From contig JAKVBV010000017.1 in NCBI GenBank assembly GCA_022446965.1, forward strand, positions 1-51,491: a DNA stretch of 51,491 nt. The letters run 5' to 3'. The position numbers and the translations under genes were made by a program. Position 1 is the stretch's first letter; each line of letters begins with the position of its first letter. The stretch is from Phycisphaerales bacterium. Lineage in GTDB: Bacteria > Planctomycetota > Phycisphaerae > Phycisphaerales > SM1A02. The notes under the pieces were generated by a model that was not told the DNA's origin, made no database searches, and saw only the letters and a program-made list of their open reading frames with translations. Below, in pieces: positions 1 to 51,491 of this stretch.

Positions 1-1
1 C

Positions 2-775
2 GCAGCTCGCCCGGCCGCTGACCAATTGTTGCTTATGCCCCATGGCGGCCCTACCATCGTGCGGGCCATCGTGCACTGGCTGGAGACACTTGGCGGCCAG
101 CACGCCACGGACACAACGTGGCCTGATGTCGATCACGCCGAGCAGTGCATGCTTCGTTGCCTGCCCCGGGCGAACACGACCGCGGGCCTCGATCTGATCC
201 TGGCCCAACCCGAGCGATGGCGGTCCTGCACCGAGTGGACACAGGACGACGTCGACCGATCGGCTCGGCTTGATCGGCTGCTGTCCCCGCCGACGATTGC
301 TCTGATGGGCCCGCCCAACATCGGCAAGAGCACGTTGCTCAATGCGCTGGCTGGCCGACGTGCCGCCACCGTGCACGATGCCCCGGGGACCACACGTGAC
401 CATGTCGGCGCGCTGCTGGAGCTGGGCCCGTTGACCGTGTCTTGGATCGACACGCCCGGACTGCGAACAACAGACGACCCTGTCGAAGCACAGGCCATCG
501 AACTGGCTCGCGCCCCGGCGCTACGGGCCGATCTGTTGTTGCTGGGCGCCGACGCCACCTGCGACTGGCCCGACGTCGACCATCCGTGCACACGGCGTGT
601 GGGCTTGCGCCACGATGCGCATCCACGCGATGACGCCGACATCACCTGCGCCGCAGCGCATGGCGACGGGCTTGAAGCACTGGTGGCGTTGATCGTGGAG
701 ACGTTGGTGCCTGAAGCAGACCGCTCCAGCGAGCGGCCTTGGGGCATGCTCGGTCAGAGCCCCATCGCTGAGTAG
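2..775 (+). CDS. MnmE/TrmE-like GTPase, 5' end outside window, degenerate
   Basis: This resembles the tRNA-modifying GTPase MnmE but looks reduced. The frame is open to the window edge, and the first residues (DQLLLMPHGGP) match the end of the MnmE folate-binding domain, so the true start lies upstream. The G domain shows a P-loop (GPPNIGKST), a G2 region (GTTRD) and a G3 motif (DTPG). Three MnmE hallmarks are missing: no NKxD G4 motif, no C-terminal CxGK with the catalytic Cys, and only about 90 residues between HGG and the P-loop, where MnmE has about 160, so the helical domain is mostly gone. Its last 22 bases overlap fabI on the other strand. It may be a GTPase paralogue with a new role or a decaying mnmE. 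Family placement is secure; function is not. Confidence 0.75.
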   Translation, partial: AARPAADQLLLMPHGGPTIVRAIVHWLETLGGQHATDTTWPDVDHAEQCMLRCLPRANTTAGLDLILAQPERWRSCTEWTQDDVDRSARLDRLLSPPTIALMGPPNIGKSTLLNALAGRRAATVHDAPGTTRDHVGALLELGPLTVSWIDTPGLRTTDDPVEAQAIELARAPALRADLLLLGADATCDWPDVDHPCTRRVGLRHDAHPRDDADITCAAAHGDGLEALVALIVETLVPEADRSSERPWGMLGQSPIAE

Positions 776-1533
776 CCGCAGTCCACGTAGATGACCTGGC
801 CGGTGACACCGGAAGACCCGTCGCTGAGCAACCAGGCGGCCGACTCACCCACGTCTTCTCCAGTCACGTTGCGACGCAACGGCGCCTTCTGCTCGACCCA
901 ATCGAGAATCTGGCTGAAGCCACCCACCGCCATCGAAGACATCGTGCGAATGGGACCACCGGAGATGGTGTTCACACGAATGCCGGCCTGACCAAGTTCC
1001 ATGGCCAGATAGCGGGTGGTCGCTTCGAGCGCCGCTTTGGCCACGCCCATCACGTTGTAGCCCGGCACGGCCTTTTCGGCGCCGTAGTACGACATGGCGA
1101 CCATCGCGCCGCCGTCGGTCATCAGGGGCTTGGCTCGATTGGCCATGCCCATGTAGGTCCAGGCGGAGATGTCCATGGCCTGCGTGAATACTTCACGCGG
1201 TGTGGCGGTCACCTTGCCCTCGGTGAGCCAGTCCTTGTCAGCAAACGCGATGGAGTGCACGAGGAAGTCGAGACGGCCATGGTCCTCACCGATCTTGGCG
1301 AAGACCTCGTCCATCGACGCATCGCTAGCGGCATCCATCGGCATCAGCCATGGGTCTTCGACGCCCAACCCTTCGATGGCCTTGCGGCAGCGGCGTTCCA
1401 TCTTGTCGCCGGGTAGGTGCGTGAATATGCACCTCCCGCCCTGCGCCATGATCGACTTGGCGATGAACCACGCATACGAGCGATCGTTTGCGATGCCGGT
1501 GACCAGACCAATCGTGCCGTCCATTGAACCCAT
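754..1533 (-). CDS. fabI: Enoyl-ACP reductase (NADH), FabI type
   Basis: FabI reduces trans-2-enoyl-ACP in the last step of each round of type II fatty acid elongation, in the cytoplasm. The 259-residue product starts with the FabI nucleotide-binding signature (LVTGIANDRSYAW). It carries the active-site pattern Tyr149, Tyr159, Lys166 (YYGAEK...YNVMGVAK), spaced as in E. coli FabI. The start at 1533 is chosen because AAGGAGG lies 9 bases upstream; the frame runs further but without a ribosome site. It follows the dockerin protein gene on the same strand after 63 bases. The 3' end overlaps the MnmE-like gene by 22 bases. Confidence 0.96.
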   Translation of the reverse strand: MGSMDGTIGLVTGIANDRSYAWFIAKSIMAQGGRCIFTHLPGDKMERRCRKAIEGLGVEDPWLMPMDAASDASMDEVFAKIGEDHGRLDFLVHSIAFADKDWLTEGKVTATPREVFTQAMDISAWTYMGMANRAKPLMTDGGAMVAMSYYGAEKAVPGYNVMGVAKAALEATTRYLAMELGQAGIRVNTISGGPIRTMSSMAVGGFSQILDWVEQKAPLRRNVTGEDVGESAAWLLSDGSSGVTGQVIYVDCGYSAMGL

Positions 1534-1596
1534 GGCGTGCGGCCTCCTTGAGGGTGAGGGAGGGCAGGATATCGCCACGCGAGGATGCGTGTCGGC

Positions 1597-2658
1597 TCAG
1601 CCGCACGTGCCCCAGTTCTGCAGCATCGACAGCAGATCTCGCACACCGGCGATGCCTGCGGTCGTCGCGTTGCCTGAACATGGCGTGCAGGCTTGCGACC
1701 AGTTGCTCAACACGACCGTGAGATCGTCGGCATCCACAACGCCGTCCATGGTGAAGTCACCAGGGCAATCTTCGTCGTAGCACGCCCCGAGCATGTCGCA
1801 CGTGGTGCCGCCGCCCTGAAAGACTCCGGCACAGTGTTCCTGGAACCCCTGCACGCACGTGTCATCCATGCAACAGGCACCGGTAAGCACACCGGAGAAA
1901 CTGCCGGTCGTGAAACACAGCTGTTCCACGTTCAAAGCGGTGGCCGCCTGATCAGACACGATCCCGCCGCTGTAGAGGATGTAGGCACTGGACGTGAAGG
2001 TGAGCTCAACGGTGTCGCCGGTGCGTTGCCGGAACTGCGTGAAGGTCACGCCGTCCATCGTCAGCTGATCGGAGGCTGCGTCATACGCGATGGTGGTGGG
2101 CACATTGGAGTAGTGCACGCCTTGGTTGACCGCGTGTTGGCCGACCACGACACCACCGTCGAGCTGCTTCCACTGCCGTTGATACAGCGGCACGGCGCTG
2201 TTCCCGTAGCACACCATCGAATACACCGCCCCGTCCACTGGCGTGACCGAGGCCCCCTCGGCGGCGTTCTTGAGCACGAGGCTCAAGAAGACAGCACTGG
2301 TGTGGGTGTTCGTGGCCGTGTTGGACCACTCGAAGGTGAACACGAAGTTGCTGGTGAGATCCAGCACCCACCCGCTGGTTTCGACACCAGCCGTGGCAAC
2401 ATGCGACAAGTTGGTGATCCAGCCCACGTCGAACTGCAGTTGGTTCTGGCTCGAATTGACCGAGCCGCTGAGGGCTGATGAGTTGGTCCAGGGCGACCAA
2501 GGCAGTCCCGAGCCGTTGTCCCAACGCTCTTCTAGCACACACGCACCTGACGCCACCGCGGCGGTGGACATCGACAGCATGGTGGTGGCCCCAATCAGGG
2601 CACAGCAGGCTCGATTGAGCATCGGGCCAGTGTACTGGGCGTTTGACGAAGGTGTCAT
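1597..2658 (-). CDS. Secreted protein with C-terminal GC-type dockerin repeat
   Basis: An exported protein of unknown function typical of Phycisphaerae. Residues 13-40 form a signal peptide (MLNRACC, hydrophobic core, AVASGA). The middle (about 45-260) is beta-rich and lectin- or laminin-like but not assignable. A cysteine-rich GACCMDDTC...C...C motif follows. The C-terminus holds two calcium-loop-like dockerin segments (DCPGDFTMDGVVDADDL and GIAGVRDLLSMLQNWG), the GC-type dockerin arrangement. The ATG at 2658 overlaps the stop of the upstream hydrolase (ATGA) and has GGAGG 4 bases before it, suggesting coupled translation. A start at 2622 would give a more standard signal peptide. The partner of the dockerin is unknown. 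Confidence 0.88.
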   Translation of the reverse strand: MTPSSNAQYTGPMLNRACCALIGATTMLSMSTAAVASGACVLEERWDNGSGLPWSPWTNSSALSGSVNSSQNQLQFDVGWITNLSHVATAGVETSGWVLDLTSNFVFTFEWSNTATNTHTSAVFLSLVLKNAAEGASVTPVDGAVYSMVCYGNSAVPLYQRQWKQLDGGVVVGQHAVNQGVHYSNVPTTIAYDAASDQLTMDGVTFTQFRQRTGDTVELTFTSSAYILYSGGIVSDQAATALNVEQLCFTTGSFSGVLTGACCMDDTCVQGFQEHCAGVFQGGGTTCDMLGACYDEDCPGDFTMDGVVDADDLTVVLSNWSQACTPCSGNATTAGIAGVRDLLSMLQNWGTCG

Positions 2659-3608
2659 GACGCCTCCAATTGCCCGGCCAGGAAGTCCTTGAGCGCCGGC
2701 AGCACCGCATCGGGCCGGTCCGACCAGGGCACATGGCCGCAGTGATCCAGTTCGAGCACCGTTCCATTGGGCAAGGCATCACGCCAGATGGGCATGGCCG
2801 AAGGGTCGATTACGCGGTCGTCCTTGCCCCACACCAACAACACCGGCTGGTACAGCGTGGGCAGACGAGTAGAGAGGCCGTCACGGAGCAACGGCTCCAA
2901 AGCTCGAATGATGACTTCACCCTGATCCGCCTTGCCCCGAGCCTCGCGGACGATGTCGCGTTTGACGAACCACGGGATCTTGGGAACCCGCTGAAAATTC
3001 ATGTCCAGGATGCGGTCGAAATCGGCGATCGTTCGGATATCAAATGGGTGCTCGTCACGGTCGACCGCCGCGTACACCGCATTGACCATCGGCGGTTCCA
3101 CACCGGCAGGATCCAGCAGCACCGCGTAACTGATGCGATCCGGGTGGGTGTGCGCCCACGCCGCGCACAGCGCGCCCCCCATGGATGATCCGACCACAGA
3201 ACATCGCCTGATGTCCAGCGCCTCGGCGAGCCCTTCAAGCCCGTCGATCATGAAGCGCTCGTCATGCACCGTGGTGTGATCGAATTCGTGTTCGCCGAAG
3301 CCCGGCAAATCAGGGACGACCACGCGGTGGCCCGCCTTCAGCAACACGCGAGCAGTCAACATCATCGAGTACCCGTCCACCCCGAATCCGTGGAGCAACA
3401 CCACCGTGGAAGTCCCATGCGCCGGGCCGCCCACCACCACCGGCCAACGGCGTCCGTCTGGGGCATCAACCGTCATGCGACGCAGGCCTTGAGATCGAAG
3501 CACCATCGGCCCGAGCACGCGGCGAAACACCCACATGGGGCGCACCAGCATGAGCACGACGATGCCGCCCAGCAGGCCCAAGACGGGCGCCCAGATCGCC
3601 AGCATCAT
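2655..3608 (-). CDS. Alpha/beta hydrolase with N-terminal membrane anchor
   Basis: An esterase- or lipase-like alpha/beta hydrolase of 317 residues. An N-terminal hydrophobic stretch (about residues 3-22) should anchor it in the membrane. The oxyanion-hole strand LLHGFG, the nucleophile elbow GSSMGG, the acid strand WGKDDRVI and a catalytic-type His (DHCGHVPW) are in the expected order. The start at 3608 has GGGAGG 6 bases upstream. It is the first gene of a minus-strand unit with the dockerin protein and fabI; its stop overlaps the next start (ATGA). Its promoter region overlaps that of the divergent tRNA-Arg. The substrate cannot be read from the sequence. Confidence 0.85.
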   Translation of the reverse strand: MMLAIWAPVLGLLGGIVVLMLVRPMWVFRRVLGPMVLRSQGLRRMTVDAPDGRRWPVVVGGPAHGTSTVVLLHGFGVDGYSMMLTARVLLKAGHRVVVPDLPGFGEHEFDHTTVHDERFMIDGLEGLAEALDIRRCSVVGSSMGGALCAAWAHTHPDRISYAVLLDPAGVEPPMVNAVYAAVDRDEHPFDIRTIADFDRILDMNFQRVPKIPWFVKRDIVREARGKADQGEVIIRALEPLLRDGLSTRLPTLYQPVLLVWGKDDRVIDPSAMPIWRDALPNGTVLELDHCGHVPWSDRPDAVLPALKDFLAGQLEAS

Positions 3609-3640
3609 GTGCAGCCTCCCATTGGTCCCCTCGGCACTGG

Positions 3641-3646
3641 TACACT
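3641..3646 (+). promoter_or_regulatory. Probable -10 element for tRNA-Arg
   Basis: TACACT lies 17 bases before the first base of the tRNA and matches the -10 form seen repeatedly in this window. No good -35 box is visible. On the other strand TACCAG (3641-3636) overlaps it and could serve the divergent hydrolase gene. Confidence 0.45.
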
Positions 3647-3663
3647 GCCCCGCCAATCCACGA

Positions 3664-3737
3664 GCGCGCGTAGCTCAATTGGATAGAGCATCGGCCTTCG
3701 AAGCCGAGGGTTGGGGGTTCGAGTCCCTCCGCGCGTG
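3664..3737 (+). tRNA. tRNA-Arg, anticodon TCG
   Basis: A full cloverleaf can be folded by eye. The 7-bp acceptor stem (GCGCGCG with CGCGCGT) has one G-T pair at its end. The D arm is GCTC...GAGC. The anticodon stem TCGGC/GCCGA encloses loop CTTCGAA, giving anticodon TCG (reads CGA). The T arm is GGGGG-TTCGAGT-CCCTC. The length is 74 bases with a G discriminator; CCA is not encoded. It is followed at once by a strong hairpin terminator. Confidence 0.97.
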
Positions 3738-3741
3738 TTCA

Positions 3742-4623
3742 TCACTCAGGTGACGCCCGATCTGCATCGGGCGTCATCTCGTTTTCCGGCGAGAGTTCGC
3801 CCAACAGCTGCTGCACTGCAGCCTGCACCGCACGTTGATCCTCGCCGCTGGCGTAGTCGTTGTGCGTGCCACCCACGGTGATGTGTCGCACGTGCGGACC
3901 GGCTGCCGCGGCGATACAAGCCACGTGCGATGCGGGGATTAACCGATCCTGTCCATGCTCGATCACCAGCGTGGGCACCGGTGTGGAGAGCGCCTTGAGC
4001 GCCGCCTCGCCATCCAGCGGGCTTCGCAGCATGAATCCAGGGACCAGATACCGGGCAGCCATCTGTCGGATGCCTGCCGGTGGCGTCTGCAAGATCAGCG
4101 CATCGGCCTGCACATCCTCGGCGAGCACGGCGGCCACTGTCGTGCCGATCGAACGGCCGTAGAGCACGAGCGTGTCGCCGACAGTTTCTCGTGCCCGCAC
4201 CTGTGCAATGAAGGCCGTGACGTCACTCGTGATCGCCGCTTGTGACGGCGAGCCGTGCGCCCGGCCATAGCCGCGATACTCCGGCAGCAGCACGTTCCAT
4301 CCCGATCGCACCAGCTGTCGGGCCAGATCCACGCGGCGGTCGATCACCACGCCATTGCCATGCAGAAACACGATCAAGCCCGCGTCTGGCTGACCGGCAA
4401 AGAACCACGCGGGAACCTCGCCCTGCTCGGTGTCGAGCGTGAGGACTTCAGCATCACTGGGCACGGGCCCGCTCCAGGCCGAGGCCGGGATCACCCAGCG
4501 AGGGAAGATGAACGTCTCTTGCGCCACCGCCGCCGCCACCATCAAGACCACCCACGCAATGACCACCGTGGAGACCAGAATGCCAGCGAGTCGACCAAGC
4601 CGACGGTGCCACGTCATGGCCAT
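3742..4623 (-). CDS. Membrane-anchored alpha/beta hydrolase, serine peptidase S9/Bem46-like
   Basis: A 293-residue protein with one N-terminal transmembrane segment (about residues 10-34) and an alpha/beta hydrolase domain facing the periplasm. Visible motifs are the oxyanion strand VFLHGNGV, the nucleophile elbow GRSIG, the acid strand EHGQDRLI and a His in GGTHNDY. The layout fits the family that includes yeast Bem46 and YfhR. Its ATG shares one base with the stop of the sialate esterase gene (TGATG), so it is the last gene of a six-gene minus-strand operon. Its terminal codons contain the terminator of the facing tRNA. The substrate is unknown. Confidence 0.85.
   Translation of the reverse strand: MAMTWHRRLGRLAGILVSTVVIAWVVLMVAAAVAQETFIFPRWVIPASAWSGPVPSDAEVLTLDTEQGEVPAWFFAGQPDAGLIVFLHGNGVVIDRRVDLARQLVRSGWNVLLPEYRGYGRAHGSPSQAAITSDVTAFIAQVRARETVGDTLVLYGRSIGTTVAAVLAEDVQADALILQTPPAGIRQMAARYLVPGFMLRSPLDGEAALKALSTPVPTLVIEHGQDRLIPASHVACIAAAAGPHVRHITVGGTHNDYASGEDQRAVQAAVQQLLGELSPENEMTPDADRASPE
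3751..3785 (+). terminator. Rho-independent terminator of tRNA-Arg
   Basis: A perfect 11-bp stem (TGACGCCCGAT / ATCGGGCGTCA, loop CTGC) is followed by TCTCGTTTT, 13 bases after the tRNA. It lies inside the 3' coding end of the convergent hydrolase gene, so the last codons of that gene double as the terminator. No T-run follows it on the minus strand. Confidence 0.8.
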
Positions 4624-6500
4624 CAGGGTTCGGCGCCTTCAGCGGGCCGGTCCACCGTCGAGGGCAGGATGAATGGCGTCACCGGCAGGTCATCAGCGCC
4701 AATCAGATTGGCCGCGGCAGGATCCTGCCGCCAGCCGTAGCGCACACGCACGGGCGTCTCCACCGCCGCGGATGACGCCACCAGTCGATCGTCCAGCAGA
4801 CGTGCCGTGGCCGGATGGAACACCCCATCGGCGCCGGCCACTTCGAGCAGTGCCACCGGGCCGCCGTCGCGTGTCTTCAAACTGCCGCCGTATGTTTCAA
4901 ACTTCACTGCGATCGTCCCGTTGTCGAGAACGCCGAAGCTCACGGGCAACGGCCCTTGCGGCACGATGTCGCGGTGATACACATCGCGCAATGCGTGCCG
5001 GGCCAAACGTCGCCCCACCGTGCGTTTGTCGGTGGGATGAATGTCATGAGGGTCGCCCACGTCGAAGCACAAGGCCATGCCGGTGCCGTCCACGTCCAGC
5101 GCACGCCTCTGCGCCTCACGCAACTGGGGCCAGTGCCAATCGTGGCGTCCGTGGTCCAGATTGGCCAACTGCACGAAGTAGAAGGGCATGTCATGCCCGA
5201 ACCGTGCCCGCCAGTCGAGAATCATCGCGGGAAAGAGCACGTCGTAGGCTTCCGGATCGTGGGCGTTGGATTCGCCCTGATACCAGATCACACCGGCGAC
5301 GGGCAGACCCTCCAACGGTGCGATCATCGCGTTGTTGAGCACTGTGGGTGTGTTGCGGGCGGGCTTTGCCCAGCCTGACGTCTGCATCCATCGCCACGGA
5401 CCTGCCAGGCCAATCTTGTGTGCATCATCATCGGCTCGGTGCAGACGCATGTCACCACGCTTGCCGAAGAAGCCTCCTGCCCCGGCCATGTCGGTCGCCC
5501 GCACCCCGATCACGTGACGACCAGGTGTCACCATGTCTGCAGGCACCGTGTACGACCTCGGTGTGGTGTGCCCACGCGTGCGGCCGATCTCCACGCCGTC
5601 CCAGAATGTTTCGTCCAGATCGTCGATCGGTCCCAGCTGCAATGTCAGCGCTTGCCCACTCCACGATTCGGGCACCCAGATGGACAGGCGATACAGCACT
5701 GTGCCATCGACATCCCCCAGCCCCATCGAGGCCCAGTCGCCAGGCAACACCGTTTCGCTCCAGACTGCATCGTCGTGCTCGGGCCCCAGCAAGGCTGCAG
5801 CATCAACTTCGGCCTTGGCCTGCGCCGTGAACCAGTCGTCCACCGTGCGCGCCACCAGCGAATCATCCTGGCGCATGACGTCGAGCAGGTCACGATCCAT
5901 CCAGGCTTCCACGCTGGACCCACCCCAGGAAGAATTCACGATGCCCACGGGCACGTCGAGAGTGTCGTGCAGCATGCAGGCGAAGTTCCACGCCACACCG
6001 CTGAAGTGCGGCGTTTGCTGTGGTGTGGACACCTTCCACTGACCGACGACCGAACCTTGACGCTGCTCATCGTGGGCATGCGGCACCTTGAACTCACGAA
6101 TGTCGGCATTGCTGAAGGCTTCGTCGCCAGCGTCGCGGTCGTCGGTCTGAGACACACGCCATTCCATGTTCGACTGCCCCGAAGCCAGCCACAGCTCGCC
6201 GACGACGATGTTGCTGGCCGTCTTCGTATCCGAGCCGTCAGACACGGTGAGCGTGAGCGGTGTGCGTGATGCAAAGCGGGACGGCAGCCGCACCATCCAC
6301 GTGCCGTCTGGCGCGACCGTGACTTCATCCGCCGCGACGCCATCACCGTCAAGCCGAATCGACAGCGTGTCCCCCGGTTCGCCCGTACCCCACACTGGAA
6401 TGGGTGCCCGCTGTTGCAGCACGGCGTTGTCGCCGAGCAAGGGCGTGACCTCGAAGCCGCTCATGGCGGCCACACTCACGAGAAAAATCGACATGCTCAT
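4623..6500 (-). CDS. Sialate O-acetylesterase family protein
   Basis: A predicted exported carbohydrate esterase of 625 residues that should remove O-acetyl groups from sialic acids or other glycans. It has a short hydrophobic leader, an N-terminal beta domain (PLLGDNAVLQQ...PVWG), and the SGNH-type catalytic block with the nucleophile in LASGQSNMEW. The second family signature VIWYQGESNA follows, then a Gly/Asp/His-containing C-terminal region (GDPHDIHPTDKR) expected to supply the Asp-His pair. A beta-sandwich insertion (jelly-roll like, about 250-350) is normal for the family. AGGAG lies 10 bases before the start. It directly follows the DUF4145 gene (3 bases) and overlaps the next hydrolase gene. 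Confidence 0.92.
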   Translation of the reverse strand: MSMSIFLVSVAAMSGFEVTPLLGDNAVLQQRAPIPVWGTGEPGDTLSIRLDGDGVAADEVTVAPDGTWMVRLPSRFASRTPLTLTVSDGSDTKTASNIVVGELWLASGQSNMEWRVSQTDDRDAGDEAFSNADIREFKVPHAHDEQRQGSVVGQWKVSTPQQTPHFSGVAWNFACMLHDTLDVPVGIVNSSWGGSSVEAWMDRDLLDVMRQDDSLVARTVDDWFTAQAKAEVDAAALLGPEHDDAVWSETVLPGDWASMGLGDVDGTVLYRLSIWVPESWSGQALTLQLGPIDDLDETFWDGVEIGRTRGHTTPRSYTVPADMVTPGRHVIGVRATDMAGAGGFFGKRGDMRLHRADDDAHKIGLAGPWRWMQTSGWAKPARNTPTVLNNAMIAPLEGLPVAGVIWYQGESNAHDPEAYDVLFPAMILDWRARFGHDMPFYFVQLANLDHGRHDWHWPQLREAQRRALDVDGTGMALCFDVGDPHDIHPTDKRTVGRRLARHALRDVYHRDIVPQGPLPVSFGVLDNGTIAVKFETYGGSLKTRDGGPVALLEVAGADGVFHPATARLLDDRLVASSAAVETPVRVRYGWRQDPAAANLIGADDLPVTPFILPSTVDRPAEGAEP

Positions 6501-6503
6501 GTG

Positions 6504-7337
6504 TCAGGAACTCCTGTTCTCGTCCTGGCGATGGATCGATTCGGCAATGCGGCGCCGTTCGTCCCGATAGCCTTGTTCGGCCTCGCGAAAGGCTGCTTTC
6601 ACCTGATTGAACTGTGCTTCCGCCTCGGCCTTGGCCGTTTCGGCGGTGCGCCCCCATGCTGGCTGTTCCAGAATCTGCTCGACATCCATGGCCATGATGA
6701 TGGCCACGGTATCAGCATCCACCACCGGCTCACCCGCTGCGATCGCCACGGTTTCCAAGGCCTCGAGTTCGCCATGCAGACGAGCCGCCTGGGCGTCGAC
6801 CGCCTCGTGCTCACCGAACAACAACAGTGCATCGCGAGCACGCACACGCCTCGCCTCGATGGCGGCTTCGAGCATTTCGGCCTTGCGTCGAGCGTCGGCT
6901 TGCGGGTCCACCCCTGCCGGCGGATCCGGCGGTGTGAATTGTGGCGGCGCCACCTTGGCCCCCCGACGCACCATGCGGCAATACCACGCCGACAACCGAT
7001 GGGCGTCGCGCAGTCGCCGCATCGCACCTGGCGTGGTGGACGGCTCACCATGCACGGCAGCGTTGCCGTCGCGACGGATCGCGTGCATGCCGTCGGCCTG
7101 TTTGCGATCGAGCAGCCCGCTGCGCTGCAGCCCCTTGAGCATCGAGGCGAGATCGGTGGACACCAGATGCGGCAATTGCATCTCGATGAGCACCTTGGTC
7201 ATCACCTCGATCATCAATCGCAGCTTGAACAAGCATGCGTCGGGATCGTTGTACACGTAGTCCTCGGCCTGTCGGGCGAGTCGTCCCACGCGCGGATCGA
7301 TCTTGGCAAGGAAGTCGAAGTTGTGCGATTCGCTCAT
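6504..7337 (-). CDS. DUF4145 / HsdR N-terminal-like protein, stand-alone
   Basis: The first 120 residues resemble the N-terminal segment of type I restriction subunit HsdR (DUF4145). The pattern is NFDFLAKIDPRVGRLARQAE, then VYNDPDACLFKLR, then an LxxLxxxGLL helix and GNAAVHG. No nuclease, helicase or methyltransferase genes surround it. Residues about 125-277 are charged and helical, likely coiled coil. Its ATG overlaps the stop of the TerB-like gene (ATGA), so the two are probably co-translated. Length is 277 residues. It may be a nucleic-acid or ligand sensing module outside restriction. No enzymatic motif is visible, and the function is unknown. Confidence 0.7.
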   Translation of the reverse strand: MSESHNFDFLAKIDPRVGRLARQAEDYVYNDPDACLFKLRLMIEVMTKVLIEMQLPHLVSTDLASMLKGLQRSGLLDRKQADGMHAIRRDGNAAVHGEPSTTPGAMRRLRDAHRLSAWYCRMVRRGAKVAPPQFTPPDPPAGVDPQADARRKAEMLEAAIEARRVRARDALLLFGEHEAVDAQAARLHGELEALETVAIAAGEPVVDADTVAIIMAMDVEQILEQPAWGRTAETAKAEAEAQFNQVKAAFREAEQGYRDERRRIAESIHRQDENRSS

Positions 7338-7768
7338 TCGCCCTCCTCGATGTGAGGATCGGTCATGAGCCCCGCGATCACGCGGGCATTCACACAGCAG
7401 GCTTGGAACGACGTCTCATTCAACCCTGCAGCACTGGCGAGCATCGACGCCCATCGCACTTCCAGCGGATGCATCGATGCGTCGGCATAGGCGATGAGCA
7501 TGACGCCGGTCACGATGCGTGCAGCCTCCGCCTCGCCCATCGCACGGATCGATGCAAGACAGTCAACAAGCGTGCGGCTGCCGATCTGCTCGGGCGTCTT
7601 AGCGGCCAGACACAGTTCTTCGTCGAGACCAAGCATGGCGCGGCCGTACAACCCGGCCGTGGCTTCCCGAGATGGTTCGACATGGCCTCGGGCCACCGTC
7701 ATCGCGCGGGCGGCGAGAAACCAGGTGGTGGCCAGTTCCAGTTCGGTGTCGTCGTGTGGGCCGTTCAT
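7334..7768 (-). CDS. TerB-like small helical protein
   Basis: A 144-residue, mostly helical protein. The segment GVMLIAYADASMHPLEVRWASMLASAAGL fits the TerB/DjlA-type metal-binding helical domain, whose core is an acidic AD-x-x-hydrophobic-x-P-x-E motif followed by a helix. The rest has no recognisable domain. It overlaps the HAD gene upstream and the DUF4145 gene downstream by ATGA on both sides, so the three are translationally linked. TerB domains occur in stress and phage-defence contexts, but nothing else here shows such a role. The assignment rests on a short motif. Confidence 0.55.
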   Translation of the reverse strand: MNGPHDDTELELATTWFLAARAMTVARGHVEPSREATAGLYGRAMLGLDEELCLAAKTPEQIGSRTLVDCLASIRAMGEAEAARIVTGVMLIAYADASMHPLEVRWASMLASAAGLNETSFQACCVNARVIAGLMTDPHIEEGE

Positions 7769-8454
7769 GTGCCAGCTCGCCCATGGTCAGCCAGCAGTTG
7801 GGCAAACACGTCGGTGTTGAGTGCAGCCAGCGAATCCACCACCAGATCAGCCTCGGCCAAGGCGGCGCGATTGCGACCGCGCGAGGCCAGACCCACACAG
7901 GCCATCCCCCCACGATGTGCCGCCGTGATGCCGGAGGGGGCGTCTTCCACCACCACGCAGTCGTGTGGTGGCACGCCCATCAATGCCGCCGCCCGCAGGA
8001 AGGTTTCCGGATCAGGCTTGCCGTTGATCACGTCGGTGCGGCACACGGTCGCATCGAAGGTGACGCCCGCGCGGCTGAAGGCGTCCACCGACACCACGAG
8101 GTTCTCACGGGGCGTGGACGTGCCGATGGCGACAGGCCAACGGGCAGCGGTCAGCGTGGACAGCAACTCGACCGCCCCGGCCATGTAGGGATAGGCATCA
8201 CCAGCGATGGCCGCGCGAAAGCGCGTCTCTTTGGCGTCGGCGACGGCGTCGATCTGCGCCGCATCGGGCGCCGGCAGCCCGGCCCAGTCATGCAACTGTT
8301 CAATGATCGGCTCGTTGGCCCGACCAAAGAAGCCAGCGAATTCCTCGGTGGTCAGTGTATGCCCGAGATCAGTCGACACTGCGACAAAGGCGTCGAAGTG
8401 CGCATCCCACGAATCACTCAGGGTGCCATCGAGATCAAAAATGACCGCCGGCAT
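7765..8454 (-). CDS. HAD-superfamily hydrolase, beta-phosphoglucomutase/phosphatase-like
   Basis: A 229-residue cytoplasmic phosphatase-type HAD protein. Motif I is FDLDGTLSD near the N-terminus, the helical cap follows, motif II is IGTSTPRENL, motif III lies around INGKPDPETFLRAA and motif IV is VVEDAPSGITAAHRGG. This set fits the phosphoglycolate phosphatase / beta-phosphoglucomutase branch. The start at 8454 puts motif I at residue 5, as usual; a longer frame upstream would overlap the SRPBCC gene and lacks support. It is 2 bases from the SRPBCC stop and overlaps the TerB-like start. The sugar phosphate cannot be told. Confidence 0.88.
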   Translation of the reverse strand: MPAVIFDLDGTLSDSWDAHFDAFVAVSTDLGHTLTTEEFAGFFGRANEPIIEQLHDWAGLPAPDAAQIDAVADAKETRFRAAIAGDAYPYMAGAVELLSTLTAARWPVAIGTSTPRENLVVSVDAFSRAGVTFDATVCRTDVINGKPDPETFLRAAALMGVPPHDCVVVEDAPSGITAAHRGGMACVGLASRGRNRAALAEADLVVDSLAALNTDVFAQLLADHGRAGT

Positions 8455-8456
8455 GC

Positions 8457-8903
8457 TCAATCCTTGGCGGCGGCCGCCGCGGCGAGATCGGCAAAATCCT
8501 TCGCGATCAAGTTGCGCATCATCGGCTTCATCAGCCACCCCACTGGGATCATGATCCAGGCCATGATCGTGACAGGCCGCGTCACCATTTCCATCTCAAC
8601 CAACGTGCCTTCCCCCTGAGGAATGAACCGCTGCGTGGTGCGAAAGGCCGAACCGCAGGAATTGGACTCCAGCGTGAAGTGGTGCGGCGGTTCGAACTGG
8701 GTGAACCACATTTCTTCGGTAGCTTCCTTCTTCATGAGGATCCGGGTTTCGCGGAACTTGGTGCCCACGCCGATCGGGCCGTCAGTGAGCACTTCGGTCT
8801 TTTCGATCCCGGACACATGTTCGGGCCACGACGGCACGTCGGTCGCCATGGCGAAGAACACATCCGGCGGGGCATCCATGTAGTGCTGAAGGAACAGGCG
8901 CAT
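8457..8903 (-). CDS. SRPBCC (START/polyketide cyclase-like) protein
   Basis: A 148-residue protein with the SRPBCC ligand-binding fold. The N-terminal strand-helix MRLFLQHYMDAPPDVFFAMATDVPSW and the pattern of alternating strands ending in a long C-terminal helix are typical of the polyketide cyclase/dehydrase family. A central hydrophobic stretch (MAWIMIPVGWLMKP) is longer than usual. It is first in a six-gene operon (SRPBCC, HAD, TerB-like, DUF4145, sialate esterase, hydrolase). TAGCCT lies exactly 6 bases before the ATG, so the mRNA is probably leaderless. The ligand is unknown. Confidence 0.8.
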   Translation of the reverse strand: MRLFLQHYMDAPPDVFFAMATDVPSWPEHVSGIEKTEVLTDGPIGVGTKFRETRILMKKEATEEMWFTQFEPPHHFTLESNSCGSAFRTTQRFIPQGEGTLVEMEMVTRPVTIMAWIMIPVGWLMKPMMRNLIAKDFADLAAAAAAKD

Positions 8904-8909
8904 GCCCTC

Positions 8910-8915
8910 AGGCTA
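8910..8915 (-). promoter_or_regulatory. Probable leaderless -10 element (SRPBCC operon)
   Basis: On the minus strand TAGCCT is followed by six bases (gagggc) and then the ATG at 8903. The spacing equals that seen before nrdR, thrS, dacB, moaE, acpS, glyA and the cupin gene. This would place the transcription start on the start codon. Confidence 0.55.
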
Positions 8916-8997
8916 GCACCCCATGCCCCAACGCGTCGCGTGAGGCCGCCTTGGCCACCTGCACAAGCATTCGATCACGGCTGACTTCTGCGGGCTA

Positions 8998-9168
8998 CAG
9001 ATCTGGCGCCTCCAGTCGAAATCGAGCATCGCCCGCGGCATCGAACTCCATCAGGCCCCACCCGGTGGGAATCTCCGATCGACGCAGCCACAGTGCCGCC
9101 TTGCGTTTGAGCCAGCGATGACGAGAAGACTCCACGTCCGGCACTTCGTCCGGCGCAGTGGTCCCGGT
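8998..9168 (-). other. Coding-like segment in frame behind the rnc stop
   Basis: Directly after the rnc TGA (9171-9169) the same frame stays open for 56 codons to a TAG at 8997-8995. The translation looks like real protein: RHRWLKRKAALWLRR, then EIPTGWGLMEFDAAG, ending RLEAPDL. There is no ATG near its start; GTG codons at 9144 and 9135 are the only early candidates. It could be a small gene, a pseudogene remnant, or a former C-terminal extension of RNase III cut off by a nonsense codon. I do not recognise the family. The remaining bases up to 8904 show nothing. Confidence 0.4.
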
Positions 9169-9912
9169 TCAATCTTGGGCGGTGCCGGGCTCGTCGTGCA
9201 GTTGCACTTCGCCCATCGAGCCGCGTGACACGAGGCCCAGTGCTTCCAGCGCCGCGAGGGCCGCTTCTTGCTCGGCCCGCTTCTTGCTGTTGCCCCATCG
9301 GCCGGGGAATTGGCGGCCGTCGATCGTCACCGCCACTTCGAAGCACTTGGCGTGGTCGGGGCCTTGCTCGTCAAGCACGTGGTAGATCGGCGTGCGGGTG
9401 GACGCCCGCTGGGCATGCTGCTGCAGCACACTCTTGAAGTTGTGATGGTGACCTGATCGGATCGACCCGTCGATGCGTTCCTGCATGCACCGCATGATGA
9501 AATCGCGGGCCGGCTCGAGCCCGCCGTCGAGGAACACCGCCCCGATGGCCGCCTCCAGTGCGGCGGCCGCCACGGACGAGGGCACCGGCCCGGAGGCAGT
9601 GGACATGCCCTTACCCAGGGTGAGCAGTTGCTCCAGCCCCAGTTCGCAGGCCACCTCGGCACAGGTCCGGCGGCTCACCACCGACGACTTGATCTTGGTC
9701 AGATCGCCTTCAAGCAGGTCTGGGAAGGACCGATGCAGATGTTCGACCACCACCAGCCCGAGGACCGCATCGCCAAGAAACTCCAACCGCTCATTGCTCT
9801 GCAGCCGGCTCTGGGCGCTGGAGGCATGTGTCAAACACCGCTGCAACAGCACCCGATCCGAGAATCGGTGACCGAGCACGGTCTGGGCTGCATCGAGCGT
9901 CTGTTCGTCCAT
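9169..9912 (-). CDS. rnc: Ribonuclease III
   Basis: RNase III cuts double-stranded RNA in rRNA and mRNA processing. The catalytic domain has the family signature NERLEFLGDAVLG (residues about 38-50) and the second acidic site in AALEAAIGAVFLDGG. A double-stranded RNA binding domain follows (about 155-225, ending NSKKRAEQEAALAALEAL). The start at 9912 (MDEQTL) gives 247 residues, close to the usual length; a longer frame upstream runs through the promoter region. It diverges from rpmH. The frame behind its stop codon remains coding-like (see 8998-9168). Confidence 0.96.
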   Translation of the reverse strand: MDEQTLDAAQTVLGHRFSDRVLLQRCLTHASSAQSRLQSNERLEFLGDAVLGLVVVEHLHRSFPDLLEGDLTKIKSSVVSRRTCAEVACELGLEQLLTLGKGMSTASGPVPSSVAAAALEAAIGAVFLDGGLEPARDFIMRCMQERIDGSIRSGHHHNFKSVLQQHAQRASTRTPIYHVLDEQGPDHAKCFEVAVTIDGRQFPGRWGNSKKRAEQEAALAALEALGLVSRGSMGEVQLHDEPGTAQD

Positions 9913-9945
9913 GGGGTCTCGCAGGGCCCTCGGGGCCAAGTGGTC

Positions 9946-9951
9946 ACTGTA
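9946..9951 (-). promoter_or_regulatory. Possible -10 element for rnc
   Basis: TACAGT on the minus strand, 33 bases before the rnc ATG, in the local form GATACAGT seen also before rpmH and ugd (GATACAAT). No convincing -35 box is visible. Confidence 0.4.
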
Positions 9952-9971
9952 TCGGCATTGTGGGGCTATGC

Positions 9972-10000
9972 TGGACAGCCTCACGAGGCTGCGATACAAT
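9972..10000 (+). promoter_or_regulatory. rpmH promoter with palindrome in the spacer
   Basis: TGGACA (9972-9977) and TACAAT (9995-10000) are separated by 17 bases, the best sigma-70-like promoter in the window. The spacer region contains the inverted repeat CAGCCTC-AC-GAGGCTG (9976-9991), placed where a repressor could block RNA polymerase. The predicted leader is about 42 bases. Confidence 0.7.
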
Positions 10001-10048
10001 CCCCCATTCGCGGCCCAGCAAGCGGGTCGCCAATTGGAGCTCAGTCCC

Positions 10049-10192
10049 ATGGCATTGCATTATCCCCGTCGAGTCAGCAAGGTGAAGCGAACCCGCAAGT
10101 TTGGGTTCCGCGCACGCATGAAGACCCGCCTCGGTCGCAAAATGCTCAGCGCCAAGCGTCGAGCTGGCCGTCGGCTCAACGTGAAGTCCTGA
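10049..10192 (+). CDS. rpmH: 50S ribosomal protein bL34
   Basis: A 47-residue, strongly basic ribosomal protein of the large subunit. The core VKRTRKFGFRARMKTRLGRK matches the bL34 signature, and the tail RRAGRRLNV is typical. The ATG at 10049 has GGAG 9 bases upstream; a longer open frame from 9911 overlaps the promoter and is not used. Usually rpmH precedes rnpA, but here the next gene is aroK in the opposite direction, so rpmH is a single-gene unit ending in a clear hairpin terminator. Confidence 0.95.
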   Translation: MALHYPRRVSKVKRTRKFGFRARMKTRLGRKMLSAKRRAGRRLNVKS

Positions 10193-10221
10193 CTCCAGAC
10201 GCACGTCCACGTGAACCATTG

Positions 10222-10254
10222 CATGCCCCGGATCGCCGGGGCATGTTCATTTTT
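10222..10254 (+). terminator. Rho-independent terminator of rpmH
   Basis: A perfect 10-bp stem (CATGCCCCGG / CCGGGGCATG) with an ATCG loop is followed by TTCATTTTT. It begins 29 bases after the rpmH stop and reaches into the last codons of convergent aroK. Confidence 0.9.
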
Positions 10255-10765
10255 GCTGGTCAATGATCGCCCTCACCGCAGTGAGCACGTCGCCAAGGGG
10301 GCCATCGGCATCCACGATGTGATCCGCCATGGCCTGCCACCGATCGGAGCGGTCAGCCATCACCTGCGGCGCCTCGGCCACGGCATCCTCACCGCGCAAC
10401 GCGGGGCGGTCACCGCCCGCAGCGAGACGGGCCATGGCGGTCTCTGGCGTGATGCGCAGCCAGATGCAGATGAGCGTGCCGTGGGCCCGAGCAGCATCCA
10501 CGATGTCGCACGTGCCGCCAACACAGCCCACGCCCCCGCCGGCAGCAATGATCGACGGGCCATCGTCGAGCAGTGTCCTGAGCACCGTCGCTTCGGCATC
10601 CCGCCAGGCAGCTTCACCCTGTTCGCTGAACATTGTTCCCGCTGAGCTGCCACCCAGGTGTGCGCAGACGGCATCGTCCATGTCAATCCACGGGGCGCCC
10701 AGCTGCGCGGCCACGGTACTCTTGCCCGAGGCCCGAGCACCGATCAGCAACACCCGGCCACTCAC
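10247..10765 (-). CDS. aroK: Shikimate kinase
   Basis: Shikimate kinase phosphorylates shikimate at the 3-hydroxyl using ATP in aromatic amino acid synthesis. The 172-residue protein has the Walker A loop GARASGKST at the N-terminus, the Asp pair DMDD that binds shikimate and magnesium, the glycine-rich AAGGGVG, and RPAL in the lid region. The start is GTG, and its GTGA overlaps the stop of the upstream Fur-like gene. The 3' end overlaps the rpmH terminator. The product is cytoplasmic. Confidence 0.93.
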   Translation of the reverse strand: MSGRVLLIGARASGKSTVAAQLGAPWIDMDDAVCAHLGGSSAGTMFSEQGEAAWRDAEATVLRTLLDDGPSIIAAGGGVGCVGGTCDIVDAARAHGTLICIWLRITPETAMARLAAGGDRPALRGEDAVAEAPQVMADRSDRWQAMADHIVDADGPLGDVLTAVRAIIDQQK

Positions 10766-11178
10766 GCCTCACGCACCAGCAGGCTCACCTGCACCGCATC
10801 CACGTGCACACCGAGGCTTGCCTCGATGTGGTCGATCACCTCGGGCGTCATGCCAGCGAGCACCTGCGTCGCGAGTGGGTCGGGGAGGTCTTCCACTCGG
10901 TCGTCGTCAATGTGCCGCACATGCACGTGCGGGCCGGTAACGGCATCCCATCGAGTGACACCACCCGGGCCGGGAATGGCCTGCGCCAGGCCCACCCGGG
11001 CGAAGGCCTCCAGTGCGTTGTACACGGTGGCCTTGGACACCCCGCACACACGACTGTGCAGCGTGTCGGCGGTGGGATGATCACTGGCCTGCATGAGCGC
11101 ATCGAAGACGGCCTCACGCTGCTGCGTACATCGCAGTCCGTGATCCGTGATTGCGCATCGAGCAGAGGGCTCACACAT
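10762..11178 (-). CDS. Fur/PerR-family regulator lacking the zinc-site cysteines
   Basis: A 138-residue metalloregulator. The winged helix spans about residues 12-70, with the recognition-helix pattern VSKATVYNALEAFARVGL typical of Fur. A dimerisation domain follows with a His-rich strand (GPHVHVRHIDD). The two CxxC motifs that bind structural zinc in most Fur/PerR proteins are absent; all four cysteines lie in the first 45 residues. TATGAT lies 8 bases before the ATG, and a short inverted repeat (CGATA-N5-TATCG) overlaps it, suggesting self-regulation. It is translationally coupled to aroK and divergent from uppP. The metal or signal is unknown. Confidence 0.85.
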   Translation of the reverse strand: MCEPSARCAITDHGLRCTQQREAVFDALMQASDHPTADTLHSRVCGVSKATVYNALEAFARVGLAQAIPGPGGVTRWDAVTGPHVHVRHIDDDRVEDLPDPLATQVLAGMTPEVIDHIEASLGVHVDAVQVSLLVREA

Positions 11179-11180
11179 GC

Positions 11181-11195
11181 CGATAGATCATATCG
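11181..11195. promoter_or_regulatory. Candidate operator of the Fur-like regulator
   Basis: Perfect 5-bp arms CGATA and TATCG around GATCA. On the minus strand it covers the probable -10 TATGAT (11192-11187) of the fur-like gene. It lies 31 bases before the uppP start. Fur-family sites are inverted repeats of this general size, but this is not the classic Fur box. Confidence 0.4.
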
Positions 11196-11226
11196 CCCCG
11201 ATGATCGGGGCCCGGAGCCCGTCGGC

Positions 11227-12252
11227 GTGACCATTCTGGAAGCCATCATCCTTGGCCTGGTCGAAGGCATCACCGAATTCCTGCCTGTCAGCAGCACGGG
11301 CCATCTGGTGTTGGTGGCGTCATTGCTGGGGCTCGATCAAGGAGACACCGCCGACTCCACCGACGCCCTGTTGATCGTCATTCAAGGCGGCGCGATCCTG
11401 GCGGTCCTGGGGCTGTATCGCCATGCGGTCGGCCGCATGCTTCGTGGCCTCACCGGCAAGGATCCCGATGGCCTGCGGCTGTGCCGCAATCTGCTGATCG
11501 CCTTTGCGCCCGCCGCGGTGTTCGGGCCATTGCTCGACACGCACATCGAAACCTATCTCTTCGAACCCGCCCCGGTGCTTGGTGCGCTTGCCGCAGGCGG
11601 CGGGTTGATGCTGTGGATCCACCACCGCAAACCCGCCACGCCAGAAGCCCCCGAAGAATCTGCACTGGTGCCGGACGCGGAAAAGTACACGGCCTATAAG
11701 ACCATGCACGCCGCACGCACCGGCATGCAGCTCACCGTGGCAGCGGCCTTGTGCATCGGCCTGCTGCAGTGTCTGGCGATGTGGCCGGGCGTGAGCCGCT
11801 CCATGATCACCATCGTGGGCGGCATGCTCATGGGCCTGTCCGCAGCACGCGCGGCCGAGTTCTCGTTCCTGTTGGGCCTGCCCACGCTCGGTGGCGCCTG
11901 TGTCTACAAGCTCGCCGGCAACCTGATGGGCGATGGCCCGAACATGTTTGACGAGTTGGGTGTCGTGCCCATCCTCATCGGCACCGCCACCGCCACCATG
12001 TCGGCGGCGCTGGCGATTACCTGGCTGGTGGCCTTCCTCAACCGGCACGGTCTTGCCGCATTCGGCTGGTACCGGATCGCCTTGGCGGCGGTACTTGGCG
12101 TGCTTGTGTGGATGGGCACGGTGCGTATCGGCACCGATGCGGCAACCGATCAGTCGACTGTGGCGGTCACCGGCGATGGCGGCGACACGGTGCCGTCTGC
12201 CCGCACTTCCAACGCCACGAGCCCGGCCCCACGCTTGCTCGCGTGCACGTGA
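11227..12252 (+). CDS. uppP: Undecaprenyl-diphosphatase UppP/BacA
   Basis: UppP removes a phosphate from undecaprenyl diphosphate and recycles the lipid carrier for peptidoglycan and other wall polymers. It is an integral membrane protein. The N-terminal motif EGITEFLPVSSTGHLVL and the second motif PGVSRSMITIVGGMLMG are both intact and carry the catalytic Glu and Arg/Ser residues. The start is GTG at 11227, preceded by GGAG. The protein has 341 residues, longer than the usual 260-290. The excess is a loop around residues 110-155 and a hydrophilic tail after the last transmembrane segment, and the tail overlaps the next gene on the other strand by 103 bases. Confidence 0.95.
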   Translation: MTILEAIILGLVEGITEFLPVSSTGHLVLVASLLGLDQGDTADSTDALLIVIQGGAILAVLGLYRHAVGRMLRGLTGKDPDGLRLCRNLLIAFAPAAVFGPLLDTHIETYLFEPAPVLGALAAGGGLMLWIHHRKPATPEAPEESALVPDAEKYTAYKTMHAARTGMQLTVAAALCIGLLQCLAMWPGVSRSMITIVGGMLMGLSAARAAEFSFLLGLPTLGGACVYKLAGNLMGDGPNMFDELGVVPILIGTATATMSAALAITWLVAFLNRHGLAAFGWYRIALAAVLGVLVWMGTVRIGTDAATDQSTVAVTGDGGDTVPSARTSNATSPAPRLLACT

Positions 12253-12572
12253 AACAGCACGTCACCTGAAGCCGACGAAGCATCGCTCAAGGTCAGCGGC
12301 TGCACGGTGTCGAACGGCCCGCCACCGGGAACATGGGCCCAGCCTTCCTCGTGCTCACGCACCAGATGCCAGACCAACTCATGTCGCTGTGGTTCGATCG
12401 TCACCTGCCAGGCCCACACCGATCCCCCCGCCTGCACGGTGGGTGTTTGAATCGCCGTCACGGGACGAGGAAATAGCGTGCCGCCGAGGGCCCAGGCCAA
12501 CAGCGACGCCATCACCACGAAGATGGCGATCTTGAACAGCAGTGATCGAAAACCCAGCGCGACTTGTCCCAT
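12150..12572 (-). CDS. Hypothetical membrane-anchored protein
   Basis: A 140-residue protein of unknown function. A short basic N-terminus is followed by one transmembrane segment (LLFKIAIFVVMASLLAWALG) and a beta-rich soluble part with strand-like repeats (VWAWQVTIEPQRHELVWHLV). The start at 12572 is chosen because TACCAT lies 7 bases upstream, as in other leaderless genes of this window; an ATG at 12596 lies upstream of that element. It follows ligA by 39 bases. Its last 103 bases overlap the uppP tail on the other strand. Both frames look usable, but the tail of uppP is the less conserved-looking of the two. Confidence 0.6.
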   Translation of the reverse strand: MGQVALGFRSLLFKIAIFVVMASLLAWALGGTLFPRPVTAIQTPTVQAGGSVWAWQVTIEPQRHELVWHLVREHEEGWAHVPGGGPFDTVQPLTLSDASSASGDVLFHVHASKRGAGLVALEVRADGTVSPPSPVTATVD

Positions 12573-12579
12573 GACGCAC

Positions 12580-12585
12580 ATGGTA
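12580..12585 (-). promoter_or_regulatory. Probable leaderless -10 element (12572 gene)
   Basis: TACCAT on the minus strand, 7 bases before the ATG at 12572 and between ligA and this gene. It would give a transcript starting on the start codon. Confidence 0.5.
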
Positions 12586-12611
12586 GAGCCCCCCACGCAG
12601 GGCTGTCGGGC

Positions 12612-16121
<3,510 letters not shown>

Positions 16122-16214
16122 CCTCGGCCGAAACGGCGCCATCGTGACGCCACTTGATGTGACGTTGCGATACCACCATCACGGCCTGAACACCGTTTCG
16201 CCCCGTGGCCCCTG
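16122..16214 (-). other. Intergenic stretch with coding-like minus frame
   Basis: Between the stops of dacB and the convergent lipoprotein gene, the minus strand has an open frame running from inside the lipoprotein 3' end to a TAA at the dacB end. It reads TGATGRNGVQAVMVV, SQRHIKWRHDG, AVSAEVMQQAVEQHQA. The last part resembles the C-terminal strand-helix of a redoxin/TlpA-type thioredoxin fold. It may be a pseudogene remnant or a frame-shifted extension. The support is only by eye. Confidence 0.3.
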
Positions 16215-16952
16215 TCAGTTGCGAACAAATGTGATGGACAGTGTCGATTCCATCGGCTGGCCGTCAGGCAGCTTCACCGTGGCGGTGGTCTGCACGGCAT
16301 GCAACAACTTGGTGTGTGTATCCACCTGCATCGTGCCGTGACCAATCTCACCCTTGAGCGTGAAGTGCACCAGACGAGGCTCGGCTTGATCGAGGGGATC
16401 CACTTTCACGTCGACCACCTCGACCAGGCCGATCGTGCTGCCCGTGGCCGCTTCGAGCCAGGCATCGCGATGCACACCACAGTGCAGTCGCAGTTCAACG
16501 GGCAGGGCATCGGGCGACTGCAGCACATCGGTGAGGGTGGCGGCCCAGTCGCCGCTGGTGGAGCGATGCGTCGCATGGCCCTGCCGGATGACAGTGGCCG
16601 TTCTGCGAGCGATCTGAATGGTCAACGGCCCCCTCGACCATGACATGGTCTTGGCAGGCACGTCCCACTGCAGTTCTTGCTGCACCTGTTGCTGCTGCCC
16701 GAACACTGACATCACGGCCGAGTTAGTGGTGTTGAGCGAGGGCAATGTCGCATACGCCTGCTCAACGGCCGTGAGCGCGTGATCTACCTGAGCCGCCACA
16801 TCTTCGGTCGGCGTCGTGGCTGGTGGTTGCGGCGCCAGTTCAACAGGCGGCACATCGCTCGGGGCGGACGGCCCGGTTGGCTGGTAGTCGGTGAGCGTAG
16901 CGCAACTGGCAAGTGGCACCACGGTGGCGATCAAAATGAGGTGCCTAGGCAT
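16215..16952 (-). CDS. Hypothetical lipoprotein
   Basis: A 245-residue predicted lipoprotein. The start at 16952 gives a short signal peptide with lipobox VPLASC. A proline-rich linker (about 28-55) follows, then a domain with alternating strands that looks like a LolA- or VioE-like half barrel (HFTLKGEIGHGTMQVDTHTKLLHAVQ and a TATVKLPDG strand). No catalytic motif is seen. It overlaps the folK stop by 8 bases and is the last gene of the pyrF operon. The proposed fold is inference. Confidence 0.65.
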   Translation of the reverse strand: MPRHLILIATVVPLASCATLTDYQPTGPSAPSDVPPVELAPQPPATTPTEDVAAQVDHALTAVEQAYATLPSLNTTNSAVMSVFGQQQQVQQELQWDVPAKTMSWSRGPLTIQIARRTATVIRQGHATHRSTSGDWAATLTDVLQSPDALPVELRLHCGVHRDAWLEAATGSTIGLVEVVDVKVDPLDQAEPRLVHFTLKGEIGHGTMQVDTHTKLLHAVQTTATVKLPDGQPMESTLSITFVRN

Positions 16953-17439
16953 GTCGATCACATCTCCCCGCGAGCGGTCCGCGCGTCGCGATTTCCGCAT
17001 CCAGCAACTGTGCCATGGTACGCCCGAGTGCTGGATGTACAAGATCCGCATCAATCTCCACCATGGGCACCAGCACGAATGCGCGTTTGTGCATGCGTGG
17101 GTGCGGCAGTGTGAGATGATCCGTGACCAGTCGTTCATGCTCGACCATGAGCACGTCAAGATCGATGACTCGTGGCCCCCAGCGTGACTCGTCGCTGCGG
17201 ACTCGCCCCATCGACGTTTCGATGTCAAGACACGTCTTCAGCAGCCCCTCGGGCGTGGCGTCGGTGCGCACGCGCACGACTGCGTTGAGAAATGCCTCTT
17301 GTGGCTGCGGACCCACGGGCGCAGTTTCGAACACGCCACTGCGGGCCTCCACCATGTCACCCAGCGCCTCGATGGCGGTCCGCATGTTGGCTGAACGATC
17401 GCCCATGTTCGATCCCAGTGCGATCCACGCCCGCTTCAT
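16945..17439 (-). CDS. folK: 2-amino-4-hydroxy-6-hydroxymethyldihydropteridine pyrophosphokinase
   Basis: HPPK transfers pyrophosphate from ATP to the pterin in folate synthesis. The 164-residue protein opens with the family signature ALGSNMGDR and contains the magnesium/pterin motif RVIDLDVLMVE and the ending PHPRMHKRAFVLVPMVEI. The start at 17439 overlaps the cinA stop (ATGA). A long frame upstream lies inside cinA and is not coding. The stop overlaps the lipoprotein start by 8 bases. Confidence 0.96.
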   Translation of the reverse strand: MKRAWIALGSNMGDRSANMRTAIEALGDMVEARSGVFETAPVGPQPQEAFLNAVVRVRTDATPEGLLKTCLDIETSMGRVRSDESRWGPRVIDLDVLMVEHERLVTDHLTLPHPRMHKRAFVLVPMVEIDADLVHPALGRTMAQLLDAEIATRGPLAGRCDRHA

Positions 17440-18680
17440 GACCGCACATCCCATCGCATGGCACCTTCGACACCTTCGAGGTGCCACCACAGGGCGGTGA
17501 GCGCCGCGTGCACCGTCCAGGCGCGGACACGCGACCGCGGCCCTGGCAGCCGAACACATCGACTTCGCACCGAACCGCACACGCACGTGCCGATCCACAC
17601 GGTGCCCACGGGCTTGTCCGCCGTGCCACCATCGGGTCCGGCAATGCCGCTGACCGACACGGCCGCATCGGCCCCGGAGGCGCCGCACGCACCTCGAGCC
17701 ATGGCTTCCACGACATCCTCGCTCACCACGCCCTCTTCGATGAGAGCCACTGGCACGTCGAGCAATTCCTGCTTGACGCTGTTGGCATAGGCCTGCACGC
17801 CGCCCACGTACCACGCACTGGATCCGGCTCGATCGGTGAGCGCACCGCCAATGAGCCCTCCGGTACATGATTCGGCGGTGGCCACCGTCAGGTCGTGCGT
17901 CTGCAGGGATGCCGCAACGGCGTCGGCCGGGCACTCGCACCCTTCGGGCAAGACGCACGCACCAAGTCGATCCCGGATCAGGGCCGCCTCGCGGGCAAGC
18001 AATTCCACATCTGCACTCCGGAGATGCACATGCACCAGGCCGCGACTCACGCGGATGCCCGTGGCCGGATCGGCCCCTTCCTGCAGGCGATCTCCAAGCA
18101 GTGCCGCCACGGGCGCCTCGGCCAGGCCGAAGCAACTGATCTCATGCTGATGCTGCACGCTCAATGCGGGGTCGACGAGTGTGCCCAGCACATGTGCATC
18201 CATCATGGGACGACACTCATCGGGCGGGCCGGGCAATGCGATCACGCGGACAGACTTGAACATGCCGTCCATCCCCGGTGCCGTGCCGTTGGCATTGGCG
18301 ATACTCCGCCACGAAGCAGGCCGATCGGCCTGCCGCCGCTGCGCTTCATTGGCATCGACACCGGCGCGATCCAGCCGAGCCACCAGCGCAGCTTCTGCCA
18401 CGACATCGCGTTCCACGTCACCCCCTTCAAGGGCATTGAGTGCATCGCGTGTGCGATCGTCATCAGTGGGCCCGAGGCCACCAGTGATGATGATCAGATC
18501 ATGGCCGTCCCACAGCGATGTGATCGCATCCATCACATCAGTGATCCCATCGCCCACGATGCGCACTTCACGCACCGTGATCCCGATGGTGTCCAGCCGG
18601 CTGATCAGCCACGGCGCATTGGTGTCTTGCGTGCGGCCCTGCACGAGCTCATCGCCGATCGACAAGACGGCGCAGCGCAT
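17436..18680 (-). CDS. cinA: CinA-like protein with nicotinamide-nucleotide amidase domain
   Basis: A two-domain protein of 414 residues. The N-terminal MoaB/MogA-like domain (LSIGDELVQGRTQDTN, then ITGGLGPTDDDRT) is the COG1058 domain with ADP-ribose pyrophosphatase activity in studied relatives. The C-terminal PncC domain shows TAESCTGGLIGGALTDRAGSS and SGIAGPDGG, which deamidates nicotinamide mononucleotide in NAD salvage. The start immediately follows the pyk stop (TAGATG), and the stop overlaps folK. The link to competence is historical and not tested here. Confidence 0.94.
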   Translation of the reverse strand: MRCAVLSIGDELVQGRTQDTNAPWLISRLDTIGITVREVRIVGDGITDVMDAITSLWDGHDLIIITGGLGPTDDDRTRDALNALEGGDVERDVVAEAALVARLDRAGVDANEAQRRQADRPASWRSIANANGTAPGMDGMFKSVRVIALPGPPDECRPMMDAHVLGTLVDPALSVQHQHEISCFGLAEAPVAALLGDRLQEGADPATGIRVSRGLVHVHLRSADVELLAREAALIRDRLGACVLPEGCECPADAVAASLQTHDLTVATAESCTGGLIGGALTDRAGSSAWYVGGVQAYANSVKQELLDVPVALIEEGVVSEDVVEAMARGACGASGADAAVSVSGIAGPDGGTADKPVGTVWIGTCVCGSVRSRCVRLPGPRSRVRAWTVHAALTALWWHLEGVEGAMRWDVRS

Positions 18681-20099
18681 CTACGCCTCAAGCTTCCGAA
18701 CCGAGAGATGCACGGTGGGCTCATCCGTGTCGGCATCCGTGGCACGGAAGGCCACGATGGTGGCGCGGTCGGTGCTGCCCAATGCCGTCCGCAAGGCGTC
18801 CGCCGTGAGCCCCATGAATCGTTTGGGCCGCTCGGGTAGTTCGTCCACCAGAATCGGAAGCACACCGCGGAGCAAGGTCATGCGACGTGCCGCTGGAGCA
18901 CGATCGGTGACGACGAGGATCGGCAAGCCCAGGCGTGCCCGACTCATCCGCATGCCCCAGATGCCGTGCCGCGATCGGCACAACAGCGCATCGGCCCCCA
19001 CGCGTGTCAATGTGCTCCACGTGGCCTCGCACAGCGCCGCTTCTTCTGGATCGAGGCCCTCATCCGGTGGGAAGTCGTCTTCTGGCGGCGTGTTGGCCTC
19101 GGTCACCGCTGCGATGCGGGCCATGGTGGACACGGCCAGGTCGGGCCAGTCACCGATGCTCGTCTCGCCCGACAGCATGACGGCGTCAGCGCCATCACGA
19201 ATGGCGGTAGATACATCCCCTGCCTCAGCCCGTGTGGGCGAAGGCACCTCGATCATCGACTGCAGCATCTGCGTGGCCACGATGCACGGGCGGCCCAGTC
19301 GCCGCGTCGTGGCGAGAATCTGTCGCTGCGCCACGGGCACCGTGGCAATCTCCATCTCCACGCCAAGATCGCCGCGGGCCACCATCACGGCGTCGGCTTC
19401 ACGCACGATCGCCTCAAGATGGTCGAGCGCCACAGGCCGCTCGATCTTGGCGATCAACACCGGCTGTCCTTCGCCCGCAGGGAACACGCCACGCAGTGCA
19501 CGCAGCTGATCGGCGTTGCCCACGAAACTCATCGCGAGGAAGTCGGCACCGCGACTGATAGCCCAGCGAGCCATGTCGAAATCGGTGTCGGTGGGCACCT
19601 GCAAGGGCGGATCGCTGTCGGGCAGATTCACACCCTTGCCCTGCGACACAATGCCAGCGGTCATCACTCGACACGTGGCCTGGCCGTCATCCACATCTTC
19701 CACGAGCAGTCGCACGGCGCCGTCATCGATCAGCACACGATGGCCCGGAGACAGGCACGTGAGCAGGCCAGGAATGGTCACCTGCAGATCGACCGCATTT
19801 GTGTCGTCACCCAATGTGATCGTGTCGCCCACGTCGAGGGTGCGCGGTGCACCGTCGAGACCGGTCAACCGCAGCTTGGGGCCGGGCAGATCCATGAGGA
19901 TGCCCACTGGTCGACCGGCTCGTGCTTCAGCGTCTCGAATTCGTGTGATCCATGCATCATGAGCGGCACGATCGCCGTGCGATGCATTGATGCGCAGCAC
20001 CGAGGCACCGGCAGCGATCAGTCGGTCGAGTTTGTCGTCGGACTCCACAGCCGGACCGACCGTGGCGATGATGCTCGTGGCCCGACGCGCCTGTGCCAT
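18681..20099 (-). CDS. pyk: Pyruvate kinase
   Basis: Pyruvate kinase converts phosphoenolpyruvate and ADP to pyruvate and ATP, the last step of glycolysis. The 472-residue protein shows the N-terminal ATVGPA...GASVLRINASHG, the active-site lysine context IAKIERP, the signature MVARGDLGVEM, and ATQMLQSM...PTRAEAGD followed by AVMLSGETSIG. It differs from the common form at two places near the N-terminus: Ser replaces the usual Lys in TKIVAT, and Ala replaces Phe in LNFSHG. The start shares a base with the upstream stop (TGATG). It lies in the pyrF cluster. Confidence 0.95.
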   Translation of the reverse strand: MAQARRATSIIATVGPAVESDDKLDRLIAAGASVLRINASHGDRAAHDAWITRIRDAEARAGRPVGILMDLPGPKLRLTGLDGAPRTLDVGDTITLGDDTNAVDLQVTIPGLLTCLSPGHRVLIDDGAVRLLVEDVDDGQATCRVMTAGIVSQGKGVNLPDSDPPLQVPTDTDFDMARWAISRGADFLAMSFVGNADQLRALRGVFPAGEGQPVLIAKIERPVALDHLEAIVREADAVMVARGDLGVEMEIATVPVAQRQILATTRRLGRPCIVATQMLQSMIEVPSPTRAEAGDVSTAIRDGADAVMLSGETSIGDWPDLAVSTMARIAAVTEANTPPEDDFPPDEGLDPEEAALCEATWSTLTRVGADALLCRSRHGIWGMRMSRARLGLPILVVTDRAPAARRMTLLRGVLPILVDELPERPKRFMGLTADALRTALGSTDRATIVAFRATDADTDEPTVHLSVRKLEA

Positions 20100-21796
20100 C
20101 AGTGTGCAGACCCTGCGCTGCCATCGATGATCGACTGATACTGCCCGCGGAAGAACGCACCGGTGCGTTGGCGAAAGGCGTCACTGCCCCGCTGCTGCGC
20201 ATTCCAGAGCCCGTCATCACGCCAGCCGCCCCGCAGCCAACCGGCCTTGATCGCCGAGCGATTGTCCTGCGTATCCATCGACAGCAGTGCACCATGGGGC
20301 GCGGGCACCAGCGGCATGGCGTCGAACGCCTGCAACATGGCCTTGAGCTGTGGATCCGTCACATCGTCGGCCGTCACGACGGCGGCCGTGTCGGGATACG
20401 CCGGGTGCAACACGATGGTGTTCCATGCCGAAGCGAGTGCCTCACGTTCATCCAGTGCCATCGCGCTCAACAGTGGCGCGATGAATGCCCGAGTGGCGCG
20501 ATGGGCATGCTGCGGCGGATCAATGTCGCCAGGCTGGGCATCTCGATCCAGATATCGATCTCCATCGCGTGCCCAGGCCGACTGCGTGATGGGAATGCGT
20601 CGCAACGAAAAGGTGGTCGGCCCGCCCTCGGCCCCCGGTGGCAATTGCCACAGGCCTTGCGCCTCGTCGGTCAATGTGAACTCGATGAAGCGTCGTGCCA
20701 GTTCAGGATCGGGTGGATCGGCCAGCATCGAGATCGGATCGGGGTCGATGGTGGTTTCCCCCACTGGATCGATGTAGCGAATGCGGTCCGGGGCCCCATG
20801 ATCAGCGAGTGCCTGCGACTCACCGCGACCGAAGAAGTCGATGCACACACCCATCGCCGCATCACCGGCGGCGACATCCATCGGGCCACGCAGTGCCGAC
20901 GCACTGATCGTGCGAGAATTGGCTGCAGCGCGGCGCAGCACCTGCCAGCCGTGCTCCCAGCCCAATCGTCCCAGAAGCGTTTCGAAGGCGGTGGTCACCG
21001 AGCCACTCTGGGCAGGATTGACCAGCGACACGCCGCCTTGCAGACGCGGATCGCCCAGCGCCCGCCATGAGATGGGCTCACTGATGCCCAACCGTTGCAG
21101 TTCATCGAGATTGGCGATCAACCCGAAGGACGACAACGCTGTGCCGTACCAGTGGCCCTTTGATTCCCACAACGGCACGCCGCCGATCGTCTCTCGGCCG
21201 TAGCGATCGGCCAGCGTGGCGGTCTCGATCCCCGCAGGCTGCGACACGGACGCGCCCACTTCGACATCGAAGCGACCGTCCGCTGTCGGTGTCACTGTCG
21301 CCCACGTGTGCCCTCGCTCGCCGCGCGCCGTGCCGTTGGCTCGCGCCGCATCGAGAAGATCGTCGACTGCATCAACCTGACTGGCCAGAAGTTGCTTGGC
21401 ACCAAATTCTCTCAGGTTGGTGCGGCGGATAGTCACGCCTCGCGCCAGATTGGAGTGTTCATACGACCCCCCGCCGAACACAAGATCCGCGAAGCCCCCA
21501 GGGCAATCACCACGTTCGAGTGATGCGATCCACTGGCTTTCGAGCAACGCGCGAATCTCGCTGGTGCCACCGGGCACACTCCAGGCCACCGCAACGGGCT
21601 CGCCATGTACATCCACATGCCACTGTTCGAAGGCGCGGCCGAACTCGGTGCGAATCTGTTCGTTGTGCGGGGTGACGATGGTCAGCGTTCGAACGTCACC
21701 GTGATCGATGTGCGAGGGCGCACCCAGCAGCACAGGCAGAACGACAAGCGCCGCCAGCAGCGTGAGCAACACGACCACCGCCCACGGTCGTTCCAT
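20099..21796 (-). CDS. Orphan extracellular solute-binding protein
   Basis: A 565-residue periplasmic binding protein of ABC type, like those for iron(III), 2-aminoethylphosphonate or polyamines. An N-terminal transmembrane or signal anchor (about residues 5-26) is followed by LTIVTPHNEQIRTEFGRAFE, a typical first lobe. Further features are a substrate-pocket-like PGGTSEIRALLESQ, the hinge region NLDELQRLGISEPISW and LVNPAQSGSVTTAFETLL. The C-terminal 150 residues exceed the usual size. No permease or ATPase gene is nearby; it is embedded between pyrF and pyk with TGATG overlaps at both ends. The ligand is unknown. Confidence 0.85.
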   Translation of the reverse strand: MERPWAVVVLLTLLAALVVLPVLLGAPSHIDHGDVRTLTIVTPHNEQIRTEFGRAFEQWHVDVHGEPVAVAWSVPGGTSEIRALLESQWIASLERGDCPGGFADLVFGGGSYEHSNLARGVTIRRTNLREFGAKQLLASQVDAVDDLLDAARANGTARGERGHTWATVTPTADGRFDVEVGASVSQPAGIETATLADRYGRETIGGVPLWESKGHWYGTALSSFGLIANLDELQRLGISEPISWRALGDPRLQGGVSLVNPAQSGSVTTAFETLLGRLGWEHGWQVLRRAAANSRTISASALRGPMDVAAGDAAMGVCIDFFGRGESQALADHGAPDRIRYIDPVGETTIDPDPISMLADPPDPELARRFIEFTLTDEAQGLWQLPPGAEGGPTTFSLRRIPITQSAWARDGDRYLDRDAQPGDIDPPQHAHRATRAFIAPLLSAMALDEREALASAWNTIVLHPAYPDTAAVVTADDVTDPQLKAMLQAFDAMPLVPAPHGALLSMDTQDNRSAIKAGWLRGGWRDDGLWNAQQRGSDAFRQRTGAFFRGQYQSIIDGSAGSAH

Positions 21797-22659
21797 CAGC
21801 GCAGTCCCGCCACGGTTCCGGCAGTGTCCGCCATCACCTTTGCCGCATCAGCCACCGCGACGTGCCACGCTTGCCCCTCAACGGCGTCTGGATACAGCAC
21901 GCTTCGGCTCGCCGGGAAGAGCGCCCCGCAGCCATCATCGCCGCACAGTGCTGCGCACGATTCCAGCGTGCCACCTTGAGCCCCGATGCCGGGCACCAGC
22001 AAGATGGCGGCGGGCATGCGTTGACGGAGTGCCGCGGCTTCCTCCGGTCGAGTCGCACCGACCACCGCACCCACGGCACTGCGGCCGTGTTCGCCGCGAT
22101 AGTCGGCGCCAAACTCGTGCACCATGTCCGCCGCAGCGTCGGCCACGGTGCGGCCATCGGCAAGACGCTGCGTCTGCAGATCATCACTTCCGGGATTGCT
22201 GGTGCGCACCAGCACGAACACCCCGCCACGCGAGGCATACGGCTCGAGTGTCTCGCGACCCAACCAGGGGCTCGCGGTGATCCAGTGCGCTCCGGCCGTG
22301 TCGAACGTGGCCGCGGCATAGTGCTCGGCACTGATTCCGATGTCGCCTCGCTTGGCATCGTGCAACACGATCAGTCCCGCCTCGGCGGCGGCGGCCATGC
22401 ACTCGTGCATCAGCGAAAAGCCGTCAGCCCCCAGACGCTCGAAGCAGGCAGATTGAATCTTTACCGCCGGCACGTGCTCGTGCACCGCGTCGATCACGCC
22501 CAAGCAGAAGGCGGAGATCCGGGCCAACGCACTGCCCCCCTCAATCAGAATCCGCTCGAGCACGGGGTCGATGCCCACACAGGCACAGGTGCCCTTGGCA
22601 TGCATGGCTTCGATCAGCTGGTCCGCCGCGTTGCGGCACTGCACGGGAGCGTCGTTCAT
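21796..22659 (-). CDS. pyrF: Orotidine 5'-phosphate decarboxylase, type 2
   Basis: PyrF makes UMP from OMP in pyrimidine synthesis. The 287-residue protein is of the longer type 2 form. It shows the entry strand CVGIDPVLER, the catalytic charge network HDAKRGDIG and the phosphate-binding strand LLVPGIGAQGG. It is first in a six-gene minus-strand cluster. On the minus strand TATCAT lies 10 bases before its ATG, overlapping the opposite element of the DUF971 gene. Confidence 0.94.
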   Translation of the reverse strand: MNDAPVQCRNAADQLIEAMHAKGTCACVGIDPVLERILIEGGSALARISAFCLGVIDAVHEHVPAVKIQSACFERLGADGFSLMHECMAAAAEAGLIVLHDAKRGDIGISAEHYAAATFDTAGAHWITASPWLGRETLEPYASRGGVFVLVRTSNPGSDDLQTQRLADGRTVADAAADMVHEFGADYRGEHGRSAVGAVVGATRPEEAAALRQRMPAAILLVPGIGAQGGTLESCAALCGDDGCGALFPASRSVLYPDAVEGQAWHVAVADAAKVMADTAGTVAGLR

Positions 22660-22669
22660 CGGTGCGGCA

Positions 22670-22679
22670 ATGATATCCT
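22670..22679. promoter_or_regulatory. Overlapping divergent -10 elements, pyrF and DUF971 gene
   Basis: TATCAT on the minus strand (22675-22670) and TATCCT on the plus strand (22674-22679) overlap by two bases. Each stands 10 bases before its start codon, predicting leaders of only about 3 bases. Confidence 0.4.
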
Positions 22680-22689
22680 CCGCCGCTCC

Positions 22690-23013
22690 ATGGGCTGTAC
22701 TCCCACATCACTGGATCTCGATCGGACCAAGGGCCTGCACATCGTGTGGAGTGATGGCGTCACCTCATTCATCACGGTGGCCCACCTGCGTCGGTGCAGC
22801 CCCAGCGCAGAAGCCCGGGCAACCCGTGACGAGTTGGACACCAATCCGCTGGCCGTGCTGCCCGCCTCGAGCCCGACACCGGACACCCTTACCGCCGATG
22901 CCATGGAGATGGTGGGCAACTATGCCGTCCGGATCACGTTTTCCGACGGCCATCGCACCGGGCTGTATTCCTGGGACTGGCTCCGCCGAATCGCCGACGA
23001 GACCACGCCATGA
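22690..23013 (+). CDS. DUF971 domain protein (GBBH-like N-terminal domain)
   Basis: A 107-residue protein matching the stand-alone gamma-butyrobetaine hydroxylase-like N-terminal domain. Typical elements are GLHIVWSDGVTSFITVAHLR, a central linker, and VGNYAVRITFSDGHRTGLYSWDWLR. The cysteine of the CRC-type zinc motif is represented by RRCSPS, so zinc binding is uncertain. It lacks a ribosome site and probably has a nearly leaderless mRNA. Its stop overlaps the thioesterase start (ATGA). In other bacteria such proteins sit beside Fe-S assembly genes; here the context is different. Confidence 0.85.
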   Translation: MGCTPTSLDLDRTKGLHIVWSDGVTSFITVAHLRRCSPSAEARATRDELDTNPLAVLPASSPTPDTLTADAMEMVGNYAVRITFSDGHRTGLYSWDWLRRIADETTP

Positions 23014-23525
23014 CCACCACACTTCAATTGCTCGACCGGCCGCCGGCGGGTGCACCTGCGGTGCCCCACCCCGATGCCATGTGGGCCACGCTCACGCCGG
23101 CCGCGGAGACCTCGTCGGGTCGTGTGGACCATGTGTACAACGTTGAGTACGTGCGATGGCTGGACATACTCGGCCAACGCCACCTCGCCGAACTTGGATG
23201 GCATACCGACAACCTGCTCGCTTCTGGCGGCATGTGGTTCGTTGCCCGCCATGAAATCGATTACCGCCTGGAAGCCAAGCCCGGCGAAACCCTCATCGCC
23301 GCCACGTGGGTGCGATCACTGCGACGGGTGAAATCGTGGCGTGACGTGATGGTGTGGCGTCCCGATCCCGAAGGCTGGCAGCTCGTGTGCACAGCGGCCA
23401 CGCTGTGGGTGCATGTCGATCTGGACACCCGTCGAGGCACACGTCCCCCGGCGGACATGGTGGATGCGATGGCGCCACTTGGCGCCGATGCGCCGCCATG
23501 GGCCCAGAGCGTGGGCCGTCGCTGA
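23010..23525 (+). CDS. Acyl-CoA thioesterase, 4HBT hotdog fold
   Basis: A 171-residue hotdog-fold thioesterase of the 4-hydroxybenzoyl-CoA family. The signature GRVDHVYNVEYVRWLDILGQRHLAELG corresponds to the catalytic Asp/His-Asn-Tyr helix entry. It is followed by strands FVARHEIDYRLEAKPGETL and DVMVWRP. It likely hydrolyses acyl-CoA or acyl-ACP in the cytoplasm. It is coupled to the DUF971 gene (ATGA) and converges with the aminotransferase gene 18 bases downstream. The acyl chain is unknown. Confidence 0.88.
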   Translation: MTTTLQLLDRPPAGAPAVPHPDAMWATLTPAAETSSGRVDHVYNVEYVRWLDILGQRHLAELGWHTDNLLASGGMWFVARHEIDYRLEAKPGETLIAATWVRSLRRVKSWRDVMVWRPDPEGWQLVCTAATLWVHVDLDTRRGTRPPADMVDAMAPLGADAPPWAQSVGRR

Positions 23526-23543
23526 TCGTTCAAGTGAAGTGGC

Positions 23544-24701
23544 TCAGTTGCCTTGAAGAAGGTCGCGGAGGATCGCGAGGCCTTCGTCGAGTTTGGCATC
23601 TTTGGTGGCGAAGCTCAACCGGAAGTGCGTGTCGCGAGCGCTAAACACACCACCGGGAATCACCAGCACGTTGCGCTCAGCAGCACGCTCGGCGAACTCG
23701 GTTCCTGTGCAATCAAGTGCTTCGGGCACCTTGGCCCAGGCGTAGAACGCGCCTTGAGCATCTGCCACCTCGGTGACGTCGCCCAGCGCCGCGATCACAC
23801 GATCTCGTCGCGACTGGTACAGCTCCACCATCGGAGACATATCCAGATCAAAGGCGCCCACGCAGGCCGCCTGCAACGGCGCCGGGGCACACACGAAGGT
23901 GTACTGCTGGAACTTGGCCATCTCGCGAATCAACCACGAGGGCCCGGCGGCATAGCCCAGCCGCCAGCCGGTGCAGCCCCAGTTCTTGCCCAGGCCGCGA
24001 ATCATGAGCATCTCATCGCCGCGGCGTGCCGGTGAAGGGAAGCGGCCATCCTGCAGGCCGTTGTCAAAGGTGAATAGGTCGTAGATCTCATCCGAGATCA
24101 ACAGCACACCCTTGGCCGTGCACAGGTCGTACAGGTCATTGGCTTCGTGTTGACTCATCACCACACCGGTGGGATTGCCCGGTGAGTTGGCCAGCACGAT
24201 GCGTGTGTTGTCGGTGATGAGCGGCTCCACCCGTTCGGCGGTGAAGCGGAAGTCCGGGGCGGTGTCGCACAGCACGGTGGTGCCGCCGAACATCGTGCTC
24301 AGGTTGGGATAGATGACGAAGTATGGGTCGGGGACGATGATCTCGTCGCCGGCGCTCATCAACGCCATGCAGGCCAGCTGCAGCGCCCCACTGGTGCCGC
24401 TGGTGATCAGCAGTTCGGTGTCGTCATCGAACGTCCAGCCCACGTCCTGCGCCACCGAGGCCTTGGCGGCCTGCAGCAGATCGCCATCGCCGCTGGTGAG
24501 GGTGTACCCATTGCGGTCGGCAGTGATCGCCTCCACCGCAGCCGCTTTGAGTGGTTCAGGCACCGGAAAATCAGGCTGACCAATCGACAGATTGATCGGG
24601 TCGTCCATCGTGGCGCCCAGTTGAAACACCCGACGAATGCCGGACACGTCAACAGCAGCCACACGCTCGCCGAGCAGGCGATCGGGGGAGAGATGAGCCA
24701 T
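23544..24701 (-). CDS. Pyridoxal phosphate-dependent aminotransferase, class I/II
   Basis: A 385-residue fold-type I aminotransferase of the aspartate aminotransferase group. Visible motifs are INLSIGQPDF, the cofactor Asn in NSPGNPTG, the Asp in LLISDEIYD, the Schiff-base Lys in GLGKNWGCTGWRLGY and the substrate-carboxylate Arg in HFRLSFA. The usual S-K-T around the lysine is G-K-N here. AAGGA lies 8 bases before the ATG. It is the last gene of the acpS unit, 35 bases after the small basic protein gene. The amino acid substrate cannot be told. Confidence 0.93.
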   Translation of the reverse strand: MAHLSPDRLLGERVAAVDVSGIRRVFQLGATMDDPINLSIGQPDFPVPEPLKAAAVEAITADRNGYTLTSGDGDLLQAAKASVAQDVGWTFDDDTELLITSGTSGALQLACMALMSAGDEIIVPDPYFVIYPNLSTMFGGTTVLCDTAPDFRFTAERVEPLITDNTRIVLANSPGNPTGVVMSQHEANDLYDLCTAKGVLLISDEIYDLFTFDNGLQDGRFPSPARRGDEMLMIRGLGKNWGCTGWRLGYAAGPSWLIREMAKFQQYTFVCAPAPLQAACVGAFDLDMSPMVELYQSRRDRVIAALGDVTEVADAQGAFYAWAKVPEALDCTGTEFAERAAERNVLVIPGGVFSARDTHFRLSFATKDAKLDEGLAILRDLLQGN

Positions 24702-24736
24702 GATTCAGTCCTTGCCCTCAGCGTGGCGAGCAGGCA

Positions 24737-24964
24737 TCAGCCTTCGTCGGTCGAAGCGTCGGCGGTTTCTTCTTCACCGGCCGCCTTCTTCTTCTTCTTC
24801 GTCACGATCTTGATGTTGCGGACCTTGACGATGCCCAGCGGTGAATCGCCGTCATCAAACTCACCACGCTCGGAGAGCTTGGCGATGCGCTCATGTCGCT
24901 TGAGCACGTTGCGGTGCTGATTGAGGCCGGCGGGCTTGGTCTTGAGGCTTCGGTGCAGGCTCAT
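24737..24964 (-). CDS. Small basic protein of Planctomycetes/Verrucomicrobia/Chlamydiae
   Basis: A 75-residue basic protein that I recognise as the clade-restricted small basic protein family. The pattern is MSLHRSLKTKPAGLNQHRNV, LKRHERIAKL, GDSPLGIVKVRNIK, then a lysine run (TKKKKKA) and an acidic tail. Family members are known for abundance and charge and may bind nucleic acid or ribosomes, but the function is not established. The ATG overlaps the SPOR-like stop (ATGA). It is useful as a taxonomic marker. Confidence 0.85.
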   Translation of the reverse strand: MSLHRSLKTKPAGLNQHRNVLKRHERIAKLSERGEFDDGDSPLGIVKVRNIKIVTKKKKKAAGEEETADASTDEG

Positions 24965-25581
24965 GGGTCTGATCCAGCGTCTGGGGCAATGCGATCGAGG
25001 TATCGATCTGAGAGGTCTGTCGTCCCCCCGGAGTCCTTCCAACGACGTCCAAGGTCGCGGATCCGGGCATCGAGCTGGCGATAGGCCGGAGTGCGTGTGG
25101 ACGCCGAGTGCAGCCCGGGGAGGGCTATCACACGTGCGAGCCGCGTATTGTGACCGGGAATGACCCGCGCATCAAGTCCATGCTGCCGGCAATAGGTCGC
25201 CAGACGGCCTGCGCCCTCTGGACGGGTCTCTGCGAGCACAAAAAACCACGTCGCAGCCTCGCCAGCGATGGCTGGCGGCGGGCTGTTGAGCACAGGCGTC
25301 CCTGGGTCGATGAGTGGGTCGTGCACCAACCCTGGGGGCTGCAAGCCCGGATCCGGGGCCGAGGTCGGGCCAGGGGGGGCACTGGAGCGACCGGCCCACC
25401 ACGCGGTCACGGCAATCGCGAGGATGCCCAGCACCACCAGCACGACACCGCCTGCGGGTAATCGCAGTGATGCCCCGGGCTGCAGGCGGTCACCCAACGC
25501 AGGCGGTCTGTCCTCGGACTGACCATCCTTGTTCAGCCTTTGCTTGGACAACTCATAGAGCGTGTGGTCCCCCCGCTTCAT
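24961..25581 (-). CDS. Single-pass membrane protein with SPOR-like C-terminal domain
   Basis: A 206-residue protein. The N-terminal 40 residues are cytoplasmic (MKRGDHTLYELSKQRLNK), one transmembrane segment follows (VVLVVLGILAIAVTAWWAG), then a proline-rich periplasmic linker. A C-terminal domain of about 90 residues (TWFFVLAETRPEGAGRLATY, LDARVIPGHNTRLARVI) follows. The domain has the strand-helix-strand pattern of SPOR modules, which bind denuded glycan strands; the match is by pattern only. It overlaps acpS upstream and the small basic protein gene downstream (ATGA each). Confidence 0.6.
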   Translation of the reverse strand: MKRGDHTLYELSKQRLNKDGQSEDRPPALGDRLQPGASLRLPAGGVVLVVLGILAIAVTAWWAGRSSAPPGPTSAPDPGLQPPGLVHDPLIDPGTPVLNSPPPAIAGEAATWFFVLAETRPEGAGRLATYCRQHGLDARVIPGHNTRLARVIALPGLHSASTRTPAYRQLDARIRDLGRRWKDSGGTTDLSDRYLDRIAPDAGSDP

Positions 25582-25961
25582 GACGATGTCCCCACCACAG
25601 ACGCCATGGCATGCTCGGCAGTGTGCGACAGGCTCAGCGCCCAATTGGTGATGCCCGCTTCGGCCGCTGTTTCGGCCGCCACGCCCTGCAGCACCACCAT
25701 CGGTTGGCCACCGGGACGACGTTCCACGCCGACATCCGTCCAGGCGATGCCTCCAGCCCAGCCGGTGCCCAACGCCTTGAAGACGGCTTCCTTGGCGGCG
25801 AAGCGTGCCGCGAGGTGTTCGCTACGGCGCACACCACCGGCATCGGCGTCGCGCTGTTCCACCGGCGTGAAGACACGCTGCAGAAACGCCTCGCCGTGTT
25901 TGTCGAGCATCACATCAACGCGAGCGATCTCGACCAGATCAACACCATGCACCACGATCAT
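25578..25961 (-). CDS. acpS: Holo-ACP synthase
   Basis: AcpS transfers 4'-phosphopantetheine from CoA to acyl carrier protein. The 127-residue protein has the N-terminal magnesium motif GVDLVEIARV and the signature RFAAKEAVFKALGTG with the catalytic Glu and Lys. The end WALSLSHTAEHAMASVV is typical. TACACT lies exactly 6 bases before the ATG on the minus strand, so its mRNA is probably leaderless. It opens a four-gene minus-strand unit and diverges from moaE. Confidence 0.95.
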   Translation of the reverse strand: MIVVHGVDLVEIARVDVMLDKHGEAFLQRVFTPVEQRDADAGGVRRSEHLAARFAAKEAVFKALGTGWAGGIAWTDVGVERRPGGQPMVVLQGVAAETAAEAGITNWALSLSHTAEHAMASVVGTSS

Positions 25962-25967
25962 GGCCCG

Positions 25968-25973
25968 AGTGTA
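25968..25973 (-). promoter_or_regulatory. Probable leaderless -10 element for acpS
   Basis: TACACT on the minus strand, then six bases (cgggcc), then the ATG at 25961. No ribosome site is present. Confidence 0.6.
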
Positions 25974-26013
25974 CCGGCCCCATCTGAACCTGCCGACACC
26001 GCTGCATCACAAG

Positions 26014-26019
26014 TAGCAT
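26014..26019 (+). promoter_or_regulatory. Probable leaderless -10 element for moaE
   Basis: TAGCAT, then six bases (ggcggc), then the ATG at 26026. It has the same hexamer and spacing as dacB. Confidence 0.6.
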
Positions 26020-26025
26020 GGCGGC

Positions 26026-26457
26026 ATGTCCACCGCGATCACCATCTCACAAGGGCCCTGCGATGTCGCCAACACGCCGCCCCCGCCGGGCGCAGGGGGC
26101 CAGGCGATCTTCGTGGGTCGCACTCGCGCCGAGACACACCCTGAGCACGGGTCGCTCGCGGCGCTCGACTACGACATGCATGAACCGCTCGTGGTCAGCG
26201 TGCTGCACGATCTTGCCCAAGAAGCCATCGATCAGGGTGCATTGGCCGTGACGATCGCCCATGCCAAGGGCGCGGTACCGGTGGGCGAGGCGAGCGTGTG
26301 CATTGAGGTGCATGCCGGACATCGCAGCGAGGCCTTCGCTGCCTGCCGCATGCTCATCGATGCGCTCAAGGCGCGTGCCCCCATCTGCAAACGCGAAATG
26401 TGGGCCCATGGCACCACGTGGAAGGACGGCACGCCCCCGCCGATGGCGTCCACATGA
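26026..26457 (+). CDS. moaE: Molybdopterin synthase catalytic subunit
   Basis: MoaE is the large subunit of molybdopterin synthase and inserts sulfur into precursor Z in molybdenum cofactor synthesis. The 143-residue protein shows IFVGRTR, the strand LAALDYDMHEPL, VGEASVCIEVHAGHRSEAF and ALKARAPICKREMW with a catalytic-type Lys. One family feature is altered: the usual HRxG before VGE is AHAKG. The usual small subunit gene moaD is not adjacent. It is coupled to nth by ATGA. Confidence 0.88.
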   Translation: MSTAITISQGPCDVANTPPPPGAGGQAIFVGRTRAETHPEHGSLAALDYDMHEPLVVSVLHDLAQEAIDQGALAVTIAHAKGAVPVGEASVCIEVHAGHRSEAFAACRMLIDALKARAPICKREMWAHGTTWKDGTPPPMAST

Positions 26458-27170
26458 GCGCCAAGCTGCACATCGAACCGGTTCGCGCCCAACCCAAGGC
26501 CAAGGCACGAGCGGCGCGACTGGTCAAGGCGCTCCACGCGTTGCACCCGGATGCCCATTGCGAATTGGAGTATTCCACGCCGCACGAATTGCTCTTCGCC
26601 GTGATCCTTTCGGCGCAGACCACCGACGTGGCGGTCAACAAGGCCACGCCTGCACTGTTCGAGGCCTACCCCACGGTGGCGGACTATGTCACCGCCGGCC
26701 CGGAGGGCATCGAGCCGTACATCAAGTCGATCGGCTTGTTCCGCAACAAGGCCAAGTCGCTGGCGATCTGTGCCGGTCAATTGATGGACCTCCATGGCGG
26801 CGAAGTGCCCGACGACTTTGCCGCGCTGCTCAATCTGCGCGGCGTCGCACGCAAGACCGCCAACTGCGTGCTCGGCGAAATCTTCGGTCGCACCGAAGGC
26901 ATCGTGTGCGACACCCATGTGCAGCGACTCGCGCATCGATTCGGGTTGTCAACGGCCTCTTCGGCCGACGGCATCGAGGCCGATCTCATGGGGCTGTTCG
27001 CCCGCAAGACCTGGCCCATGCTGTCACATCTGTTGATCTTCCATGGGCGACGATGTTGTCCGGCCCGTGGTCCGCACCCACCCAACGCGGTGTGCCGTCA
27101 CTATGGCGACGAGAATTGCGGCCAGCGAATGGGGGCATTTGAGACGTCGTCCAAATCACGCGGCGCGTAA
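26454..27170 (+). CDS. nth: Endonuclease III with altered Fe-S cysteine pattern
   Basis: Nth is a DNA glycosylase/AP lyase for oxidised pyrimidines. The 238-residue protein keeps the family core: LSAQTTD, helix-hairpin-helix LRGVARKTANCVL with catalytic Lys134, and Asp153 in VCDTHVQRLAHRFG. The C-terminal [4Fe-4S] loop, normally C-x6-C-x2-C-x5-C, is changed: HGRRCC, no Cys at the second place, then Cys214 and Cys222, giving C-x11-C-x7-C plus one extra Cys201. The cluster may be ligated differently or lost. The start overlaps the moaE stop (ATGA). The 3' 70 bases overlap the propeller lipoprotein gene on the other strand. Confidence 0.93.
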   Translation: MSAKLHIEPVRAQPKAKARAARLVKALHALHPDAHCELEYSTPHELLFAVILSAQTTDVAVNKATPALFEAYPTVADYVTAGPEGIEPYIKSIGLFRNKAKSLAICAGQLMDLHGGEVPDDFAALLNLRGVARKTANCVLGEIFGRTEGIVCDTHVQRLAHRFGLSTASSADGIEADLMGLFARKTWPMLSHLLIFHGRRCCPARGPHPPNAVCRHYGDENCGQRMGAFETSSKSRGA

Positions 27171-28639
27171 CGCAGCGGTCCCTTCTCCTCGACCACCATG
27201 CCGAACCCGTCGTGCGCCGTGGCATAGGCCACACCTCGGCCCAGCACCAATGGAGTGATCGCCAGGACGGGACCACCCAAACGCACACTCATCGTCTTGC
27301 CACCTTCAAGGGGATTGACTTCGATGGGTTCCGCATCAGGATCATCGGGTTGCTCGGGCGGTAGTGGCGGTGTGTCGGGTGGTTCGAGCCGCAACACGCC
27401 GGTGTTGTGTCCCAACCAGAGGGCGTGTCCGGTGGACACGAGACACGTGAACCGGCCACCCATCGGCGGATGGACGGATGCCTTCCCCAAACTCGTGGTC
27501 ACCTTGGCCGAGCCGTCGTCCTGCAGGAAGGCGGTCCAATCGCCGGCCTTGGCACCGGTGCCTTGCGGAGACGGATGCACCGCCACGGTACTTGGCCGCA
27601 CACCTTGACCAGGCTCGAAGAGCCAGGTGCCGCTGCGACCTGTCGCCAGCAGTGCACCGGTGGCACGCTGCACCTGCGTGAGTCCGCCGGGTGTGGCATG
27701 GGCCTGCAGCACACGTGCGCCACCGGGCAGCACATCGACGATGCTTCGTCCGTGCTCACCTACGGCCAGCACGCTGCCGTCATCGAGCACAGCGGCGCTG
27801 GTGAGCCCCGCCTGCATCCAATGACCACCTGACTGCAATGTGCCGTCGTTCAATGTCCACAGGTGTACGCCTACATCTGACACGACAACCAGCGTGTCTT
27901 CATTAAAGTGCATGTCGTGCACGCGACCGGGCACGGCCACCGTGAGCGCCGCTGGATCGGCCTCTCGGGCCTGGGCATCCAGCACACCGAGCAATGCCGC
28001 GTTGCCTTCATTGCGGGCAAAGGCACAGGTGCCGGTGGGCGAGGGCGCCACCAATGACGCCGTACCCACGTATCCGCCACCGCGCACGCGATGCAGACGT
28101 CGACCGTCCACATACCACCCGCCATCAGGCGCGGTGGTCATCGACGCCACATGGACGCCATCCACCAGCCGCTCGCGGTCATGCACCCGAACGGCACCGT
28201 CGGCACCGAAGCAGACCAGTTCCCCATCAAGCAGCGACACACGGTCGGGCGCCATGCCCAATCGCGATGCCGTGAACCGCCGAGCGATCACAGGCTGCAT
28301 CGCATTGGTGCCGTCCACCGTGATGACCGCTGATCCCTCGAGCACCACGTGCACCTGATCGCCGTCGCGGAGCATGTCCACGATGGGCGCGTCGGTGCCG
28401 CACTGGCCCAGCTCAAGTTCACGCAGCACGCGGCCAGCGGGGTCGAGCACCAGAATCTGTCGGCCATCGGAGACCCACGGCACACCGTTCACCACGACGC
28501 ACGCATGATGGGTGCCCGGCGTGCGCTCACGCACGTCCAGATGGATGACATCGGGCTTGATCGACACCGGCGGCTTGTAGGGATAGGAACAGCCCAAGAG
28601 CATGCTGGTGAGGGCAAGGATGATCGTGGCTCGTACCAT
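27101..28639 (-). CDS. Lipoprotein with beta-propeller-like repeats
   Basis: A 512-residue predicted lipoprotein. The start at 28639 gives a signal peptide with lipobox SMLLGC. The mature part is built of repeated four-strand blades of the quinoprotein/WD type, for example WVSDGRQILVLDPAGRVLREL, VLDDGSVLAVGEHGRSIVDV and GVHLWTLNDGTL. It ends with a proline-rich segment and a last blade. No enzyme motif is seen, so a binding or scaffold role is likely. TATCCT lies 8 bases before the ATG. Its 3' end overlaps nth by 70 bases. Confidence 0.75.
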   Translation of the reverse strand: MVRATIILALTSMLLGCSYPYKPPVSIKPDVIHLDVRERTPGTHHACVVVNGVPWVSDGRQILVLDPAGRVLRELELGQCGTDAPIVDMLRDGDQVHVVLEGSAVITVDGTNAMQPVIARRFTASRLGMAPDRVSLLDGELVCFGADGAVRVHDRERLVDGVHVASMTTAPDGGWYVDGRRLHRVRGGGYVGTASLVAPSPTGTCAFARNEGNAALLGVLDAQAREADPAALTVAVPGRVHDMHFNEDTLVVVSDVGVHLWTLNDGTLQSGGHWMQAGLTSAAVLDDGSVLAVGEHGRSIVDVLPGGARVLQAHATPGGLTQVQRATGALLATGRSGTWLFEPGQGVRPSTVAVHPSPQGTGAKAGDWTAFLQDDGSAKVTTSLGKASVHPPMGGRFTCLVSTGHALWLGHNTGVLRLEPPDTPPLPPEQPDDPDAEPIEVNPLEGGKTMSVRLGGPVLAITPLVLGRGVAYATAHDGFGMVVEEKGPLRYAPRDLDDVSNAPIRWPQFSSP

Positions 28640-28647
28640 GTGCGTGC

Positions 28648-28657
28648 AGGATACGGT
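28648..28657. promoter_or_regulatory. Overlapping divergent -10 elements, propeller lipoprotein and TPR gene
   Basis: TATCCT on the minus strand (28653-28648), 8 bases before the lipoprotein ATG, overlaps TACGGT on the plus strand (28652-28657), 10 bases before the TPR ATG. The 28-base intergenic region leaves no room for long leaders. Confidence 0.45.
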
Positions 28658-28667
28658 GAACGCCCCC

Positions 28668-28979
28668 ATGTCTGATCGAATCGAACATCTCCGCCGCATG
28701 CTCGACGCTGACCCGGCCGACCCCTTCTGTCTGTATGCCCTGGGCATGGAGTACGCCGCACAAGGTCACCCATCCACCGCCATCGCGCATCTCGAGCAGT
28801 CACTCAAGAGCGACGAAGACCAGCCCTATGCCTGGTTCCACATGGCCCGCTGCCATGCCGCCATGGGCGACACGGCCAAGGCGGCCGCCGCCGTGCATGA
28901 AGGGCTGAACACCGCCACACGCCTCGACGACCACGGCGCCGCATCTGAACTGGCGGCATTGCGAGACGAGTTTGTCTGA
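28668..28979 (+). CDS. Small tetratricopeptide repeat protein
   Basis: A 103-residue protein made of two to three TPR helices pairs. The repeats read DPADPFCLYALGMEYAAQGH, STAIAHLEQSLKSDED, and PYAWFHMARCHAAMGDTAKA. Such short TPR proteins act as protein-binding adaptors in the cytoplasm; the partner is unknown. It opens the unit TPR, recX, rhodanese, cdsA. The start at 28668 is chosen because a TAnnnT element lies 10 bases upstream and further upstream codons fall in the divergent gene's start region. Confidence 0.85.
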   Translation: MSDRIEHLRRMLDADPADPFCLYALGMEYAAQGHPSTAIAHLEQSLKSDEDQPYAWFHMARCHAAMGDTAKAAAAVHEGLNTATRLDDHGAASELAALRDEFV

Positions 28980-29631
28980 CCCTCGCCCACTGGTGATTCG
29001 CGCCATCGTCGATCTACCCGACGAACCAGCCATGGTGCAGGTGCGTGCGGGCCGACGCCGCTTCCGACTCCGCCGTGTGGACGCCGCCCCCATGGCGCTG
29101 TATGAGGGCATGACGCTCACAGATGCCGTGCTCGAAACGATTGAACAGGCTGTGGCCACCGCCAAGGCACTGACCGCGGCGCAGCGCATGTTGGCCCGTC
29201 GCCCCATGGCCATCGCCACGATGCGGTCCCGATTGGGCACACGGTTCGGCGCGGACGCCGCCGACACCGTGATCGACGCCCTGACCAGACAGGGACTCCT
29301 CAACGACGACCACGCCGCAGCCTCCGTGCGGCGAGGCCTCGAGCGCAGCGGGCCGGTGGGACCTGCACGATTGGCGCAGGCCCTGCACCGCCACGGCATC
29401 CACCCCGACGCGGCGCAGGCCGCGGTCAACGATCTGGATCAGCTGCAGGAGCCGGTTGCGGCCGCCCGTGAAGCCGCCGAACCAATGCTCCGCGGCCTTG
29501 CCCGCCATGATCGAGCCACGCAGGCCCGTCGCCTCGCCGGCCGGCTCGCCCGCCGGGGCTTTGATCACGACACTGTGCGGCAGGTGCTCGATCAACTTGG
29601 CCTGCAAGATGGGTACGATGCCGCGCCATGA
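28972..29631 (+). CDS. recX: RecX-family regulator of RecA
   Basis: RecX limits RecA filament growth. The 219-residue protein has an N-terminal strand-rich part and then three-helix RecX repeats: AAQRMLARRPMAIATMRSRL, VIDALTRQGLLNDDHAAAS, and RLAGRLARRGFDHDTVRQVL. The start is uncertain: TTG at 28972 overlaps the TPR stop by 8 bases, and GTG at 28993 is an alternative. The stop overlaps the rhodanese start (ATGA). No recA is in the window. Confidence 0.85.
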   Translation: MSDPRPLVIRAIVDLPDEPAMVQVRAGRRRFRLRRVDAAPMALYEGMTLTDAVLETIEQAVATAKALTAAQRMLARRPMAIATMRSRLGTRFGADAADTVIDALTRQGLLNDDHAAASVRRGLERSGPVGPARLAQALHRHGIHPDAAQAAVNDLDQLQEPVAAAREAAEPMLRGLARHDRATQARRLAGRLARRGFDHDTVRQVLDQLGLQDGYDAAP

Positions 29632-29960
29632 GCGACCCATGGGAAATCTCGCCTGAAGACGTGCAGCGTCGTATCGCCGAGGAAGACGACCTCGTGCTGA
29701 TCGACTGCCGCACCCGTGGCGAGTTCGACGTCTCGCACATCGAAGGCGCCACGCTCATGCCCATGCAGGAACTGAGCATTCGCGACGAGGACATTCGCGC
29801 CCTCGAACACGGCAACGTGATCATCTATTGCCGCACTGGCCGCCGCAGTCGCATCGTCGCGCGATTCATGACGCTGCGTGGCTGCACCAACGTCGTCTCC
29901 ATGGCCGGCGGTGTGGAAGCATGGGCCGATCGCATCGACCCGTCCATGACCACTGCCTGA
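29628..29960 (+). CDS. Rhodanese domain protein
   Basis: A single-domain 110-residue rhodanese that should handle sulfane sulfur. It shows LVLIDCRTRGEFDVSHIEGA and the active-site loop with the catalytic Cys in IYCRTGRRS, followed by AGGVEAW. No signal peptide is seen, so it is cytoplasmic. It is coupled to recX (ATGA) and is 13 bases from cdsA. The acceptor is unknown. Confidence 0.93.
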   Translation: MSDPWEISPEDVQRRIAEEDDLVLIDCRTRGEFDVSHIEGATLMPMQELSIRDEDIRALEHGNVIIYCRTGRRSRIVARFMTLRGCTNVVSMAGGVEAWADRIDPSMTTA

Positions 29961-29973
29961 GGATCTCCCCCGC

Positions 29974-30852
29974 ATGCTTCGATATCGCCTCATCACCGGC
30001 CCCGTGTTGATCGCCCTGCTCACGGTGTTCATGTGGCTTGATGTCAATTGCGGCTGCTGGGAGGGCTGCCTGCCGTTTGGCGTGTTGCTCACTGCTGCGG
30101 CCAGCGTGTTCGCCTTCTTCGGTGGTGTCGAGATGACCAAGCTGCTCGATCGCGCCGCAGCACATGGCCCACTCACACCTGTGGCCGGTGGCCTGGGCGC
30201 GATGGCCATGACCATCGCCACCTGGTTGGTGCTGGGCGGCGCCGACGTTCCTGCTGGTGTTCTAGTCATCGTGCCGCTGGCGGCGGTGATGGCGGCGCTC
30301 CTGTTGAACGGCCTGGGCCGACGCTGCAGTGGCAGCGTGCACCACACCGCAGCTGCCGCATTGAGCACCGTGTGGGTGGGCGGCGGGCTCGGCGTGTTGT
30401 GTGGCATCACGGCCCTCGCCGGGTGGCACATGCTCGTGTTGGTGGTCGCCGTCACCAAGTGCGCCGACATCGGCGCCTACACTGTGGGCTGCACCATCGG
30501 GCGGCACAAGTTGATCCCGTGGGTGAGCCCTGGCAAGACATGGGAAGGCCTCGCCGGTGGCATCGTGTTCGCCATCGCCGCCACCATGCTCTTCTTCGAG
30601 TGCGTCATGAATGTGGGGAATCCCGCCATGCATGATTCCACCACCGCACGGCTCGGGCTCGAAGCAGTGTTGGGCACGATCATCGCCATCGCTGGTCTCG
30701 GCGGTGATCTCAGTGTGAGCATGCTCAAGCGTGATGCAGGAGTGAAGGACTCCGGTCGCAGCCTGCCCGGCATGGGCGGTGTGCTCGATGTGCTTGACTC
30801 ACTGTTGGTTGCGGCGCCCGTGATGTGGGTGATCATGCAGATCATGCATTGA
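29974..30852 (+). CDS. cdsA: Phosphatidate cytidylyltransferase
   Basis: CdsA makes CDP-diacylglycerol from phosphatidate and CTP, the branch point of phospholipid synthesis. The 292-residue protein has about eight transmembrane segments. The C-terminal signature SMLKRDAGVKDSGRSLPGMG is clear, with His changed to Met in the usual LPGHGG and the following Arg changed to Val. GAGGA lies about 10 bases before the ATG. It is the last gene of its unit. A GC-rich hairpin follows at 30936-30952. Confidence 0.93.
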   Translation: MLRYRLITGPVLIALLTVFMWLDVNCGCWEGCLPFGVLLTAAASVFAFFGGVEMTKLLDRAAAHGPLTPVAGGLGAMAMTIATWLVLGGADVPAGVLVIVPLAAVMAALLLNGLGRRCSGSVHHTAAAALSTVWVGGGLGVLCGITALAGWHMLVLVVAVTKCADIGAYTVGCTIGRHKLIPWVSPGKTWEGLAGGIVFAIAATMLFFECVMNVGNPAMHDSTTARLGLEAVLGTIIAIAGLGGDLSVSMLKRDAGVKDSGRSLPGMGGVLDVLDSLLVAAPVMWVIMQIMH

Positions 30853-30921
30853 GGCACTGTGACGCCCGCTGAGCACGACCAATAGGCATCGATTTGGCTT
30901 CCTTTGGGGTGCCATTTCCAC

Positions 30922-30952
30922 TACCATTCGCGATCGGCCCGATTTGCGGGCC
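30922..30952 (+). promoter_or_regulatory. Probable promoter and leader hairpin of the zinc-ribbon gene
   Basis: TACCAT (30922-30927) could be a -10, giving a leader of about 54 bases that begins with the hairpin GGCCCG-ATTTG-CGGGCC (30936-30952) followed by TTT. The same hairpin could instead end the cdsA transcript. No clear -35 is seen. The rest of the 135-base gap shows nothing. Confidence 0.35.
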
Positions 30953-30987
30953 TTTCGCACAACTGGACTTTGTCATGGGAGTTCACC

Positions 30988-31740
30988 ATGCCAGTCATGA
31001 CCGCCTTGCTCGCCTTGCACCAGACTGAGCGTCAGATCCGCGCGCTGCGTAGCCGCGTTGATTCGGCACAGATCTACCTCAACGCGCAGAAGCGCAAGCT
31101 CGACGATGTCACCACTCGTCAGAATGAGCTTGGCGACACCAAGAAGCAGCGTCAAGCTCGAATCGGTGCACTGGAAACAGAGTCCGCCTCGGTTGAAGAA
31201 CGACTGGGCAAGCTTCGCGAAGACCTCAACTCAGCCACCTCCACCAAGGAGTACCACGGGCTGCTAAACGAGGTGAACGCCCAGAAGGACGCCAAACGCG
31301 AACTCGACGACAAGGCCCTCGCCGAGATGTCCGAGATCGAGTCGATCGACACCGAACTGGGCACGCTGGCCGACAACCTCACCGAGCGTGAGACTGTGGT
31401 CACCAAGGCCACCACTGAACTGGAAGAACGCACCGCCGAAGTCGCCGACCGCCTCGCCGAGTTGGAGACTGAACGCGACACCCGCCGCGCCGATGTCGAT
31501 GCCAGCACGCTCGATCGCTACGAAGAGCTGCTCGACGATCTCGACGGCGACGTGATGACCGAAGTGCTCGCCATCGACCCACGCCGCCGCGAGTACGCCT
31601 GCGCAGAGTGCTCCGTGCACCTGCCCTTCGACAAGGTCAATCGCATCACGGCCAGTGCGGATGAAGTGCTGGAGTGTGAAACCTGCATGCGAATCCTCTT
31701 CGTCACCGAGGAGTTCCGCGAGGAACTGGTCAAGAAGTGA
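30988..31740 (+). CDS. Coiled-coil zinc-ribbon protein (DUF164/C4-type)
   Basis: A 250-residue protein: residues about 5-185 form a long antiparallel coiled coil, broken by TSTKEYHGLLNEVNAQKD at the hairpin tip. Residues about 205-235 form a C4 zinc ribbon (CAECSVHLP...CETCMRIL). This is the C4-type zinc ribbon family found in many bacteria and chlamydiae (CdsZ-like), thought to act in nucleic acid or protein scaffolding. The function is not established. GGGAG lies 6 bases before the ATG. It converges with nrdR. Confidence 0.85.
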   Translation: MPVMTALLALHQTERQIRALRSRVDSAQIYLNAQKRKLDDVTTRQNELGDTKKQRQARIGALETESASVEERLGKLREDLNSATSTKEYHGLLNEVNAQKDAKRELDDKALAEMSEIESIDTELGTLADNLTERETVVTKATTELEERTAEVADRLAELETERDTRRADVDASTLDRYEELLDDLDGDVMTEVLAIDPRRREYACAECSVHLPFDKVNRITASADEVLECETCMRILFVTEEFREELVKK

Positions 31741-31752
31741 TCACGGTGGTGC

Positions 31753-31770
31753 TGCCGCTGATCAGCGGCA
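31753..31770. terminator. Palindromic hairpin between convergent genes
   Basis: TGCCGCTGATCAGCGGCA is a perfect 18-base palindrome that folds into a 7-bp stem with a GATC loop, placed in the 30-base gap between the zinc-ribbon gene and nrdR. No T-run follows on either strand, so it is only a candidate bidirectional terminator. Confidence 0.45.
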
Positions 31771-32271
31771 TCACTCCTTGGCTTCGAACAAACTTTCCTG
31801 CCCAGGGGCGTCCTTGCGACGGCCCTTGATCTGCGTGGCCTCGGACACGAGTTCATCAAGTGTCTTGAAGCTGTAGTACTCGCTGGCGTAGCGGATGTAC
31901 GCGATCTCATCGATGTCACGCAGCCTTTGGGCCACCCGCTCACCGATCTCTCGGCTGGATACTTCGCGGTCGAACTCACGGTGGAGTTGGGTTTCGACGG
32001 CATCTACGAGCGCGTCCTTCTCGGCTTCGGGCACCGGCCGTTTGCCGCAGGCCGCCCGCACGCCCCGCATGATGTGGTCGGGATCAAACGGTGTGCGAGA
32101 GCCGTCCTTCTTGACCACCACCAGCCGATTGGATCGCTCCAGCCGCTCGTAGGTGGTCACGCGATGCTGGCATCGATTGCACTCGCGGCGCCGCCGGATG
32201 GCGTTGCCACCATCGGCTGCCCGGGAGTCCACGACGCGATCGTCATCTGCGCCACATGCAGGACAGTTCAT
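31771..32271 (-). CDS. nrdR: Transcriptional repressor NrdR
   Basis: NrdR represses ribonucleotide reductase genes in response to ATP and dATP. The 166-residue protein has the N-terminal zinc ribbon (Cys3, Cys6, Cys31, Cys34) with the basic RRRRECNRCQHRVTTYE stretch. An ATP-cone follows from about residue 49 (VVVKKDGSRTPFDPDHIMRG). The start at 32271 is fixed by MNCPAC and by TACCAT exactly 6 bases upstream; the frame continues far upstream, antisense to thrS, but is not coding. It diverges from thrS across 39 bases holding a perfect inverted repeat. Confidence 0.96.
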   Translation of the reverse strand: MNCPACGADDDRVVDSRAADGGNAIRRRRECNRCQHRVTTYERLERSNRLVVVKKDGSRTPFDPDHIMRGVRAACGKRPVPEAEKDALVDAVETQLHREFDREVSSREIGERVAQRLRDIDEIAYIRYASEYYSFKTLDELVSEATQIKGRRKDAPGQESLFEAKE

Positions 32272-32276
32272 GACGA

Positions 32277-32305
32277 CATGGTATCGGCACGAACGCGATA
32301 CCATG
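32277..32305. promoter_or_regulatory. Mirrored leaderless promoters between nrdR and thrS
   Basis: Perfect inverted repeat CATGGTATCG-N9-CGATACCATG. Each arm carries TACCAT pointing outward: minus 32283-32278 and plus 32299-32304. Each ends exactly 6 bases before a start codon (32271 and 32311). Both mRNAs should therefore start on the ATG. The symmetry could also form an operator. It does not match the known NrdR box. Confidence 0.65.
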
Positions 32306-32310
32306 CCCCG

Positions 32311-34404
32311 ATGCCCACCATCGTCCTGCCCGACGGTTCTTCTCGCTCGTTCGATGCCCCGGTCTCCGTGGCGGATGTCGCCGCCGATATCGGCGCTGGC
32401 CTGGCGAAGGCTGCCTTGGGCGGCCGCGTGGACGGCGAACTGGTCGACTGCAGCCATGTCATCACCGACGACGCCCAACTGGCCATCGTCACGCCCCCCC
32501 GTGGCAAGGATGACCCGTCCGACGATGCGCTCTTCCTCATGCGGCACAGCGCCGCGCATGTGATGGCCGAGGCGATCGAAGACCTCTTCCCCAGCGTGCA
32601 GTTGGTGTACGGCCCGCCCGTGGATGGTGGCTTCTACTACGACATCGCCGTGCCCGAGGGCACGAGAATCTCCAGCGACGACTTCGAACGCATCGAAGAA
32701 CGCATGGCCGAGATCGTGGCGGAGGACCGCCCCTTCACTCGCTACGAACACCCCCCCGCCCAAGGGATGGCTCGTCTGGAATCCGAGGGCAGCAAGTACA
32801 AGATCGACAACGCCCAGCGTGCGATCGATGCCGGATCTGATGCGCTCTCGTGGTACGCCACGGGCACGCCCGGTGACAACTGGGACGACCTGTGCCGCGG
32901 TCCACACGTGCCCAGCACCGGTCGCATCGGCGCCGTGAAGATCATGCGCGTGGCCGCCAGTTACTGGCACGGCGACGCCGACAGCGATCAACTCACCCGC
33001 GTGTACGGCACGGCCTTCCCCGATGCCAAGCGACTCAACGCGCATCTTGAGCAGCTCGAAGAGGCCCGTCGCCGCGATCATCGGGTGGTGGGCCGCAAGC
33101 TGGAGCTGTTCGCCTTCGACGAGATGGTCGGCCAGGGGCTCACCTTGTGGAAACCCCGCGGCAGCGTGATTCGCGAAACCCTGCAGCAGTTCATCGGCGA
33201 AGCCTTGCGCAAGCAGGGCTACGACCAGGTGTTCACGCCGCACGTGGGCAAGCTGGATCTGTATCGCACGTCTGGGCACTTCCCCTACTACGCCGACAGC
33301 CAGTTCCCGCCACTCGTGGACCGTGAGTCGATGAAGACCATGGCCGCCGAAGGCTGCACCTGTGGCGAATTGGCCAATCGACTCGAAGAGGGCGAGATCG
33401 ACGGCTACCTGCTCAAGCCGATGAACTGCCCGCATCACATTCGCATCTTCGCCAGCGAGCCACGCAGCTATCGCGATCTGCCCGTACGGCTGGCCGAATT
33501 TGGCACTGTGTATCGCTGGGAACAGAGTGGCGAATTGGGCGGCCTGCTTCGGGCACGCGGCTTCACGCAAGACGACGCCCACCTCTTCTGCACCGAAGAC
33601 CAGGTCCACGGCGAAGTGCTCGGCTGCCTTGAACTGGTGCAGTTGATCTTCGGCACCCTGGGCATCACCGACTTCGAAGTGCGTGTGGGCCTGCGTGATC
33701 CCGACAGCACCAAGTACGTGGGCGACCCAGCCAACTGGGATCGCGCTGAAGCCGCCTGCCAGAAGGCCGCCGAAACACTGGGCGTGCCCTTCAGTGCCGA
33801 GCCGGGCGAAGCCGCGTTCTACGGCCCCAAGATCGACTTCGTGGTGAAGGACACCATCGGCCGCCGCTGGCAGTTGGGCACTGTGCAAGTGGACTACAAC
33901 TTGCCCGAGCGATTCGACCTGTCGTACACCGGGGCCGACAACGCATCGCATCGACCGGTGATGATCCACCGCGCCCCCTTCGGCTCGATGGAACGATTCG
34001 TGGGCTTCTTGATCGAGCACTTCGACGGGGCCTTCCCCGCCTGGATCGCCCCTGAGCAGGTACGGGTGCTGCCCGTGAGCGACAAGAGCGCCGACTGGGC
34101 CAATGCCGTGGAAGCCAAGCTCAAGACGGCCGGCGTGCGGGTGACGCAGGACAGCCATGGCGGACGTCTGCCCAATCGCATTCGCGAAGCGGCGCAGTGG
34201 AAGATCCCCTACGTGCTGGTGGTGGGGCCACGTGATGCCGAAGCGGGCACCGTATCGGTGCGTGTGCACGGCATCGAGAAGGATCTCGGGGCCGTGTCGC
34301 TGGACGCCTTCGTTGCGGCCATCACCGACGAAGTCCATGGCCACGGGTCGCCTGTCGCGTCCGATGTGCTCTTCGCCGACGAGCCTGTCGGCGAACAGTC
34401 GTGA
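32311..34404 (+). CDS. thrS: Threonyl-tRNA synthetase
   Basis: ThrRS charges tRNA-Thr. The 697-residue protein has the TGS domain (residues 1-60), the editing domain with HSAAHVMAEAIEDLFP and RGPHVPSTG, and the class II core. Motif 2 is PVRLAEFGTVYRWEQSGEL and motif 3 is around MIHRAPFGSMERF. A zinc-site Cys lies in KPMNCPHH. The C-terminal anticodon-binding domain follows (VRVLPVSDK...). The start at 32311 is supported by TACCAT 6 bases upstream. infC follows after 245 bases with its own likely promoter. No T-box or leader regulation is possible if the mRNA is leaderless. Confidence 0.97.
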   Translation: MPTIVLPDGSSRSFDAPVSVADVAADIGAGLAKAALGGRVDGELVDCSHVITDDAQLAIVTPPRGKDDPSDDALFLMRHSAAHVMAEAIEDLFPSVQLVYGPPVDGGFYYDIAVPEGTRISSDDFERIEERMAEIVAEDRPFTRYEHPPAQGMARLESEGSKYKIDNAQRAIDAGSDALSWYATGTPGDNWDDLCRGPHVPSTGRIGAVKIMRVAASYWHGDADSDQLTRVYGTAFPDAKRLNAHLEQLEEARRRDHRVVGRKLELFAFDEMVGQGLTLWKPRGSVIRETLQQFIGEALRKQGYDQVFTPHVGKLDLYRTSGHFPYYADSQFPPLVDRESMKTMAAEGCTCGELANRLEEGEIDGYLLKPMNCPHHIRIFASEPRSYRDLPVRLAEFGTVYRWEQSGELGGLLRARGFTQDDAHLFCTEDQVHGEVLGCLELVQLIFGTLGITDFEVRVGLRDPDSTKYVGDPANWDRAEAACQKAAETLGVPFSAEPGEAAFYGPKIDFVVKDTIGRRWQLGTVQVDYNLPERFDLSYTGADNASHRPVMIHRAPFGSMERFVGFLIEHFDGAFPAWIAPEQVRVLPVSDKSADWANAVEAKLKTAGVRVTQDSHGGRLPNRIREAAQWKIPYVLVVGPRDAEAGTVSVRVHGIEKDLGAVSLDAFVAAITDEVHGHGSPVASDVLFADEPVGEQS

Positions 34405-34649
34405 TTGCCTGCTTTCGCTTGCCTGAGGGTGTTTTTGCGGCTAGTGTGCACACTGATCGATGCGGGCATGGTGCCCCGGGGAGCGTCGGTCGACGGAGCA
34501 GCTTTCTGCATGACGATTTCACGTCACCGCAACGCACGTCCTTCATGACCGCGCCGTTGCTCCGCACCTGTCATCAACCCTGTACCGCGATCGTGGTGGT
34601 CGCTGTTCTTTCGCCGTTGTCGGCTCACTGAGCCACTGGAGTCTTCGTC
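34405..34649 (+). promoter_or_regulatory. thrS-infC intergenic region and infC leader
   Basis: A promoter-like pair TTGCCT (34419-34424) and TAGTGT (34442-34447) with a 17-base spacer would start a leader of about 195 bases for infC. GGAG at 34638-34641 is the ribosome site. The interior contains no gene I can support and no obvious terminator after thrS. Long leaders before infC are often regulatory in other bacteria. Confidence 0.5.
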
Positions 34650-35357
34650 ATCGCACGTCGCCGTTTCTTCCGTCCCAATGAAAACATCCGCCGTCTACCG
34701 CGGGTGAACGACCAGATCCGCAAGTCCCCCATTCGTCTCATCGACGAGACTGAAACCATGGTGGGCGTGGTGGACACACGCGAAGCGATTCAGCGAGCCG
34801 AAGCCGCCGGCCTTGACCTTGTTGAAGTCTCCCCCGACTCCGATCCGCCGGTGTGCCGCATTCTCGACTTCGGCAAGTACCGCTACGAGCAGTCGAAGAA
34901 GGAACGGGCGTCACGCACCAAGACGGCCGAACAGAAGGAAGTGCGTCTGGGCCGATCGATGAAGATTGATCCCCATGACATCGAGATCCGGCTCAACCAG
35001 GCCCGCAAGTTCTTGATGGACGGCCACAAGGTGCAGATCGTGCAGAACTTCCGCGGTCGCGAAATGATGCACAAGGAACGTGGCTTCGATCGCATGAAGC
35101 ACGTCACCGAAACACTGCAAGATGTGGCGCGCGTGGACATGCCGCCCAAGCTCGCTGGACGTCGCATCACCATGATTCTGTCGCCCGACAAGAACAAGAT
35201 CGACCGCATCAAGGCGTCTCTGGAAAGCAAGGCCAAGAACGAGAAGAAGGCCAAGGACGCTGCGGCGCCGGTCGAGTCGGCACCACTCGAAGCCGCCGAC
35301 ACCGCACCGGTCGAGGCGCCCGAAGCCACGGCGGCCGAAGACACCGCCGACGCCTGA
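34650..35357 (+). CDS. infC: Translation initiation factor IF-3, probable ATC start
   Basis: IF-3 keeps ribosomal subunits apart and checks the start codon. The N-terminal domain (RVNDQIRKSPIRLID), linker and C-terminal domain (VRLGRSMKIDPHDIEIRLNQ, KVQIVQNFRGREM) are intact, followed by a 45-residue Ala/Glu-rich tail. No ATG exists at the N-terminus. ATC at 34650 has GGAG 8 bases upstream and gives a basic leader (ARRRFFRPNEN) typical of IF-3; an in-frame stop at 34629 excludes anything longer. GTG at 34704 is the only alternative and would remove those residues. A rare start codon is the known basis of infC self-control. The usual rpmI-rplT partners are absent; MATE follows on the other strand. 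Confidence 0.92.
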   Translation: MARRRFFRPNENIRRLPRVNDQIRKSPIRLIDETETMVGVVDTREAIQRAEAAGLDLVEVSPDSDPPVCRILDFGKYRYEQSKKERASRTKTAEQKEVRLGRSMKIDPHDIEIRLNQARKFLMDGHKVQIVQNFRGREMMHKERGFDRMKHVTETLQDVARVDMPPKLAGRRITMILSPDKNKIDRIKASLESKAKNEKKAKDAAAPVESAPLEAADTAPVEAPEATAAEDTADA

Positions 35358-35371
35358 TCGGCTCGCCAGAT

Positions 35372-36886
35372 CTACAGTTGCTTGGCCGCCCACCCGCCGA
35401 AGCGGAAGCGGGCGAGGAAGAACAGTGCGCGAAAGAGCATTTCGCCGCACAGGCCGATCCACACGCCGGTCAATCCCCACCCCAGGTGCAAACCGAAGAA
35501 CCAGGCCATGGGCAGGCGGATGCCGTATGAACTGCCCGTGGTGATCCAGAACACCCACATGGTGTCGCCCAGACCGCGCAGTGCTTGCCGCACCACCATC
35601 GAGACGGCGAAGGCCACTTGCATCACCCCGCACACGATCAGCAGATCGGGCACGAGGGCGAGGAACACCGGCTCGTCGCTCACGATGCGGGTGAATGTTT
35701 CGCCGAAGCACATGAACACGATGCCCAGCACGCCCATCACGGCCAACCCCGCACCTGCGCAGGTGTAGACCGCCTTTCGGGCCATGCGTTCATTGCCGGC
35801 ACCCATGTACTGCCCGGCGATCGCCGCGGCCGCGGTGCCGATGGCGAAGCCTGGCAGGAAAGAGAACGACTCCCACTGGATTGCGATCACGTGGGCGCCC
35901 ACCAAGCCGTCGCCGCCCAATGACGTGTCCACCACGCCGTTGAGTGTCCACAGTGTGCCCGTGGCCGCCGCGGCCGCCGCGACCAATCCAATGATCCACA
36001 GGCACACTAGATTGGCCGACCACATCGACATGCCTTCGAAGAAATTGGGCAATCCGATGCGCACCACCCGCCAACTCATCGATCGTTCGATGGGCACGTC
36101 GCTGCGGCGCAGCTTCAGATCCTTCACACCACGCAGCACCACCCAGAGCGTGGTGGCACCGCCCACGAGCCAGCCCACAGCCGTGCCCGCCGCGATGCCT
36201 TCCACATGCCAGTCGAATCCCAACGGTGACGTGAAGGCGCTGCCTGCAATTGTGATGGTGGCACCCGAGAGCAGCCACGAACACACCACGTTCACGATGT
36301 TCACGAGCACGCCGATGATGGCCGGCCACAGTGTTTCACCCGCCCCTTGCAGGCACATGGCCCCCACCATCATGATCGCCGTGCCTGGCAGGGCCCACGT
36401 CATCATGCGAACGTACACCACGCACGCCTCTGCGGCGGCCCCGTCGAGGCCACAGACCCAGGCCAGCGGCGCCGCGGCGAGATACATGACCACCGCGACC
36501 ACGACGCTCCACAGCACGCCCAGTGTGAGGGCCTGGCCCAACGCTTGCCCCGCTTGGCGGGTGTCACCGGCACCGATGGCGCGAGCGATCAGAGCCTGGC
36601 CGCCGATGCCCAGCCCGGTCATGGCGATGGCGATGAGCCAGCCCACATAGGAACCAATGCCCATGCCGTCCATCGACTCCACCACCATGTCGGCCGGTAA
36701 CCCACCGGCGAGCATCTTGTCGACGAGCCCCACGAAAGCGCCCAGCGTTTGATGAATCAGCACCGGCAGTGCGACGATCCAGATCGCTTGCCACAGCGTC
36801 TTGCCGGCCAGTTTGCCTGAACGGATCTGGCCGTCTGATTCAGGCTCGGCAGCCTGGTCGACGTCGATGGGTGGGCGGTCAGTCAC
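35372..36886 (-). CDS. MATE-family efflux transporter
   Basis: A 504-residue membrane protein with twelve predicted transmembrane segments in two similar halves, the MATE architecture (first half starts WQAIWIVALPVLIHQTLGAF; second half NFFEGMSMWSANLVCLWIIG). MATE proteins export drugs or metabolites using sodium or proton gradients. The start is GTG at 36886, 23 bases after the stop of the HEAT-repeat lipoprotein gene, with no clear ribosome site. The substrate is unknown. It converges with infC. Confidence 0.9.
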   Translation of the reverse strand: MTDRPPIDVDQAAEPESDGQIRSGKLAGKTLWQAIWIVALPVLIHQTLGAFVGLVDKMLAGGLPADMVVESMDGMGIGSYVGWLIAIAMTGLGIGGQALIARAIGAGDTRQAGQALGQALTLGVLWSVVVAVVMYLAAAPLAWVCGLDGAAAEACVVYVRMMTWALPGTAIMMVGAMCLQGAGETLWPAIIGVLVNIVNVVCSWLLSGATITIAGSAFTSPLGFDWHVEGIAAGTAVGWLVGGATTLWVVLRGVKDLKLRRSDVPIERSMSWRVVRIGLPNFFEGMSMWSANLVCLWIIGLVAAAAAATGTLWTLNGVVDTSLGGDGLVGAHVIAIQWESFSFLPGFAIGTAAAAIAGQYMGAGNERMARKAVYTCAGAGLAVMGVLGIVFMCFGETFTRIVSDEPVFLALVPDLLIVCGVMQVAFAVSMVVRQALRGLGDTMWVFWITTGSSYGIRLPMAWFFGLHLGWGLTGVWIGLCGEMLFRALFFLARFRFGGWAAKQL

Positions 36887-36909
36887 GTGGGTGCACGGGC
36901 CAGGGAAGA

Positions 36910-37734
36910 TCAGCCCGCGGCATCATCCTCGTAGGTGGAGCGACGGTCGGCCGGGTCGAGGCCGGCTGGCGTCTGGGGCACCTCCCACTGATGGTCGATC
37001 CAGAAGGCCGCCCGCTCCCACCACAATTTGCCGCGACTGTATGTGGGGTACAGGTAGACCCGTTGCCCGGCGAAGGCTTCGCCGGCAGGCAGAGCGCGGT
37101 CGTACCACGTCCGCCAGGCCGTGCGGTCCATGCCCAGATCCTGTCCGGTCAAGGTGTACAGGGATTCCGTGGCGGCCGTGTTCACAGCCAGCTCGCGGGC
37201 ATCGAGTGCGGCGATGAGCGCCTGCACCACACGGTCTTCGGGGTACTGCGCCAGTGCGATACACGCCGCCTCACGCACTTCGCCCACCTCACTGCGGTGC
37301 AGGGCGGTGCGAATGAGATCAGGCACCACGGCTGCATTGTGCAGACGCTGCAGCGCCAGCGCCGCTGTCCACCGCACGTGCTTGTGCGATGCAGGTGTGA
37401 ACTCAAGCCACGGCGCAATGAGGACGGCATCTTCCGGCGTACCCTGCCGGCCCAGCGCCGTGATGGCGGCCGACTTCACCAGTGGATCTGTGTCGTGTTC
37501 CACATAGTCGCGGTACATCTTCAGGTAGGGCGCCGCTCCACCGAAGGTCGATGTCGACAACAACACCACGCCTTCGCGGCGTTTGTCGGCATTGTGCGGA
37601 TCGAGGGCGTCACGAGCTGCCTGAGCGGGCGTGGGCGCGTTGAAAGTGCGGCCCAATTCACCGAAGTCGTCCATCACACAGCCACCGAGAGTGGCGGCCG
37701 TAAGAGCAGTGGTGATGCAAGCGACGCGGGACAT
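36910..37734 (-). CDS. HEAT-repeat lipoprotein
   Basis: A 274-residue predicted lipoprotein. The start at 37734 gives a signal peptide with lipobox ATLGGC. The mature protein holds three to four HEAT-like helical repeats (ADKRREGVVLLSTSTFGG, DPLVKSAAITALGRQGTPED, VGEVREAACIALAQYPED), a scaffold for protein contacts. The C-terminal part is Trp-rich. TAGGAT lies 7 bases before the ATG, so the mRNA is probably leaderless. The partner is unknown. Confidence 0.8.
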   Translation of the reverse strand: MSRVACITTALTAATLGGCVMDDFGELGRTFNAPTPAQAARDALDPHNADKRREGVVLLSTSTFGGAAPYLKMYRDYVEHDTDPLVKSAAITALGRQGTPEDAVLIAPWLEFTPASHKHVRWTAALALQRLHNAAVVPDLIRTALHRSEVGEVREAACIALAQYPEDRVVQALIAALDARELAVNTAATESLYTLTGQDLGMDRTAWRTWYDRALPAGEAFAGQRVYLYPTYSRGKLWWERAAFWIDHQWEVPQTPAGLDPADRRSTYEDDAAG

Positions 37735-37741
37735 GCACCGC

Positions 37742-37747
37742 ATCCTA
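37742..37747 (-). promoter_or_regulatory. Probable leaderless -10 element (HEAT lipoprotein)
   Basis: TAGGAT on the minus strand, 7 bases before the ATG at 37734, in the 72-base gap behind the cupin gene. Confidence 0.5.
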
Positions 37748-37806
37748 CCGTGGCGGATCACGGGTGAATGGCGGTCGATTGGGGCGTCTTCAGGAAACGT
37801 GCGATG

Positions 37807-38175
37807 TCAGCTGCCCGACACCGGTTGGCCGCAGTCGGACGTGACCGGCACCAGACACAGAAAGCGAGCCGGGGCCGCGGAAGCATTGCGAAACTGGTGC
37901 ACGGCTTCGCTGGGCACCAGCAGTACGTCGCCGCCGGTCACGGTGCGTGTCTCGCCGTCACATTCGGCCTCGAGTTCGCCCTCCACGATGAACACCTCGT
38001 GTTCGTAGGGGTGGGCGTGGTGCGGCGTGTGTCCGCCTGGTGCCACCACGAAGTGCCGCATGGCGAAATTGGGGGCGTTGTCGTCTCGCCCCACCATCAC
38101 CTGCATGGTCACATCTTTGGCGCCGGTCATGGTGACGGGCGTGGTCGCAGCGGGATCGGCGTGGCGAATGAGCAT
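37807..38175 (-). CDS. Small cupin-domain protein
   Basis: A 122-residue single-cupin protein. Motif 1 is GGHTPHHAHPYEHEVFIVEGE, with His/His/Glu/His metal ligands, and motif 2 is GDVLLVPSEAVHQFRN. Such proteins bind a divalent metal and act as dioxygenases, isomerases or ligand sensors; the reaction cannot be told. TACCAT lies exactly 6 bases before the ATG. It is flanked by the EF-G-2 gene upstream, separated by a terminator-like hairpin. Confidence 0.88.
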   Translation of the reverse strand: MLIRHADPAATTPVTMTGAKDVTMQVMVGRDDNAPNFAMRHFVVAPGGHTPHHAHPYEHEVFIVEGELEAECDGETRTVTGGDVLLVPSEAVHQFRNASAAPARFLCLVPVTSDCGQPVSGS

Positions 38176-38181
38176 GCGGCG

Positions 38182-38187
38182 ATGGTA
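38182..38187 (-). promoter_or_regulatory. Probable leaderless -10 element (cupin gene)
   Basis: TACCAT on the minus strand, then six bases (cgccgc), then the ATG at 38175. Confidence 0.6.
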
Positions 38188-38194
38188 GTGCCCT

Positions 38195-38239
38195 GTAATG
38201 GAAAATGAACACCGCAGCAGCGCGACCTGCTGGCGGTGT
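38195..38239 (-). terminator. Probable terminator of the EF-G-2 gene
   Basis: On the minus strand ACACCG-C-CAGCAG pairs with CTGCTGCGGTGT (12 bp, one bulged C, 6-base loop; arms 38239-38227 and 38220-38209), followed by TTCATTTTCC. It starts 24 bases after the gene's stop. Confidence 0.65.
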
Positions 38240-38262
38240 GTTGCATTTGCATTGCCGGTGGC

Positions 38263-40314
38263 TCAGTCTTCGTCGTCCTGCGGCTTGAAGGCCTTAACGA
38301 CATCGGCCTGCACATTGGGCGGCGTCTGTTCGTCGTGGGAGTACTCCATGGAGTACGACCCCGCCCCGCCGGTCATCGACTTGAGCTGGTTGGCGTAGAT
38401 CATCACTTCCGACAGTGGCGCTTCGGCCTGCACGCACACCTGGTTACCCGCGACCATGTCGGTTCCTTGAATGCGGCCGCGGCGACCGGACATGTCCGAC
38501 GAGATGTCACCGATGAAATCCTGGGGCACTGTGATTTCGAGCTTCACATAGGGCTCGAGCAGCACGGGCTTGGCCTTCTGCACGGCTTCAATGAATGCCC
38601 GGCGACCGGCCGTCATGAATGCGACTTCTTTGGAATCCACCGGGTGGTGCTTGCCGTCGTACACACTCACCTTGATGTTCTGCATGGGGTAGCCAGCAAT
38701 TGCGCCTTCGGTCATCACGCGACGGATGCCCTTTTCGATGGCGGGCATGAACTGCTTGGGCACACTGCCGCCGAACGTGTCGTCCACGAACAGCAGGCCC
38801 TTGCTGATGCCTTCGGTGTCTTCCGCGACAGGCTCGACACGCAGATAGACCTCACCGAACTGCCCCGAGCCGCCACTTTGCTTCTTGTGACGGTGATGGC
38901 CTTCGGCATTGCCTTGGATGGTTTCCTTGTAGGCCACCTTGGGCGGGTGGGTGTCCACTTCCACGCCGAACTGTTCCTTGAGCTGTTCGAGCTTGGCTCG
39001 CAGGTGCAGTTCGCCCAAACCACGGATCACTTGCTCGCCAGTGGTGGCGACGCGCTCGAGATGAAATGTCGGGTCTTCGGCCATCATCTTGCTGGTGGCT
39101 TCGCCCAATTTGGTTTCGCCGCCCTTGTTGGTGGGTTCGATGGCTAGGCCGTACATGGGCTTGGGCAGCGGAATGCTGTTCATGCGGGCGTGGCCGCCAC
39201 TGATATCATGCAGCACGGAGTCGAAATGGATGTCGTCGATCTTGGCCAGACAGCAAATGTCACCGGGCACGGCGCCCTCGACTTCGGTGGTCTCGCGACC
39301 TTGCGGCTGGAACACATGACCCAGGCGCACGCCCTTCTTGCCGTCGTCCACGCGCGGCTGTTCCGATGCCTTGAGCGTGCCGTTGTGCACACGCACGTAG
39401 CTCAGCTTGCCCACGAAGGGATCGCTCGCCACCTTGAACACGTGGCCGATGAGATCGCCGCCGGCGTCGCCGGTAAGTTCAAGTGCTTCGGACTCGTCAC
39501 CCACCACCTTTTCGATCGGGCGGAAGTTGCCCTCGGTCGGGTTGGGGAACAGGTATGCGATCTGATCGAGGAACTTCTTCAGGCCCACGTTCTGGCGGGC
39601 ACTGCAGAAGGCCACCGGCACAAGATGGCCTTCGCACATGGCCCGCTTGAACGGCGCGAGGAGTTCGTCGGGTGCGATCTCTCCCTCTTCGAGGTACTTC
39701 TCCATGAGGGCTTCGTCGACTTCCACGATCTGGTCGACCAGTGCAGTGTGGAATGACGCCACATCGCCCAGGTCACTGTCGCCTTGGGTTTCCTGTAGAC
39801 ATCGCACCACGGCGCTCCCGCCATCTGTGGGCAGATTGATCGGCACGCACTCGCTACCGAAAGTCTCCTTCACGTGTTCGAGCAACGTGGCGGGATCGCC
39901 CGTGTTCATCTTGTTGATCATGATGGCACGAGGCAGATTGCGTTCACCGGCGAGCTTCATGAGACGGCGGGCGACCGGGTCGATGCCCGTGTCGGGATCG
40001 AGCACCAACACCATGGCTTCGACGGCGGGCAGGGCGCTGATGGCCATGCCTAGGAAATCGGCGCGGCCCGGCGTGTCGATGATGTTGATGTGGCAGCCAT
40101 CGTGATTCATGTGGACGACGGCGCTGTCGAGGGAATGCCCGAATTTCTTCTCCAGATCGCTGGAGTCACAGACGGTGGTGCCGTCTTCCACGGTGCCCAC
40201 GCGGCCGGTGGCGCCGGTGTTGTGGAGCATGGTCTCCACGATGGTCGTCTTGCCGGACCCTGAAGGGCCCACAAAGGCAATGTTGCGAATCTGCTCCGTG
40301 GTGTGTTTGGGCAT
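38263..40314 (-). CDS. Elongation factor G paralogue (EF-G-2 type)
   Basis: A 683-residue translational GTPase with all five EF-G domains. The P-loop is GPSGSGKT (residues 16-23), as in EF-G-2 proteins rather than the AHIDAGKT of canonical EF-G. G3 is DTPGRADF. The G4 motif NKxD reads NKMN (134-137), an Asp-to-Asn change expected to weaken guanine specificity. Domain IV (around residues 480-600) keeps KKQSGGSGQFGEVYLRVEP. EF-G-2 proteins are usually extra copies with a role distinct from main elongation; the main fusA is presumably elsewhere. AGGAAGGA precedes the ATG. A terminator hairpin follows. Confidence 0.9.
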   Translation of the reverse strand: MPKHTTEQIRNIAFVGPSGSGKTTIVETMLHNTGATGRVGTVEDGTTVCDSSDLEKKFGHSLDSAVVHMNHDGCHINIIDTPGRADFLGMAISALPAVEAMVLVLDPDTGIDPVARRLMKLAGERNLPRAIMINKMNTGDPATLLEHVKETFGSECVPINLPTDGGSAVVRCLQETQGDSDLGDVASFHTALVDQIVEVDEALMEKYLEEGEIAPDELLAPFKRAMCEGHLVPVAFCSARQNVGLKKFLDQIAYLFPNPTEGNFRPIEKVVGDESEALELTGDAGGDLIGHVFKVASDPFVGKLSYVRVHNGTLKASEQPRVDDGKKGVRLGHVFQPQGRETTEVEGAVPGDICCLAKIDDIHFDSVLHDISGGHARMNSIPLPKPMYGLAIEPTNKGGETKLGEATSKMMAEDPTFHLERVATTGEQVIRGLGELHLRAKLEQLKEQFGVEVDTHPPKVAYKETIQGNAEGHHRHKKQSGGSGQFGEVYLRVEPVAEDTEGISKGLLFVDDTFGGSVPKQFMPAIEKGIRRVMTEGAIAGYPMQNIKVSVYDGKHHPVDSKEVAFMTAGRRAFIEAVQKAKPVLLEPYVKLEITVPQDFIGDISSDMSGRRGRIQGTDMVAGNQVCVQAEAPLSEVMIYANQLKSMTGGAGSYSMEYSHDEQTPPNVQADVVKAFKPQDDED

Positions 40315-40408
40315 GGATGTCCTTCCTCTTCAAATCCTGTCTTCCACCCGTTGTGGATCACGCCTGATCCCGGGCCTTCGACTATAGCGGCCACGATGCG
40401 AAGGGAGG

Positions 40409-40414
40409 TAGAGT
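40409..40414 (+). promoter_or_regulatory. Possible -10 element for trmL
   Basis: TAGAGT, 9 bases before the trmL ATG, would give a leader of 2-3 bases. AGGGAGG nearby (40402-40408) is too far, 15 bases from the ATG, to be a normal ribosome site. Confidence 0.35.
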
Positions 40415-40423
40415 CCGCCTGCC

Positions 40424-40891
40424 ATGCTGCATCTGGTGCTGTACACCCCTGAAATCCCCAACAACACCGGCACGATCGGCCGCACCGCCATGGCGATTGG
40501 CGCTCGGTTGCACTTGATCGAACCGCTGGGCTTTGATCTGAGCGAGAAGGCTGTCCGCCGAGCGGGGCTCGATTACTGGGCCGACCTCGACTGGAAGCAA
40601 CACGCCAACTGGCAGGCGTTTATGGATGCTGAGCAGCCTGAACGGCTCTTGGCCTTGACGGCGCGAGCACAGCGGTCGCTGTGGGATGCCACGATCGAAG
40701 ACGACACCTACCTGCTCTTTGGCCGCGAGAGTGACGGGCTGCCACAGGCGGTGCTTAATGCCGTGCGGGGGCAGTGTGGCGAGGCCGCCATCGTGGGCCT
40801 GCCGCAAGTGGAGGGTGTGCGATCGCTCAATCTGGCCTGTGCCGCGACCGCCGCGGCCTACGAGGCCTGGCGGCAGATTCTCGCTCGCTGA
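40424..40891 (+). CDS. trmL: tRNA (cytidine/uridine-34-2'-O-)-methyltransferase TrmL
   Basis: TrmL methylates the wobble ribose of tRNA-Leu isoacceptors using S-adenosylmethionine. The 155-residue protein is a minimal SPOUT enzyme, normal in size. Motif 1 is PEIPNNTGTIGRTAMAIGA, motif 2 is LLFGRESDGLP and motif 3 is VEGVRSLNLACAATAAAYEAW, forming the trefoil knot. It converges with glyA, with 6 bases between the stops. Confidence 0.95.
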   Translation: MLHLVLYTPEIPNNTGTIGRTAMAIGARLHLIEPLGFDLSEKAVRRAGLDYWADLDWKQHANWQAFMDAEQPERLLALTARAQRSLWDATIEDDTYLLFGRESDGLPQAVLNAVRGQCGEAAIVGLPQVEGVRSLNLACAATAAAYEAWRQILAR

Positions 40892-40897
40892 CACTGA

Positions 40898-42187
40898 TCA
40901 GTGAAACAGCGGATACCGATCACATATGGCATGCACGTCACTTCGCACGGCCTCGCACGTGGCGGCGTTACCGCCACCAGCGAGCACGCGATCGATCATG
41001 CCCGCCACGGCCACCATGTCGTCGGCATTGAGGCCGCGGGTCGTGAGCGCGGCGGTGCCAAGACGCAAGCCGCTGGTCACCATCGGCGGGCGAGGATCGT
41101 TGGGGATGCCGTTCTTGTTGGTGATGATGCCTGCAGCTTCGAGCCACTGCTCGGCATCAGCGCCGGTGAGATCGGCATCACGCGGCTGGAGATCAACCAG
41201 CAGAAGATGATTGTCGGTACCGCCGGTGCACAAGCGATAGCCATGGCCCACAAGTGCTTCGGCCAGCGCCTGGGCGTTGGTGACGACCTGTTGGGCCCAC
41301 GTTTTGAATTCGGGCCTGAGCGCTTCGCCCAGTGCCACAGCCTTGGCCGCGATGATGTGCATGAGCGGTCCACCCTGGCTGCCGGGAAACACCTTGCGGT
41401 CCACCATCTTGGCCACTTCGGGATCATCGGTCATGATCAGTCCGCCACGCGGGCCGCGCAGAGTCTTGTGCGTGGTGGTGGTGACGATGTGCGCGTGTGG
41501 AAATGGCGAGGGATGCACGCCTGCGGCGACAAGCCCGGCAATGTGCGCGATATCGGCCATGAGCACGGCGCCCACCTCGTCGGCGATGGCGCGGAAGCGT
41601 TCGAAATCGATCATGCGTGAATAGGCGCTGTAGCCACAGATGATCATGTTCGGCTGCACGTCGCGGGCCCGCTGGGCGATGTGGTCGTAGTCGAGGCGTT
41701 CGGTGTCGCTGTCGAGCGCGTAGTCGTGAATCTCGTAGAACGTGCCACTGAAGTTGGGCTTGAGGCCATGGCTCAAGTGACCGCCACTCTTGATGGGCAG
41801 GCTGAGTACCTTGTCACCAGGTTTGAGCACGGCCATGAAGGCAGCGGTGTTGGCATTGGCGCCACAGTGTGGCTGCACATTGGCGAACTGGCATCCAAAG
41901 AGTTCGCAGGCACGATCGATGGCCAGTTGCTCAACCTTGTCGTGATGCTCACAGCCGCCGTAGTACCGCTTGCCCGGGTACCCCTCGGCGTACTTGTTGG
42001 TCATCCACGATCCCGCGGCGTGCATCACCGGCGTGGACACGTGGTTTTCTGAGGCGATCAACTCAAGCGTGCGGTCCTGCCGCTGGGCTTCGGCCGCGAG
42101 GATGTCGGCCACGGCCGGATCGGCGCCGTGCAGCAGTTCAAGGAGTTGAGTGGACATGGGGTCAAGCGCGGTGGCGGATGCGTTCAT
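40898..42187 (-). CDS. glyA: Serine hydroxymethyltransferase
   Basis: GlyA interconverts serine and glycine with tetrahydrofolate, the main source of one-carbon units. The 429-residue PLP enzyme has TLELIASENHVS, YAEGYPGKRYYGGCEH, and the cofactor lysine in THKTLRGPRGGLI. The start at 42187 is supported by TACACT exactly 6 bases upstream on the minus strand; longer frames upstream are not coding. Its stop lies in the palindrome CACTGATCAGTG shared with the trmL end. Confidence 0.97.
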   Translation of the reverse strand: MNASATALDPMSTQLLELLHGADPAVADILAAEAQRQDRTLELIASENHVSTPVMHAAGSWMTNKYAEGYPGKRYYGGCEHHDKVEQLAIDRACELFGCQFANVQPHCGANANTAAFMAVLKPGDKVLSLPIKSGGHLSHGLKPNFSGTFYEIHDYALDSDTERLDYDHIAQRARDVQPNMIICGYSAYSRMIDFERFRAIADEVGAVLMADIAHIAGLVAAGVHPSPFPHAHIVTTTTHKTLRGPRGGLIMTDDPEVAKMVDRKVFPGSQGGPLMHIIAAKAVALGEALRPEFKTWAQQVVTNAQALAEALVGHGYRLCTGGTDNHLLLVDLQPRDADLTGADAEQWLEAAGIITNKNGIPNDPRPPMVTSGLRLGTAALTTRGLNADDMVAVAGMIDRVLAGGGNAATCEAVRSDVHAICDRYPLFH

Positions 42188-42193
42188 CTGCAC

Positions 42194-42199
42194 AGTGTA
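42194..42199 (-). promoter_or_regulatory. Probable leaderless -10 element for glyA
   Basis: TACACT on the minus strand, then six bases (gtgcag), then the ATG at 42187. Confidence 0.6.
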
Positions 42200-42256
42200 G
42201 ATCACCCCCGAGTGGGCCATTTGGCATGGCCGTGGTTGTCCACAGTCGGCCGGCCC

Positions 42257-42292
42257 TAGGATGGTGGCATGACTGGCACACGCACAACGTGA
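42257..42292 (+). promoter_or_regulatory. Leaderless promoter and 7-codon frame before ogt
   Basis: TAGGAT (42257-42262), then six bases, then ATG at 42269. That ATG is in frame with ogt, but after MTGTRTT a TGA occurs at 42290-42292. The frame then stays open (FWRSVPTPAGPL) into ogt. This is either a nonsense mutation, a short upstream frame, or a misread base. Confidence 0.5.
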
Positions 42293-42328
42293 TTCTGGCG
42301 ATCGGTTCCCACCCCCGCGGGGCCGTTG

Positions 42329-42799
42329 ATGGTCTTTGTCACGCTGAACATGAGTGGCGACGACGTACTCACCACCGAATGGGCATGCCTGCACGGCACA
42401 CCACGAGGCAAAGAAGACAAACGCCTGTTGCCCGAGCTGGCCCACTGGATCAAGGCGGCACTGCGTGAGCGTGTGGGCCAGCCACCGGCAGGTGTGCCCG
42501 CTGGCCCGCCCTTCTTTCATGCGTGTTGGCGGGCCTGCAGACGAATCAAGATCGACCGCACCAAGACCTACGCCCAGCTGGCCACCGCGGCTGGTCGCCC
42601 CACCGCTGTGCGAGCTGCCGGCGGCGCCATGCGAGCCAATCCCCAGCCCCTCCTGACGCCCTGCCACCGCGTGCTGGGCACGGCAGGTCTGGGTGGGTTT
42701 CATGGCACGAAAAAGCGAGGCAAAGCGCTCGCTTTGAAAGCAGATCTACTGTCGATCGAGGCTGCCTTGGCCGATACAATCCGCAGTTCTCCCCGCTGA
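42329..42799 (+). CDS. ogt: Methylated-DNA-protein cysteine methyltransferase, probably 5'-truncated
   Basis: Ogt/Ada-type protein that moves methyl from O6-methylguanine to its own cysteine. The C-terminal domain is intact: TYAQLATAAGRPTAVRAAGG, ANPQPLLTPCHRVLG with the acceptor Cys in PCHR, and GGFHGTKKRG. The N-terminal part is short. Codons just upstream of this ATG (TPAGPL) already resemble the family's first strand, yet no ATG or GTG lies between them and an in-frame TGA at 42290. A start at TTG 42326 or ATG 42329 is therefore forced. The likely original start is ATG 42269. It may be a damaged but still partly translated gene. Confidence 0.8.
   Translation: MVFVTLNMSGDDVLTTEWACLHGTPRGKEDKRLLPELAHWIKAALRERVGQPPAGVPAGPPFFHACWRACRRIKIDRTKTYAQLATAAGRPTAVRAAGGAMRANPQPLLTPCHRVLGTAGLGGFHGTKKRGKALALKADLLSIEAALADTIRSSPR
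42752..42780 (+). promoter_or_regulatory. ugd promoter
   Basis: TCGATC (42752-42757), 17 bases, TACAAT (42775-42780), inside the 3' end of ogt. The predicted leader of about 90 bases contains a direct repeat CGCTGTTT(T)CAG twice and AGGAG 10 bases before the ugd ATG. Confidence 0.5.
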
Positions 42800-42875
42800 G
42801 GTGCTGCTCCAGGACTGAGGCCGGGAACATCGCTGTTTTCAGCACTTCTACCGCTGTTTCAGGAGCCTCTGCGCC

Positions 42876-44219
42876 ATGCGTCTCACCATCGTCGGATCCG
42901 GGTATGTCGGTCTTGTCACAGGAACCTGCTTCGCCAACACTGGCAATCAGGTCACCTGCTTGGATATCAATCCAGAACGTGTCGACATGATGCGCCGCGG
43001 CGAGTGCCCCATCTTCGAACCGGGCCTCTCCGAGTTGATGACCTTGAACATCAAGGCGGGCCGCCTGCACTTCACGGGAGATGTGAATGAGGCCTATGCC
43101 GATGGTGAGTTGATCTTCATCTGCGTGGGCACCCCCACCGGAGCCGATGGCCGCAGTGATCTAAGCGCAGTGATGGCCGTGGCCAAGGCCATCGGCGAGG
43201 CGATCGAATCTGGCGTGTGCCAGGTGGATCACCCGGTGATCGTGGTGAAGTCCACCGTGCCCGTGGGCACCACTTCCAAGGTGCGCGACGTGATCGCCGG
43301 CATCACCAGCAAGCCCTTCTCGGTGGCGGACAATCCCGAGTTCCTCAAGGAAGGCGACGCCATCAAGGACTTTCAGGAGCCGGACCGCGTGGTCTGCGGC
43401 GTAGAAAGCGATCGCGGCCGTGCCTTGCTCACCGAACTGTACGACCCATACGTGAGCACCAGCAATCCGCTGATGTTCATGGATGTGGAATCCTCTGAGA
43501 TGGTCAAGTACGCCAGCAATGCCATGCTGGCATGCAAGATCTCTTTCATCAACGAGATCGCTCGGATCACTGAGTACTACGGCGCCGACATCGCTCGCGT
43601 GCGAGAAGGCATGTGCGCCGACAAACGTATCGGCGACCAATTCCTGTTCCCAGGCCTGGGCTATGGCGGATCGTGCTTCCCCAAGGACACGCTCGCCGTG
43701 ATTGAAATGGGTCAAGATTCGGGCATCCCGTGTCTGCTCAATGAAGCGGTCCACGAAGTGAATCAGGCGCAGCGGTCCTGGTTCCTCGGTCGCATTCTGC
43801 AGCACTTCGGCGGTGATGTCTCGGGCAAGCACTTCGCATTCTGGGGCCTGGCATTCAAGCCGCGCACCGACGACGTGCGTGAGGCCCCGGCCAAGACCAT
43901 CATCGAAGGTCTGCTCGAACGCGGCGCCACGGTGACGGGTTTCGATCCCATCGCCCAGGAAACCTTCAAGACGTACGGCCTGGAGATGAACTACTCACCC
44001 GACATGTATGACGCCTGCCAAGATGCTGATGCCCTAGTGTTGTGCACGGAGTGGTCTGAATTCCGCCAGCCGGAGTTCGACACCATGAAGGCCAAGCTCA
44101 AGGTCCCGGTGCTGTTCGATGGCCGCAATGTCTACCACGACATGAACCTGCACGAGAGCGGCTTCGTGTACTACAGCATTGGTCGCAAGGGTGTGCATGA
44201 AACGGCGGATGTGGGCTGA
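42876..44219 (+). CDS. ugd: UDP-glucose 6-dehydrogenase
   Basis: Ugd oxidises UDP-glucose to UDP-glucuronate with two NAD, for polysaccharide precursors. The 447-residue protein has the N-terminal Rossmann motif IVGSGYVGLVTGTCFA, the substrate region EFLKEGDAIKDF, the catalytic Cys267 in GYGGSCFPKD, and the second Rossmann domain (FWGLAFKPRTDDVREAP). AGGAG lies 10 bases before the ATG. It is a single-gene unit; no glycosyltransferases are nearby. Confidence 0.96.
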   Translation: MRLTIVGSGYVGLVTGTCFANTGNQVTCLDINPERVDMMRRGECPIFEPGLSELMTLNIKAGRLHFTGDVNEAYADGELIFICVGTPTGADGRSDLSAVMAVAKAIGEAIESGVCQVDHPVIVVKSTVPVGTTSKVRDVIAGITSKPFSVADNPEFLKEGDAIKDFQEPDRVVCGVESDRGRALLTELYDPYVSTSNPLMFMDVESSEMVKYASNAMLACKISFINEIARITEYYGADIARVREGMCADKRIGDQFLFPGLGYGGSCFPKDTLAVIEMGQDSGIPCLLNEAVHEVNQAQRSWFLGRILQHFGGDVSGKHFAFWGLAFKPRTDDVREAPAKTIIEGLLERGATVTGFDPIAQETFKTYGLEMNYSPDMYDACQDADALVLCTEWSEFRQPEFDTMKAKLKVPVLFDGRNVYHDMNLHESGFVYYSIGRKGVHETADVG

Positions 44220-44267
44220 GCGGAAACCCCCGCCCGACATGGACCGCTGTCCACAACACACGCTCCA

Positions 44268-44297
44268 TTGATCTCCTAGCCGCAGGCGTGGTAGTGT
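44268..44297 (+). promoter_or_regulatory. Promoter of the respiratory operon
   Basis: TTGATC (44268-44273), 18 bases, TAGTGT (44292-44297). The inverted repeat GTGTCAG-N15-CTGACAC (44294-44322) overlaps the -10 and the predicted transcription start and could be an operator. The leader is about 50 bases, with GGGGAG 7 bases before the GTG start of ctaC. Confidence 0.55.
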
Positions 44298-44354
44298 CAG
44301 CCCCGGCAATCGACTCTGACACCACCGTCAGGGCCAATTGCGGGGAGATCGCTG

Positions 44355-45434
44355 GTGCGCCAGATCGCCGCACGAGAAGGAAGCGTTGCACTGTTCGCCA
44401 CCCTCGCGGCGACATGCGTGGCTCCGGCTCTCACCGCTGCGCTGGTCTGTGACCCATCCCTCCCGCTGCACTCGGGCACCCCCAGCATGTTCGATCCACG
44501 CTCGGCGCCGGCCGAGATGATCCTCGACATCACGTGGCTTGTGATCGCCATCTGCGCCGTGATCTTTGTCGTCATGGAAGGCCTCATCATCTGGGCCATC
44601 ATTCGCTATCGGGCCAAGCACGCCCGCGATACGGCAGGCGACACCGGCGAACCGCCGCAGGTCTACGGATCCAATCCCATCGAACTGGCATGGACCGTGA
44701 TCCCCCTGCTGATCGTGTTCGTGCTCTTCTTGGTTTCCGCTCGCGGCATCTTCGAGATCGACAAGCAAGAGCCCCCGCCGGGTGCATTGGAAGTGCGGGT
44801 GGTGGGCCACCGCTGGTGGTGGGAGTTTGACTACGGCGACCTCGGCTTCTCGACTGCCGCTGAACTGCACATCCCGTTGACCAAAGACGGGCAGCCCCAA
44901 TCGGTATTCCTCACCCTCGAGAGCGCCGATGTCATTCACTCCTTCTGGGTGCCACAACTGGGCGGCAAGAAGGACGTGGTGCCCGGCCGCACCAACTACC
45001 TGTGGCTGCAGCCACGAGAGACCGGCCGCTTCGTGGGGCAGTGCGCCGAGTACTGCGGCGCCCAACATGCCGGCATGCTTATCAACGTCGTCGTCCACGA
45101 AGAGGACGACTTCAATGCGTGGGTCGCCAACCAACAAAAACCAGCACACGACGATCCTGCAACCGCCGACGGCCGCGATCTGTTCCTGTCCACCGCCTGC
45201 ATCAATTGCCACACCGTGCGCGGCACCGTGGCCAACGGCACGTTTGCGCCCGATCTCACCCACCTGATGAGCCGAAGCGTGCTGGGCTCGGGCGTCATCG
45301 CCAACACGCCTGAACACCTACGGGCATGGGTGTGGGATCCCCAAGACGCCAAACCCGGCTGTGACATGCCGGCGATGAAACTCACCCGTGAAGACACAGA
45401 CCGCATCTGCGCCTGGCTGGAGACCCTGCATTGA
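44355..45434 (+). CDS. ctaC: Cytochrome c oxidase subunit II with fused cytochrome c domain (caa3 type)
   Basis: Subunit II receives electrons at the CuA centre. The 359-residue protein has a signal segment, two transmembrane helices (about 60-84 and 112-130), the aromatic stretch HRWWWEFDY and the CuA ligands His195, Cys230, Glu232, Cys234, His238 and Met241 (CAEYCGAQHAGM). After residue 265 a cytochrome c domain follows with CINCH and a distal Met, so electrons can enter from soluble or membrane cytochrome c. The start is GTG with GGGGAG 7 bases upstream. The stop overlaps the ctaD TTG start. Confidence 0.95.
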   Translation: MRQIAAREGSVALFATLAATCVAPALTAALVCDPSLPLHSGTPSMFDPRSAPAEMILDITWLVIAICAVIFVVMEGLIIWAIIRYRAKHARDTAGDTGEPPQVYGSNPIELAWTVIPLLIVFVLFLVSARGIFEIDKQEPPPGALEVRVVGHRWWWEFDYGDLGFSTAAELHIPLTKDGQPQSVFLTLESADVIHSFWVPQLGGKKDVVPGRTNYLWLQPRETGRFVGQCAEYCGAQHAGMLINVVVHEEDDFNAWVANQQKPAHDDPATADGRDLFLSTACINCHTVRGTVANGTFAPDLTHLMSRSVLGSGVIANTPEHLRAWVWDPQDAKPGCDMPAMKLTREDTDRICAWLETLH

Positions 45435-47089
45435 GCTCGTCACCAGTCAGGCCCGATCTCTCCCCGCCGCTGTCGCGCCTGCACGAGTGGGTGGTGACGG
45501 TGGACCACAAGCGTCTGGGTGTGATGTACATCGTCACAGGCTTGGTGTTCTTCCTCATCGGCGGATTTGAAGCCGCCATGATGCGATGGCAGCTGGCCTG
45601 GCCGGGCCTCGACATCGTGATGCCCGAAGACTTCAACCGATTGTTCACGATGCACGGCACCACCATGGTGTTCCTCGTGGGCATGCCCATCCTCCTGGGT
45701 AGCGCCAACTACCTCGTGCCCCTGATGATCGGCACACGGGACATGGCCTTCCCCCGCCTGAACGCCTTTGGCTTCTGGCTGTTCTTCTTCGGCGGCGCCC
45801 TGCTGTACTTCTCGTACTTCGGCGCACAAGGCTTGTACGGCATGGGCAGCGCCCCCGATGTGGGCTGGTTCGCCTACGCCCCGCTCACCGAACGCACGTT
45901 TTCGCGCGGCCACAGCACCGACTATTGGATCCTCGGATTGATGGTGTCGGGCTTTGGCTCCATCGCCACGGGCATCAATCTTGTCACCACCATCCTGTGC
46001 ATGCGCTGCACGGGCATGCGGCTCATGAAGATGCCGCTGTTCGTGTGGATCATGTTGGTCGACGCCATCCTCATCGTGGTCGCCATGCCACCGCTTGCCG
46101 CAGCCCAGGTCATGCTGCTGTTCGACCGGTCACTGGGTGCACACTTTTTTGATGTGCAAGCAGGCGGCTCAGCAGTGCTCTGGCAGAACCTCTTCTGGTT
46201 CTTCGGACACCCCGAGGTGTACATCCTCATTCTGCCGGCATTTGCGTTTGTCTCCGAGATCATTCCCGTGTTCAGCCGCAAGGTGCTGTTCGGGTATCCA
46301 CTGATGGTGGCCGCCACGGTGACCATCGGCTTCATCTCGATGGGTGTATGGGTACACCACATGTTCGCCATCGGCCTGAGCCCGGCGGTGAACACGTTGT
46401 TCATGGCCAGCACCATGCTCATCGGCGTGCCCACGGGCATCAAGATGTTCAACTGGGTCGCCACCATGTTCGGCGGCCGCATCCGCCTGCACACGCCGAT
46501 GCTGTTCTCCATCGGCTTCCTGGCCCAATTCCTCTTCGGCGGGCTCACCGGCGTGATGCTGGCCGTCGTGCCCTTCGACTGGCAGGTGAGCGATTCCTAC
46601 TTCGTGGTGGGCCACTTCCACTACGTGCTCTTTGGTGGGTTGATCTTCTCGATCTTCGCAGCCATCTACTACTGGTTCCCCAAGGTCAGCGGACGAATGC
46701 TGAGCGAAGCACTGGGCAAGTGGCAGTTCTGGCTGCTGCTCATCGGCTTCAACCTCACGTTCGGGCCGATGCACGTCTCAGGCATGCTCGGCATGCCCCG
46801 CCGCATCTACACCTATCAGCTTGATCGTGGCTGGGAGATCTGGAATCTGCTCAGCTCGATCGGCGTGCTGTTCCAAGCACTCGCCATCGCGTTCTTCATC
46901 TGGAACGTGATCCGATCGCTGCAGCGTGGCACGCCCGCCGGCGACGACCCATGGGACGCCTGGACACTGGAATGGAGCACCACCTCGCCGCCACCGGCCT
47001 GGAACTTCGACACCGACCCTGAAGTGCGCAGCCGTCGCCCACTGTGGGATGCCAAGCACCCTGACGATCCAGATTGGAAGTACGAATGA
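45431..47089 (+). CDS. ctaD: Cytochrome c oxidase subunit I
   Basis: The catalytic subunit that reduces oxygen at the haem-CuB site. The 552-residue protein has about twelve transmembrane helices. Ligands visible are His75 (MHGTTMVF), His260 with crosslinked Tyr264 in GHPEVY, His309-His310 (VWVHHMFA), and His395 and His397 (GHFHYVLFGG). The Glu in GHPEVY marks the A1 class proton path. The start is TTG, overlapping the ctaC stop (TTGA). It is coupled to ctaE. Confidence 0.97.
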   Translation: MSSSPVRPDLSPPLSRLHEWVVTVDHKRLGVMYIVTGLVFFLIGGFEAAMMRWQLAWPGLDIVMPEDFNRLFTMHGTTMVFLVGMPILLGSANYLVPLMIGTRDMAFPRLNAFGFWLFFFGGALLYFSYFGAQGLYGMGSAPDVGWFAYAPLTERTFSRGHSTDYWILGLMVSGFGSIATGINLVTTILCMRCTGMRLMKMPLFVWIMLVDAILIVVAMPPLAAAQVMLLFDRSLGAHFFDVQAGGSAVLWQNLFWFFGHPEVYILILPAFAFVSEIIPVFSRKVLFGYPLMVAATVTIGFISMGVWVHHMFAIGLSPAVNTLFMASTMLIGVPTGIKMFNWVATMFGGRIRLHTPMLFSIGFLAQFLFGGLTGVMLAVVPFDWQVSDSYFVVGHFHYVLFGGLIFSIFAAIYYWFPKVSGRMLSEALGKWQFWLLLIGFNLTFGPMHVSGMLGMPRRIYTYQLDRGWEIWNLLSSIGVLFQALAIAFFIWNVIRSLQRGTPAGDDPWDAWTLEWSTTSPPPAWNFDTDPEVRSRRPLWDAKHPDDPDWKYE

Positions 47090-47727
47090 GCGCCCTGCCC
47101 GCACATGACATGCCTCCGCTGGCCCGAACTGGCAATCTCCCCCGGGGCAAGCTGGGTGTGCTGCTGTTGATCCTCTCGGAGGTGTTCTTCTTCGGCACAC
47201 TCATTGCCGTGTACGTGTTCTACATCGGACACCACACCGGCGGACCAACCCCGAAGGACGTGTTCGACGCCCCCCTGAGCGGCCCCACCTGGCAGCCGCT
47301 GGCGGTGTCTTTCAATTCGGTGTTCCTGCTGGTCAGCAGCCTGTGGATCGTGCTGGCCCACCGCGCCTTGTGCCGCGGCGCCACGACAGCCTTCGGCTTC
47401 TGGTGGTTGGCCACGTTCGCCTGCGGCAGCGTGTTCCTCGCCGGCACCGCCAACGAATGGCACGGGCTCATCATGGATGACGGACTGTGGATGGGCACCA
47501 ATCTCTTCGGGTCGTGTTACTACACACTCGTCGGATTCCACGCCCTGCACGTGACCGCCGGCCTCACGATCATGGCCATCGTGTTCGTGCTCACGCTCGC
47601 GGGCAAGATGCACCAGCGGCATGCGGGCAAGATCGAACTGCTCAGTTGGTACTGGCACTTCGTCGACGCCGTGTGGATCGTGGTCTTCACCATCGTGTAC
47701 GTGATCGGTTGGTGGGGCGCCGCATGA
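47086..47727 (+). CDS. ctaE: Cytochrome c oxidase subunit III
   Basis: A 213-residue membrane subunit with five helices. Typical segments are KLGVLLLILSEVFFFGTLIAVY, LAGTANEWHGLIM and FHALHVTAGLTIM followed by SWYWHFVDAVWIVVF. It stabilises subunit I and assists proton uptake. The start at 47086 overlaps the ctaD stop (ATGA), and its stop overlaps the next start (ATGA). Confidence 0.95.
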   Translation: MSALPAHDMPPLARTGNLPRGKLGVLLLILSEVFFFGTLIAVYVFYIGHHTGGPTPKDVFDAPLSGPTWQPLAVSFNSVFLLVSSLWIVLAHRALCRGATTAFGFWWLATFACGSVFLAGTANEWHGLIMDDGLWMGTNLFGSCYYTLVGFHALHVTAGLTIMAIVFVLTLAGKMHQRHAGKIELLSWYWHFVDAVWIVVFTIVYVIGWWGAA

Positions 47728-48548
47728 CGACACACGACCACCAACGCATCGAACTGCCTGCGCCGTGCACGGGGCCAATGCTCTGCGCCTTCGGTATCAC
47801 CCTGGGCTTCGCTGGCATCGTCACCAGCTGGCCCGTGGCCGTGGTGGGCGTGATCTTTGCCCTGGCCGGGGGGGTGCACTGGTGGCGTCAGGTGCTGCCC
47901 GATCCGGTGGAGATCACACCCGACATCACGGTGCATCCAACCCCGATCGAACCGCGCCCCGAGCGTGTGGCCAAATTGACCACGCATCGCGCCCACCGCG
48001 CCCGTGTACCGCTGGAAATCCACCCCTACTCCGCGGGAATCACCGGCGGGCTCATCGGGGGCCTGGTGATGGCGGCGGTCGCGCTCACCGGCAGTTGGCT
48101 GGAGCACGGCAGCATCTGGTTCGCCATCAACGTGATGGCCGGCACCGCGATGCCATCTATTGGTGACATGTCCACCGAAGGACTCCTCGCCTACGACGCC
48201 TCGGCCATGATGACCGCGGGCACCATGCAATTGGTGTTGTGTCTGTTCATCGGCCTGCTCTACGGCGTCATCATGCCACTGCTCCCCCGCTGGCCCGTGG
48301 TGTGGGGCACCCTCATCATTCCCGCCGTGTGGTGTGGGCTCATGCTGGCCGCCATGAGCGTAGTCAACCCTGCACTGGAGACGCACATCGATTGGACATG
48401 GTTCATTGGCGCACAGGTCGCCTTTGGTCTTGTCTGCAGTGTGTGGGTGGTGCGGGCAGAGAAGATCGACACCATGCAGCACTGGTCCTACCTCGAGCGA
48501 CTGGGCATGGAAGCGCCAGGCGTGCAGCCCGAGGAGGATGACGAATGA
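47724..48548 (+). CDS. Unknown membrane protein of the oxidase operon
   Basis: A 274-residue protein with about seven predicted transmembrane segments (two near residues 16-52, then from about 100 on, such as GGLIGGLVMAAVALTG and LVLCLFIGLLYGVIMPLLP). It lies where a small subunit IV (ctaF) gene is usually found but is far longer and not recognisable as CtaF. A hydrophilic loop with several His and Arg residues (about 65-95) faces one side. It is coupled by ATGA to ctaE and to the cytochrome c gene, so a structural or assembly role in the oxidase or bc complex is likely. Confidence 0.7.
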   Translation: MTTHDHQRIELPAPCTGPMLCAFGITLGFAGIVTSWPVAVVGVIFALAGGVHWWRQVLPDPVEITPDITVHPTPIEPRPERVAKLTTHRAHRARVPLEIHPYSAGITGGLIGGLVMAAVALTGSWLEHGSIWFAINVMAGTAMPSIGDMSTEGLLAYDASAMMTAGTMQLVLCLFIGLLYGVIMPLLPRWPVVWGTLIIPAVWCGLMLAAMSVVNPALETHIDWTWFIGAQVAFGLVCSVWVVRAEKIDTMQHWSYLERLGMEAPGVQPEEDDE

Positions 48549-49261
48549 TCCGCCGCCTCTTCATGGTGCTGTGTGGCAGCGGCGTCGTGGCCTTGGCCGC
48601 CTGCGACTGGATGCCAGGCCGACCGGAGCGCCCGACCGTAGATGCCCACGCGCCGACCATGGCGTTCGAGCCGTTGTGGAACACCCACTGCGCCGGGTGC
48701 CACGGCGCCAACGGCCGTGATGGCGCCGCACGGCCACTGAACGACCCGCTGTACTTGTCGCTTGCCGATGACCACTGGCTGCACATGATCACCACGCACG
48801 GCGTGGACGGCACCTTGATGCCGGCCATGGGCACGGCTGCAGGTGGACCGCTGACGCCAGCACAGATCACGGTTTTGATCGAAGGCATGCACGACCACTG
48901 GGGCGGCGCCGCCCTTCAAACAGCGCCGCCACTGCTGGGTGAGCTGGGCGCCGCAGACGCGGGCGCAACCGTGTTCGCCAGCCACTGCGCAGCATGCCAC
49001 GGCGATGACGGCACCGGCGGTCATGGCGCGGGCTCGGTGGTGGACACCAGTTTCCTCGCCCTGACCAGTGACCAAGCACTTCGGATCGCTGTGATCTGCG
49101 GTCGCATCGATCTGGGCATGCCGCCATTCGATGGCCGTCGAGGCCTGCCCCCACTCACCGATCAACAGGTGTCCGATGTCGTGGCCTGGCTCGCCGCGCA
49201 CCGCGTGGCCCATCCGGGCGCTCCCTACCCGGCGGTCACGTCGCAAGGGGCGCAGCCATGA
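48545..49261 (+). CDS. Dihaem cytochrome c lipoprotein
   Basis: A 238-residue exported cytochrome with lipobox VALAAC (Cys20), so anchored by lipid. Two c-type haem sites are present, CAGCH and CAACH, each followed by a Met that could be the distal ligand (LMPAMG and LGMPPF). It sits between oxidase and bc genes and is the natural electron carrier between the Rieske/cytochrome b complex and the caa3 oxidase. It is coupled by ATGA on both sides. Dihaem c proteins replace cytochrome c1 in several bacterial bc complexes. Confidence 0.9.
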   Translation: MIRRLFMVLCGSGVVALAACDWMPGRPERPTVDAHAPTMAFEPLWNTHCAGCHGANGRDGAARPLNDPLYLSLADDHWLHMITTHGVDGTLMPAMGTAAGGPLTPAQITVLIEGMHDHWGGAALQTAPPLLGELGAADAGATVFASHCAACHGDDGTGGHGAGSVVDTSFLALTSDQALRIAVICGRIDLGMPPFDGRRGLPPLTDQQVSDVVAWLAAHRVAHPGAPYPAVTSQGAQP

Positions 49262-49815
49262 CCGTCCACCTGCCCCAACGCGACGCTCCAGATCTGAAAC
49301 AACTGGGCCCCGGCCCCGACCCGCAACCCTCACGCCGCGGCGTGTTGTTCTGGGCGGGTGCCGCGCTCAATGGCGTCGCCGCCGTGGCGATCGGCATTCC
49401 GGTGGTCGGCTATCTACTGGCACCCTTTGCCAGCTCAGGCCGCAAGCAATCGTGGGTGGCCTTGGGCCATGTCGACGAGTTCCCCGAAGGTCACACCACG
49501 CTTGGTGAGTACGTCAACCCGTTCACCACACCGTGGGACGGCTACACCGCAAACACCCCGTGCTGGGTGAAACGCGACGCAGGCGACGCGTTCACCGTGT
49601 TCGCCATCAACTGCACGCACCTGGGCTGCCCGGTGCGGTGGTTCCCCGAATCGAGCTTGTTCATGTGCCCATGTCACGGCGGGGTCTACTACGCCGACGG
49701 GTCACGTGCCGCGGGCCCGCCCCCGCGCGGGCTGTACACCTACGAGACGCGCATTCGCAAGGGCGTGCTGGAGGTCAAGGCCGGGCGATTGCCCACCTTG
49801 CAGCAGACGCCATGA
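49258..49815 (+). CDS. Rieske iron-sulfur protein
   Basis: The Rieske subunit takes one electron from quinol in the bc complex. The 185-residue protein has an N-terminal SRRGVLFWAGAALNG segment, with a twin-Arg pair and a transmembrane helix (TAT-type export), then the [2Fe-2S] motifs CTHLGC (Cys119, His121, Cys124) and CPCHGG (Cys137, Cys139, His140). Cys124 and Cys139 form the usual disulfide. It overlaps the neighbouring genes by ATGA on both sides. Confidence 0.95.
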   Translation: MTVHLPQRDAPDLKQLGPGPDPQPSRRGVLFWAGAALNGVAAVAIGIPVVGYLLAPFASSGRKQSWVALGHVDEFPEGHTTLGEYVNPFTTPWDGYTANTPCWVKRDAGDAFTVFAINCTHLGCPVRWFPESSLFMCPCHGGVYYADGSRAAGPPPRGLYTYETRIRKGVLEVKAGRLPTLQQTP

Positions 49816-51266
49816 TCCGCGCCACCACCAGATCGGTGTACGACTGGTTCGAGGCCCGACTGGGTCTCGAGAAGACGCTCGGCCCGTCGCTCACGCACGC
49901 CGTGCCACAGAGCGCCAAGTGGTGGTACGTGTTCGGCTCCATGACCATGCTGCTGTTCATGGTGCAGGTCATGACCGGCATCTGCCTGTCGATGGTCTAC
50001 GTCCCCAGCGCCGACGAAGCCTACGCATCGCTCGAATACCTCACCTACGACCAGCAGATGGGCTGGTTCCTGCGCTCGCTCCACGTGTGGGGATCACACC
50101 TGATGATCGCGATGATGTCGATCCACATGCTGCAGGTGTTCCTGTTCGGGGCGTACAAGTTCCCCCGCGAACTCACCTGGATCGTGGGCGTGCTGTTGTT
50201 CGTATGCACCCTGGGCATGGGCTTCACCGGACAGGTGTTGCGTTGGGATCAAGACGCGTACTGGGGCATGGGCGTGGGCATGGCCATGGCTGGCCGGGTG
50301 CCGGTGATCGGCCCGGAAATCGTGCACCTTGTGCTTGGCGGCCCCATCATCGGCGGCGAATCGCTCTCACGCTTCTTCGCCCTGCACGTGTTCATCATTC
50401 CCGGCACACTCATCGCGCTACTCGGCGTGCACCTGCTGCTGGTCGTGAAGTGCGGCATCAACGAACGCCCCACGCCCGGCGTGCTGGTGGACAAAGCCAC
50501 GTACCGTGAGACCTACGACCGCGAAGTGCATCGCCGAGGCATGCCGTTCTTCCCCAACGCTGCCGGCCGGGACATGATCGCGTGCGGGCTCACGCTCACC
50601 GTCCTGTTCGTGTGTGCCATGATGTTCGGCCCTGCCGGACCCAACGGTCGGCCTGATCCGATGTTGATAGACACCGCCCCGCGACCAGACTTCTGGTTCC
50701 AGTCGATCTTCGCCGTGCTCGCACTGTTGCCGCCCTACATGGAGACCTTCCTGATCCTCGGTTTCCCCCTGCTGGCGGGCGCCGTGCTCATTCTGTTGCC
50801 GTTTCTCTCCGGCGACGGCGAGAAGCACTGGAAGCGTCGTCCCATGGCCGTGCTATTCGTCTCCGTGCTGTTGGTATCGCTGGGGTCGCTCACCTGGCTC
50901 GCCTATCAATCACCTTGGTCACCAGTGATGGACGCCTGGAGCGCGCTGCCCACGCCTGCACAATACGTCAAGGGACGATCACCGCTGGCCCTGCAGGGCG
51001 CGATCGTGGTGCAGAACAAACAGTGCCGCAATTGCCACGCCCTTGATGGCCAAGGTGGTCGTCGGGGCCCGGCGCTCGACGGCGTGGCCTCACGCCTCAA
51101 CAGCGACCAGATCATCCGACAGGTCATTCAAGGCGGCGGCAACATGCCCGCCTACGGGCAGCACCTCACCCCCGCCGAAACCACGGCGGTCACGGCCTTC
51201 CTCATGACGCTGCACGATCAGTGGGAACACGAACCCGCCACAGGCCGTAGGACACCGCGAGACTGA
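49812..51266 (+). CDS. Cytochrome b (fused b6 and subunit IV) with C-terminal cytochrome c domain
   Basis: The quinol-oxidising membrane core of the bc complex. The 484-residue protein has a b6-like N-terminal half with haem ligands His91, His105, His192 and His207; the 14 residues between the last pair are as in b6 rather than bc1. The subunit-IV half contains PRPDFWFQSIFAVLALLP at the Qo site, where bc1 has PEWY. After the last helix a cytochrome c domain follows (CRNCH, then GNMPAYG as distal Met), so quinol oxidation and a c haem are in one chain. It is coupled to the Rieske gene (ATGA). Confidence 0.94.
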   Translation: MIRATTRSVYDWFEARLGLEKTLGPSLTHAVPQSAKWWYVFGSMTMLLFMVQVMTGICLSMVYVPSADEAYASLEYLTYDQQMGWFLRSLHVWGSHLMIAMMSIHMLQVFLFGAYKFPRELTWIVGVLLFVCTLGMGFTGQVLRWDQDAYWGMGVGMAMAGRVPVIGPEIVHLVLGGPIIGGESLSRFFALHVFIIPGTLIALLGVHLLLVVKCGINERPTPGVLVDKATYRETYDREVHRRGMPFFPNAAGRDMIACGLTLTVLFVCAMMFGPAGPNGRPDPMLIDTAPRPDFWFQSIFAVLALLPPYMETFLILGFPLLAGAVLILLPFLSGDGEKHWKRRPMAVLFVSVLLVSLGSLTWLAYQSPWSPVMDAWSALPTPAQYVKGRSPLALQGAIVVQNKQCRNCHALDGQGGRRGPALDGVASRLNSDQIIRQVIQGGGNMPAYGQHLTPAETTAVTAFLMTLHDQWEHEPATGRRTPRD

Positions 51267-51273
51267 CGGCGCC

Positions 51274-51491
51274 ATGGCCGAGCTTTTGCACGCTGTCTTC
51301 GTCATCGACGCGTGGTCGTTCGACCCCGTGGTGATTGCCGGACTGCTGCTGGCGGCGGTGTGCTACACACGAGGCTGGCTGGCACTGCGCCGCACACAAC
51401 CCGGACGCATTTCTGGTTGGCGCTGGTGCAGCTGGCATGCCGGATTGGCCACCATCTGGTTCGCGTTGTGCAGTGGGCTTGATCCCTTGGG
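51274..51491 (+). CDS. CtaG-like cytochrome oxidase assembly protein, 3' end outside window
   Basis: The first 72 residues of a multi-pass membrane protein of the caa3-type CtaG family. Typical features are the opening AWSFDPVVIAGLLLAAVCYTRG and WHAGLATIWFALCSGLDPL. Members assist copper insertion into oxidase in Gram-positive and related bacteria. It begins 7 bases after the cytochrome b stop, in the same operon. Truncation by the window prevents a full check. Confidence 0.8.
   Translation, partial: MAELLHAVFVIDAWSFDPVVIAGLLLAAVCYTRGWLALRRTQPGRISGWRWCSWHAGLATIWFALCSGLDPL

Follow-up and report, generated by a model that had tools for sequence, protein, structure and literature searches.

A conserved operon from a Phycisphaerales genome that may encode a bc–caa3 supercomplex with its own c haems

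Eight genes at the end of the window (the whole 51,491 nucleotide stretch of Phycisphaerales DNA that was analysed) encode a caa3 oxidase and a bc complex, whose products, to judge from their sequences, most likely form a supercomplex in which internal c haems provide the wiring. The operon would thus probably provide a single unit in which quinol is oxidised and oxygen is reduced without a diffusing carrier. This had been suggested by the first-pass annotation, and it fits the conserved gene order, the four c haems and the apparently split subunit III described here, but the idea itself is not new. A "superoperon" of bc1 and A1 caa3 genes in soil Acidobacteria was published in 2021 by Trojan et al., in passages that also mention superoperons in further phyla and propose a supercomplex of their products (PMC8407424). 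The host here is different, being a member of the Phycisphaerales, for which the operon appears to be new, since a 2024 survey reports, in its passage on this order, that the bc1 complex is absent (PMC11266412).

Gene content and layout

The eight genes run in one direction. Each of the six junctions that lead from ctaC to cytochrome b is a 4 base overlap and 7 bases precede the CtaG-type gene, and the coordinates (Table 1) agree in this with the first-pass annotation. The four c-type haem sites that it listed are also at the expected places, with CxxCH at residue 282 of CtaC, residues 49 and 148 of the dihaem protein, and residue 405 of cytochrome b. Pfam matches agree with the assigned identity of every gene except the fourth, the CtaG fragment being just below the cut-off (25.6 versus 27.7 bits); in near relatives the CtaG-type protein is about 775 aa and is a fusion of CtaG to a NapH-like ferredoxin part. 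The FFGHPEVY motif in ctaD indicates an A1-type oxidase. Cys 20 of the dihaem cytochrome c, in its lipobox-like N-terminus, is invariant in 25 sequences. The start codon of ctaC is GTG and the 87 bases that precede it in the interval first annotated are leader. A promoter scan gave no σ70-like site, and there are 8 terminator-like sites against 3.4 expected.

Table 1. Genes of the bc–caa3 operon and their parts, in window coordinates
Feature	Coordinates	Strand	Description
ctaC	44355..45434	+	Oxidase subunit II, CuA domain and C-terminal cytochrome c, caa3-type; Pfam COX2, Cytochrom_C
ctaC CxxCH	45198-45212
ctaD	45431..47089	+	Oxidase subunit I, A1 type (FFGHPEVY); TTG start
ctaE	47086..47727	+	Subunit III without first two helices; COX3 profile 77-257 of 258
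Fourth gene	47724..48548	+	No assigned name
Fourth gene, two-helix N-terminal part	47724-47915
Fourth gene, 4-helix membrane domain	~48015-48467
Dihaem cytochrome c	48545..49261	+	Lipobox-like N-terminus
Dihaem CxxCH, first	48689-48703
Dihaem CxxCH, second	48986-49000
Rieske iron-sulfur protein	49258..49815	+	Pfam
Cytochrome b	49812..51266	+	Cytochrome b6, subunit IV and cytochrome c in a single chain
Qo motif PDFW	50685-50696		Residues 292-295
Cytochrome b c domain	~50979-51221
Cytochrome b CxxCH	51024-51038
CtaG-type assembly factor	51274..51491	+	Start of gene; rest cut by contig end

Conservation of the gene order

The neighbourhood comparison proposed by the first-pass annotation shows that 22 of the 28 genomes of the family have the full set of seven core genes in this order; five of the remaining six are cut by contig ends and one has a shorter version of the operon. 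In a scan of genome contigs, from which the best 80 of 586 loci were used, a set that is therefore biased towards near relatives, the same order is present in 61 of the 80, from several phyla, and 18 of the other 19 are cut at the contig end. Among the matches listed, the order is seen in Planctomycetota, Verrucomicrobiota, Myxococcota, and Rokubacteria besides Acidobacteriota, the phyla being those given in the record titles, some of which are doubtful. The 28 family genomes, the 80 contig loci, and 18 further loci are overlapping sets, L037 and L070, for example, being on contigs of equal length. The gene order is kept far beyond chance, and its presence in several phyla rules out the bc genes as chance neighbours of the oxidase. 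Relatives with the oxidase and bc genes apart, named beforehand as evidence that would count against a shared unit, are represented by a single locus: in L081, a look upstream of ctaE found neither ctaC nor ctaD.

Other features are less fixed. The 4 base overlaps are only partly conserved across relatives, with starts chosen by script: 4/23, 4/26, and 6/25 at the first three junctions, 18/25 between the fourth gene and the dihaem gene, 13/25 between the dihaem and Rieske genes, and 10/27 between the Rieske and cytochrome b genes. The CtaG gene is present in 74 of the best 80 of 586 loci; it is 8.5 kb from cytochrome b in L108 and was not found behind it in L109 (4.4 kb searched) or L113 (10 kb searched). 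Two CxxCH motifs are present in 74 of the 80 dihaem matches in this same best 80 of 586, with one in four matches and three in two, the L102 match being a stray one. The fourth protein was matched in 26 of 101 genomes, all 26 of which have the cytochrome b, the match in G029 spanning the two-helix part only, and in the two genomes with the cytochrome b but not this protein (G042, G053) the contigs end there.

A shorter version of the operon

Within the Planctomycetota, the only phylum in which it was sought, there is a shorter operon with neither the dihaem cytochrome nor the 4-helix domain, which as far as seen has not been described. All 13 short operons that were examined have instead a stand-alone two-helix protein in the same neighbourhood, aligning with the N-terminus of the long protein at an hhalign probability of 98% (E 8.7e-14), and ctaE was identified by tblastn in all 13, including L176, L177, and L179, in which it was missed by the HMM listing. 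No dihaem-like gene is present in the 3 to 8 kb examined on either side, yet the bc genes remain beside caa3. The dihaem cytochrome and the 4-helix domain vary together.

This has a bearing on whether the products act as one complex or two. The bc and caa3 complexes might be separate and co-expressed for balanced amounts, with electrons passing between them by a diffusing or membrane-anchored cytochrome c. The dihaem lipoprotein would be this mobile shuttle, as its lipid anchor would allow it to diffuse in the membrane plane. The genome does encode a membrane-anchored cytochrome c (399 aa, at C30), and in Acidobacterium capsulatum electrons are described, in a passage of PMC11636273, as passing via a cytochrome c to caa3. 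Separate complexes are nevertheless unlikely, given that the order is kept over several phyla, that the bc genes stay beside caa3 where there is no dihaem-like gene within 3 to 8 kb, and that subunit III is apparently split as in an obligate supercomplex. The presence of the C30 protein, that of larger c-type proteins in the genome, and the gap at L081 were counted against the supercomplex reading, as was the general point that a shared operon is no proof of a shared complex. On the other side, small stand-alone class-I cytochromes c were not found with PF00034 or PF13442 in this genome, which is 97.3% complete.

The fourth gene and a split subunit III

The fourth protein, which was left as unknown in the first-pass annotation, has no Pfam or NCBIfam family. 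Of the 15 PDB chains that its profile matched, 14 were COX3, aligned over the 65 to 75 residues at the start of that protein with a best E-value of 4.8e-4, while CtaE lacks the first 75 or more positions of the COX3 profile in all 10 sequences considered (the window and 9 of 71 ctaE loci). The gene appears to supply the two N-terminal subunit III helices that CtaE does not have, in fusion with a 4-helix domain, an identity that seems to be new as far as seen. The COX3 match is moderate. The single protein has no match to Pfam COX3, Foldseek gives matches only at E 0.08 or worse, and an eight-sequence profile of the short two-helix proteins did not find COX3 in the PDB, returning two unrelated weak matches. 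The VIA Z-score is about 5.8 against COX3 chains and against 6hwh chain S, which by its length we take to be CtaF, and this is not above that of unrelated helix hairpins. Pfam, NCBIfam, and structure searches gave no clear match for the 4-helix domain, one relative having a weak match to DUF6789 (E 0.012).

With four additional helices whose fold is not clearly matched, and with no family of its own, the protein could also be an assembly factor, or a membrane protein that has nothing to do with the oxidase. That is rather improbable, since the N-terminal match falls on just the part of COX3 that is absent from CtaE and since the two helices stand alone in every short operon examined. In addition, L188 has a weak two-helix match directly before ctaE in an oxidase cluster in which no bc gene was detected. 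A subunit III role would instead resemble that in M. smegmatis, where the passage on the interface describes the split subunit III (CtaE and CtaF) as the main contact between complexes III and IV, with QcrB (PMC8361435).

Cytochrome b and its Qo motif

The source genome has one PF00033 cytochrome b, and its relatives form a set of 122 sequences, 112 once near-identical ones are removed. In all 122 the haem b histidines are spaced by 14 residues in helix B and 15 in helix D, the latter step being that of b6f and Firmicutes b6-type complexes, as had been annotated. The four histidines, the CxxCH, Met 445, and the Pro-Asp of the Qo motif are invariant. Haem ci, and with it a genuine b6f-type cytochrome b, is ruled out, since the helix A Cys to which this haem is covalently bound is absent from all 122, the aligned position being V in 112, I in nine, and T in one. 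Classic bc1 has a 14-residue step in helix D, so the spacing does set this protein apart from it, as claimed in the first-pass annotation; the motif PDFW rather than PEWY, the other feature then put forward, does not do so by itself, as M. smegmatis has PDFY and C. glutamicum PDVY in the same place in the passage on this motif (PMC8361435). Nor is PDFW unique to the window protein, as the motif varies widely in relatives.

The Qo motif also differs between the two versions of the operon, a contrast that appears to be new as far as seen, with Qo surveys compared through review passages. PDWY is kept in all 13 short operons examined and is present in 4 of 107 long ones, although each version forms about one clade, so that these counts reflect few independent events, in a midpoint-rooted tree with several low inner supports. 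Two loci that could not be placed with either version, L044 (PDWY) and L102 (PDFA), are outside both counts.

Comparison with known systems and proposed electron path

The closest arrangement is the acidobacterial superoperon, strain TAA 166 (by its name apparently L098) having the same seven genes in the same order. As in passages of PMC8407424, the A1 caa3 genes are upstream of the bc genes on one strand, and there is a partner ACIII-A2 caa3 operon in the genome (here at C69); those passages make no mention of a split subunit III or a 4-helix domain, nor of a shorter version or of changes at Qo. The obligate bcc-aa3 supercomplex of Actinobacteria (M. smegmatis, C. glutamicum) likewise has a dihaem cytochrome c encoded with the Rieske protein and cytochrome b, a Qo motif of the form PDxx, and a split subunit III, as there appears to be here (five helices and two, the latter with moderate E-values). 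It differs in that CtaC here also carries a c haem, which to our knowledge it does not in Actinobacteria, and in that cytochrome b here includes a c domain and is only distantly similar to QcrB (119.5 bits against the NF050120 cut-off of 500). The Firmicutes bcc complex, laid out as QcrA-QcrB-QcrC, shares the b6-type cytochrome b and a c domain after subunit IV, but here these are a single chain with no haem ci Cys and there is an extra dihaem protein. Alternative complex III with caa3 follows the same logic of a quinol-to-oxygen operon, with a quinol-oxidising part of another family (NrfD-like, ActD) and an A2-type oxidase.

In the proposed bc–caa3 supercomplex, quinol would give up its electrons at the Qo site, where cytochrome b meets the Rieske protein, with one electron passing through the two b haems back to the Qi site. 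The other would pass from the Rieske cluster to the complex's own c haems, those of the cytochrome b c domain and the dihaem lipoprotein, in one order or the other, and then through the CtaC c domain and CuA to haem a/a3-CuB, the site of oxygen reduction. The fourth protein would supply the two subunit III helices absent from CtaE, like CtaF in mycobacteria, and its 4-helix domain would probably help to fasten the dihaem protein, or else the bc part, to the oxidase. The bc part might instead feed other acceptors, for instance c-type ones, as c-type domains are numerous in the genome, and the operon would then be an accident of history. This is highly improbable, since the oxidase and bc genes adjoin in all family genomes whose contigs extend far enough.

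Evolution and significance

Taken together, these features might, in a tentative reading that could well be wrong, represent a second, independently built obligate complex III–IV supercomplex. The ancestral form would have been simple, with a caa3 oxidase, a small two-helix subunit and, next to them, a bc complex that had a single fused c haem. One lineage would then have gained two things simultaneously, the dihaem wire and, by fusion to the split subunit III, the 4-helix docking domain. The Qo motif is usually strongly conserved; here its third and fourth residues would afterwards have been freed to change while Pro-Asp stayed fixed. As the actinobacterial supercomplex likewise combines a dihaem subunit with a divided subunit III and an altered Qo motif, the two would have converged, and the comparison would hint at the role of the Qo Trp and Tyr in a complex hard-wired to its oxidase.

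A gene without a family name thus receives a testable identity, and the two operon forms, with and without the dihaem cytochrome and the 4-helix domain and differing in the Qo motif, amount to a natural experiment. Carriers include Edaphobacter modestus DSM 18101, E. lichenicola, and Granulicella sp. S156, whose strain names point to cultures, which would make the supercomplex idea directly testable.

Organization of the operon

The window is the entire contig C22 of an assembly of 2.24 Mb in 112 contigs, which is 97.3% complete. The six 4-base overlaps and the one 7-base gap reported for its terminal operon in the first-pass annotation are borne out by the gene coordinates. Pfam supports all of the operon genes except the fourth, with the CtaG fragment slightly under the cut-off, and NCBIfam supports the identity of ctaC and ctaD and the broad class of the remaining genes, mostly under its cut-offs, with no match for the CtaG fragment; no family was found in either database for the fourth gene. 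The dihaem cytochrome c has a lipobox-like N-terminal start, and the cytochrome b carries b6, subunit IV, and a c domain on a single chain. Of the CtaG-type gene only the start is present, the contig end interrupting it. Close relatives have a CtaG gene of approximately 775 aa, in which CtaG is fused to a NapH-like part bearing Cys motifs of ferredoxin type; this fusion may unite copper delivery and a reductase in one assembly factor.

Features of the window, its genome (G000), and related loci
Feature	Locus	Position	Strand	Remarks
Eight co-directional genes	window	right end		ctaC, ctaD, ctaE, fourth gene, dihaem cytochrome c, Rieske, cytochrome b, CtaG-type
Fourth gene	window	47724-48548	+	
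CtaG-type gene, start	window	51274-51491		
CtaG-NapH-like fusion	L036	about 5593-7917	minus	also in other relatives
Cytochrome b with insert	L042	8995-10845		read as 616 aa
Weak two-helix match	L188 (G154)	about 8344-9162		directly before ctaE in oxidase cluster
Second quinol-to-oxygen operon	L005 (G000:C69)	30000-46000		NrfD-like, ActD, cytochrome c genes, SCO, ctaC, ctaD, ctaE, COX4
Class-I c match outside the two oxidase operons	L195 (G000:C30)	778-1977	minus	399 aa, N-terminal helix; membrane-anchored, extra C-terminal part
Class-I c match outside the two oxidase operons	C36			557-aa frame
Class-I c matches outside the two oxidase operons	C39, C50, C75			frames of 914 to 1224 aa

Conservation of gene order

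Cytochrome b of the window type is present in 28 of 101 genomes, including that of the window, all within one family, and is full length in 26 and cut by a contig end in two. All seven genes from ctaC to cytochrome b are in the window order in 22 of these 28 neighbourhoods, one with a shortened ctaC. Five of the remainder are cut at contig ends and the other, L060 in genome G029, is a short version of the operon, in which a two-helix gene stands in for the fourth gene and neither the dihaem cytochrome c nor the 4-helix domain of the fourth protein was matched. In a scan of genome_contigs the best 80 of 586 relatives were examined; 61 of these 80 loci have the seven genes in order, a contig end cutting 18 of the other 19, and 74 have CtaG on the same strand. 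The only order violation listed among the best 80, at L102, traces to a stray match for cytochrome c. L081 (Rokubacteria) is the single genuine exception among them; there, on our reading of the frames, transport genes are at the place of ctaC and ctaD and a CtaB-like frame separates ctaE from the fourth gene. Going by record titles, which may be wrong in some cases, these best 80 belong to Planctomycetota, Acidobacteriota, Verrucomicrobiota, Myxococcota/Deltaproteobacteria, and Rokubacteria, and a few carry no title beyond "bacterium". Gene order is conserved, the 4-base overlaps in part only.

Cytochrome b and the two operon versions

Across 122 cytochrome b sequences, no variation occurs in the four haem-b His, in CxxCH, in Met 445, or in the Qo Pro-Asp. 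The His spacing in these sequences, 14 and 15, is b6-type, and Val, Ile, or Thr aligns with the haem ci-binding Cys of b6. The predicted model of the window protein (mean pLDDT 79) matches solved cytochromes b, and its c domain matches c6-type cytochromes. In relative L042 there is an insert within the c domain, between stretches matching residues 6–447 and 441–483.

A profile of the fourth protein matches 26 of 392 genomes of the phylum: 12 at full length, 13 in the two-helix part only (small proteins, approximately 70–90 aa where the start is clear), and one, G154, weakly. No bc gene was detected in the oxidase cluster of this last genome. Twelve of the 13 two-helix loci (L176–L187, G143 being left out) and L060 of the family make up a short-version set of 13, all of which carry ctaC, ctaD, ctaE, CtaG, the two-helix gene, Rieske, and cytochrome b; the 3 to 8 kb fetched on each side contained nothing that matched the dihaem gene or the 4-helix domain. 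In three of them (L180, L184, and L185) a frame of about 890 aa contains two CxxCH and is of a different kind from the dihaem protein. In the long operons, including those of the best 80 of 586 loci, both the dihaem gene and the 4-helix domain are present wherever the contig extends that far.

The Qo motif is PDWY in 13 of 13 short operons and 4 of 107 long ones, the other long operons having PD followed by FY, FF, FW, YF, FA, YP, and others; with near-identical sequences removed, Trp is at the third place in 6 of 99 long forms. The contig-cut family member L044 has PDWY and is placed among the long ones. A FastTree phylogeny, rooted at the midpoint, places the short version in a single clade (support 1.0), and the earliest branches among the long forms are those with PDWY or PDWE (supports 0.949 and 0.968). 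On this assumed root, the branching suggests that the 4-helix domain was gained together with the dihaem protein and that the motif relaxed later, a reading drawn from about one event. A small control took seven further cytochrome b loci of the same order; PEWY was present in 4 (L063–L066) and was not found by pattern in L067–L069.

The fourth gene and a possible split subunit III

A profile built from 69 relatives of the fourth protein matched 15 PDB sequences (best E 4.8e-4), and 14 of these matches fall on the first two helices of oxidase subunit III; as these are mutually related, they are one result. CtaE is without its first two helices in all ten proteins tested, that of the window and nine chosen from 71 loci. 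AlphaFold predicts two helices joined by a linker to a 4-helix domain (mean pLDDT 87.8). Foldseek matches are weak (E 0.08 or worse); the top seven are chains of cytochrome oxidase structures that agree with subunit III in letter and length, 9w2z and 6hu9 carrying that name among the profile matches. VIA gave Z near 5.8 against COX3 chains, and likewise against a chain that we take to be CtaF, in both cases no better than unrelated hairpins. The structure searches are compatible with COX3-like first helices in the predicted model, but weakly so. Subunit III is known in 5-helix and split forms (PMC4013037), and in M. smegmatis CtaE and CtaF jointly form it and make the main contact with complex III (PMC8361435).

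A second respiratory chain and soluble cytochrome c

The window genome has one PF00033 cytochrome b and two subunit-I genes. The CtaD motif is FFGHPEVY in the window and FYSHPAVY in the second, which we take to mark the A1 and A2 types respectively, and the operon at C69 is an alternative complex III (ACIII) with an A2-type caa3 oxidase. Of the 101 genomes, 89 have ActD, as do 26 of the 28 that carry the bc operon; on contig C188 of G035 (L054 region) an ActD gene lies approximately 15 kb from the bc-caa3 operon.

PF00034 and PF13442 each have nine matches in the window genome, of which 2.7% is possibly missing, and neither of these two models revealed a small class-I cytochrome c standing alone. 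The 399-aa protein of C30 is a possible additional electron carrier.

According to Trojan et al. (PMC8407424), acidobacterial A1 caa3 genes are always upstream of bc1 genes, as a "superoperon", and A2 caa3 is paired with ACIII; they remark that both may work as supercomplexes bypassing soluble carriers, and note such superoperons in further phyla. The arrangement and the main supercomplex idea are therefore already published there, and the window genome has the same pair as those strains, bc with A1 caa3 and ACIII with A2 caa3. Their strain TAA 166, apparently, to judge by its name, our locus L098, has the gene order of the window. In the passages of freely accessible full texts that the literature search covered, treatment was found neither of this operon in Planctomycetota, nor of the fourth gene, nor of any connection of the Qo motif with the form of the operon.

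Contrary to the statement of a 2024 Phycisphaerae survey (PMC11266412) that no Phycisphaerales genome has a bc1 complex, the bc-caa3 operon occurs within this order. We suppose that canonical bc1 models miss it, since the window cytochrome b scores 119.5 bits against the 500-bit cut-off of the actinobacterial QcrB model.

Proposed electron route

The operon would provide a quinol oxidase route, in which electrons from the Qo site and Rieske protein would reach CtaC and the oxidase by way of c haems belonging to the complex itself; we infer that the complex is a physical one, as well as the sequence of its c haems and the function of the 4-helix domain. In build, the actinobacterial bcc-aa3 supercomplex comes closest, with its dihaem subunit, split subunit III, and PDFY or PDVY. 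As the window-type cytochrome b lies outside the actinobacterial bcc-aa3 family, this likeness of layout may be convergent.
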